In this document: piece after piece, positions 1-39,480 of the stretch
Layout of the letters: every line of letters starts with the position of its first letter
How positions within the stretch are numbered: the first letter of the stretch is position 1
Assembly (NCBI GenBank): GCA_002686955.1
Contig: NYZA01000219.1
Span: forward strand, 1 to 39,480
Direction of reading: 5' to 3'
Origin: Gemmatimonadota bacterium
GTDB lineage: Bacteria > GCA-2686955
DNA length: 39,480 bases
Notes under the pieces: generated by a model
The model's input: the letters and a program-made list of their open reading frames with translations, nothing else
Told to the model about the DNA's origin: nothing
Database searches by the model: none
Made by a program: the position numbers and the translations under genes

Positions 1-57
1 CACCGCCAGGGCACGAATCTGCGCCCCCTCGCGACGAAAGTTGGTGAGAAATGCGGG

Positions 58-450
58 CTAATCGGACGGGGATTTGCGCCGATTCCTGTCCTCGAAAAAG
101 GCACGCACCCTGTCGACGACCTCAGCGGGGCTGAAGGGCTTGGTGATGTAGTCCTCGACACCCAGGCGAAAGGCGATCTTCTTGTCGGCCATCTGACCGC
201 GCGCGGTGACGACGAATACCGGGATCGTGCGCCATTCCGCGTGACCACGCAGCCGTCCCACCAGTTCGATCCCGTCCATCTCCGGCATCATGATGTCGAG
301 GAGCACGAGGTCTGGAGGCGCGAGCTTGATCGATTCGACAGCAATTGCGCCGTTGCACGCTGTCTCTACACGGTAGCCCGCACGCTCGAGCTTGAATCGG
401 AGGATCTTCAAGATATTCGCGTCGTCGTCAACGATCAGAATGCGCTGCAT
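58..450 (-). CDS. Single-domain response regulator (CheY-like)
   Basis: This is a stand-alone receiver domain of about 130 residues and the likely phosphoacceptor for the histidine kinase just upstream. The acidic pocket is visible as DDD at residues 8-10. The phosphoacceptor Asp52 lies in LLDIMMPEMDG, the switch Thr in VVTARG, and the conserved Lys in DYITKPF. No DNA-binding or output domain follows, so it must act on a partner protein. The track ORF starts 12 residues earlier, but that extension is Arg-rich and lies inside the kinase reading frame. I take the ATG opening MQRILIVDDD, which leaves a 23-bp overlap with the kinase 3' end and implies co-transcription. The family call is firm; the partner is inferred from position. 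Confidence 0.93.
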   Translation of the reverse strand: MQRILIVDDDANILKILRFKLERAGYRVETACNGAIAVESIKLAPPDLVLLDIMMPEMDGIELVGRLRGHAEWRTIPVFVVTARGQMADKKIAFRLGVEDYITKPFSPAEVVDRVRAFFEDRNRRKSPSD

Positions 451-2686
451 CACTCTGGTTCTTCTGCCCGGTCGATCTCGCGCCAAAACGCGGCAAGGTT
501 ACTACGAACGAGGATCCCATGCCCACGACGCTCTTGGCGACGATATTCCCGCCGTGACGCTCCACTATTTCGCGCACGATCGTCAATCCGAGGCCGGTCC
601 CTCCGGTTTCCGTTGTCGATGACATATCGCCCCGAAAGAAACGATCGAAGATGCGGGGCAAGTACTGGGGTGGTATGCCATGTCCCTCGTCGCGCACTTC
701 CACCATCACCTCCACATCGTCGGAACGAAGACCGATCTCGATCGTGGCGCCGTCAGGGGAGTACTTGACGGCGTTGGAGATAAGATTGACGAATACTTGC
801 TCCAGCTTGTCCCGATCGCCGATGAGGTAGGTCGGTTCACGATCCACGCCCAGCGACTTGATCTCGATTCCCCGCGTTGCAGCCTGTTGCTCCATGATGA
901 CCGTGCTCGATGCGAGAAGATCGATCAAATTGAGATTCGACTGTCGGATCTCTATTTCGCCCGACTCGATGCGCGAGAGATCGAGAAAATCGTTGATCAA
1001 TGCTCCCAGGCGCCGGGCTTCAGAGCTGATGATCTGGGCGAACTCGGCGATCTCCGATTCGCTCAGCTCTTCTTCCAAGAGGATCTCCGAGAAACCCTGA
1101 ATCGAAGTCAGTGGTGTACGAAGCTCGTGCGAGACTGTCGACACCAGATCGGATTTCATCTGTTCCACACGTTTTTCTCGCGTGACGTCACGGAGCACGG
1201 TGACGATGCCTACGATGTCACGCCGGTTGTCGAAGACCCGCACGCTTCTTGCTTGCAGGGTTTGATTCGGACGATCCGACCCCTGATCGAGATCGAGGTT
1301 GGACGAGTAGACATGCCGGTGAGCAATTCCCGCCGCGGCATCGAGGTGTCGACTCAGGCCAACATGCTCGATGATTTCGTCACGGGGCCGTCCGACCGCG
1401 GTGATCTCGGGAACACCAAACCACCTTTCGAACTGTGTATTCAACAACCCGACGCGGCCATCTCTATCGATCACGAGCAAGCCATCGGCCATGTTCCGAA
1501 CGATCGCCTCGGTCTTCGACTTCTCACGCAGCACGTCGCGTAGATTCGCGGCTTGCTGGGCTTTGAAGCTCTGCGCAAGCCGATTGACCGCCCTTCCGAG
1601 CGCACCCACCTCATCGCGCGAAACCACCGGGGCCCGCACGCTGAACTCGCCCTCGGCGAGAGATTCGATCGCCTCGGCCGTCGCTCGGATCGGTCGAGCC
1701 ACGAGAGCAGAGAGCCAAGCCGCCGCGGCTACCGCCGTCATGACCGAGGCGAGTCCCCAAAGGACGAGCATCTGTCTCGCTCGGATGAGATTTCGAAGCC
1801 CTTGGGCGTCGGGTTCGACCAGGACGACGTGCCACCCGAGCTCAGGCAGATTCGACGCCATTCCGCGCACTTTCTCTCCGGCCCTTGGATCGGTGGCCGC
1901 CTTCTCGTAGGACAAGAGCTGCGTCAGACGGTCCCGCACCCCGGTTGCGACGATCGCCATCGGCGCCTCGCCGATGATCAGCGAACCCGGGGATCGATCG
2001 CTTCTCGCGGTTTCGTGGATCAATCGGCCCGCCGAGTCGGCGAGCAAGAGATCGAGACCTTCACGCACCGCTACATCGGAACATCGAGCGAGGAGTTGAT
2101 CGACGGAGAAACGAGCGACGAGAACACCCCGGTCCAGCGCAGGGATCGGGGACGGGATCGCGGCGGTGAGGATCTGCATCGATCGCCCCGGGAGCTGCGT
2201 GATCCGTCCGAAATGCAGACCGTTCTTCCTCAACGCCGAGTCGATGATGACATTGTCGCGCCGGGCGAGGATCTTCGCGTCGCGCTCTCCCGTCGCGGGG
2301 TCGACCAGGGCCACCTCCAGCTCAGGGGCCACCGCTTCGTCGTACGCCTTCCCGGTTCCTTCCAGCAGACTCAGAGAGAGCACGTCATCGTTATATCGAA
2401 CAAACGACTCGATCAGTCGATGCGTCGCGTAGGGGGATTCGTCTCCGACCACTCCGGCGGAAGCCGCCAGCTCCATGAGGCTCTTCCAGGGCCCCACAAA
2501 ACCCTCTGCGATGGTCAGATTCACGAGACCGAGAGTTGTCGCGTGACGACTATCGAGCGCGCGTTCGCTTTCGGAGGCGATCTCCTGGTGGAGCCACGCT
2601 CCCCCGAGCAGTGTCAAGCCCGCGGTGCATATCAGCAACACGGCCAGGTACTTCGATAGCAGATGTCGTGATGAGAGGAAAGGCAA
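428..2686 (-). CDS. Membrane sensor histidine kinase (sensor-HAMP-PAS-HisKA-HATPase)
   Basis: This inner-membrane sensor kinase has about 752 residues. A first membrane segment (LAVLLICTAGLTLL) is followed by an extracytoplasmic sensor region of about 250 residues and a second segment (VLWGLASVMTAVAAAAWL). Then come a HAMP linker, a PAS domain (VRNMADGLLVIDRDGRV), the HisKA phospho-acceptor (STVSHELRTPL) and a HATPase with N box (NLISNAVKYS), G1 (DEGHGIPP), F box (FDRFF) and G2 (GGTGLGL). All catalytic motifs look intact. The track ORF is 93 residues longer, but that extension is Arg/Ser-rich and overlaps the divergent peptidase promoter. The start chosen is the second of two adjacent TTG codons, 7 nt after GGAG; the first TTG (2689) is possible. 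Signal sensed is unknown. It overlaps the downstream response regulator gene. Confidence 0.92.
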   Translation of the reverse strand: MPFLSSRHLLSKYLAVLLICTAGLTLLGGAWLHQEIASESERALDSRHATTLGLVNLTIAEGFVGPWKSLMELAASAGVVGDESPYATHRLIESFVRYNDDVLSLSLLEGTGKAYDEAVAPELEVALVDPATGERDAKILARRDNVIIDSALRKNGLHFGRITQLPGRSMQILTAAIPSPIPALDRGVLVARFSVDQLLARCSDVAVREGLDLLLADSAGRLIHETARSDRSPGSLIIGEAPMAIVATGVRDRLTQLLSYEKAATDPRAGEKVRGMASNLPELGWHVVLVEPDAQGLRNLIRARQMLVLWGLASVMTAVAAAAWLSALVARPIRATAEAIESLAEGEFSVRAPVVSRDEVGALGRAVNRLAQSFKAQQAANLRDVLREKSKTEAIVRNMADGLLVIDRDGRVGLLNTQFERWFGVPEITAVGRPRDEIIEHVGLSRHLDAAAGIAHRHVYSSNLDLDQGSDRPNQTLQARSVRVFDNRRDIVGIVTVLRDVTREKRVEQMKSDLVSTVSHELRTPLTSIQGFSEILLEEELSESEIAEFAQIISSEARRLGALINDFLDLSRIESGEIEIRQSNLNLIDLLASSTVIMEQQAATRGIEIKSLGVDREPTYLIGDRDKLEQVFVNLISNAVKYSPDGATIEIGLRSDDVEVMVEVRDEGHGIPPQYLPRIFDRFFRGDMSSTTETGGTGLGLTIVREIVERHGGNIVAKSVVGMGSSFVVTLPRFGARSTGQKNQSDAAHSDR

Positions 2687-2766
2687 CAAAGATCTCCACT
2701 CCGCCGAGGGTCGGCATTTGGATTCTCTCTTCGGAGAGCAAAAACTGCAAGATGTACGGGAGCGTG

Positions 2767-2796
2767 TTGCGGTGATCTTGCTCCGGGGTTTACAAT
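2767..2796 (+). promoter_or_regulatory. Candidate sigma-70 promoter for the carboxypeptidase
   Basis: TTGCGG (2767-2772) and TACAAT (2791-2796) are 18 nt apart and lie 41 nt upstream of the peptidase ATG. The -10 element is close to consensus and the -35 is weak. It sits in the short divergent region between the kinase and peptidase genes. This is a pattern match only. Confidence 0.35.
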
Positions 2797-2837
2797 GGAG
2801 TGTGCGGGTCGCACCCTTACACCCCCCGGAGAACTCC

Positions 2838-5141
2838 ATGACTGCGTTTCTCAAATGGACCGCGTGCTGTGTAGTCCTCTGCGCCGCCCCATCGGCGCGA
2901 CCAGCCGGCGCCGCACCGAACGAACCCCAGCTACCCACCCGGATGCGGGTCCGAATCGATCTCAACAGTCAGCTCAAAGACCTCGAGCTGCTCGAGTCCG
3001 GCCTCGATCTCTTCGGCCTCGCCGGCGGCACCATCGAGGCATTCGTATCACCCGAGGAGAGGGACTTTCTCGAGGAGAACCTGGAGTACGAGCTCACCAT
3101 CCTGAGCAACGATATCTACGCCGAGTTCAGCGCCAAGCACGGCTTTCTGGGCAATGGAAACCTCCGAGATTACCGCAATTACGGCGAAAACACGGCTTTT
3201 CTCGCGGGTATTGAGTCCTCATATCCCGGGATCGCCCACCGCTTTCAAATCGGAACATCGCTCGAGGGCCGGGCGATCTGGGCCATGAAGATCTCTGATG
3301 ATGTCATGGAGGATGAAGACGAGCCCGAGATCCTCTACACGGCGATCCACCATTCGCGCGAACCGGTATCGAACGAAACCGTGCTGCAGCTCATCGAGCA
3401 GTTCGCCACCGGATATGGTATCGACCCGAACCTCACCGAGCTGGTAGACAACCGCGAGCTCTTTTTCGTGCCGATCGTCAATCCAGATGGATATGTGTAT
3501 GTGGATGATGTGGACCCCTACTGGCGCAAGAATCGCCGGGGCGGGTACGGCGTCGATCTGAATCGAAACTACGGCTTCAACTGGGGCTGGGACAACATCG
3601 GATCGAGCCCCTACACTTTCGACCAGACCTACCGTGGTTCCGGACCCTTCTCCGAACCTGAAACCGAAGCCATCCGCGATCTTTGCGAAGCCCGCGAATT
3701 CGTATTCGCCATGAACTTTCACACCTACGGTGAGTACTATTTGTGGCCTTGGGGCTACATTCCTTCTCCCACGTTAGATGATGAACTGTTTTCCGCGCAC
3801 GGAGACTCGCTGTCGGAGAACAACGGCTACACCTCGGGAATCGGTTCGATCGTTCTCTACATCACCAACGGCGATGCCGACGACTGGATGTACGGCGAGC
3901 AGGATACGAAAGCCAGGATATTCGCGCTGACGCCGGAGATCGGCGACGACTTCTGGCCCGCAAGCTGGAAGATCCAGGGATTCGTCGACGAGAACATCGG
4001 CCCGGCGGTCTACCTCGCGCGAAAGGCAGCGATGCCCTTCCAGCCACTGCCGCCAAGACCGCCCGTCGTCACCGCTCCTCCAGTGTCCAGCGACGCCTAC
4101 ACCATCGCATGGGACAATCGCAACAACGGTGACTATGACTTACCTACATCGTATCGCCTGGATGAAATGACCGGCCTGGATCGTGGCGAAGACGACCTTG
4201 AAGGATCGACCGAATCTTGGTCGGCGGCCGGCGGTTTCGCGCTTCGGACGAATCGCTACAAGAGCGCAACCCATTCCTTCTACTCCGGTCAGTCCCATCA
4301 AAACGTCTCGACATTGACGGCAACGCAGTACCTCTCGGTCGAGCCAGGAGACGTTTTCACGTTCTGGACGTGGTACGATATCGAGAGCAACTGGGACTAC
4401 GCCTACGTGCAGATCACCGATGACAACGGCCTGAGGTGGTCCAATCTGCCAGGCAATATCACGACCGATTACAACCCGAACGGCACCAATCAAGGCAATG
4501 GCATAACGGGCTCGTCGGGAGGTTGGATCGAAGCAACTTTCTCGCTGGCGGCATATTCAGACTCGAACGTAATCATGCGTTTCTCGTACAACACCGACCA
4601 AGCCGTAATCGAAGAGGGCATCTACGTCGATGATATCTCTCCGGTCGAGACATTTGACAACGTGACTACACTAGTATCCGCGACGCCTTTGTTCAACTAC
4701 GAAGTCTCGGGGCGAGCAGCGAGAGGGTACTACTATCGCGTGCGAGGGCAGGACGTCGATGGCCAATCGAGCGGCTGGTCTGCGCGCGTGTCGGTGAATG
4801 TCACCGATACCGATTTGGTGCTGACCCTCACACCGATCGCTACGACGGTTCCTAGAGGAGGGCAGCTGGAATATTCGGGTTCCGTGCACAACAACGGACC
4901 CGCGACCCAGAGCGTCGAAGTGTGGGCGGAAGTCAGACTTCCCAATGGCGATGGCTACGCCGGGAATCCGATTCTAGGACCGATCCCCGTGACGCTCGAT
5001 CCGGGCGAAATCGCTTCGCTGCAGGTAGTTCAGACTGTTCCGGGCAACGCTCCCGTCGGCACCTACACCTACTTGGGCGGTGCCGGCGGCCACCCGTTGG
5101 CTGAAACGAGTGATGTGTTCGCGCTGACGATCACCGAATAG
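2838..5141 (+). CDS. Secreted M14 zinc carboxypeptidase with C-terminal beta-sandwich domains
   Basis: This 767-residue exported metallo-carboxypeptidase should remove C-terminal residues from peptides outside the cytoplasm. An Ala-rich signal peptide spans about residues 1-26. A propeptide-like region (36-100) precedes the M14 domain (about 110-400). The zinc and substrate residues are present: H172 and E175 in HHSRE, N242-R243 in DLNRNYG, H295 in MNFHTYGEY, and the catalytic E367 in LTPEIGDDFW. After the catalytic domain come a jelly-roll region resembling the immune-inhibitor-A/MAM-like domain (about 440-620, ending EGIYVDDIS) and a final Ig-like domain (about 670-767). No cell-surface sorting tail was recognised. 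The ATG at 2838 has CCGGAG upstream and gives a clean signal peptide; the longer track ORF does not. It appears monocistronic, with a hairpin directly after the stop. Confidence 0.93.
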   Translation: MTAFLKWTACCVVLCAAPSARPAGAAPNEPQLPTRMRVRIDLNSQLKDLELLESGLDLFGLAGGTIEAFVSPEERDFLEENLEYELTILSNDIYAEFSAKHGFLGNGNLRDYRNYGENTAFLAGIESSYPGIAHRFQIGTSLEGRAIWAMKISDDVMEDEDEPEILYTAIHHSREPVSNETVLQLIEQFATGYGIDPNLTELVDNRELFFVPIVNPDGYVYVDDVDPYWRKNRRGGYGVDLNRNYGFNWGWDNIGSSPYTFDQTYRGSGPFSEPETEAIRDLCEAREFVFAMNFHTYGEYYLWPWGYIPSPTLDDELFSAHGDSLSENNGYTSGIGSIVLYITNGDADDWMYGEQDTKARIFALTPEIGDDFWPASWKIQGFVDENIGPAVYLARKAAMPFQPLPPRPPVVTAPPVSSDAYTIAWDNRNNGDYDLPTSYRLDEMTGLDRGEDDLEGSTESWSAAGGFALRTNRYKSATHSFYSGQSHQNVSTLTATQYLSVEPGDVFTFWTWYDIESNWDYAYVQITDDNGLRWSNLPGNITTDYNPNGTNQGNGITGSSGGWIEATFSLAAYSDSNVIMRFSYNTDQAVIEEGIYVDDISPVETFDNVTTLVSATPLFNYEVSGRAARGYYYRVRGQDVDGQSSGWSARVSVNVTDTDLVLTLTPIATTVPRGGQLEYSGSVHNNGPATQSVEVWAEVRLPNGDGYAGNPILGPIPVTLDPGEIASLQVVQTVPGNAPVGTYTYLGGAGGHPLAETSDVFALTITE

Positions 5142-5149
5142 GACTTTGA

Positions 5150-5183
5150 TGATACGATCTGCGGCTTCAGCCGGATCGTATCA
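5150..5183 (+). terminator. Strong hairpin after the carboxypeptidase gene
   Basis: A perfect 10-bp inverted repeat (TGATACGATC / GATCGTATCA) encloses a second small stem, GGCT/AGCC, with a 2-nt loop. It begins 8 nt after the peptidase stop and ends 2 nt before the GTG of the methyltransferase gene. There is no U-tract, so intrinsic termination is uncertain. It could equally limit translation of the next gene, since no Shine-Dalgarno sequence is visible between hairpin and GTG. Confidence 0.5.
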
Positions 5184-5185
5184 GC

Positions 5186-5662
5186 GTGAACAGACTTCCG
5201 ATCGCCATACTCGACAACGTCAGGAGCGCTCATAATGTGGGCGCGATCTTCCGCACGGCCGATTGCGCCGGTCTGGAGCGGATCGATCTGTGCGGAATGA
5301 CCTCCCGTCCCCCGAATCCGAAACTGGCGAAGACGGCGCTCGGGGCGGAGTCGGTGGTTCCTTGGCGCTGCTTCGAATACGCCACCGAGGCGGTCATCGA
5401 GGCCCGTCTGGAAGGTCGAGCAATCGTCGCGATCGAGACAGCGGAAGAGGCTCGGAGTCTTTATGAATGCGAGATCCCCAATCGCTCCGCCCTGGTGATG
5501 GGGCACGAGGTCTTCGGAGTCTCGCCTGAGGTTTTGGCGCTCGCGGATACTTCGGTGCGCATCCCGATGTTGGGCGCCAAATCCTCGCTGAACGTGGCGA
5601 CAACCTTCGGTGTCGTGGCCTACGAGCTTCTCCGGCGCTCGGGCTCGAAGGAGGGACGATGA
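5186..5662 (+). CDS. TrmH/SpoU-family RNA 2'-O-methyltransferase
   Basis: This compact SPOUT methyltransferase of 158 residues transfers a methyl group from S-adenosylmethionine to a ribose 2'-OH of tRNA or rRNA. The three SpoU motifs are clear: motif 1 NVRSAHNVGAIFRTADCAG near the N-terminus, motif 2 MGHEVFGVS around residue 109, and motif 3 IPMLGAKSSLNVATTFGV at the C-terminus, which forms the knotted cofactor site. There is no N-terminal substrate-binding extension, so it matches the small TrmH/TrmL-like type; the exact target nucleotide cannot be told. It starts with GTG right after a strong hairpin and overlaps tolQ by 4 bp (ATGA), so it is probably the first gene of the tol operon. A later start would remove motif 1, which supports 5186. 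Confidence 0.88.
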   Translation: MNRLPIAILDNVRSAHNVGAIFRTADCAGLERIDLCGMTSRPPNPKLAKTALGAESVVPWRCFEYATEAVIEARLEGRAIVAIETAEEARSLYECEIPNRSALVMGHEVFGVSPEVLALADTSVRIPMLGAKSSLNVATTFGVVAYELLRRSGSKEGR

Positions 5663-6351
5663 ACCGAATCGCGGCATCGCTGCTTCTGGGGAGCGCCGCG
5701 CTCGCCCAGTCCCCCGACACCCCAGTGCAACTCAGCGGCGCGCCGAGCGTCTTCTCGAGCGTTTTTCAGCTCAGGGGCGTCGGACTCGCGATCGTCGTGG
5801 TGCTGACGTTGCTCTCGCTGCTCTCCTGGGCCGTGATCATCGGCAAGAGCCGAGAGCTCCGCGCGGTCTACGGCGGCGGTCGCTCATTCCTGCGACAGCT
5901 GCGCGACGGTGCCCCCGTCAGCGCTCTCGCCTCGATCGCGTCCCCGTCGCCCCTGCCGCGCCTCGCGGAAAGGGCACTGAGAGCCGCTCACCAAGGGATC
6001 GATGCGGAGAGGACACTTCGGCGCTCGATGGCGGAATGCCAAGCGACACTGGAGTCCAAGCTCTCGATCCTCGCGACCGTGGCATCGATCGCCCCTTCAC
6101 TCGGCCTACTCGGAACGGTCTACGGCATCATGGAGACCTTCTTGGCCATCGGAGCCACCGGCTCGACCAGCATCAGCGTGGTTGCGCCGGGCGTGGCCGA
6201 TGCGCTGCTCACGACCCTCTTCGGTCTGGCGGTCGCGATTCCCGCCGTCGCGGGCTACAACCACTGCGTCCGACGGCTGAGACGCATCAATATCGATCTC
6301 GACAACGCGGTCTCGGAGATCTCCGATCGGGTCGCCGAGGTACCCACTTGA
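5659..6351 (+). CDS. tolQ: TolQ/ExbB-type proton channel subunit
   Basis: This inner-membrane MotA/TolQ/ExbB protein of 230 residues forms, with TolR, the proton-driven motor that energises TolA. Three membrane helices can be read: GLAIVVVLTLLSLLSWAVII (about 37-57), a second in the run TVASIAPSLGLLGTVYGI, and a third in ADALLTTLFGLAVAIPAVAG. The family signature PSLGLLGTVYGIMETF is intact. An N-terminal stretch (AASLLLGSAALAQS) looks like a signal peptide, giving the extra-long amino terminus seen in some ExbB proteins. The start ATG overlaps the trmH stop, and its own stop overlaps the tolR start (TTGA). The call as TolQ rather than ExbB rests on the following tolB-pal-cpoB genes. Confidence 0.93.
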   Translation: MNRIAASLLLGSAALAQSPDTPVQLSGAPSVFSSVFQLRGVGLAIVVVLTLLSLLSWAVIIGKSRELRAVYGGGRSFLRQLRDGAPVSALASIASPSPLPRLAERALRAAHQGIDAERTLRRSMAECQATLESKLSILATVASIAPSLGLLGTVYGIMETFLAIGATGSTSISVVAPGVADALLTTLFGLAVAIPAVAGYNHCVRRLRRINIDLDNAVSEISDRVAEVPT

Positions 6352-6749
6352 ACCACGACCGCCCGCTCGCCGAAATCAACGTCATCAACCTGGTGGACGT
6401 GATGCTGGTTCTGCTGGTGCTCTTCATCATCACCGCTCCGCTCCTCCGCGGCGGAATCGATGTGGAGCTGCCCCGGACCAGAGCCGCGAGGCCGCTCGAA
6501 TCGGCTCAGGGGATTCTCGTTACGGTGACCGAGGGGGGCGAGATCCTGGTCGACGGAGAAGAGACCGCGAAGGACGAACTGGTCGAAACGATCCGCGCCC
6601 GGCGGGGTGATCTGCTCTCCCCCGTCTACCTGGCCGGCGACAGTGGGGCGGACTACGGGGCGGTCGTTTCGGTGCTGGGGCTACTGACCGATGCGGGCGT
6701 CGATGGCGTGGGCTTGGTCGCGGAGCCCGCTCGACGAAGACGGAAGTGA
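6348..6749 (+). CDS. tolR: TolR/ExbD-type motor subunit
   Basis: This small protein of 133 residues has one membrane helix and a periplasmic domain; it is the TolQ partner and binds peptidoglycan in known TolR proteins. The conserved start of the family is seen as LAEINVINLVDVMLVLLVLF, with the essential membrane aspartate in NLVDVMLVL. The periplasmic part contains VTEGGEILVDGEE and LAGDSGADYG, as usual for ExbD/TolR. The track shows it only as the tail of a longer frame. The real start is the TTG at 6348, within TTGA at the tolQ stop. That fits the family length and the 4-bp coupling used elsewhere in this operon. It ends with a short basic tail. Confidence 0.92.
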   Translation: MNHDRPLAEINVINLVDVMLVLLVLFIITAPLLRGGIDVELPRTRAARPLESAQGILVTVTEGGEILVDGEETAKDELVETIRARRGDLLSPVYLAGDSGADYGAVVSVLGLLTDAGVDGVGLVAEPARRRRK

Positions 6750-6752
6750 TCG

Positions 6753-7415
6753 ATGAGAGGGGGGCTGGCACCCAGGACCAGCGATCTCGTTCTCTCCATC
6801 GCCCTCCACGCATTGGTGATCGGGCTGGTGGTCTTGCGCACGTCGCCGGGACCGACGCCTCAGTTGCCGAGGGTGTATCGCGTCGATCTCGTGCGACCCG
6901 AGCGAATCCCGCCGGCACCGGCGCCGCGGCAAAGGCCGAAGGAAGCGATACAGCCGCCAAAAGAAACCCAGGCGCGCCCGCGTCATCGGCCGGAGGCGCG
7001 CCCCCTTCCGCGCCAGGACGAGCCGAAGCGGGAGGAACGGGTCGAAGAGAAGAGAGAGGTGCAAACGGTCGAGCCGGTACCCCGAAATACGTCCACCGCC
7101 GCTCAAGTGGCGGGGCCGGTGCGCCTGGAGGGAGACATGCGCGTCGCGGACCCTTATCTCCAGCAAATCGTCGCCAGAATCAACCGGGGCTGGCAGACGA
7201 CTCGGGGCAGCGGTCAGGCACGCTGCGTGATCTACTTTCGAATCGTGCGTAGCGGAAAGGTGGAAGGTGTGAGAATCGAAAAAGCGTCGGGAAGCGTAGT
7301 CTTCGATCGTGCGGCATTGAGCGCCGTCAAGCGTGTCGGCCGATTCCTGCCTCTGCCGCCCTCGGTCCGCGATCGCTACCTGGGTGTGCACTTCGAATTC
7401 GTCCGGGAAGGGTGA
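6753..7415 (+). CDS. TolA/TonB-like periplasm-spanning protein
   Basis: This 220-residue protein takes the TolA position of the operon. A single N-terminal helix (LVLSIALHALVIGLVVL, about 12-28) anchors it in the inner membrane. A Pro/Arg/Glu-rich linker (about 45-115) crosses the periplasm. The C-terminal domain (about 128-220) matches the TonB/TolA C-terminal fold, with DPYLQQIVARINRGW and a TonB-like IEKASGSVVFDRAALSAVKRVGRFLPLP. The linker is short and proline-rich like TonB, not the long Ala/Lys/Glu helix of enterobacterial TolA. Position decides for a TolA role, linking the TolQR motor to Pal/TolB; a TonB family name is equally acceptable. It starts 3 nt after tolR. Confidence 0.87.
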   Translation: MRGGLAPRTSDLVLSIALHALVIGLVVLRTSPGPTPQLPRVYRVDLVRPERIPPAPAPRQRPKEAIQPPKETQARPRHRPEARPLPRQDEPKREERVEEKREVQTVEPVPRNTSTAAQVAGPVRLEGDMRVADPYLQQIVARINRGWQTTRGSGQARCVIYFRIVRSGKVEGVRIEKASGSVVFDRAALSAVKRVGRFLPLPPSVRDRYLGVHFEFVREG

Positions 7416-7422
7416 AGCGTCA

Positions 7423-8874
7423 GTGAAGCCGCTGCTCCCGGCTCTACTCTGCGTGGGTCTCTCGTGTGCCGGCACCGCCGCCGGCGAAGATGTCTATTTG
7501 GGACTGCGCAGGGCCGGGCTCCAGCCGATTCCGGTGGCGATCCCTCCCTTCTCGGGCGAAGCCGAAGGGACGACCGACCCGATCCCGACCCTTCGGAGCG
7601 TGCTGATCGCCGACCTGGAGTTCAGCGTGCTCGTGGAGCCGGTCACCGATCCATCGGGACGATATCGATCGAGATACTCCGCCACCGTCGACAAGCTGAG
7701 GGGGCTCCTGGGACGGGGTGAGGACGTCGCGGAGACGGTGGCCCGACCGGATACCTCGATGTGGGCCGAGCGATCGGAGCTGCTGCGCGACACGGTCCCT
7801 TTTCCGGTCGTGTGGGAGCGGGCCGGCGTCGGCATAGCTCTGTCGGTCCGGATCGATCCCCCGACTGAGGCCGGATCTGGTCGACGATCTCTAGGGTTCG
7901 AGTTGAGTTTCATCGGTGGTGGCCCTCCGCTCGCTCAGGGAGGGCGGGTTCTGGGACCCGACAACGCCCGCGCGGTGGCGCACGAAATCGCCGACGAGGT
8001 CGTCCTCGCGGCCGCTGGAGAGCCGGGCATTGCCACGAGCCGCATCGCCTACGCGCTGCCCGGCGAAGGCAACGCGCGCCGCATCGTGGTCGCCGACTAC
8101 GACGGCGCCCAATCGGTCGCCATCGGGTGTAGCGACGACGAAGCCCTCATGCCCTCCTTCTTTCCAGGCCGGAGCCGACTGGCGTGCATCCGCTACGGCG
8201 AGAAAGGGCCCGATCTGGTCACCTACACGATCCCACCCCTCGGGCACGCCGAAACACTGCTCTCGGCCCGGCCCGGCCTTGAGTCGACGCCCGCGGTCTC
8301 CCCCGATGGCAGCGAGGTCGCGTTCACGCTCAACATGAAGGGCAACAACGACATATACGTGATAGCCTCCCGGGGGGGAGACCTCCGCAGATTGACCTTC
8401 TCCCCGGGGATCGACACATCGCCCTCCTGGTCTCCCACGGGCGGCCAACTCGTCTACACCTCCGACCGCTCCGGAACCCCGTCGATCTACGTCATGGGCC
8501 GAACCGGTCTCGCCCAACGAAACCTCATGGTCCAGCCCGGCTACCTCGATGCCGCGGCGTGGTCGCCGCGAGGGGATCGCATCGCCTACGTCGCTCGAGA
8601 AGGGGGCCGGTTCCACGTCTTCACGATCGATCCTCTCGGCGGCGCCCCGCGCCGCATCACCGATCGTGGAAACAACGAGAGCCCTTGCTGGTCACCGGAC
8701 GGTCTTCATCTGATAATCTCCTCCGATCGTAGCGGCGCATCGGAGATCTACACGATGCGCCTCGACGGAAGCGCGGTCCGCAGGGTCGCGCACACAAAGG
8801 GGGCGATCACGCCGACCTGGTCCCCACCCCCACGAAACCAGGACCCCACGATCCGGAAGGAAGAGACGGAATGA
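7423..8874 (+). CDS. tolB: TolB, Tol-Pal periplasmic beta-propeller
   Basis: This is the periplasmic TolB of 483 residues. The chosen start is the GTG at 7423, which gives a signal peptide (LLPALLCVGLSCAGTAAG); the track ORF begins 30 residues earlier inside the previous gene. The N-terminal alpha/beta domain (about 30-200) is followed by WD40-like TolB repeats, each with the D-x-S/P-x-W-S-P-D/R-G pattern: ESTPAVSPDGSEVAFT, DTSPSWSPTGGQLVYTSDRSG, DAAAWSPRGDRIAYVA and ESPCWSPDGLHLIISSDRSG. These form a propeller that binds Pal. The stop overlaps the pal start (ATGA). The sequence is complete, with no break seen. Confidence 0.94.
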   Translation: MKPLLPALLCVGLSCAGTAAGEDVYLGLRRAGLQPIPVAIPPFSGEAEGTTDPIPTLRSVLIADLEFSVLVEPVTDPSGRYRSRYSATVDKLRGLLGRGEDVAETVARPDTSMWAERSELLRDTVPFPVVWERAGVGIALSVRIDPPTEAGSGRRSLGFELSFIGGGPPLAQGGRVLGPDNARAVAHEIADEVVLAAAGEPGIATSRIAYALPGEGNARRIVVADYDGAQSVAIGCSDDEALMPSFFPGRSRLACIRYGEKGPDLVTYTIPPLGHAETLLSARPGLESTPAVSPDGSEVAFTLNMKGNNDIYVIASRGGDLRRLTFSPGIDTSPSWSPTGGQLVYTSDRSGTPSIYVMGRTGLAQRNLMVQPGYLDAAAWSPRGDRIAYVAREGGRFHVFTIDPLGGAPRRITDRGNNESPCWSPDGLHLIISSDRSGASEIYTMRLDGSAVRRVAHTKGAITPTWSPPPRNQDPTIRKEETE

Positions 8875-9401
8875 CCAAGAAACCGACCCCTCGACGGGCA
8901 AGGCTCGGAATCGCCCTGGCGCTGGCCTCGAGTGCATATCTGCTGGCCGGATGCGGCGGCAAGAAGGTAGAGGTAATCGAAGAGCCTCCGCCGCCACCGC
9001 CGCCCGCTCCGGTCGTCGAGGAGCCACCGCCCCCCCCGCCCCCTCCGCCGCCCCCTGAGATCCTTAGGATCGACCTCGACCGCATCCATTTCGATTTCGA
9101 CGAGTACGAGCTGACGCCCGAAGCGATCCGAGTCCTGACGCAGAGCGCCGACCGCTTGCTCGAGCACGAGCTGTTCAAGGTCCTGATCGAAGGGCATTGC
9201 GACGAGCGTGGCACGGTGGAGTACAACCTGGCGCTCGGAGAGAACCGGGCAAGCGCGGCGCGCGATTTCCTGACGAACTACGGTGTCTCGACCGATCGCA
9301 TCTCCACGATCTCCTACGGAAAGAGCCGGCCGCTCGTGACCGGTGTCGACGAAGAGACCTGGGCCATGAACCGTCGATCGGAGTTCAAGACCTCGAAGTA
9401 G
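8871..9401 (+). CDS. pal: Pal, peptidoglycan-associated lipoprotein
   Basis: This outer-membrane lipoprotein of 176 residues anchors the envelope to peptidoglycan. The lipobox LAGC ends at Cys28. After it comes an unusually proline-rich linker (residues 37-62) with two Glu-Glu-poly-Pro runs. The OmpA-like domain (about 65-175) has the peptidoglycan-binding signature in IEGHCDERGTVEYNLALGENRA and the C-terminal MNRRSEF. The Asp and Arg that contact diaminopimelate in the family are present. It is coupled to tolB by ATGA. The poly-Pro linker is longer and purer than in classical Pal and should be demanding to translate without EF-P. Confidence 0.95.
   Translation: MTKKPTPRRARLGIALALASSAYLLAGCGGKKVEVIEEPPPPPPPAPVVEEPPPPPPPPPPPEILRIDLDRIHFDFDEYELTPEAIRVLTQSADRLLEHELFKVLIEGHCDERGTVEYNLALGENRASAARDFLTNYGVSTDRISTISYGKSRPLVTGVDEETWAMNRRSEFKTSK
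8979..9056 (+). repeat. Duplicated poly-proline coding tract in pal
   Basis: Two imperfect copies of Glu-Glu followed by 7 and 11 prolines are separated by APVV. At DNA level this is a C-rich tract of CCG/CCC/CCT codons, including an uninterrupted run of eight C. Such a tract is prone to length change by slippage. Confidence 0.7.
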
Positions 9402-9416
9402 GGTTGAAATCGCAAC

Positions 9417-10172
9417 GTGACGGTTGATCGGAACCCAACTATTCCCGAACCGCCCTCCCCCGGATTTCCGTCCCGTGGAGGGCGTTTCCTCCTCCTGGGG
9501 ATCCTGTTGACGATCGCTTGTGCCAGACCGAGCGATCTGGAGCCGCTGAGGAATCGGCTCGACGCTCTGGAGGCACGCGAGTCTCTCCGACAGGCCCGGA
9601 CCGACAGCTCCATCGTTGAGCTCGGCAAGGAGATCCGCCTACTGGCGGCGAAGAGCGGCATGCGGAACGGCGCCGAGATCGAAGCTCACGCGGAGCTCCA
9701 GGCGAAGATCACCGATCTGGACCGGAGCATCAATGAGCTGCGATCGGGCCTCACACCGGTCGCCGCACCCGAGAGCCTGCATGTCGTCGACATCGAGCTG
9801 GCGGAGCTGTATCGCCACGCGTATTTCGACATGACCCGCGGAGATTTCGAGCTGGCGCGAGAGGGCTTCGAGCAGTTTCTGGAGCTAGCGGGCGACAGCC
9901 TGTTGAGACCAGACGCCCACTTCTGGCTCGGAGAGTGCCACTTCGTCGCGGATCGCTTCGAGGCCGCGCTCGAGTCGTTTCGAGCCGTGATCCAGGCGGA
10001 GACGAAAAGCGAACGACTGCCGGCCGCCCTCTTGAAGCTCGGTTTGTGCGAGATCGAGCTCGGTTTCGATGGAGACGCCCGGGGAACCCTGGCACGCGTC
10101 ATCGATGAGTTCCCGGAGACCGACGAAGCGAAGATCGCCCGGGAACACGTGCGACGAATCGAATTGAGATAG
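9417..10172 (+). CDS. cpoB: CpoB/YbgF-like Tol-Pal coordinator with TPR repeats
   Basis: This is a periplasmic protein of about 251 residues in the usual last position of a tol-pal operon. CpoB links Tol with peptidoglycan synthesis during outer-membrane constriction. A hydrophobic segment (FLLLGILLTIAC, about 22-33) serves as signal. Its Cys could be lipidated, but the box LTIAC lacks the usual Leu at -3, so this is doubtful. A coiled-coil region (about 38-115) and C-terminal TPR repeats (about 125-250, such as HFWLGECHFVADRFEAALESFRAV, which is one repeat) match the family layout. The GTG at 9417 is the first start after pal. A start nearer the hydrophobic core is possible. Confidence 0.85.
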   Translation: MTVDRNPTIPEPPSPGFPSRGGRFLLLGILLTIACARPSDLEPLRNRLDALEARESLRQARTDSSIVELGKEIRLLAAKSGMRNGAEIEAHAELQAKITDLDRSINELRSGLTPVAAPESLHVVDIELAELYRHAYFDMTRGDFELAREGFEQFLELAGDSLLRPDAHFWLGECHFVADRFEAALESFRAVIQAETKSERLPAALLKLGLCEIELGFDGDARGTLARVIDEFPETDEAKIAREHVRRIELR

Positions 10173-10177
10173 ACGAG

Positions 10178-11431
10178 ATGAGAACAATCGGCTCGTTGCT
10201 GCTGGGGCTGGCCTCACTGGCTTCCATCGCTCGATCGGCGGAGCCGACGCAAGGGCTGGAGACCGCCCTTCGATCGATCGTGGTCATCGAAGCCACGGGG
10301 ATGCCCGGTGGAGTGAGCTCGTTCGCAACGGGAGTGATCATCGATTCTCTGGGGGGGATCGTGACGGCGCTCCACGCCGTCGATGGAGCGGATGAGATCA
10401 GGATCGGTGCTCACCTGGAAGCGCCGCGCCGGGTGGTGCTCTCCGCCTCTGATCGATCAGCCGATCTCGCACTACTGGATGCCATCGCGAGCGATCGCCC
10501 AGCGCCGCCCCTGCCTCCGGCCGCACCGACGGAGCTCGGGGCGCCGATCTTCGTAATCGGAAACGCCTTGGGAACCGGCGTCGTCGTGACGCACGGAATC
10601 GTCGCGGCCCTTCCCGATACAGCCGCCGAGCAAGGCTCCCCGGAAGGGCATCTGCTCGTGGACGCCCTGGTCGCGCAGGGATCGAGCGGCGGACCGGCGG
10701 TGGATCGCGAGGGCCGGTGGGTCGGACTGGTCGTGGGCAAGGCCGTGGTGGACGAGTCGGTCGTTGACCTGGGGATGGTGATTCCGACCGATCGTGTACT
10801 CGCCGTCGTCCGAGCGCTGAGAGCTCGACAGACGGAGCCGACTCCCTGGATCGGAATCGACGTGGAAACGATGACCGCCGCCATGGCCGCGGCCCTTTCC
10901 GCTTCGCCTGGATTGGGAGTGGTGGTCTCTCGGGTGGTCTCGGGAGGCCCGGGCAATCGCGCGGGTCTCGCCCCGATCGACGTGATCACCGCGGTCGACG
11001 GTCGCCCCGTTCATTCCGCCGAAGAGTTCGAGCGGGCGATCGCCTCTCGACGGCCTGGCGAGGCGCTCAAGCTCAGCATCTCCACCGATGGACATGGTCG
11101 CATACTCCAGGTGGAGCTGCGGGAAGCCCCGCCCGAGCCGGAGGACGAGCCGGCGGAAGTGGTCCTCACCGAATTGAAAGGCCTGGGATTGACCGTCGCG
11201 CAGCTCGGAGGCTCCGGGGCACCGGTTGTCGTGGTGTCGATAGTGGATGGCGGTCCGGGGGACCGTGCGGAGATCCGCCTCGGAGACCGCATCGATCTCG
11301 TGGGACGACGTCCGGCCGGCGGATCGGTCCTGCGGGCCGAAGTCCAGCGACAGCTCAGTGGCTCGCGGGCCGTGCTGCTGCGCATCCACCGCGGCGATCT
11401 GGTCCGGCTGGTGGCCGTCGACCTGATGTAG
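10178..11431 (+). CDS. HtrA/Deg-like serine protease with two PDZ domains
   Basis: This exported trypsin-like (S1C) protease of 417 residues is probably for periplasmic quality control. A signal peptide spans about 1-20. The protease domain keeps all three catalytic residues: H66 in VTALHAVDG, D96 in SADLALLD and S170 in QGSSGGPAVD. Two PDZ domains follow: about 222-325 (with VVSGGPGNRAGLAPIDVITAVDG) and about 335-417 (with VDGGPGDRAEIRLGDRIDLVG). The His region differs from the usual TNNHV of DegP, so it is a divergent member and not a clear degP/degQ orthologue. It starts 5 nt after cpoB, which places it in the tol operon and suggests a role tied to envelope integrity. Confidence 0.88.
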   Translation: MRTIGSLLLGLASLASIARSAEPTQGLETALRSIVVIEATGMPGGVSSFATGVIIDSLGGIVTALHAVDGADEIRIGAHLEAPRRVVLSASDRSADLALLDAIASDRPAPPLPPAAPTELGAPIFVIGNALGTGVVVTHGIVAALPDTAAEQGSPEGHLLVDALVAQGSSGGPAVDREGRWVGLVVGKAVVDESVVDLGMVIPTDRVLAVVRALRARQTEPTPWIGIDVETMTAAMAAALSASPGLGVVVSRVVSGGPGNRAGLAPIDVITAVDGRPVHSAEEFERAIASRRPGEALKLSISTDGHGRILQVELREAPPEPEDEPAEVVLTELKGLGLTVAQLGGSGAPVVVVSIVDGGPGDRAEIRLGDRIDLVGRRPAGGSVLRAEVQRQLSGSRAVLLRIHRGDLVRLVAVDLM

Positions 11432-11457
11432 ATTCGAACTCAACCTGAGGTAAGAAG

Positions 11458-12597
11458 ATGAAACTCGCCACCCGGGCCGTTCACGCCGGGCAACATCCGG
11501 AACCGGTCACCGGCGCGATCATGACGCCGATCTTCCAGACCGCAACCTTCGCGCAGGACGCGATCGCCCAGCACAAGGGCTACGAATACGCGCGTACCCA
11601 GAACCCCACGCGCGAGATCCTCGAGGCCAATCTCGCCTCGCTCGAAGGTGGCGCCCACGGCCACGCCTTCGCCAGCGGATTGGCGGCGGTGACCGGCCTG
11701 GCGATGCTTATGGAAGCGGGTGACCACCTGGTATGCACCAGCAACCTGTACGGAGGAACCTACCGCCTTCTCACCACGATCCTCGCGGGATTCGGGCTGC
11801 GCGCGACCTTTGTCGACACATCCGATCTCGGGGCCGTCGAAGAGGCGATCGAGGGTCGAACGCGACTCGTTTTCGTGGAATCTCCGACCAATCCGATCCT
11901 GACACTGACCGACTTGGGGGCGATCGCCGGCCTGGCGAAGGAGCATGGAATCTGGAGCTGCGTAGACAACACGTTCATGAGCCCGATCTTCCAGCGGCCG
12001 CTGGAGCACGGCATCGACATTGTGCTGCACTCCACGACCAAGTACCTGAACGGACACTCCGACGTTGTCGGCGGTGTCATCATCACGGACGACGATTCGC
12101 TGTCGGAGCGCCTCGCCCATGTTCAGAACACGGCGGGTGCCGTGCCTTCGCCATTCGATTCGTGGCTGGTACTCCGGGGCGTCAAGACCTTGCACTTGCG
12201 CATGCAGGCGCACGACTCTCATGGTCGCCGAATCGCGGAGTTCCTGGACGCCGATTCGAGGGTTGGACGTGTATACTACCCGGGATTGGTCGATCATCCC
12301 CAGCATCGACTCGCTGAAGAGCAGATGGACGGATTCGGCGGAATGATCAGCTTCGCGCTCGACGGTTTCGACGCGGCGGAGCGCTTCGTGGCGGCCCTTC
12401 GGGTCTTCACTCTGGCCGAATCGCTCGGCGGCGTCGAAAGTCTGGTCTGCCACCCCGGGGCGATGACCCACGCCTCGGTCCCCGAAGAAGAACGGATCGC
12501 GCTGGGGATCGTGCCCGGGCTGATCCGTCTATCGGTCGGAATCGAAGATGTGGAGGACCTGATCGAGGATCTGGACAAGGCCCTCTCCGCTACCTGA
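11458..12597 (+). CDS. metB: Cystathionine gamma-synthase/lyase family PLP enzyme
   Basis: This 379-residue Cys/Met-metabolism PLP-dependent enzyme acts in the cytoplasm. Tyr44 and Arg46 (GYEYARTQNPTRE) contact the cofactor phosphate of the neighbouring subunit. SGLAAVTGL forms the phosphate cup, D170 (SCVDNTF) binds the pyridine nitrogen, and K195 in HSTTKYLNGHSDVVGG forms the Schiff base. Length and motifs fit cystathionine gamma-synthase (cystathionine from an activated homoserine and cysteine). Gamma-lyase or O-acetylhomoserine sulfhydrylase activity cannot be excluded from sequence. A good GAGGT precedes the ATG. It lies 26 nt after the protease gene and overlaps the convergent PHP gene by 8 bp at their stops. 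Confidence 0.88.
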   Translation: MKLATRAVHAGQHPEPVTGAIMTPIFQTATFAQDAIAQHKGYEYARTQNPTREILEANLASLEGGAHGHAFASGLAAVTGLAMLMEAGDHLVCTSNLYGGTYRLLTTILAGFGLRATFVDTSDLGAVEEAIEGRTRLVFVESPTNPILTLTDLGAIAGLAKEHGIWSCVDNTFMSPIFQRPLEHGIDIVLHSTTKYLNGHSDVVGGVIITDDDSLSERLAHVQNTAGAVPSPFDSWLVLRGVKTLHLRMQAHDSHGRRIAEFLDADSRVGRVYYPGLVDHPQHRLAEEQMDGFGGMISFALDGFDAAERFVAALRVFTLAESLGGVESLVCHPGAMTHASVPEEERIALGIVPGLIRLSVGIEDVEDLIEDLDKALSAT

Positions 12598-14167
12598 CAA
12601 AGAGCGGCCCGCTCACGGCTTCGTCGCCATCTCTCTGCACCGCACGCGCGAACACCGCCTCTCCTATCACCAGGTCCACTGTTGGCCTCCATGTAACGCT
12701 TGCTGCGCCCGGCACCACTTTGGCGGCGATCTCCCGGCCTCCTCGCCCCAGGATTTCGATGCGAAGCAGTGTATCGTCGGGAACGGCATCGGACGCGACC
12801 ACTTCTAGATCTCGGCGCCCCGATCGGATCTCTCCGCCCATCCAAGTTTCGTCCGATGCGCGCAGAGTCAGGATCAACCCGCGATCCTGGGTGGCGAAGG
12901 TTCGTCGTTCTCGGAGCGCTCGCAGAATCCCCTCTTCGGTCAAGGTGCGCGCCAGGACGCCGGTAATGCTGCGCCCCCCATCGCCCCAGCTCGGATTGTG
13001 GTCATCGTGGCTCTCTTGGGGAGAGACGAGCCATCCCTTGTCGAGAGCGCGACGGTACGCGTACGCGAAGCGCCCTTGTCCGTCGAGAGCTCGAATCAGC
13101 GCCATCTGTCGCAGCGCGTCATCTCGGATGCTCTGGTCGGGGAGCGCGAAGTCGTTCCAGTTCCTAGTTCCTTCCTGGTAGGGATGATTGAACTGTCCGA
13201 TTGCCGAGGGCTGTGCGGCCAGCTGTTCCAGGTAGGCGTCCCAATGCGGAGCAGTGATCGCATCGATGTTCCGGTCGGCCCCAAAGGTGTTGAGGTGACC
13301 TTCGGTCGGGTGTGTGTATTCGGTGCCGTAGAGCGCTACGAACTCACCGGCGATCGTCGCTTCCCGCGCGGCTTCGCGAAGCTCGTTCCAACGGCTCTGA
13401 CCGAAGCGCGGAATTCGAACCATCTCAGCGTGGTCGGTGATGGCGAAGAAATCGACTCCCCGATCCTTCGCCGCGCGAAAGGCCTGCGATGGAGGACCGG
13501 CACCGTCGGAGAGTGAGGAGTGGGCGTGCAGCATGCCCTTGTAGATTCGAAGAGCCGAGATGGCGTACGTCCCATCCAGAGGCGTGACATCGACTTCAAT
13601 ACCGCCCGCCCTCCGCCCGCGCGCCGTGACTACCAGTGTTCCAGCGCTGGCGTCGAGCTCGATGCCATGCTTTGAACCTTGTTCGACCACGTTCCGCAAC
13701 ACAACCAGCTCGTTTCCGGATCGAAAACGCGCACTACCGCCGCGCAGGGACTCGCTCAGATCCAACCAGGTCTGTTCGAAAGCGGCGATCGTGGGATCCT
13801 CACGCAAGATACGAGGAGAGTGGAAGACCACCCGATCACCGCGTCCGTGGCGATCGACTCCCGGATCGACCCAGAGCCCGAGCATTGCCCCAGGGCTGAT
13901 CGGCGAGGGGATTTCCCCCCTGATGGACACCGCCCGATGTGGGCTCAGGGAGCTTCGTGCCAGTACCGAAGCGCCCGAAAGTGGATCGTTCCACACCACG
14001 AGGACATCACAGCCGTCGCTCGATCCCTGCCGAGGATAGGGGCTCAGCATCGCCTCGCACTCGAAGTGCATGCGCTGAGGCCGCGGCGCGCTAGGACCCG
14101 GTCGACCCGACGCGGCTGTCCCCAACAAGATCGCCGATACCGCCCCGACGACAGATGGACATTTCAT
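12590..14167 (-). CDS. Secreted PHP-type (CehA/McbA-like) metallohydrolase
   Basis: This is a 525-residue protein whose C-terminal half is a PHP (polymerase and histidinol phosphatase) metal-dependent hydrolase. The ligand set is complete: H214 and H216 (LHAHSSLSDG), D245-H246 (AITDHAEM), E283 (GTEYTH), H291, H328 (QFNHPYQ), H387 (QESHDDH) and D428 (FATQDRG). This suits a phosphoesterase or related hydrolase; the substrate is unknown. The first 200 residues are beta-rich and unrecognised. An N-terminal hydrophobic stretch (VVGAVSAILLGTAASG) indicates export. The ATG at 14167 overlaps the stop of the giant upstream gene (ATGA). The track ORF begins further upstream with a GTG inside that gene. 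It is the last gene of the 26364-12590 run. Confidence 0.87.
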   Translation of the reverse strand: MKCPSVVGAVSAILLGTAASGRPGPSAPRPQRMHFECEAMLSPYPRQGSSDGCDVLVVWNDPLSGASVLARSSLSPHRAVSIRGEIPSPISPGAMLGLWVDPGVDRHGRGDRVVFHSPRILREDPTIAAFEQTWLDLSESLRGGSARFRSGNELVVLRNVVEQGSKHGIELDASAGTLVVTARGRRAGGIEVDVTPLDGTYAISALRIYKGMLHAHSSLSDGAGPPSQAFRAAKDRGVDFFAITDHAEMVRIPRFGQSRWNELREAAREATIAGEFVALYGTEYTHPTEGHLNTFGADRNIDAITAPHWDAYLEQLAAQPSAIGQFNHPYQEGTRNWNDFALPDQSIRDDALRQMALIRALDGQGRFAYAYRRALDKGWLVSPQESHDDHNPSWGDGGRSITGVLARTLTEEGILRALRERRTFATQDRGLILTLRASDETWMGGEIRSGRRDLEVVASDAVPDDTLLRIEILGRGGREIAAKVVPGAASVTWRPTVDLVIGEAVFARAVQRDGDEAVSGPLFVR

Positions 14168-17100
14168 CGATCGATCATCAAGATGTCGGAGACCCCGAGC
14201 GAGAGCATCAGTGTTCGTCCTCTGCGCTCGATCGCGGTACCTCTCACCGATCGAATCCTGCTCGGCGTCCACCCCAGGTCGAGTTCGATGCTCAGCGTCT
14301 CGATCGGCGAATCGGTGAAGTTCACGAGGACCAGAGCCGCCCTGGATGGCCCTTCGAGGAGATTGGGTTCCACGAGCGGATTGCTACACCGCGCCGGCGA
14401 ACCCACGCCCGCCAATTGCAGAGGCATCGCGATAACCGATCGGGCGGCCCTGTCGAATTCCGAGGGCAGCCAATGGTTCATGCTCACTGCTCGGCAACCT
14501 CGATCCCAGGGCCTGATCGGAATCGCGCTTCGCACATAGGCCAAACCCGGCAGCGCCGCGGCTCCAACGACGCTCCCCCGCCCATGACGGGCGATGACGA
14601 TGGCGGGGTCGCCGTTCTCGAATCGCCCGAGAACTTCAGCGTTCTTTACCGACCACCGCTGCCGCAGTGCGACCGCGTCGAAGCTCCCCGCTTCGGCCAT
14701 CCGCACTCGGCCGAGCGCTTCCAGCCGCGGTAGCTCCACCTTCGCTCGCACCAGTCCAACGCTCTTCTCCACGTCGAGAGATCGACAGCCGATCAGATCC
14801 GGCAAGAGATTGCTGGGGCGATCGTACTCGTCACGCACTCCGGTGCCGCCCGAAGCAAAGAGGACTCCTCCCTCTCTGACCCAATCGATCAGACCTCGAG
14901 CCACGTCCCGCGCAACGTGCCCCCCCGCAATGTACAGAGTCGAATAGTCGGCGATGGCACCGCTGCGCACGTCCGCGGATGGAACGATCTCGACCGGGAT
15001 CTGAAGGTGACGCAGAGCCAGCCACAATGCTTTCCGCTCTTCGCTGAACAGAATCGACTTGCAGTCGTCGCAGTCGCCGTACGTTCCGGTTCCGGCGTTC
15101 TCCCAGATGTCGCTCGCGTCGGGCACTACAATTCCGACACTTGCCCGCCGAGGGTAACCATCGAGCAAGTATGCCTCGGCCGCCCCGATTTCATGATTCA
15201 ACTCACCCATCGTCAGGTAGCGACTCACATTCGCCGCGTCGACGTAATTCTCGTACCAGAACTGCTTTGGAAAGGCACAGAAATAGTTCACAATCTTGGC
15301 GCCGTGCCCAATTGCACTCATCGCCGAGCGTCGCAGGTCCTCGTCCGTATTGTTAGGTGTGTGGGGCATCGCGTAGAAAGCAATCGGCAATTTCGCCTCA
15401 CGAGCACCCGCCCACATGAAATCGCCGAGATATCCCACGACCTGCGTCGAGACCTCTGGCACCTGCCACAGATAATCTTCGCTCCACGGCATCGTCATGC
15501 CACCTTCACGGAAGATCTCTATCCACTTTCGAGATGGGAGCTCAAAGTAGTTGTGCGGGCTGAAATTGGCGCCGATCAGCACGTCATCGCCATAGTGCAC
15601 GCGCACTTGCTCACTCAGTCTTCCCTGCTCCATCGTGAAGATGCGGCCCTGGAAACGAATGGTGTGGTAGTACAGACGAGGATACTGCTTCGCCTCGGCC
15701 GGTCCGACCATTCGCACCCGCTGCCACCGCTCCTCCGCCGTGCCGTGAAGCTCCTCAAGGGGAAGAAGGTCCTTCGCCCCCAACCCGAGTCCCTCGACAT
15801 AGAGGCGGAATTCGGCCTGCCATGCAGCGTTCGGCAAATAGTTGTGTAGCCTGGGAAGCGGGATCTCGTCCCCCAATGAGACAATATGAACTTCGCGTTC
15901 GATGCCCGCCTCGCGCTCTCTCGAGACGTTCGCGTGGTTTAGATGAATCTTGCGGCGAATCCTGACCTTATTCGCCGGATCGCTCGCCTCACCAGCCTCA
16001 GGCATGAGGTGCCGTAGCGTGTTGAACCCCATGTGTCCGTAGAGGTCGAACATGCTGGAGCGCATGCTCGAGCTCATCGCTGTCATGGTGTGCTCGTCCC
16101 ACCGATTGGGATAGATCAGGAATCGGCGCGGCATTCTTCCGCGAAATCGAACCGCTTTGACGGATGAGACCAGCTCTTCCAGTACCTGCTCTCCGCTGGT
16201 TACTCGGCCATCCTCCGGGTAGCGCGGCGGGATATTGAATAGCACAGTGTTTCGCTTCTTTTGATCGCCGGTCCAATCGACTCGCTCGATCGGGCTCTCC
16301 CCTCGAGAGCCACAGAATTCGGCCTCGAGTTTCGGTGAGATCTCTGGAGTGTTGCTGTCGACCCAGATGCGCAACGTCGTTTCGTCGGTTGTGTCGAGAT
16401 CTCGACCCAAATCGATCCACTGGCTCTGTTCCCCCGGCCTGAGCTCGGTGGCCTTGCGCAATCCGAACGGCTTCTTCAGGAAGGGATTGCGGTGGAGCAT
16501 CGTCTGACCGGAAATGTTGATGGCATCCGGCGCATCCTCAGGGTTCCTGAAGCGAACGAATACACGACCAGCTGTCGCAAGTTCATCCAAGTAGGGAAGC
16601 CAGGGATTCTCGGGAGCGATTCCCTTTCGAGTGGTCAAGAAGATGGCGTCGACATTTCGGTCCGCGGCCATTGGCCCATTGTCGCGACCATAGAGGATTA
16701 TCTCGGCAGTTCCGGCGTCGAGGCCAACTTCGTAGTCGTGCCCCTGCCATACAACATTGTCTCCGCCTCCCCATGGCCATACCGGATCCGATACGAGCCT
16801 GGCTTCGATGTCGTCTCGAGAGCCGAACGACCACAGCTTCAAGGCGTCACCGTCTCCGTACCGCTCGTCGAACACCACTTCACCGTCTTGGACTATCCGG
16901 ATTCCGAAACGTGTCTCGAAACCAGTTGGCGCTTCGAAATGGGCCCAGACGCGGTATCGCGCAGAGCGAGGCACTCGAATCGTCGCTCTGGCTTCACCCT
17001 CGGTCTCTTCGGCCGGCAGAGACAAACAGCGCTGTCCCGACATGAAATTCCCACCGAAGCCGGAGAAATAAGTCTCACAGAGGTCCGCCCGCCTCCATGG

Positions 17101-19107
17101 ACCACCAACGAACTTCTCAGCTTCGATTGAAAAATGTAGAGCCTCCTCACCGGCCGATTCCAGGTAGGCAAGTCCACCGCGCTTGCGGACATTCGCGGTC
17201 AATCGTTGTTTAGATTCTTGCTCGGTATCCAGCGCGACATCGATGCGGTACTGCCCAGAAGGCTCGTCAAAAGTCGGCCAGAAGAGGGCGAGACGGGTTG
17301 AGCCGACCGGTACCTCGATCTCTCGTACTACGTTGAAAACCGGCTCTTCCTCCCCCACTCGATGCACCCGCAGGTCGAGCCTGGCTTTGCGATCGACCCC
17401 TTTCCCGACGACAACCGTGGTGATCGGAAAACGCTCTCGATCGTACGCATCCCGGCCGGGGAGTTCCAGGTGCATATGCAGTGGAGCGATGGTGGGCACA
17501 TCCACGCTCAACTCCGCCCAGGATGGCTTGGGTCGGAGCTCGTAGGCTGGGTGGTGGAAGATTCCCGCTCGGCCGACTCCTGCACTGCGATGCAGCGCAC
17601 CACGTTGCCGGCGCTCCAATCCCCAGCGTGGATGAAAAACGGCCCCGCTGTTTCTCTTGTTGGGCGCCTGGAGATCGACCTCCATGGGGCCGATTCCGGT
17701 CGCGGTGGGTGGGAGATCGAGCAACTCGATGATTTGCGCTCCTGACCAGATCGGCGATTCGGGATCGAGGAGACCACCGGGATGAGCAGAAGGAAGGGCA
17801 ATGAGCTTCGGCTCCCCCCAGATCGCCCAGTCGAAGTTGCCGCGGCCCAGCGGATCGACCGTGAGGGTCAAGACGATCTCTCTGCCCTGGTAGTCGATCA
17901 GATCGACCAGCACGGGCGTCCAGCCCGGCTCCCTTACAACGGCCCTGTGGACTTCACGGGCCAGTCCACGGTCGCTTCTGGATTCACGAACCGACACTTG
18001 GAATTCCACGCCGTTCGACGAGGGAAATGCACCATCGGATAGGCCCATCCAGAACGCAAACCACACCCCCCCCCCAGGCGGCAGCTCAATCAGTTCGGCT
18101 GTGTCTCTGTTGGAGTAGTCCAGGAAAATAGGACCGGTGGTCTGCCCCATCGGCCCCATGTCGAGCTCGAAAGTGTAGCTTCCGGCGGCGACGCCGGTCG
18201 CGGCCCAGTGCACCTCATGGGTCTGCTCTCCCGGAGAGAGGGTGAGCTCGGTCTCTAGACGATCGACCTCCTCGTCGCCATCGAGAATCCGCAAGGCAAT
18301 CGGCGAGGTACCCGCCCAAGGTGATCGGCTGCGGATCTCGAAGATCGCTCCCGACCCTTCTGCTCCCGTCGGCCGATTGCTCAGCCAAGCAACCGAAATG
18401 TCGTGGACCGCGGGCAGATCGAGCAGCCACTCTCCCCAGGATGGAGCTGGGCGACTATGGGCAGGGTGATGGAAGATCGCCGGCTCCTTGACGCCTCCCG
18501 AAAGGTTCTCGGTTCCCGAGGTGCGGCCACCGGCATCGCGATAGGCATCGAAGGCGGCGCCACCCCCGATTCCACGGCGCGGCTGCAGCTTGGCCGCCCG
18601 CGAGCCGACACCGGTAGTGGCTTTGTGGGCCGTATCGACGAGGTCGACAACCAGATCTTCGCTTGGAGCCGCCCCCGCTCCTTCCCACTCGTCGGGTACG
18701 CGAACGATTCTGGCTCGCCCCCACGCGGCGAAGTCGTAGCTCGCTGAGTTGCGCTGACCGGGCGATACGACCAGTCGCAGCATGACAGGTCGTCCCTGCC
18801 ATCGGCTCAGCTCGACGGCAACGGGGTGCCATCCCTCTTCTTCGATGTTCATGTGCAAGATCGACTCGTGACCCGGTCGATTCGGCGTCCTCACTTCGAC
18901 CCCGAAGGTGACCCCATCCGATGCCGGAAACGCGCCGTCCAGCAGTCCGACATCGGCGACGAACCAGAGGCGATCTCCACGTGCGGAGGGGCATAGCGCG
19001 ACCAGGAGAAACAGGCAAACCGCGATCCACCGTCCTTGCCTGCCTTCGTGCCGGACCCCCATTTCGGACTCGCTCGTCGCTCGCGTATTCAAGAGCATCT
19101 GCATCAC
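14164..19107 (-). CDS. Giant secreted glycoside-hydrolase-like multidomain protein (GH42-like)
   Basis: This exported protein of 1647 residues has a signal peptide at about 16-44. It contains a tandem duplication: a jelly-roll module, an IFHHP module and an Ig-like domain at 45-345, and again at 346-640. A CBM6/35-like region follows (about 652-828, starting SIEAEKF). Next is a TIM-barrel-like part (about 970-1330), then a beta-galactosidase trimerisation-like GATase fold (1325-1440, with GGVLFASGGTGVRDEY and no Cys nucleophile), and a C-terminal beta-sandwich. This order resembles GH42-type enzymes. E1081 (SLGDEIPL) and E1210 (MPWSEDY) are my guesses for catalytic acids. The GTG start overlaps the permease stop (GTGA); an ATG at 19062 is a good alternative. 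Substrate and exact family are unknown. Confidence 0.75.
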   Translation of the reverse strand: MMQMLLNTRATSESEMGVRHEGRQGRWIAVCLFLLVALCPSARGDRLWFVADVGLLDGAFPASDGVTFGVEVRTPNRPGHESILHMNIEEEGWHPVAVELSRWQGRPVMLRLVVSPGQRNSASYDFAAWGRARIVRVPDEWEGAGAAPSEDLVVDLVDTAHKATTGVGSRAAKLQPRRGIGGGAAFDAYRDAGGRTSGTENLSGGVKEPAIFHHPAHSRPAPSWGEWLLDLPAVHDISVAWLSNRPTGAEGSGAIFEIRSRSPWAGTSPIALRILDGDEEVDRLETELTLSPGEQTHEVHWAATGVAAGSYTFELDMGPMGQTTGPIFLDYSNRDTAELIELPPGGGVWFAFWMGLSDGAFPSSNGVEFQVSVRESRSDRGLAREVHRAVVREPGWTPVLVDLIDYQGREIVLTLTVDPLGRGNFDWAIWGEPKLIALPSAHPGGLLDPESPIWSGAQIIELLDLPPTATGIGPMEVDLQAPNKRNSGAVFHPRWGLERRQRGALHRSAGVGRAGIFHHPAYELRPKPSWAELSVDVPTIAPLHMHLELPGRDAYDRERFPITTVVVGKGVDRKARLDLRVHRVGEEEPVFNVVREIEVPVGSTRLALFWPTFDEPSGQYRIDVALDTEQESKQRLTANVRKRGGLAYLESAGEEALHFSIEAEKFVGGPWRRADLCETYFSGFGGNFMSGQRCLSLPAEETEGEARATIRVPRSARYRVWAHFEAPTGFETRFGIRIVQDGEVVFDERYGDGDALKLWSFGSRDDIEARLVSDPVWPWGGGDNVVWQGHDYEVGLDAGTAEIILYGRDNGPMAADRNVDAIFLTTRKGIAPENPWLPYLDELATAGRVFVRFRNPEDAPDAINISGQTMLHRNPFLKKPFGLRKATELRPGEQSQWIDLGRDLDTTDETTLRIWVDSNTPEISPKLEAEFCGSRGESPIERVDWTGDQKKRNTVLFNIPPRYPEDGRVTSGEQVLEELVSSVKAVRFRGRMPRRFLIYPNRWDEHTMTAMSSSMRSSMFDLYGHMGFNTLRHLMPEAGEASDPANKVRIRRKIHLNHANVSREREAGIEREVHIVSLGDEIPLPRLHNYLPNAAWQAEFRLYVEGLGLGAKDLLPLEELHGTAEERWQRVRMVGPAEAKQYPRLYYHTIRFQGRIFTMEQGRLSEQVRVHYGDDVLIGANFSPHNYFELPSRKWIEIFREGGMTMPWSEDYLWQVPEVSTQVVGYLGDFMWAGAREAKLPIAFYAMPHTPNNTDEDLRRSAMSAIGHGAKIVNYFCAFPKQFWYENYVDAANVSRYLTMGELNHEIGAAEAYLLDGYPRRASVGIVVPDASDIWENAGTGTYGDCDDCKSILFSEERKALWLALRHLQIPVEIVPSADVRSGAIADYSTLYIAGGHVARDVARGLIDWVREGGVLFASGGTGVRDEYDRPSNLLPDLIGCRSLDVEKSVGLVRAKVELPRLEALGRVRMAEAGSFDAVALRQRWSVKNAEVLGRFENGDPAIVIARHGRGSVVGAAALPGLAYVRSAIPIRPWDRGCRAVSMNHWLPSEFDRAARSVIAMPLQLAGVGSPARCSNPLVEPNLLEGPSRAALVLVNFTDSPIETLSIELDLGWTPSRIRSVRGTAIERRGRTLMLSLGVSDILMIDR
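17188..18975 (-). repeat. Tandem duplication of a ~300-residue module inside the giant protein
   Basis: Residues 45-345 and 346-640 align along their length. Shared landmarks are DGAFPASDGV / DGAFPSSNGV, EEGWHPVAVEL / EPGWTPVLVDL, FAAWG / WAIWGEP, TGVGS / TGIGP, and AIFHHPAHSRPAPSW / GIFHHPAYELRPKPSW, each followed by an Ig-like stretch. The copies have diverged strongly at DNA level, so the duplication is old. Confidence 0.8.
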
Positions 19108-20345
19108 TCGGTTCGAAGGGACTCTATCGGATCCATCGCCGCGGCCCGCCGTGCCGGCATCAGCCCAAAGAAGAGCCCGACTCCACCACTGAAAAAGATC
19201 GCCAACAGGAGTACCGGGACCGGAAAGCGCGGCTCGACCGGCTCCGACAGAAAGGTGGCGATCGCGCCCGCGAGCCCTCGCCCGAGGCCAACACCACAGA
19301 GCGCACCGATCGCGCCCCCGACCACCGTCACGGTCGAAGCCTCCATCAGGAACTGCGCCATCACGTCTCTGTTCGCCGCGCCGATCGCCTTGCGAATCCC
19401 GATCTCACGGGTTCTCTCGGTCACTGAAGCCAGCATGATATTCATGATTCCGATGCCGCCGACCAGAAGCGAAATCCCGGCGATTCCGCCCAGGGTCAAG
19501 TTGATCAGAAGAGTAACGTTGGCGATCCTCTCGAGAATCGCTTCTTCGCGATCAACACGGAAGTCCGCTCCACCTTTGTGATTGGCGATCAGAACCGCCC
19601 GAACCGAGCGTTCGACCTCTGGTGCATCGGCTGGGCTGCGAAGCTGCAAGACGATGCGCGATAGGTGATCTGAACGGGTCAATCGCCGCTGAGCGGTCTC
19701 GATCGGAAGAACTACCACGTCGTCGGTGTCACGAAAAATGCTGGTTCCCCGCTCAGCGAGCACACCGACCACGACCAGACGCAGGGGACCGAGTCGGATC
19801 TCTCTGCCGAGAATCGACGAGACGGTGGCACCAGGAAAGAAATCACGGGCGACCTCGGACCCGATCAAGCACACCAGCTCCCCCGCGTCCAGAGGGGCCA
19901 ATCCCCTGCCCGATTGCAGATGCCATTTCCGGGCTCCGACCCCGCCCGCTCGCAAGCCGAGGTACGAAACCGATCGACTCACACGCCCCGCGGCCGCGGA
20001 GAGAGTTCCGGTTACTTCCGGCAACACCTCCTTCACGCGCCCGCGGGAGCGTTCCCGATCCATATCTCGCACATCTTGCCAGGTGAGCTGCTCCGGCTCA
20101 GGATTTCGCCTCCAGTCGCCCTCCCGCTTCACCCACCGCGGTTCTCCCCGAACGTTGACTTGATCCGCTGCACCCACTTCGCCTAGCTGGGAGATGACCG
20201 AATCCCGCATTCCCTCGCCGATCGACACGGCCGCGATCACCGAAGCCACACCGATCACGATCCCCAGCATCGAGAGGCCACTGCGAAAGCGGTGCGCCGC
20301 GATCTCCGTCACCCCGAGTCGAATTCCGAGCAGGAACGAGCTCAT
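19104..20345 (-). CDS. MacB/FtsX-like ABC transporter permease (no ATPase domain)
   Basis: This 413-residue inner-membrane permease of the MacB type is a mechanotransmission ABC subunit. A first helix (SMLGIVIGVASVIAAVSIGEGM) is followed by a periplasmic MacB core domain (about 50-270) and the FtsX-type bundle of three helices, with the signature VGGIGIMNIMLASVTERTREIGIRKAIGA. It ends in ARRAAAMDPIESLR, typical for the family. The ATG at 20345 overlaps the adaptor stop (ATGA); the track ORF extends upstream into the adaptor gene. There is no ABC ATPase here or anywhere in the window, so the nucleotide-binding subunit must be encoded elsewhere. In operon with the lipoprotein adaptor and two secreted hydrolases. 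Confidence 0.91.
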   Translation of the reverse strand: MSSFLLGIRLGVTEIAAHRFRSGLSMLGIVIGVASVIAAVSIGEGMRDSVISQLGEVGAADQVNVRGEPRWVKREGDWRRNPEPEQLTWQDVRDMDRERSRGRVKEVLPEVTGTLSAAAGRVSRSVSYLGLRAGGVGARKWHLQSGRGLAPLDAGELVCLIGSEVARDFFPGATVSSILGREIRLGPLRLVVVGVLAERGTSIFRDTDDVVVLPIETAQRRLTRSDHLSRIVLQLRSPADAPEVERSVRAVLIANHKGGADFRVDREEAILERIANVTLLINLTLGGIAGISLLVGGIGIMNIMLASVTERTREIGIRKAIGAANRDVMAQFLMEASTVTVVGGAIGALCGVGLGRGLAGAIATFLSEPVEPRFPVPVLLLAIFFSGGVGLFFGLMPARRAAAMDPIESLRTE

Positions 20346-21505
20346 CCGGTTCCGATCCGCCCCAGAAGCGCGGGATCCGGCAGATCGGGCGGGCCAAGCT
20401 CGGCCCTCGGGTAGCGAAGAACCTCGTCCCCCTCGTCCAGGCCAGATTTGATCTCTACCCAGTTTTCGTCGCGCAAACCCAGCTCCACGGCGATCGGCGA
20501 CTCCGCTACGCGATTCAGCACCTCCCACCCACCCGATTCCGAGGACCGAACCGATTCCACCGGCAGCGCGAGAACCCGAAGCGCCTCATCCAGCACGAGA
20601 TCGATTCTGCAGGTCATGCCCGGCTTCAAGCGCTTCGCTGAAGCCTCCAGAGCGATCGTCACCTCGAACTCCACGCGGTCGTTCCCTTCCGGCCTCTGAA
20701 TCGCGGCCACCGCGACCCGCTCGACAGCTCCCTGGAAACAAGCGTCGGGCAGCGCCTCCACCGCCACCTGAACGGGAGCCCCAGGCTCGACGTACTTCAC
20801 ATCCGCCTGATCGACGCGGCAATGAACCACCAATCCGCCGAGATCTCCAATGGTGAAGAGCTCTTTGCCGGTCCCGGGGGTCCCGAACGCCGACCGAACG
20901 ACCTCACCTATCTCCAGGGAGCGGCGCAAGACCGTACCGCTGACCGGCGCGAGGATATCCGCCGCCCCCACCCGCACCCGTGCCGCGCCACCACCCTCTT
21001 CTTCCATCGTGCGCAGCTGCGTACGTCGAAGCTCGAGTGTCGCCTGGGCGACATCGAGCTCCGCGGCCACCAGATCGAGCTCATCGGCGGCGGCGCGTCC
21101 TTCTCGCACGAGCTGCTTCCTCCGGTCTCGCTCCTCCAGCGCGAGAGCAAACGAAATGCTGTCCTGTAGAACCGCGACCCTCGTGCTGAGATACCGAAGG
21201 TGCTCATTCGGCTCGACATTCAACGTTGCCAAGACGCTCCCCTTTTCAACGAGATCTCCTTCAGCGACAGCCAGGGCGGCCACGGTTCCGCCCAGTCGCG
21301 ATCGAACGACCACCGATGATCTGGGGGCGATCGATCCGGATTCGCGCAAGCGGCGCACGATATCGATCTTCTGAACCGTGACGACGGCCGGCTGATTCTC
21401 GGTCTGGCGCGAGGGGGCGCCACAACCGGCGACCACGGCCTGCACCCCCAGCAGAGGCCAGGCCGCTCTCCAGGCTACTCCGCGACGCTTTCTACTGCCG
21501 GCCAC
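20342..21505 (-). CDS. Lipoprotein HlyD/MacA-family efflux adaptor
   Basis: This is a periplasmic adaptor of 387 residues that would connect the MacB-like permease to an outer-membrane channel. From the GTG at 21505 the N-terminus is basic then hydrophobic and ends in the lipobox VAGC at Cys28, so it is likely lipid-anchored. The two lipoyl halves are seen around 45-95 (GTVAALAVAEGDLVEKGSVLATL, in part) and around 195 (ILAPVSGTVLRRS), separated by a coiled-coil hairpin (about 100-175). The beta-barrel and membrane-proximal domains follow. The track ORF starts 51 residues earlier with TTG and no ribosome site. The GTG start overlaps the small upstream membrane gene by 31 bp and suggests coupling. 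Confidence 0.86.
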   Translation of the reverse strand: MAGSRKRRGVAWRAAWPLLGVQAVVAGCGAPSRQTENQPAVVTVQKIDIVRRLRESGSIAPRSSVVVRSRLGGTVAALAVAEGDLVEKGSVLATLNVEPNEHLRYLSTRVAVLQDSISFALALEERDRRKQLVREGRAAADELDLVAAELDVAQATLELRRTQLRTMEEEGGGAARVRVGAADILAPVSGTVLRRSLEIGEVVRSAFGTPGTGKELFTIGDLGGLVVHCRVDQADVKYVEPGAPVQVAVEALPDACFQGAVERVAVAAIQRPEGNDRVEFEVTIALEASAKRLKPGMTCRIDLVLDEALRVLALPVESVRSSESGGWEVLNRVAESPIAVELGLRDENWVEIKSGLDEGDEVLRYPRAELGPPDLPDPALLGRIGTG

Positions 21506-21600
21506 GGTGTGCTCGCGCGAGCCCCTCCCCACAGAATCAGCCCAAGGGCAAAGGTCACGAAGACGGTGAATAGAAGATTTCCGAAACGGCGCGCGGGCAA
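21475..21600 (-). CDS. 41-aa single-helix membrane protein (not in ORF track)
   Basis: This is a short frame read by eye between spoVR and the efflux adaptor. It starts with TTG preceded by a strong ribosome site (GGGAGGT, about 3 nt spacing). The product has a basic N-terminus (PARRFGN) and a single hydrophobic helix (LLFTVFVTFALGLILWGG, about 9-26), then a short polar tail ending VESVAE. Its last 31 bp overlap the adaptor start in another frame. I do not recognise a family. Small single-helix proteins often act as accessory subunits of membrane complexes, so a role with the adaptor/permease is plausible, but that is inference from position only. Confidence 0.55.
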   Translation of the reverse strand: MPARRFGNLLFTVFVTFALGLILWGGARASTPWPAVESVAE

Positions 21601-21681
21601 TGGACCTCCCGATGGTTCGGCGAAGGCCAAAGCTAGCGACTCCGTCGAACCAGGTCAAGCGCGCCGGTACTCCGACATCGC

Positions 21682-23163
21682 CTACTCCTCGGTGATCTCC
21701 TCGCCATCAAAAGAAAGAACGAAGTCCTTCTTTTCGCTTCTCGACGCAATGTGGACCGGGCGGCTCCAGACACGGTAGAGGTTCTTGAGCGTCGCAATCG
21801 CCTTGTCGAGATCCAGGACGGTGCCTTCGAAGCGGTGCTGCAAGAGAAGCTCTCCCCGGTTTCGATGATTCGCATCGATGACATCGATCAGTGGGTTGCC
21901 CATGTTCGTGAGAGAGAAGAGCAGACGTTCCTTGATCCGCTTGAACTCCCGCGATTCGATCTCGTACCGCTCGGCTGAGGAATTGTAGGAAAAGCTGAAG
22001 AAGTTGTTTCGACGACAGAAATCCTCGGTCAGAAACTCATCTATGAAGGTCACATCGTTGTAAAGACGCCTCACCTCGAAGATCTTCTCGCGACCCAACC
22101 CCAAGTGTCGATCCCAATCTCTGCGCTCTTCGAAAGAGTCACACATTTCGTAGTCGACCCCGAAGCGGCCGCGATCCCAACGGTCCTCGATATCACGAAA
22201 GAGCTCGATTCCGATCTTGTAGGGATTCACCTGCCGGCCGGAATTGGCCGTCACTCCGGCGTGCTTCTGTGCATAGTCGACTATCTCGGCATCGTCGAGG
22301 ATCTCCGTTGTCATCAGGGTACTGTGCCAATATGAAGCCCATCCTTCGTTCATGATCTTGGTTTGACCCTGCGGTGCGAAGTACAACGCTTCTTCTCTCA
22401 CGATCTCCAGGATTTCCCGCTGCCATGGTTCGGCCGGCGCATGTTCCACCAAGAAGGCCATTACGTCACGCACCGGTTCAGACGGGAACTGTTTCGATCG
22501 TCTCTCTTTCCCCTCCATAGACGCACGCTGCGCCACGATGAACTCAGGCGGGTTGATGTAGTCCTCCATGTAGGATTTCGCTCTGAGTCGAGGGACACCG
22601 TCACTCTGATCCGTCCCTGCGCCGTTCTTCTCGGTGCGCGGAGTGCGACGAATTCCGCCGGCGTGAACGTCTACGAGGTTCTCCAGAGACAAACACACAT
22701 CGATGAACTCTTCGACTTTATCCTGGCCGAATCTGGCCATCAACGACCTGACTCGTGAGGCGTGATTCGCCATCTCGTCCATCATCTTCCGATTCGTATG
22801 CGAAAACCACATGTTGTTCTTGAAGAAGTCACAGTGCCCGTATACATGCGCCATCACCATCTTCTGGGTTATCATCTCATTCGATTGGAGCAGGTATGCG
22901 TAACAAGGGTCGTTGTTTATTACCAATTCATAGATGGTCTGCAGCCCATAGGCGTACCCTTTGGTAAGACGATTGAATTCCATCCCCCAGCGCCAATGCG
23001 GATAACGAGTCGGGAAGCCCTGGTACGCCGCGATCGAGTTGATCGTCTTGTAGTCGAGAACCTCGAAGATGACCTCATAGGTATCGAGTCCGGCTCCTTC
23101 GACGATCTCTCGAATGCGATACTTGGCGGCCTTTAGATCGCTCGGGAATGCAGTATGAATCAC
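21682..23163 (-). CDS. spoVR: SpoVR family protein (YcgB-like)
   Basis: This cytoplasmic protein of 493 residues belongs to the SpoVR/YcgB family, which is linked to spore cortex formation in Bacillus and to starvation or stationary phase in other bacteria; its biochemical activity is unknown. Family stretches include YPHWRWGMEFNRLTKGYAYG, VMAHVYGHCDFFKNN, NEGWASYWH and NPYKIGIELFRDIEDRWDRG. The histidine-rich part (AHVYGHCDF, NEGWASYWH) is conserved and has a metal-site look. It lies 3 nt after yeaH and closes the well-known prkA-yeaH-spoVR trio. It is full length. Confidence 0.95.
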   Translation of the reverse strand: MIHTAFPSDLKAAKYRIREIVEGAGLDTYEVIFEVLDYKTINSIAAYQGFPTRYPHWRWGMEFNRLTKGYAYGLQTIYELVINNDPCYAYLLQSNEMITQKMVMAHVYGHCDFFKNNMWFSHTNRKMMDEMANHASRVRSLMARFGQDKVEEFIDVCLSLENLVDVHAGGIRRTPRTEKNGAGTDQSDGVPRLRAKSYMEDYINPPEFIVAQRASMEGKERRSKQFPSEPVRDVMAFLVEHAPAEPWQREILEIVREEALYFAPQGQTKIMNEGWASYWHSTLMTTEILDDAEIVDYAQKHAGVTANSGRQVNPYKIGIELFRDIEDRWDRGRFGVDYEMCDSFEERRDWDRHLGLGREKIFEVRRLYNDVTFIDEFLTEDFCRRNNFFSFSYNSSAERYEIESREFKRIKERLLFSLTNMGNPLIDVIDANHRNRGELLLQHRFEGTVLDLDKAIATLKNLYRVWSRPVHIASRSEKKDFVLSFDGEEITEE

Positions 23164-23166
23164 GAC

Positions 23167-24270
23167 TCAGTTGCCCTTTCCGAGGAATTCCTTGATGGAG
23201 CCATGAATCCCATCTCGGCCCTGAATATCGCTTAGCACGACCTTCTCATCACTCGAGAACTGGTGCCTCAGATCCTTGATGAACTGCCCGGAACCATAGG
23301 GCGATTGAACCTGCCCGTACCCGAATAGGTTGGCGTCTGGGACTAGTCGAGACTTGAGAATTTCGAGGCAGACTTCCGTGTCGCCGCCACCCCAGTTGTC
23401 ACCATCGGAGAAATGGAAGAGGTAGATGTTCCAATCTTGCGGAGGGTAGTTGGCGCCTATGATTTCGGCCGCCTTGGTGTAGGCAGAGCTGATTCTGGTG
23501 CCACCGGATTCGCGGGTATGGAAGAACGTCTCTCTGTCGACTTCGTGTGCCACGGCGTCGTGAATGATGTAGCGGGTTTCGAGTTCTTTGTATTGGGCTC
23601 TGAGCCAGGTGTCGATCCAGAAGCTCTCGATTCGTACGATCTCTTTCTGCTCGTCACCCATCGAGCCCGATACGTCCATCATGTAGACAATCGCGGCGTT
23701 GAACTCCGGATGGACGACATCAACCCAAGATCTGTAGCGTCGATCTTCTCTGATCGGTGTGAAGATCGGTTTCTTTGGATCGAAGGTCCCCGCCATGATT
23801 TGACGCTTGAGCGATTCCCTGTATGTCCGCTTGAAATGACGCAACCCCTCCGGCCCAACTCGGCGGATCCCGCTGTAGCGCCTGTAGGTGGCGGTGATCG
23901 ACTTTGCGCCTTTCGGCTCGATCCTGGGTAGCTCGAGCTCTTCACCGAGAATCTCGGCCAGCTCATCGAGAGATACGTCCACCTCGAGTACGTGTTGCCC
24001 TTCATCCTCCCCAGCGGGGCCCGGCTGGCCGCCCTCGCCAGGACCGACCGGTTGGCCTGGCTCCCCGTCGCCTTGACCGACTCCGCCCGATCCACCAGTG
24101 CCGAAACGAAAACGCGGAATATCGATCTCGGGCAGAGGGATGGAGATGACATCCTTGCCCTTCTTGCCGAAGAGCTCGCCTCGGCTCATGTACTGCTTCA
24201 GCTCTTTGCGAATCCGTCCCTTGACGATATGACGGAATCGGGCGGCGTCCCGTTCGATCTTCGACACCAT
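23167..24270 (-). CDS. yeaH: YeaH/YhbH (DUF444) protein
   Basis: This 367-residue DUF444 protein is the usual partner of the PrkA kinase. The N-terminal part is basic ([21 protein letters not shown], in part). A Gly/Pro-rich linker runs from about 57 to 91. The C-terminal half resembles a von Willebrand A domain with a MIDAS-like D199-V-S-G-S in [14 protein letters not shown]. The family member YhbH is needed for sporulation in Bacillus, while YeaH goes with YeaG in enteric starvation responses. The gene begins 42 nt after prkA and ends 3 nt before spoVR, a typical operon spacing. The exact biochemical role is not established. Confidence 0.94.
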
Positions 24271-24312
24271 GGCTCCTCTCGAAGTCGATCGGTGGCCTGG
24301 ATGGCCACTCCG

Positions 24313-26364
24313 CTAGCTCTCCTGCACGTCTCCTCTGGCGAAAATCGAGGCCACGTAGTTCAAGACATCGGTGGCGCACACCTCGCAATAACCGTAGTTT
24401 TCGATCATGCGCGTCTTGACGACGTCGATCTTGGCTTGAGTGTCTTTGTCGACGACACTCGAGACCAGGCTCTTGAGCTTGATCGTGTCTTTCTGATCTT
24501 CGAAGAGCTTCAGCTCCAATGCCTTGTGCAGGCGTTCGTTTGTCCGATAACTGAACGTTTTGCCTTCGATCGCTAGCGCACCGATGTAGTTCATGATCTC
24601 GCGGCGAAAATCGTCTTTCAGGGATTCCTGAATTCCGATCTTCTCCTCGATGCTTCGCATCAATCGCTCGTCCGGCTCTTCGTCTTGATTGGTGTAACGG
24701 TTGCGGACCCGCTCCTTCTGGGTATACGCCTTGATGTTGTCTATGTAGTTGGCACACAGTTTCTGGATCGATTCCTCGTCGGCACAGATCGCCCGCTGCA
24801 CTTCGTTCTTCGCCATGTCTTCGTACTCTTGTTTGACAGCGGCGATCAGCTCTCGGTACCGCTTTCGGGTCTCTTCGTCGGAAATCAGCGAATGATGGTC
24901 GAGGCCTCGATCGAGCTCATTGATCACCATGAAAGGATTCACGCAGGCTTCGTGGCTATCGTCTACGAGCGCGTTCGAAAGTTTGTCTTGCACGTAGCGC
25001 GGGCTGATTCCGGTCAGGCCCTCCCGCATGGCCTCGGCCCTCAACTCGCGAATATTGTCTTCGGTGAACCCAGGCAAGGTCTTGCCGTTATACAGTTTGA
25101 GCTTCTGAATCGGCGTCAGTTTGGCGTTTTTCGGCTCCTCGAGCCGAGTGAGTACGGCCCACATGCCGGCCAGCTCGATCGTGTGGGGAGCCATATGTTT
25201 CCCCTCGATCTCGCCGTAATCTTTTTGGTAGATACGGATCTCGTCGTCGAGGCGCGTGCAGTAGGGAACATCGATCTTCACCGTGCGATCCCGGAGGGCC
25301 TCCATGAACTCGTTGTTCTGGAGCTTTCTGTACTCCGGCTCGTTCGTGTGGCCGATGATTACTTCGTCGATGTCGGTCTGAGCGAATTTCTTCGGCTTGA
25401 TCGAGTGTTCCTGCGAGGCTCCCAGAAGATCGTAGAGAAACGCAACGTCGAGTTTCAAGACCTCGATGAACTCGACAACGCCCCGATTGGCAATGTTGAA
25501 TTCACCGTCGAAGTTGAACGCTCGCGGATCGGAGTCCGAGCCGTACTGCGCGATCTTCGCGTAATTGATATCGCCGGTGAGCTCGGTGGAATCCTGGTTC
25601 TTCTCGTCCTTCGGTTGAAATGTCCCGATGCCGACGCGGTCCTGCTCGGAGAGGAGCATCCGGCGCACCTTGACGTGGCCGATGACCCGATTCCAATCCC
25701 CTTCATACCGGTTCAGCAACTGGGTCATCGTGAAGCGACAGAATGGACACAGCTCCCCGGCGACCTCCACGGGATGGCCGTCCCTCTCCTTGCCGAGTAG
25801 ACGGTCCAGGGCCGCGGCTCGATTCGCCGCGGGAATCAGTCGGAATGGTTCCTCATGCATCGGACAGGGATGGACTTCAGTCTCTCCATCCTCGCCGGGC
25901 AGCACCCAAGAAAAGGTGTAGAGCACCCCTTCGTCGCTTCGGCTGTAATGCTCCATTCCCCGCTTGATCAAGCGGACGATGGTGCTTTTCGATGAGCCGA
26001 CCGGCCCGTGCAGCAGGAGCACCCGCTTTTCGGTTCCGTAACGGTGGGCGGCGGAGCTGAGCACGTTCACGAGGGTCATCAGGGCTCGATCGAGCCCATA
26101 GATGGCGTCTTGGCCATCGCCCAGCGGATCGGAAAAGAACGTGTATTTGACCACCCTCTCCTTATGCTCCGAGTAATCCTCTTTCCCGAAGGAGAGGATC
26201 ATGTCGAACACACGCTGGAAGGCGGTCCGCAGCGCCCGCGGATTCTCGGCCACCAGGCCGAGGTACTCCTCGAAAGTACCTTCCCAGTTCAGCGAGCGGT
26301 AGACATCGGGATCGTGCAGATCCCTCACGAATTTCATGAGGTCGGAAGGGGTCGTTGTCGCCAT
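24313..26364 (-). CDS. prkA: PrkA/YeaG serine protein kinase
   Basis: This 683-residue AAA+-type protein of the PrkA family is described as a serine protein kinase in Bacillus and as the starvation regulator YeaG in E. coli; later work on the Bacillus protein suggests ATP-dependent protease activity instead. The AAA domain carries Walker A GPVGSSKS at 120-127. Two Cys-containing stretches ([14 protein letters not shown] and GELCPFCRF) occur where family members have similar motifs. The C-terminal PrkA domain (about 420-680) includes [19 protein letters not shown]. The ATG is preceded by GAGGGACC at good distance. It is the first gene of the trio and probably of the longer run down to 12590. 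Confidence 0.95.
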
Positions 26365-26531
26365 GGGTCGGTCCCTCTATGAGTAGCGCGAGCACGTCGC
26401 CGGGCAGGACGGACTCTCTCCCAAGGTTCGGAATCGAGCCACTTTACTTTATCTCTGGATGATCAGCGGTTCTCCCTCAAGATCGGACATCCTCAGTGGT
26501 CCGGCCGCCCTGAAAGGGTCCCGTCGCCGAA

Positions 26532-27893
26532 TCAGAAGCGATAAGCCTCGACGAGCGCATCGGCTCGCTTCCGCCACTCTCCCTCCCAACGTCGGAGCAG
26601 ATCGGTGGCGGGAACCAGTCCTCGATCGACCACCAGATCTTGCAACGGTTCGAGATAGATCGCTTCGTCCTGCCCCTCGCTGTTGAGGCGCGCCCGGGAT
26701 CGCAGCCCCTCGCGGGCGATTTCGATCAAAGCGGGGAGCAGATCGCCGATCCGGTGGCTTCCGGCGATGGCATCAGGGCCGAGTCGGGCGGCGTCGACCA
26801 GCAGCTCGTTCATGCTCGAAAGCGGAATACCCGCGACGAGATCCAGCACCGCCGCACGCGCGCCGGCATCGTAGAGCAGGCCGCAAGATAGCGCGACAAC
26901 CGAAGGGGCCAACTCCGGCGACTGCGCGTCGGCCGCCCGCACTTCGAGCGGACCGCGCAGTCTGACCTCGGGAAAGACCGTGGACTTGTGGAGTTCCCAA
27001 TCGGCGAGCGTGGCTCTCTCGTCCCGATCTCCATCGACCATGTACTGCCGGAACGTGCAATGGGTCATGGGGATGTAGCGGCCATCTCGGACGATGAAGA
27101 ACATCGGGACATCGAGCAGATACTCGATGTAGTCGCCGAAGGTGAAGCCGGGCTCCAGGCCCTTCCGCACGAAGCCGCAGCGATCCGAGTCGGTCTCTCG
27201 CCACGCGAGGCTGCGCGTGCTCAATGCCCCGGAGTGCTTGCCGGCGGCCAAGGGCGAGTTGGCGAAGAGCGCGACGAGAAGGGGGGTCGCCCAAGACGCC
27301 ACCATGAACTTCTCGGCCATATCCTCCTCCGATTCGAAATCGAGATTCGTCTGAACCGTAGCCGTCAGACGCATCATCGAGTGGGCCAGGCGTCCGCGGC
27401 TCCGCAGATAGGGTCCCATCACGCGGTATCGAGGCTTCATGGCCCATGGAACGTCATCGAGACCGCTGAAAGGGTGGTAGCCCAATCCCACCCATGCGAT
27501 GTCGAGCTTCTTCGTCGCCTCCACGAGAAGAGCTCGCTCTCGCTCCATCTGCTCCACCGCCCTGTGAACGTCGGCCACGATGGCACCGCTCAGCTCGAGC
27601 TGCCCCCCGGGCTCCAGGGTCAGAGTGCCGAGCCCGCCATCATGGATATGAAAAGGATCTCCCCCGGCATTTCTTGCTCTGCGCCAACCCACCCCCTCCA
27701 ACGCCGCCAGCGCTTCCGCCACTCCGCCGCTGCCCTCATAGCCACGAACCGAACCAAGGGTAGGATCGACCGGCAAGCGCTCGTATTCGACCCCCAACCC
27801 CCAATCCGACGCTGGACGCATCGACGCATGGAAACCCGGGAGCAGATCGGCGACCTTCGTGACGACCGGATCTTGGCCGAGATCGAGGCTCAT
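26532..27893 (-). CDS. gshA: Glutamate-cysteine ligase (GCS2 family)
   Basis: This cytoplasmic ATP-dependent ligase of about 453 residues makes gamma-glutamylcysteine, the first step of glutathione or a related thiol. GVEYERLPVD holds the metal-binding glutamate. LTLEPGGQLELSG, HPFSGLDDVPWAMKPRY, MMRLTATVQTNLDF and NSPLAAGKHSGALSTR match the plant/alphaproteobacterial type of GshA. No glutathione synthetase is in the window, so the final thiol is unknown. The start is uncertain: the ATG at 27893 has GGAG 11 nt upstream, and ATGs at 27917 and 27926 are possible. The longer track start at 27977 would overlap the next gene. Confidence 0.88.
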   Translation of the reverse strand: MSLDLGQDPVVTKVADLLPGFHASMRPASDWGLGVEYERLPVDPTLGSVRGYEGSGGVAEALAALEGVGWRRARNAGGDPFHIHDGGLGTLTLEPGGQLELSGAIVADVHRAVEQMERERALLVEATKKLDIAWVGLGYHPFSGLDDVPWAMKPRYRVMGPYLRSRGRLAHSMMRLTATVQTNLDFESEEDMAEKFMVASWATPLLVALFANSPLAAGKHSGALSTRSLAWRETDSDRCGFVRKGLEPGFTFGDYIEYLLDVPMFFIVRDGRYIPMTHCTFRQYMVDGDRDERATLADWELHKSTVFPEVRLRGPLEVRAADAQSPELAPSVVALSCGLLYDAGARAAVLDLVAGIPLSSMNELLVDAARLGPDAIAGSHRIGDLLPALIEIAREGLRSRARLNSEGQDEAIYLEPLQDLVVDRGLVPATDLLRRWEGEWRKRADALVEAYRF

Positions 27894-27955
27894 ACTCTGT
27901 GCATCTCCGTTGTGCATGCGTAACATGATGGGACACTGGCGTGGCGGTTGACTTC

Positions 27956-28162
27956 TTACTCCCGATTCTGACACCAAGAGACCTGAATGCGGGTCTTGAA
28001 AAGGCGGGTCCCCCCCAGGCCGCAGACCGTTCCTTCAGAGTCGGAGCGCAGGTTGTGACGGCATCCCGCGCACTTTTCCGGTCCCCTGTCGACGCGGCGG
28101 ATGGCCGTGAATAGCCGAAAGCCACCGTAGACCAGAATCAGCACGATCAGAAGCTCAAACAT
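27956..28162 (-). CDS. Small membrane protein with CxxC motif (hypothetical)
   Basis: This 68-residue protein begins with one membrane helix (LLIVLILVYGGF, about 4-16) and a basic stretch, then a cytoplasmic tail with Cys31 and Cys34 (CAGC), Cys47 and Cys64. The pattern suggests a minimal zinc-ribbon-like or redox tail, but spacing is irregular and no family is recognised. A good AGGA precedes the ATG, and the gene starts 6 nt after the nucleotidyltransferase gene, so it is probably real and co-transcribed with it and with gshA downstream. Confidence 0.65.
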   Translation of the reverse strand: MFELLIVLILVYGGFRLFTAIRRVDRGPEKCAGCRHNLRSDSEGTVCGLGGTRLFKTRIQVSWCQNRE

Positions 28163-28168
28163 GAGGTC

Positions 28169-28801
28169 CTATTCCCGATCGAGGCCCCAGCGGCGCAAGT
28201 CCGCCCGCGTGTCCAGATTCGCCAGGATCCACCGGTCGTCTACCTCGACCTCGCGGGCTCTGCCGGACGCCCGCAGCCTCCGCACGACCGACCTCAGCGG
28301 TTCCGCCGATTTCAGCGCCATCAGAGCGGGAAAGGCGTCTCGACCGAAGAGGAGCGGATGCCCCCGGGCACACTCGTGCGCCGGTTCGAACACCAGCGGG
28401 ATACTCTCCAGTGGCGGCGGCGACGGGCATTCCTTGAAACACCGATCGTGCTCTTCGAGCAGAGCGCGGATGGTGTCTCGCGACACCAGGGGGTGATCGA
28501 TCGGGTGGATGATGGCCCCGGCCGCCCCTTCCGGTAGCGATCCCAATCCGCACTGAAGCGAACCGGTGCGCCCCGCCTCCGACTTGCGATTGACCAACAC
28601 GCGGACCGCGGGCAGATCGCTGATCAGCGCCTCCACCCGGTCCCCTTCCTCCGCGCGGACCACGACCACGCAGCCGGCACACCCCGCATCGAGGGCGGCG
28701 CGAGCAACCCGCCGCACTGCCGGGCATCCACGAATCTCGATCAATGTTTTCGAGCGGCCCATCCTTTTCGAGCCTCCAGCGGCGAGCACTACATGCCACA
28801 C
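28169..28801 (-). CDS. MobA/MocA-like nucleotidyltransferase
   Basis: This 210-residue NTP-transferase-fold protein is related to the enzymes that attach CMP or GMP to molybdopterin, and to other sugar/cofactor nucleotidyltransferases. The nucleotide loop LAAGGSKRMGRSK is at the N-terminus, and the metal aspartate is in IIHPIDHPLVS. EAGRTGSLQCGL and GHPLLFGRD follow as in MocA-like proteins. No molybdenum cofactor or xanthine dehydrogenase gene is in the window, so the substrate is open. The track ORF adds about 91 Arg/Pro-rich residues that lie over the divergent phosphatase gene. I use the GTG at 28801, with GAGGGG just upstream; GTG at 28810 is possible. Confidence 0.8.
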   Translation of the reverse strand: MWHVVLAAGGSKRMGRSKTLIEIRGCPAVRRVARAALDAGCAGCVVVVRAEEGDRVEALISDLPAVRVLVNRKSEAGRTGSLQCGLGSLPEGAAGAIIHPIDHPLVSRDTIRALLEEHDRCFKECPSPPPLESIPLVFEPAHECARGHPLLFGRDAFPALMALKSAEPLRSVVRRLRASGRAREVEVDDRWILANLDTRADLRRWGLDRE

Positions 28802-28833
28802 TCCCCTCACGAAAGGGGGCCGAAGAAAGGGCC

Positions 28834-29526
28834 ATGAAGTCGATTCCTCATCCTTTGAAGGCTGTTCTTTTCGATCTGGATGGCACACTGGTGGACTCGA
28901 TCGACGATCTCGCGACCGGGGTAAACCTGACCCTCGAAAGCATCGGTCTGCCGATGCACTCAAAAGAGGCGGTCGCCTCATTCGTCGGAGACGGAGTCGT
29001 CTCTCTGCTCGCCCGCTCCATCGCGGCGGCCTCCGGCGAGGATCCCTGGACCGAGCCTGCCGAGGAACGGGCACGGGCGATGTTGCCGGAGTTCCGGCTT
29101 CACTACAACGACCATCTGGTCGATCAAACCGTTCTCCTCCCCGGTGTTCGCGAGCTGATCAACGGCCTGCCACCAAGGATCGGAGTGGGGTTGGTGACCA
29201 ACAAGCCCGAAGATCCGGCCCGTAGGATCTTGGAGGCGCTCGGAATCGGCGATCGCTTCGCGGCTGTCTTGGGCGGAGACTCTCTGCCGACCCGAAAGCC
29301 GGATCCCGAAATGGTAAGTGCGGCGCTGGCGCTCTGTGGAGCTCCGCCGTCCCAGGCGATCTTGGTGGGAGACGGCCTGACCGACGCACGTGCCGGGAAG
29401 GCGGCCGGTGTGGTAACTGTGGGGGTTCCATCCGGCCTGGGTTTCGCACTCCGATCGAATCGCGACGAGGTCGACATCTTCGTTCCCGACCTGCACGCGT
29501 TGCGGGAGCTGTTGCGGGGACAATGA
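28834..29526 (+). CDS. gph: Phosphoglycolate phosphatase (HAD family)
   Basis: This is a 230-residue HAD hydrolase. Motif I DLDGTLVDS carries the nucleophile aspartate, motif II is the Thr in GLVTNKP, the motif III Lys is in TRKPDPE, and motif IV is LVGDGLTDARAG. The helical cap between motifs I and II (about 25-85) and overall length fit Gph, which removes phosphate from 2-phosphoglycolate; other small phosphosugars remain possible. The ATG at 28834 follows GAAAGGG. It diverges from the nucleotidyltransferase gene with only 32 bp between start codons and converges with the beta-helix gene. Confidence 0.86.
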   Translation: MKSIPHPLKAVLFDLDGTLVDSIDDLATGVNLTLESIGLPMHSKEAVASFVGDGVVSLLARSIAAASGEDPWTEPAEERARAMLPEFRLHYNDHLVDQTVLLPGVRELINGLPPRIGVGLVTNKPEDPARRILEALGIGDRFAAVLGGDSLPTRKPDPEMVSAALALCGAPPSQAILVGDGLTDARAGKAAGVVTVGVPSGLGFALRSNRDEVDIFVPDLHALRELLRGQ

Positions 29527-29528
29527 AA

Positions 29529-29556
29529 GGGTCGGCGACTACCTCTTCGTCGACCC
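29529..29556 (+). terminator. Hairpin between convergent gph and beta-helix genes
   Basis: GGGTCGGCGA and TCGTCGACCC pair over 10 bp with one G-U pair and an 8-nt loop. It starts 3 nt after the gph stop and runs into the 3' end of the convergent gene. No U-tract is present. It would suit a two-way terminator, but that is inference. Confidence 0.45.
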
Positions 29557-31065
29557 GATCCTGGCCCCGGGGCCGCGACCGCTTAGGGGGGTGATCGCTC
29601 CGGTGCCCGGGATCGAGTGTCTCCGCGGTTCGAGGAAAGGCCAGATCGCCCGCGGTCCGCCGAAAATGCCGATATCGTTGCGGCTCGTTCCTTTGGTCAA
29701 TCCGCCGGGAGCGTCGTGGTAGCTAGCGAGCGGATCGCCACCGTCGACACAGGGGGATTCCGTGCTCAGCTCATAGCCGCGGATCACCCCCCACGCATCT
29801 TCGAGGGTCACCACCGCGCCGTACGCCGAGGGGTCCGGTTCGACCGAGAAAAGAGGATCGGTTCCCCTGAGATTGGAGTCATCGATCGACTCGCCCCAAA
29901 TCAGGTGACCATAGCTTCGAAACAGATTGTACTCGCAGAGCATTCGCATCTCCGGAAGGTCTTGTCGTTCGAAGCGAATCTGATGCTGCCGGCCGCCGGA
30001 GTCGGGCTCCGCCCATCCGTTGCCGTAAACAATGTTGTTCCGCAGCTCGGCCTGCGTGGAGGCCGGAATACAGGTCAGCGAGTCGACCCGTATCTCCGTG
30101 GGTTGCACTAGAATCCCGTTCGCCGCGTTGTAGGCCACCAGGTTGTTGTCGATGAAGATGACCCCCTCGGAAAGCCCTCCGCCGACCGCGATGCCGAGCC
30201 CCCCGCCATCTTTGTGCGATCTCTGCGACCTCGTGATGACGTTGTTCTCAACGACGCCGCCTTGGCAAAGATGCAGGTGGAGCGAGATCGACAGATTGTG
30301 ATCGAAGATGTTGTGCGCGACCCGGAAATCGCGAGTGTCGGTGGTGTGGCAGCCTTCGTCGCCGTTGTTGAACACCAGGTTGCCCACCAGCTCGCCGCCG
30401 ACGCGATAGAGGTTGAGACCGTCGCGATAGTTCTCGTAGATCACGCTTCTGCTGATGAGGATCTCCGAGCGACTGTAGCCCAGCTTGCGCTGGTCGACGG
30501 CGCCCCATTGGCCATCGCAGCCGTTGGCGCCGCAGCGCGTACCGAGCTCGATCCCGAATCCCGCATGCCCGACGACGCAGTCCTTTATTTCGATCTTGTT
30601 GTAGACCTGGTCGGGATCGGGCGCCAACGCATTGCGCAGCTTGATCCCATATCGCGCACCATCGCTACCGTCGATCACCAGATGTTCGAGCTCGACCTCG
30701 AAGGGCAGATTGTCGAGATTCGATAGCTCGATGACCCCGTACGAAGAGTCGGCCCAGGCGATGGTCGGGCGCTCGCCCTGACCTTCACCCGCGATCCTCA
30801 GAGAGCGCACATGGTCCGAGCTGATGACGAGCCGCTCCCGGTAGCCACCGTCTTTCCAGGCAACTCGGATCTCGTCGCCGCTGCTGGCGGCTTCGATCGC
30901 CTGGCTGATCGTGGGGTAGTCGGCCGGCACCCTGAGCAGCTCGCCCACGACGTTTAGTCCAAACGCGGCGGAACTGCGCACGGCAAGGGCGACCAGGAGA
31001 GCGGCGGTCGCGCGTGCTTGAATCGTCTTCGGGTTCTCGGTCGGCATCATGGCGTTCGATTTCAC
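29539..31065 (-). CDS. Secreted right-handed beta-helix protein
   Basis: This exported protein of 508 residues has a signal peptide (about 17-35, ALLVALAVRSSAAFG). The mature part opens with a pectate-lyase/beta-helix start pattern, LRVPADYPTISQAIEAASSGDEI. A long series of parallel beta-helix coils follows (for example NNVITRS, NNLVAYNAANGILV, NNIVYGNGW). It closes with SPCVDGGDP and NDIGIFGGP, which are common at the end of bacterial beta-helix surface proteins. Such proteins bind or cleave acidic polysaccharides, but no catalytic residues can be assigned. The GTG start has GAGGGG 6 nt upstream and a candidate promoter beyond it. Confidence 0.85.
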   Translation of the reverse strand: MKSNAMMPTENPKTIQARATAALLVALAVRSSAAFGLNVVGELLRVPADYPTISQAIEAASSGDEIRVAWKDGGYRERLVISSDHVRSLRIAGEGQGERPTIAWADSSYGVIELSNLDNLPFEVELEHLVIDGSDGARYGIKLRNALAPDPDQVYNKIEIKDCVVGHAGFGIELGTRCGANGCDGQWGAVDQRKLGYSRSEILISRSVIYENYRDGLNLYRVGGELVGNLVFNNGDEGCHTTDTRDFRVAHNIFDHNLSISLHLHLCQGGVVENNVITRSQRSHKDGGGLGIAVGGGLSEGVIFIDNNLVAYNAANGILVQPTEIRVDSLTCIPASTQAELRNNIVYGNGWAEPDSGGRQHQIRFERQDLPEMRMLCEYNLFRSYGHLIWGESIDDSNLRGTDPLFSVEPDPSAYGAVVTLEDAWGVIRGYELSTESPCVDGGDPLASYHDAPGGLTKGTSRNDIGIFGGPRAIWPFLEPRRHSIPGTGAITPLSGRGPGARIGSTKR

Positions 31066-31100
31066 CCTTTCCCCTCATGCAACGGGCGATTCACCTCTCA

Positions 31101-31106
31101 AGTATA
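31101..31106 (-). promoter_or_regulatory. Candidate -10 element for the beta-helix gene
   Basis: TATACT on the minus strand lies about 36 nt upstream of the GTG start at 31065. It differs from the consensus at one position. No convincing -35 is seen at the right distance, so the site could be activator-dependent or spurious. The rest of the 146-bp gap upstream shows no gene. Confidence 0.35.
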
Positions 31107-31211
31107 GGGCAGTATGTCGCACCTCGCCTCCCCGAATCCACCATCTAGGACAGCCTGGAGAATCGACAGCCCGCCATTACTCGCATCGGCATCGATCTCG
31201 TCGCGATTCAG

Positions 31212-32432
31212 CTACCAGGGTTCGGTCGGGGCCGAGAGGCTCAGCTCCTTTTCGAGCACCCGCGGAATCACCATGATCTTGAGCACCTCGTTCGCGCCCT
31301 CGCCGATTCGCGCGAGCAACGCATCCCTCAGATGTCGCTCGATTCGGGAGTCGGTCACATATCCGTAGCCACCCGCGAGCTCGATCGCCCGCTCGCTTAC
31401 GTAGACCGCCGTCTCCGATGCTTTCACCTTCGCCACGGCCGCCGATTTGCGGATGTCGCGATCTTCTCCTTTGTAGAGGCCGGCGCGATAGGCGAGCAGG
31501 CGCGAGGCATCGATCTCGATCGACATCTCGGAGAGCTCCTTCTTCGTGTTGTCGAGATCGAAGAGGCGTCCCCCGAACATCTCCCGCTCCGCCGAGTACT
31601 GCAGCAGCTTCTCGTAGGCCCCCTGGGCGATACCGGTCGCCCACGCGGCGATCGTCACCCGCCCGCCGTTGAGCATGTGCATGGCGTAGCGGAAGCCGTG
31701 CCCCTCTTCTCCGACTATGTGATCTGCCGGAACCCGGTAGTCCTCGAAAACCAGCTCTGCTGTATTCGATCCCCGAACACCCATCTTGTCCTGGATCTTC
31801 GCCTGGGTGAAGCTGCCCTCGTTTCCCTTGGCGACGACGAAGGCGGAGATCCGCCCCTCGGGTCCGCGCGCCATGACGAAGAAGAGATCAGCGCTGAGGC
31901 CGTTCGTAATCCAGTACTTGGTGCCGTTCAGGACGTACTCGCCGGTATCAGGATCGCGGCGATAGCGACAAGCGAGCGCCTGCGCGTCGGAGCCCGCGTT
32001 CGCCTCGGAGAGCGCGAATGCGCCGATCTTGTGCCCCGTGATCAGATCGGGAACGTAGCGTTCTCTCAGCTCCTTCGATGCGAAGCGCGCGATCCCGTCG
32101 GTGGCGGTCCCGTGGATGGCCACCGCGAGCGCTAATCCGGCATCGGCCTTCGCCAGGCTCTCGAGCCCAGCGTTGTAGTACGAAAAACACGCGGCCATCC
32201 CCCCCAGCTCCTCGGGATAGGCCAAGGCCATGAATCCGAGCGCACCGAGCTCGGCGAACGCCTCGGTGTCGAAGAGCTCATCGCGGTCGTTCCGGGCCGC
32301 CCGAGACGCGATCCGCGCGCCGATGAGATCGTTCAGAGGGCCCGAGAGGAACGTGCTCAGTTCATCGAAAACCTCATCGCTTCCGCGAATGAGACGCAGA
32401 GCGTCGAGTTGGTCGGCGGTGAAGAATGGCAT
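31212..32432 (-). CDS. Acyl-CoA dehydrogenase
   Basis: This FAD-dependent acyl-CoA dehydrogenase of 406 residues catalyses the first oxidation of beta-oxidation or amino-acid breakdown. Family signatures are seen in order: FALSEANAGSDAQAL, GTKYWITNGLSADLFFV, IQDKMGVRGSNTAELVFEDYRVP (in part), RVTIAAWATGIAQGAYE, and ELAGGYGYVTDSRIERHLRDA (in part). The likely base glutamate lies in RIGEGANEV near the C-terminus. Chain-length preference cannot be told. No electron-transfer flavoprotein or thiolase is nearby. The alpha/beta hydrolase gene lies 42 nt upstream, so the two are probably co-transcribed. Confidence 0.92.
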   Translation of the reverse strand: MPFFTADQLDALRLIRGSDEVFDELSTFLSGPLNDLIGARIASRAARNDRDELFDTEAFAELGALGFMALAYPEELGGMAACFSYYNAGLESLAKADAGLALAVAIHGTATDGIARFASKELRERYVPDLITGHKIGAFALSEANAGSDAQALACRYRRDPDTGEYVLNGTKYWITNGLSADLFFVMARGPEGRISAFVVAKGNEGSFTQAKIQDKMGVRGSNTAELVFEDYRVPADHIVGEEGHGFRYAMHMLNGGRVTIAAWATGIAQGAYEKLLQYSAEREMFGGRLFDLDNTKKELSEMSIEIDASRLLAYRAGLYKGEDRDIRKSAAVAKVKASETAVYVSERAIELAGGYGYVTDSRIERHLRDALLARIGEGANEVLKIMVIPRVLEKELSLSAPTEPW

Positions 32433-32474
32433 CTTTGTGCTGTCTCCTGAGATGAAATCCGGGGGAATCGCGGG

Positions 32475-33368
32475 TCAGCCGCCGCCGGCCCTGCGCTGCT
32501 CGGCGGGGCTTCGATTGAAGGGGAGCAGGAATCGATCGATCCGCTCGTTGACGGCTTCGGGCTGCTCGAGAATCGAGTAGTGGGTACCGCCCTCCACGGT
32601 GAAACGGTCAGCGTTCGGCATCTCTTCCAACATCGTATCGGTCACGTGGTGAGGCGTGAGGAGATCACGATCGCCATGGACGATCAGAGTCGGGGCCTCG
32701 ACGTGCGAAAGCCCCGGCCCCGCATCGTGCTCCCCCAGCGCCGCCAGGATCCGAAAAAAGGCGTCGTAGTCGAGATCGCTCCACCGGGAGCTGACCGCCA
32801 TGAAGATGCTGCGGTCCAGAGTCCTTCCCGCCAGTCCGGCCGCCATTCCGAGCCTCAACAAGATCGGATTGCGGGCAAGCGATGCGATCACTCGGCCGAC
32901 CGCGGGCGCCAGTGGCAGCGCGCCCCTCAGAAGGGCGGGAACGAAATGGCCGAACGCTCCCACGACCGGGCCGGTCTTGAAAGGGGCGCCAAAAGTGCCG
33001 TTGATGAGCACCAGCGCCCGAACCCGCTCCGGTTCCGCCTGCGCGAGCGCGAGCGAAAGCTGAACCCCCATGCTCCATCCCATCACTACCGCGCTCTCGG
33101 CACCGTAGCAATCGAGAACACAAAGGGCGTCCCGGAGGTGATCCGCGATCCGAAAATGAACGAGATCACAGGGCCGCCGCGAGCCGTACAGCCCGCGATA
33201 ATCCCAGGTGACGAAACGGAATCGGTCGCGGAATCGCCCGATGAGCAGGCGCCAGGCATCGGGAGTGCCCCCCAGGCCATTGGCGATCAAGACCACCGGT
33301 CCCTTCCCGGATGCATAGGTGCGCAGGACCGTACCGTCGCTCGACCGAAGGTCATTTTCGATCATCAT
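32475..33368 (-). CDS. Alpha/beta hydrolase
   Basis: This cytoplasmic alpha/beta-hydrolase of 297 residues has a complete triad: nucleophile Ser99 in VMGWSMGVQ, acid Asp in VHGDRDLLTP, and His in EGGTHYSI. The oxyanion region is NGLGGTPDAW. Its overall pattern resembles esterases and lipases such as those that act with fatty-acid genes; the substrate is unknown. The next gene upstream is an SRPBCC protein (25 bp), and acyl-CoA dehydrogenase follows, so a lipid role is plausible from context. The second Met could be the true start. Confidence 0.87.
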   Translation of the reverse strand: MMIENDLRSSDGTVLRTYASGKGPVVLIANGLGGTPDAWRLLIGRFRDRFRFVTWDYRGLYGSRRPCDLVHFRIADHLRDALCVLDCYGAESAVVMGWSMGVQLSLALAQAEPERVRALVLINGTFGAPFKTGPVVGAFGHFVPALLRGALPLAPAVGRVIASLARNPILLRLGMAAGLAGRTLDRSIFMAVSSRWSDLDYDAFFRILAALGEHDAGPGLSHVEAPTLIVHGDRDLLTPHHVTDTMLEEMPNADRFTVEGGTHYSILEQPEAVNERIDRFLLPFNRSPAEQRRAGGG

Positions 33369-33393
33369 GCCGATTCTCGCGGGTGGGCCGCCC

Positions 33394-33825
33394 TCAACTT
33401 CCGTAGCGCTCCGTGGCGGCGCGATCCCAGTCGCTCATCAGCCGCGGAAGATCGTTGGCGATCAGCCCCTTCGAGATCGCCTTCGGAACGAACATGCCCA
33501 GCTCTAGGTCCAGCTCGTAGTGGGCGCTCGTGAATCCATCGTCGTCCTCTTCGAGCAGCCAACGACCGGAGTTGGCCTTGAAGGGCCCTTCAACCTGGTC
33601 CCACTCCAGCAGCTCGCCGGGACGGCCCTTGAACGCGAGGGTGTAGCTCAAGCGCTTGATCACCCGGATCGTATGCTCGACCACCCAAGCGTCGGGGGTG
33701 GCATCGAGCACCTCGACCGATTCCACTCCGGTGATCGCCCCCGGAAGTGCATCGAAATCGGTGATCATGTCGTAGAACTGCCGCGGTGTGATGCTGAAGC
33801 GGGCTGAGGTCTGAACTAGAGGCAA
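33394..33825 (-). CDS. SRPBCC/COQ10-like START-domain protein
   Basis: This is a 143-residue protein with the helix-grip fold of the polyketide cyclase/COQ10 type. Typical pieces are SARFSITPRQFYDMITDFDALPG at the start (in part), a beta-sheet core (VVEHTIRVIKRLSYTLAF), GRWLLEEDDDGF, and a final amphipathic helix. These proteins bind hydrophobic ligands such as quinones or lipids. It begins with TTG, preceded by AGAGGAA at suitable distance. Together with the hydrolase and acyl-CoA dehydrogenase it may form a lipid-related operon; that is inference. Confidence 0.82.
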   Translation of the reverse strand: MPLVQTSARFSITPRQFYDMITDFDALPGAITGVESVEVLDATPDAWVVEHTIRVIKRLSYTLAFKGRPGELLEWDQVEGPFKANSGRWLLEEDDDGFTSAHYELDLELGMFVPKAISKGLIANDLPRLMSDWDRAATERYGS

Positions 33826-33903
33826 GGCGCTTCCTCTCTAGGATCTGGACGTGTTCGGCCGGAGCCGGGAACGAACCTTTCGAGGGTAGCATGGCCAGCG
33901 TGC

Positions 33904-34317
33904 TCAGGATTGAGCGAGGCGAAACGCGACCATCGAGGGTGCGAAAGGGTGAAGTCGATCCTCGTGCAGACCAACCTCGCGCGCCGAATCGAGCAGCCGG
34001 CGCCAGAGCCGAGGCCGATGCGAAGGGATCACGGCCCAGATGCACGCGCCCGGAACCTCCGTCAGGCGATCGGCGGTCTCTTTGAGCAACGCGGCACGAT
34101 GGAACGCGGCATCGCCCTCCAGAATCTCCACGACGACGGTTCGCGCGAAAGTGCCCTCGTCGGAGCTGATGCAGTCATCGCCGCCTCGTAACCTCAGCAA
34201 TTCCAGCAAAGCAGGCGTCCGCACGAACGCGATCGCGGGGCCTTTCCTCAAGAAAAGCCGACGCCAGATGCTGGAATCATCGACGGGAGATCGGGGAGGA
34301 ATCGGTCCGGGCGACAT
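33904..34317 (-). CDS. Hypothetical protein, 137 aa
   Basis: I do not recognise this 137-residue protein. The first 20 residues are Pro-rich, followed by a mixed alpha/beta-looking stretch (ARTVVVEILEGDAAFHRAALLKE, in part, and ACIWAVIPSHRPRLWRRLL). It has no signal peptide or membrane helix. The composition is that of a normal coding frame, more so than the plus-strand ORFs over the same bases. No clear ribosome site precedes the ATG, so the start is uncertain. It lies 78 bp upstream of the SRPBCC gene and reads the same way. Confidence 0.6.
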   Translation of the reverse strand: MSPGPIPPRSPVDDSSIWRRLFLRKGPAIAFVRTPALLELLRLRGGDDCISSDEGTFARTVVVEILEGDAAFHRAALLKETADRLTEVPGACIWAVIPSHRPRLWRRLLDSAREVGLHEDRLHPFAPSMVAFRLAQS

Positions 34318-34389
34318 GAGCGGATCAGCGGTTTCTCAACCGTCCATCTTACTGAGTTCGGACCTTGGGACGGAGAGGTTGGGACGGAT

Positions 34390-34536
34390 CTACGGAGCCA
34401 GCAGCCCCTTGCTCGCGAAGTAGGAATTGCGCTGCTGGTCGGTTGCCGCTTGGCCGCTGTGCGCCAAGGCGACCATGCCCATCGCGAATGCGCAGAAGAG
34501 GAACAGCATTGTCCAGCGCTGCGCGCAGAGTGTCAT
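34390..34536 (-). CDS. 48-aa exported small peptide (not in ORF track)
   Basis: This short frame was read by eye. The ATG at 34536 follows GGGGG about 5 nt upstream. The product has a basic start, a hydrophobic core (MLFLFCAFAMGMVALA, about 10-25) and a plausible signal-peptidase site SGQA-A near residue 31, leaving a mature tail of about 18 residues (TDQQRNSYFASKGLLAP). It may instead stay as a single-helix membrane protein. No family is recognised. It reads toward the hypothetical gene at 34317 with a 72-bp gap. The longer overlapping ORFs in other frames look like shadows. Confidence 0.5.
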   Translation of the reverse strand: MTLCAQRWTMLFLFCAFAMGMVALAHSGQAATDQQRNSYFASKGLLAP

Positions 34537-34922
34537 GCGTAGCCCCCAATCGTGCCGGGCGTCCTGCCCCCAGGAAACCCAGGCTCGAAGTAGTGTAGCA
34601 GCCGAAAGCGTAGCACGGATTGTGCCTCATCTATGAGCAATTCGTGAGAAAAGCGCCGGACCCTTGTCTTGGCGGGGTCTTGCCGTTTCGGATTCCGGTT
34701 GCTCGCCCGTATCGAGCACGGCCGCCACCTTCGTGGCCACGAATCCGTGCCATTGGCCCCACGCACTTGGGTGAAAAAACCCAGCAGATCGGCTCGCTTC
34801 CCGGCACGGGATCACTTGCCTCGCCGCGGACCCTTTTCTACTATGAGAGTGAGTGTGCGTGCCTTCTCAACCAATGGCAACATCCTGAATCTCAACCACT
34901 TCGCGACAGCCGGAGACCCGCC
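34537..34922. other. Divergent intergenic region, no gene found
   Basis: This 386-bp stretch separates the small exported peptide (minus) from the BFN gene (plus). No frame in it looks coding; track ORFs over it are low-quality shadows. It holds a good candidate promoter for the BFN gene, a perfect 10-bp palindrome CGTGGCCACG (34732-34741) that could be an operator, and a 5-bp hairpin TGGGT/ACCCA with an A-rich loop around 34768-34784. A minus-strand TACACT about 50 nt upstream of the peptide start is a weak -10 candidate. Confidence 0.5.
34816..34844 (+). promoter_or_regulatory. Candidate sigma-70 promoter for the BFN gene
   Basis: TTGCCT (34816-34821) and TACTAT (34839-34844) have the optimal 17-nt spacing, each matching the consensus at four of six positions. 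They lie about 80 nt upstream of the GTG start. Pattern match only. Confidence 0.4.
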
Positions 34923-35576
34923 GTGGGGCTCATCAGAGTCAACGTCATCGGATTGGCCGAGCTCCCTCAGCAAGAGGGGCGCACGGTGTTCCTTCGTGAA
35001 GAAGGAGGCGAGGGACGGATCTTGCCGATGGTGGTCGGGCCGGCGGAGGCGTACGCGATCGGGTTGGAGCTCGCGGGCGAGCCCTTCCAGCGCCCCCTCT
35101 CGCACGATCTTCTGATGAGCATCACGAAGGCGTTCAAGAGCTCGCTCGAGAAGATCGCCATCGTTCGCCTCAAGGGGAATACCTTCTATGCTGAACTCTC
35201 GCTACGCACGCCCGACAAGAACCTGCACGTGATCGACGCCCGCCCATCCGACAGCATCGTGCTCGCGCTCAAGGCAGGCGTCGACATCTTCGTCGACGAA
35301 GGTGTGATGGAACAGGCGGGTGTCCAGCAGGAACGCCCGGCCGTTGACGCCATCATCTTCCCCCCGGCCGCCAGCGACGCAGCCCCGATCGATCCCGATC
35401 CGAACGAGGTGCGAAAGGCGGTCGAGTCGCTCACCTCGTCGGTATCTCCCGGCCCGCAAAGCCAAGGTAACCAAGCAGATATGCTCAGGCGAGAGATGGA
35501 GTCCGCGGTCGCGGCCGAGGATTTCGAACGCGCCGCACAAGTGCGCGACCAACTGCGCGCACTCGAGCAGAGCTAG
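34923..35576 (+). CDS. Bifunctional nuclease (BFN/DUF151) domain protein with UVR motif
   Basis: This protein of 217 residues has a BFN (DUF151) domain at about 1-135 and a C-terminal UvrB/UvrC motif at about 180-215 (REMESAVAAEDFERAAQVRD). Family landmarks in the first part are LPMVVGPAEAYAIGLEL, RPLSHDLL, DARPSDSIVLALKAGVDIFVDEGV (in part). BFN domains have been reported as RNase/DNase in plants; in bacteria the function is poorly defined. The chosen GTG has CGGAG 8 nt upstream; the track ORF adds 101 residues without coding character. It is followed after 8 bp by the REC gene, so they are likely co-transcribed. Confidence 0.88.
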   Translation: MGLIRVNVIGLAELPQQEGRTVFLREEGGEGRILPMVVGPAEAYAIGLELAGEPFQRPLSHDLLMSITKAFKSSLEKIAIVRLKGNTFYAELSLRTPDKNLHVIDARPSDSIVLALKAGVDIFVDEGVMEQAGVQQERPAVDAIIFPPAASDAAPIDPDPNEVRKAVESLTSSVSPGPQSQGNQADMLRREMESAVAAEDFERAAQVRDQLRALEQS

Positions 35577-35584
35577 GGGTCCAC

Positions 35585-36202
35585 GTGAACGGGAGCAACG
35601 CCGATCTAATCGGGGAGATTCGAAAAGCGCTCCACGAGGCGGGCAATCGATTCGGATCTCTGCTCCTCAAGTGCCAGCGCTTGCAGATGACCGTGGACGA
35701 CCCATCGACCCGAGACGAGATCGGGGTGCTGGTCGAGCTCGTGCTCGCGGCGAGCCAAGAGCTCGATCGCATGAGAAACCTGGTTCGCTCCGCGGAGGAG
35801 CCTGAGTTTCCGTGCCGGAACGAGACGGCGGCAAGCTGCCTGGAAACGACCAAGCCGTCAGCGGCGGGCAAGGCGGTCCTGGTGGTCGACGACGAAGCGA
35901 CGATCCGCGAGGTTTTGAGCGACCTTCTCGAAGGGGCCGGCGCGGTCGTAGACGTAGCCGGCTCGGCGGAAGAGGCGATGGAGCTCTTTCGGGCGAAGAA
36001 GCACTCGGTGGTCTTCACCGACTACGACCTGGGGCAGGCCAAAGGGGTCGACCTGGCCTTCGACATCAAAGCCGAATCGCCGGCCACCCGAACCGTTCTG
36101 ATGACCGGTTGGGATATGAGCCGCGAGCTCGACGGGTCGGTGGACCACGTGCTCTCCAAGCCTTTTCGCATGCACGAGGTGCTGGCTCTCCTCGAATTCT
36201 GA
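35585..36202 (+). CDS. Response regulator with N-terminal DHp-like helical hairpin
   Basis: This 205-residue protein has a REC domain at about 95-205: acidic pair D102-D103, phosphoacceptor D146 in VVFTDYDLG, switch T174 in LMTGWD, and K192 in LSKPF. In front lie about 70 residues predicted as two helices. The first, KALHEAGNRFGSLLLKCQRL, resembles the histidine-bearing helix of a kinase dimerisation domain, and the second, EIGVLVELVLAASQELDRMRNLV (in part), its partner helix. No ATPase domain is present. His17 might be phosphorylated in trans or may be a relic. Start is GTG, 8 nt after the BFN gene. The kinase two genes downstream is a likely partner. Confidence 0.87.
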   Translation: MNGSNADLIGEIRKALHEAGNRFGSLLLKCQRLQMTVDDPSTRDEIGVLVELVLAASQELDRMRNLVRSAEEPEFPCRNETAASCLETTKPSAAGKAVLVVDDEATIREVLSDLLEGAGAVVDVAGSAEEAMELFRAKKHSVVFTDYDLGQAKGVDLAFDIKAESPATRTVLMTGWDMSRELDGSVDHVLSKPFRMHEVLALLEF

Positions 36203-36297
36203 ACGATCAGGTGCGATTTAGGCTCCAGTTCCTGGGCCGCGGATACCGATGAAGTCAGTGTCCGCCGACGATCTATCCTTCCCCAACGGGAGCCAAA

Positions 36298-37140
36298 ATG
36301 GCACGCCTCTCCTCCCCAACCACTGCCGCGGCCACTACCGATGTCTGGGGCCAACTGCGCGGCCGGAGAGATCTCCCCGCCTTTCCCGCGGTCATCAACG
36401 AGATCAACGCTCTGCTCCTCGATCCGACGACATCTGCGGGAGATCTTTCCGAGGTGATCTGCAGAGATCAGAGCCTCACAGCCAAACTGCTCAAGCTGGT
36501 GAACGCCGCCTACTACGGTTTCCACCGGCAGATCACCGGTATCCAGGAGGCCGTATCGCTGCTCGGCTTCGAAGAGATGCAGTCGCTCGCGTTGGCCGCC
36601 TCGGTGATGGGCATGTGGGACAACTCGATGGGGGATCCCGAACTGCACGCCCGGCTCTGGGACCACTCGATCGCCGCGGGGAGGGTGGCCCGCGAGATCG
36701 CCATCGTCTCGCCTCGATCCGCCGAAGTGGCCGATGTGTTCATCGGCGGGTTGCTGCACGACATCGGTAAAGTCGTGCTGCAGATCGAGTTCCCCACCGA
36801 ATGCGCGGAGGCGATGGAAAGGCTTTCTCCCGAGAATCAGAGCTCGACCGAGGTGGAAACCGGGATTCTGGGTGTGGGGCATGCGGAGGTAGGCGCTTGG
36901 CTGCTCGATCGATGGCAGCTTCCGCTGGAGCTGGTCGACGCGGTTCGATGGCACCATGCACCGGAGTGCGCGGAGACTGCTCCGGTGCTCGCGGCGATTC
37001 TGCGGGCCGCCACCGATCTGGCCCGATGCCTGAGTGAAGAGAGGGAGCTCGACTCCGCGGGCCTGGAGCCACTGGGCATGGAGGAGCGCCATGTCTTGGA
37101 AATAAGCGACCGCCTGGTCGCGGGGGGATGGCGGCGATGA
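36298..37140 (+). CDS. HDOD-domain signalling protein
   Basis: This 280-residue protein is almost entirely an HDOD domain (about 20-215), an HD-fold often without clear phosphohydrolase activity and used in bacterial signalling. The opening LPAFPAVINEINALLLDPTT and CRDQSLTAKLLKLVNAAYYG match the family. The HD-like motif is seen in GGLLHDIGKVVLQ. The C-terminal part contains HAEVGAWLLDRWQLPLELVDAVRWHH (in part), also typical. The ATG follows a purine-poor stretch, so the ribosome site is weak (ACGGGAG at longer distance). The stop overlaps the following kinase start (ATGA). It lies 95 bp after the REC gene. Confidence 0.91.
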   Translation: MARLSSPTTAAATTDVWGQLRGRRDLPAFPAVINEINALLLDPTTSAGDLSEVICRDQSLTAKLLKLVNAAYYGFHRQITGIQEAVSLLGFEEMQSLALAASVMGMWDNSMGDPELHARLWDHSIAAGRVAREIAIVSPRSAEVADVFIGGLLHDIGKVVLQIEFPTECAEAMERLSPENQSSTEVETGILGVGHAEVGAWLLDRWQLPLELVDAVRWHHAPECAETAPVLAAILRAATDLARCLSEERELDSAGLEPLGMEERHVLEISDRLVAGGWRR

Positions 37141-38831
37141 AGAGCGATGGGGATCAAGTTCATCTGGCGAGGCGACTGCTCGAGCGGAGCCAGCGCACGC
37201 TCGAAGACAAGATCAGCGAGCTCTCGCTGCTGCGTGTCGTGAACGAGGCGCTCGCATCGGAAGCCGAAGCTCCCGAGCAGATGAGGCGCGTCGTGTCGTA
37301 TGTGGCCGACCTTGTCGAGGCCGAAGGGGGCGACGTCCTTCTAAGACACGGCGACCAGCTCGAGTCGATCATCGATTCGGAGATGCGTCCGAACGCGAGC
37401 GCCCAGGTGGCCGACAGGGTGCTCGAAAAGGGCGAATCTCAACTCGTGGTCGACCAGCGAGACGACCCGCGATTCGAAGGGAGCGACGAAGAGGCAAGGG
37501 CACGGTCTCTTCTGGCATTCCCTCTGATCTTTCGCGGTGAGGTCCTCGGGGTGCTCGTGGTCTGGCACAGTTCACCGGACGCCTTTGGCAGCTCGACCGA
37601 GAGGGTTCTGCATCTACTCGCCGGGCAGCTCGCCGTCGCGGCGAAGAACATGGACCTGATTCAGACTCTGCGCACCGAGCGCAACTATCGGGACAACCTG
37701 ATCAACAGCTCCGCCGACGCGATCATCACGACCGATACACGGGGCATCGTGGTGCTCGCGAACAGAGCGGCCGAAAAGGTGTGGGGCATCGACCCGGAGG
37801 AGCTGAGGGGCAGGAGCGTCGAAGAGGGCCTGGAAGGCGGCGAAGAGGTGTCGTCCGTCGTCGTGGACGTGCTGAGCCACGGCCGCCTCTTGCGCGGCAG
37901 GAGAATTCGCCTGTCTCGCCCCCCCGCGCTCCCCGCCGAGGTCGAATCGGGGGTGGACGCGGTCGTGTTGGACATCGAGATCTCCTGCTCACCGATCCGT
38001 TCCGATGACGGGCGGATCGTCGGAACGGTGACGATCCTGAGCCATATCGAGGATCGCCTGAGAATGGAGCAGCAGCTCGTCGCATCGGAATCGATGGCCT
38101 CGAAGGGCCGAATGGCGGCGGAGATCGGGCACGAGCTCTCCAACTACATGAACGGGATCATGGGCCACGCGGCTCTGGTCCCCTACATGCTGGAAGAGGA
38201 CGACAAAGAGGGTGCTCTCGAATCGGTCGCCCTTATCTGCCGCCAGGTCGAAGGAACGGCCCGCTTCGCCCGAAGCCTGATGGACTTCTCGCGCCTCGAA
38301 ACGGCGCCGGAGCCGGGACCGATCAACGACCTCGTATGGGAAACGATCCGTTTCGTCCAGCCACAAAACAGCTTCGACGATGTCGCCTTCGCCGTCCGCC
38401 TCGATCCGGCGAATCCGATCGTCTCGATGGACTCGGCACAGATCCAGCAGATCCTCATCAATCTCTTCGAGAATGCGGCCGAGGCGACACGCGGGCGAGA
38501 ATGCACCATCGGGGTCGTCACCACGGTGGATCCCGACAATCGGATTCGCCTCGTCGTCCAGGACAACGGCCCCGGTCTTCCCGAGAAGGTTCGTAAAGTG
38601 CTCTTCGAACGGGCGATCACCACGAAGAAGGATGGGCACGGATTCGGTCTTCCGATCTGCAAGAGGATCGCGGAGAACCACAGCGGCAACCTCGAGTGCG
38701 AATCGGTGATCGGCGAGGGCACGACCTTTGCCCTGACGCTGGGGCATCCGATTCGTCCCCGACCGCCCGCTGGACAAGCGGCTGAAGACGAGGAGCTGGC
38801 GGACCGGGGAGGCGCCTTGAGACTGGCATGA
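37137..38831 (+). CDS. Cytoplasmic GAF-PAS sensor histidine kinase
   Basis: This soluble histidine kinase of about 564 residues starts with a short coiled coil (about 5-35) followed by a GAF domain (about 40-180). Next comes a PAS domain (about 185-310, NLINSSADAIITTDTRGIVV in front). The phospho-acceptor helix carries GHELSNYMNGIMGHAAL, and the ATPase has LINLFENAAEATRG, VQDNGPGLP, LFERAITTKKDGHGFGLPIC. The H box is of the non-classical HELxN type found with many soluble kinases. No membrane helix is seen. The start at 37137 overlaps the HDOD stop (ATGA) and has GGGGGG upstream; the track uses ATG 37128, which leaves no spacing to that site. It abuts the convergent GNAT gene. Confidence 0.91.
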   Translation: MKSDGDQVHLARRLLERSQRTLEDKISELSLLRVVNEALASEAEAPEQMRRVVSYVADLVEAEGGDVLLRHGDQLESIIDSEMRPNASAQVADRVLEKGESQLVVDQRDDPRFEGSDEEARARSLLAFPLIFRGEVLGVLVVWHSSPDAFGSSTERVLHLLAGQLAVAAKNMDLIQTLRTERNYRDNLINSSADAIITTDTRGIVVLANRAAEKVWGIDPEELRGRSVEEGLEGGEEVSSVVVDVLSHGRLLRGRRIRLSRPPALPAEVESGVDAVVLDIEISCSPIRSDDGRIVGTVTILSHIEDRLRMEQQLVASESMASKGRMAAEIGHELSNYMNGIMGHAALVPYMLEEDDKEGALESVALICRQVEGTARFARSLMDFSRLETAPEPGPINDLVWETIRFVQPQNSFDDVAFAVRLDPANPIVSMDSAQIQQILINLFENAAEATRGRECTIGVVTTVDPDNRIRLVVQDNGPGLPEKVRKVLFERAITTKKDGHGFGLPICKRIAENHSGNLECESVIGEGTTFALTLGHPIRPRPPAGQAAEDEELADRGGALRLA

Positions 38832-39272
38832 TCAAGGGCCCGAACCGGACCGCAGACGCTTCCACATGAACCGGTGGGCGATCCCCGCATCGAGGAAAGG
38901 CTCACCCTCGGGCTGGTAGCCACGTCTTTCGTAGAATGGGATGATCGCCACCTGCGCATCGAGCACCACGCGAGAGCATTCGGCGCGGCGAGCCTCGTCC
39001 TCCATCAGGTCCATGATCCGCTTTCCCAGCCCGCGGCCTCTGTGATTCGCGAGGACGGCGACCCGCTGCACCCTCGCGTCGCCGCTCTTGAGGATCCGCA
39101 TCCGGGCAGTGCCCACGACCCGCCCCTCGGAGATCGCCACGGCGTGGATGCAAGTGGGGTCCTGCCCGTCCACTTCTTCGTCGAAAGCTACATTCTGTTC
39201 ATCGATGAAGACCGCGCGCCGTACATCGAGACAGAGGGCCAGCTCGTTCGGTCGGGCGAATCGGACTTCCAT
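38832..39272 (-). CDS. GNAT-family N-acetyltransferase
   Basis: This is a protein of about 146 residues with the GNAT fold. The acetyl-CoA loop is in VAVLANHRGRGLGKRI, and the C-terminal strand-helix is VVLDAQVAIIPFYERRGYQPEGEPF (in part). DEQNVAFDEEVDGQD near the start resembles ElaA/YjcF-type members, as does the final HRFMWKRL. The acceptor substrate is unknown. The start is uncertain: MEVRFARPNE is where family similarity begins, while the track start at 39347 adds 25 residues. Its stop codon touches the stop of the kinase gene in the sequence TGATCA. No gene could be supported between 39273 and the window end. Confidence 0.87.
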   Translation of the reverse strand: MEVRFARPNELALCLDVRRAVFIDEQNVAFDEEVDGQDPTCIHAVAISEGRVVGTARMRILKSGDARVQRVAVLANHRGRGLGKRIMDLMEDEARRAECSRVVLDAQVAIIPFYERRGYQPEGEPFLDAGIAHRFMWKRLRSGSGP

Positions 39273-39480
39273 GATCGGAGAGAACCATGGGTGAGGCTCG
39301 GACCGCAAGGGCCGGGCCATCATCGCTGCGGGACCCTGTCGAAGCACGAACTAGGAGCCTGTTGCGCATAGACTTTCGAGCCCGGTATTGGAGTTCGTTT
39401 CGAGATCAAGGAGCCGAGTCCGCGGGAAGGCTGGTTGCCTTTCAAGGACTTGGCGACGCAGAGATCGGAACGAAGGCGGA

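Follow-up and report, generated by a model that had tools for sequence, protein, structure and literature searches.

The transport genes described here most closely resemble the MacA-MacB(-TolC) type VII ABC systems and LolCDE. MacB-like machines are able to act on both periplasmic and lipidated substrates, MacB has a coupling helix, and nucleotide-binding domains (NBDs) are not always fused to the permease in the MacB superfamily—LolCDE and FtsEX, with their separate ATPase, are examples (PMC5985334). The genes that follow belong with two groups of hydrolases: the GH42 beta-galactosidases (Gan42B, PDB 5dfa and 4oif) with the related GH164 and GH35 barrels, and the CehA/McbA-type PHP metallohydrolases (NF038032). 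Upstream lies a set of genes in the same order as the prkA-yeaH-spoVR stress operon, which is still poorly understood.

Here we describe five minus-strand genes in a stretch of 39,480 nucleotides, which we call the window (Table 1). An initial annotation had read these genes as one dedicated export-plus-hydrolase system, with the hydrolases made in fixed ratio to the transporter. We consider it likely that the block is instead a composite operon, in which a clade-specific, ATPase-less adaptor-permease cassette with its small membrane protein stands behind prkA-yeaH-spoVR and is joined by two independently evolving genes for secreted hydrolases. Of these, the larger encodes a giant protein whose family has the fold of GH42 and an altered active site; the latter appears, from the alignments, to be the novel part of the finding.

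Table 1. Genes of the block, its flanks, and features of the giant protein, in window positions.
Feature	Position	Strand	Remarks
HtrA-like PDZ protease	10178..11431	+	TIGR02037 1.5e-47
Cystathionine gamma-synthase/lyase family gene	11458..12597	+	PF01053 7e-150; convergent, between HtrA and the block
PHP gene	12590..14167	-	Secreted PHP / CehA-McbA-type metallohydrolase
Giant gene	14164..19107	-	1,647 aa, signal peptide, GTG start
GH42-fold region of giant	14164..17160	-	Residues 650-1647: beta module, TIM barrel, trimerisation-like domain, C-terminal beta domain
P1248-H1249 codons	15361..15366	-	At GH42 nucleophile Glu position, end of strand 7; LMEQ replaced by MPH
E1210 codon	15478..15480	-	Glu specific to the family, on barrel strand 6; aligns with Asp of GH42 SWDxYP
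E1081 codon	15865..15867	-	Aligned to GH42 acid/base Glu, end of strand 4
Giant N-terminal modules			Residues ~34-233 and ~340-590; two, related to each other
Permease gene	19104..20345	-	413 aa, MacB-type, without nucleotide-binding domain
Adaptor gene	20342..21505	-	387 aa, lipoprotein, RND/MacA type, GTG start, lipobox VAGC
Small ORF	21475..21600	-	41 aa, single-span membrane protein, TTG start, GGAGG upstream
spoVR	21682..23163	-	PF04293 7.2e-138
yeaH (DUF444/YhbH)	23167..24270	-	PF04285 1.8e-82
prkA, serine protein kinase / AAA protein	24313..26364	-	AAA_PrkA 2e-86, PrkA 3.6e-90 (Pfam)

All five genes are present as the initial annotation had described them, and the identities it had given hold in essentials: a MacA/RND-type adaptor, an ATPase-less MacB-type permease, a GH42-like giant and a PHP hydrolase. 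The four-base overlaps (ATGA) are confirmed at 20342-20345 and at 14164-14167, as is the overlap between the adaptor start (GTG at 21505) and the small membrane gene, which spans 31 nt. The GTGA overlap claimed at 19104-19107 holds with the GTG start of the giant but not with the ATG of the next codon, which gives a 1-bp overlap (TGATG); an internal ATG at residue 16 yields the cleanest and most typical signal peptide. Three consecutive tight junctions suggest that the four larger genes are co-expressed as an operon, and co-expression of the block is plausible in the genome of the window; three such overlaps in a row are not exceptional, since 5 of the 22 same-strand junctions in the window's gene list have one. 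A scan for sigma-70 promoters and terminators gave chance-level results only. Directly upstream of the small ORF and adaptor, on the same strand, lie prkA, yeaH and spoVR, with prkA first of the set; the initial annotation of the block is silent on these three.

Two genomes of the phylum formed the comparison set: the fragmented MAG that contains the window (G000; 270 contigs, 84.5% complete) and a genome of the same family but another genus (G001; 83% complete). On one G001 contig (C365) the order is YeaH, SpoVR, small ORF, adaptor and permease, followed by a convergent HtrA gene, with identities between the two genomes of 82.9% for YeaH, 72% for SpoVR, 52% for the adaptor, 70% for the permease and 51% for HtrA. 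The adaptor/permease junction has the same ATGA overlap as in the window, and the permease stops 30 bp from the HtrA gene; the giant, the PHP gene and the cystathionine-synthase-type gene are absent between permease and HtrA at this locus. HtrA is thus the right-hand syntenic anchor common to the window and G001. Because the G001 locus carries the cassette but neither a giant nor a PHP gene, the conserved unit is the adaptor-permease cassette with its small ORF, and the conserved linkage of the block is the one on the spoVR side, with PrkA, YeaH/DUF444 and SpoVR upstream. The giant and PHP genes would represent a gain in G000 or a loss in G001, two histories that a single further genome of the family, 83% complete, does not distinguish; it is possible that a giant gene lies elsewhere in G001, in a stretch missing from the assembly. 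The small ORF is probably a real gene, since it is conserved in G001 with many synonymous changes: its counterpart (L055:2497, 45 aa) occupies the same place, reads LPARRFGNLLF...ALGLILWGG where the window has VPTRRFGNLLY...ALGLIVWGG, and has, like the window's copy, a Shine-Dalgarno-like site.

The cassette shares with MacA-MacB(-TolC) and LolCDE an RND_mfp/MacA adaptor, a permease with the MacB periplasmic core and an FtsX domain, and a coupling-helix motif. The adaptor matches TIGR01730 (5.3e-40, 137 bits against a cut-off of 94.9) and scores under the equivalog cut-off of PRK11578 MacA, while the permease matches MacB_PCD (PF12704; 1.2e-36, 127 bits) and FtsX (PF02687; 5.3e-20, 72 bits). 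No Walker A motif was found in the permease; it retains ERTREIGIRKAIGA after the second membrane helix, in the region of the MacB coupling helix described in the review cited above. Unlike MacAB and LolCDE, the cassette has no fused NBD, no adjacent ATPase gene in either genus and no adjacent TolC gene, and it is linked to prkA-yeaH-spoVR. This linkage also sets the family apart from other prkA-yeaH-spoVR operons: an adaptor follows SpoVR at 2 of 30 SpoVR loci (1.5 kb flank), those of G000 and G001 only. Our literature search found no description of ATPase-less MacB pairs.

No ABC ATPase gene lies in the block or in the short G001 contig that carries the cassette. A LolD/MacB-type ATPase adjoins the permease at more than half of the 20 loci that hold the nearest permeases; several adaptor-permease sets have none nearby (L215, L224 and L231, for example), so that the ATPase-less arrangement is not unique. 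In G000 the three best LolD-like ATPases each adjoin permeases of their own (contigs C178, C54 and C201), and C54 holds a full OEP-adaptor-ATPase-permease-permease set; no TolC-like partner was seen among the window genes scanned, the OEP gene of C54 lying elsewhere in the genome. With such LolD-like ATPase systems in the genome, an ATPase acting in trans is possible. The coupling-helix motif having been kept, the permease would probably borrow a LolD/MacB-type ATPase in this way, with mechanotransmission of the MacAB type in the periplasm; a dedicated ATPase may also be absent from the assembly only, G000 being 84.5% complete.

The two hydrolases have their own distributions. For the giant, 79 loci of homologues were kept, with up to 10 kb of flank on each side, and positive controls worked; adaptor, permease, SpoVR and a CehA-type PHP gene were found at none of the 79. 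One weak PHP match near a giant homologue (L100) was rejected, as it falls within a membrane protein of LPG-synthase type and scores under the PHP cut-off. No constant partner emerged among 129 sampled neighbours of giant relatives; genes for lipid A acyltransferase, exosortase and DUF3485 occur 3-4 times each among these neighbours. For the PHP gene, the loci of the 20 closest relatives (about 5-9 kb on each side where the contig permits) likewise contain no adaptor, permease or giant. Judged by these loci, the giant and PHP genes belong to separately distributed families and are extra at this locus relative to the sister genus.

The PHP protein is an ordinary CehA/McbA-type metallohydrolase. 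It scores 91.5 bits against NF038032 (curated cut-off 80), and its metal-ligand motifs are complete—HAH at 214-216, TDH at 244-246, GTE at 281-283, NHP at 327-329 and SHDDH at 386-390, with GHLN also present. Unlike other CehA/McbA proteins it has a 200-residue N-terminal region, and it is about 30-36% identical to its relatives in other genomes. Like the giant, it has a signal-peptide-like N-terminus.

The giant is more distant from described families. It reaches 16.4 bits to the GH42 trimerisation domain, under the GH42M cut-off of 25.8; it has no match to PF02449 at E 0.1. Neither Pfam nor NCBIfam has a full-length family model that matches it, and a sequence search of the PDB with the giant by itself found nothing. 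A search of GTDB contigs with the giant alone also returned nothing, and a family alignment built via distant planctomycete relatives was needed to find its relatives there. One planctomycete protein matches residues 704-1645, and a family of proteins of about 1,000 residues can be aligned over its whole length with residues 650-1647 (about 30% identity). With the family alignment, 116 relatives were found in GTDB contigs, the source of the 79 loci above, mostly, by record names, in Planctomycetota and Verrucomicrobiota and also in Omnitrophota, Armatimonadota, Acidobacteria, Lentisphaerota and Myxococcota. The AF2 model of the GH42-fold region (66 sequences) has a pLDDT of 88.3 and a pTM of 0.92, and its best Foldseek match is the GH42 structure 5dfa (9.1e-21), with a beta-1,2-glucosyltransferase and GH164 among the other top matches. 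By sequence, the family profile finds GH42 chains at about 1e-9, and an hhalign comparison of the family with 18 true GH42 proteins scores 99.7% (E 6.6e-26). Profile and model together thus assign the last 1,000 residues to a predicted GH42-fold family with a TIM barrel and trimerisation domain. Unlike GH42, the whole family carries an N-terminal beta module, and the giant itself adds 650 residues with two related modules. Modules like these are found elsewhere in large secreted proteins, among them one with CBM9 and a glycosidase-like (DUF5696/GH101) region, and the two in the giant may bind sugar; we claim no fold for them, since residues 40-649, modelled with no alignment, gave an unusable structure (pLDDT 46). 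The giant sits on a very long branch of the family tree (2.97) and has no trustworthy sister. Our literature search, which did not extend to CAZy, found no description of the family.

Several active-site positions of GH42 align with the giant family: the acid/base Glu, the strand-5 Asn, the HGA motif and the strand-8 Glu. The roles of acid/base and nucleophile are assigned here from what is generally known of GH42 and from the title of PDB entry 5dfa, which names an E323A catalytic mutant. E1081, in a GDE motif, is Glu in 66 of 66 family rows, and its counterpart (NE) is Glu in all 18 GH42 proteins; E1286, aligned to the strand-8 Glu of GH42 (EKFH), is likewise kept in 66/66. At the nucleophile column (LMEQ, Glu in 18/18 GH42), which was assigned by confident profile alignment (hhalign) and not by superposed coordinates, the family instead has Pro in 59 rows, Ala in 6 and Ile in 1, and it is followed directly by H1249, a His in 66/66. 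A further Glu on strand 6, E1210, is invariant in the 66 rows, partly by selection, because one of the two search patterns behind these rows contained it; it is also Glu in 15/15 of a set (A1) obtained by whole-protein search without patterns. We do not file the giant as GH42, since it has the fold and the acid/base residue and lacks the nucleophile.

Two readings of this site can be set beside each other. We tentatively propose that the C-terminal region of the giant belongs to an undescribed glycoside-hydrolase family, spread widely through Planctomycetota, Verrucomicrobiota and candidate phyla. In its GH42-type barrel the second catalytic carboxylate would lie on strand 6 (E1210) and no longer on strand 7, an invariant His would stand near the former nucleophile position, and the mechanism would be altered—inverting, for example, or with another nucleophile. 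Somewhat more doubtful is a catalytically dead GH42-fold protein serving as a glycan binder or scaffold, which would be compatible with the composite operon and would account for a nucleophile column that is invariantly Glu in true GH42 and has no carboxylate in any of the 66 family rows; however, even very distant relatives keep the acid/base Glu, the strand-6 Glu, an Asp, the His and the strand-8 Glu without exception, and such conservation is rare in dead enzymes. The giant, although its branch is very long, has kept every one of these residues, which speaks for a working protein.

As for the block as a whole, the dedicated system, in which adaptor and permease would export or remodel a surface glycan with giant and PHP as matched enzymes, fits the shared strand, the tight junctions across four genes, the secreted look of both hydrolases and the range of substrates open to MacB-like machines (PMC5985334). 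We nevertheless consider it improbable: the sister genus has the cassette without the hydrolases at the same locus, and hydrolase homologues lack the cassette at every locus examined (79 giant, 20 PHP). The initial annotation had itself proposed a search for conserved neighbourhoods of giant, permease and PHP, and had named giant and PHP homologues lying without adaptor and permease in most genomes as evidence against its reading; this is what was found. A lineage-restricted functional link between hydrolases and cassette may still exist in the window's genome. A fragmented MAG of 270 contigs also invites the suspicion of an assembly chimera, which is highly improbable here because a single G001 contig matches both the SpoVR-side and the HtrA-side flank, with their order and their orientation to each other preserved, so that the extra genes lie between true neighbours. 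Possible, although we would not presume it, is a functional tie of the cassette to the PrkA-YeaH-SpoVR stress module (stationary-phase envelope maintenance, for example), with the hydrolases as late carbon-scavenging enzymes of the same regulon; this is compatible with the composite operon and adds a function to it. The linkage is common to two genera whose neighbouring genes are 70-83% identical; however, it occurs at only 2 of 30 SpoVR loci, two genomes of one family cannot part function from descent, and a gap of 176 bp separates spoVR from the adaptor.

In the composite operon that we favour, the order spoVR (of the prkA-yeaH-spoVR set), small membrane protein, lipoprotein adaptor and ATPase-less MacB-type permease is the one seen in both genera compared here. 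At the boundary with the convergent htrA, the giant and PHP genes would either have been added behind the permease gene or have disappeared from the sister genus, and they would be co-expressed via the tight junctions. Their products would be exported by Sec via their own signal peptides and not by the adaptor and permease; the giant would act on a glycan through its GH42-like barrel, with E1081 as acid/base and probably E1210 as a second, non-canonical carboxylate, and the PHP protein would hydrolyse an ester, carbamate or phosphoester.

As a system, then, the block is ordinary, with an operon make-up that varies between genera. Its main interest is the family of the giant, with a GH42 fold, a rearranged active site and 116 relatives traced in GTDB contigs. 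If active, this family would be a case of a catalytic residue that has changed place in a well-studied fold, and the enzymes known for glycan turnover in PVC bacteria would grow by a large set. A smaller lead, to the function of the prkA-yeaH-spoVR stress operon, comes from the MacB cassette without an ATPase that lies behind it.

The prkA-yeaH-spoVR genes lie beside the adaptor-permease cassette (a MacA/RND-type lipoprotein adaptor with a MacB-type permease) in the sister genus as well, as comparison of SpoVR loci shows; none of the 28 other SpoVR loci has the cassette linked to SpoVR. Further sets of an adaptor and a MacB-type permease occur at L215 (genome G155), L224 (G129), and L231 (G266), with no ATPase gene nearby within the DNA fetched for these three loci.

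Features discussed, with their positions
Feature	Location	Strand	Remarks
prkA-yeaH-spoVR	window 21682-26364	-	same strand as cassette, directly upstream
Altered active-site stretch, giant's GH42-fold family	window 15361-15480		basis: alignment A2
M14 zinc carboxypeptidase with InhA-like MAM domain	window 2625-5141
Long antisense ORF	window 11440-12471	-	opposite cystathionine synthase gene, 11458-12597 (+)
Planctomycete relative of giant	L060 6537-9593 (G136)		neighbours: acetyl xylan esterase-type gene, planctomycete cytochrome/DUF1501 genes

The long antisense ORF is probably not a gene—it is a GC-rich shadow ORF. At L063 (G287), a relative of the M14 gene lies near a protein carrying the N-terminal module of the giant secreted protein.

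The giant's GH42-fold family is widespread among PVC bacteria; in its alignment (A2) the nucleophile glutamate is absent, and strand 6 carries a new invariant glutamate. Genes for a lipid A acyltransferase, exosortase (EpsH), and DUF3485 proteins each occur three to four times beside giant homologues (L095-L173), and the surroundings of the planctomycete relative are, by their neighbour genes, a glycan-use setting.
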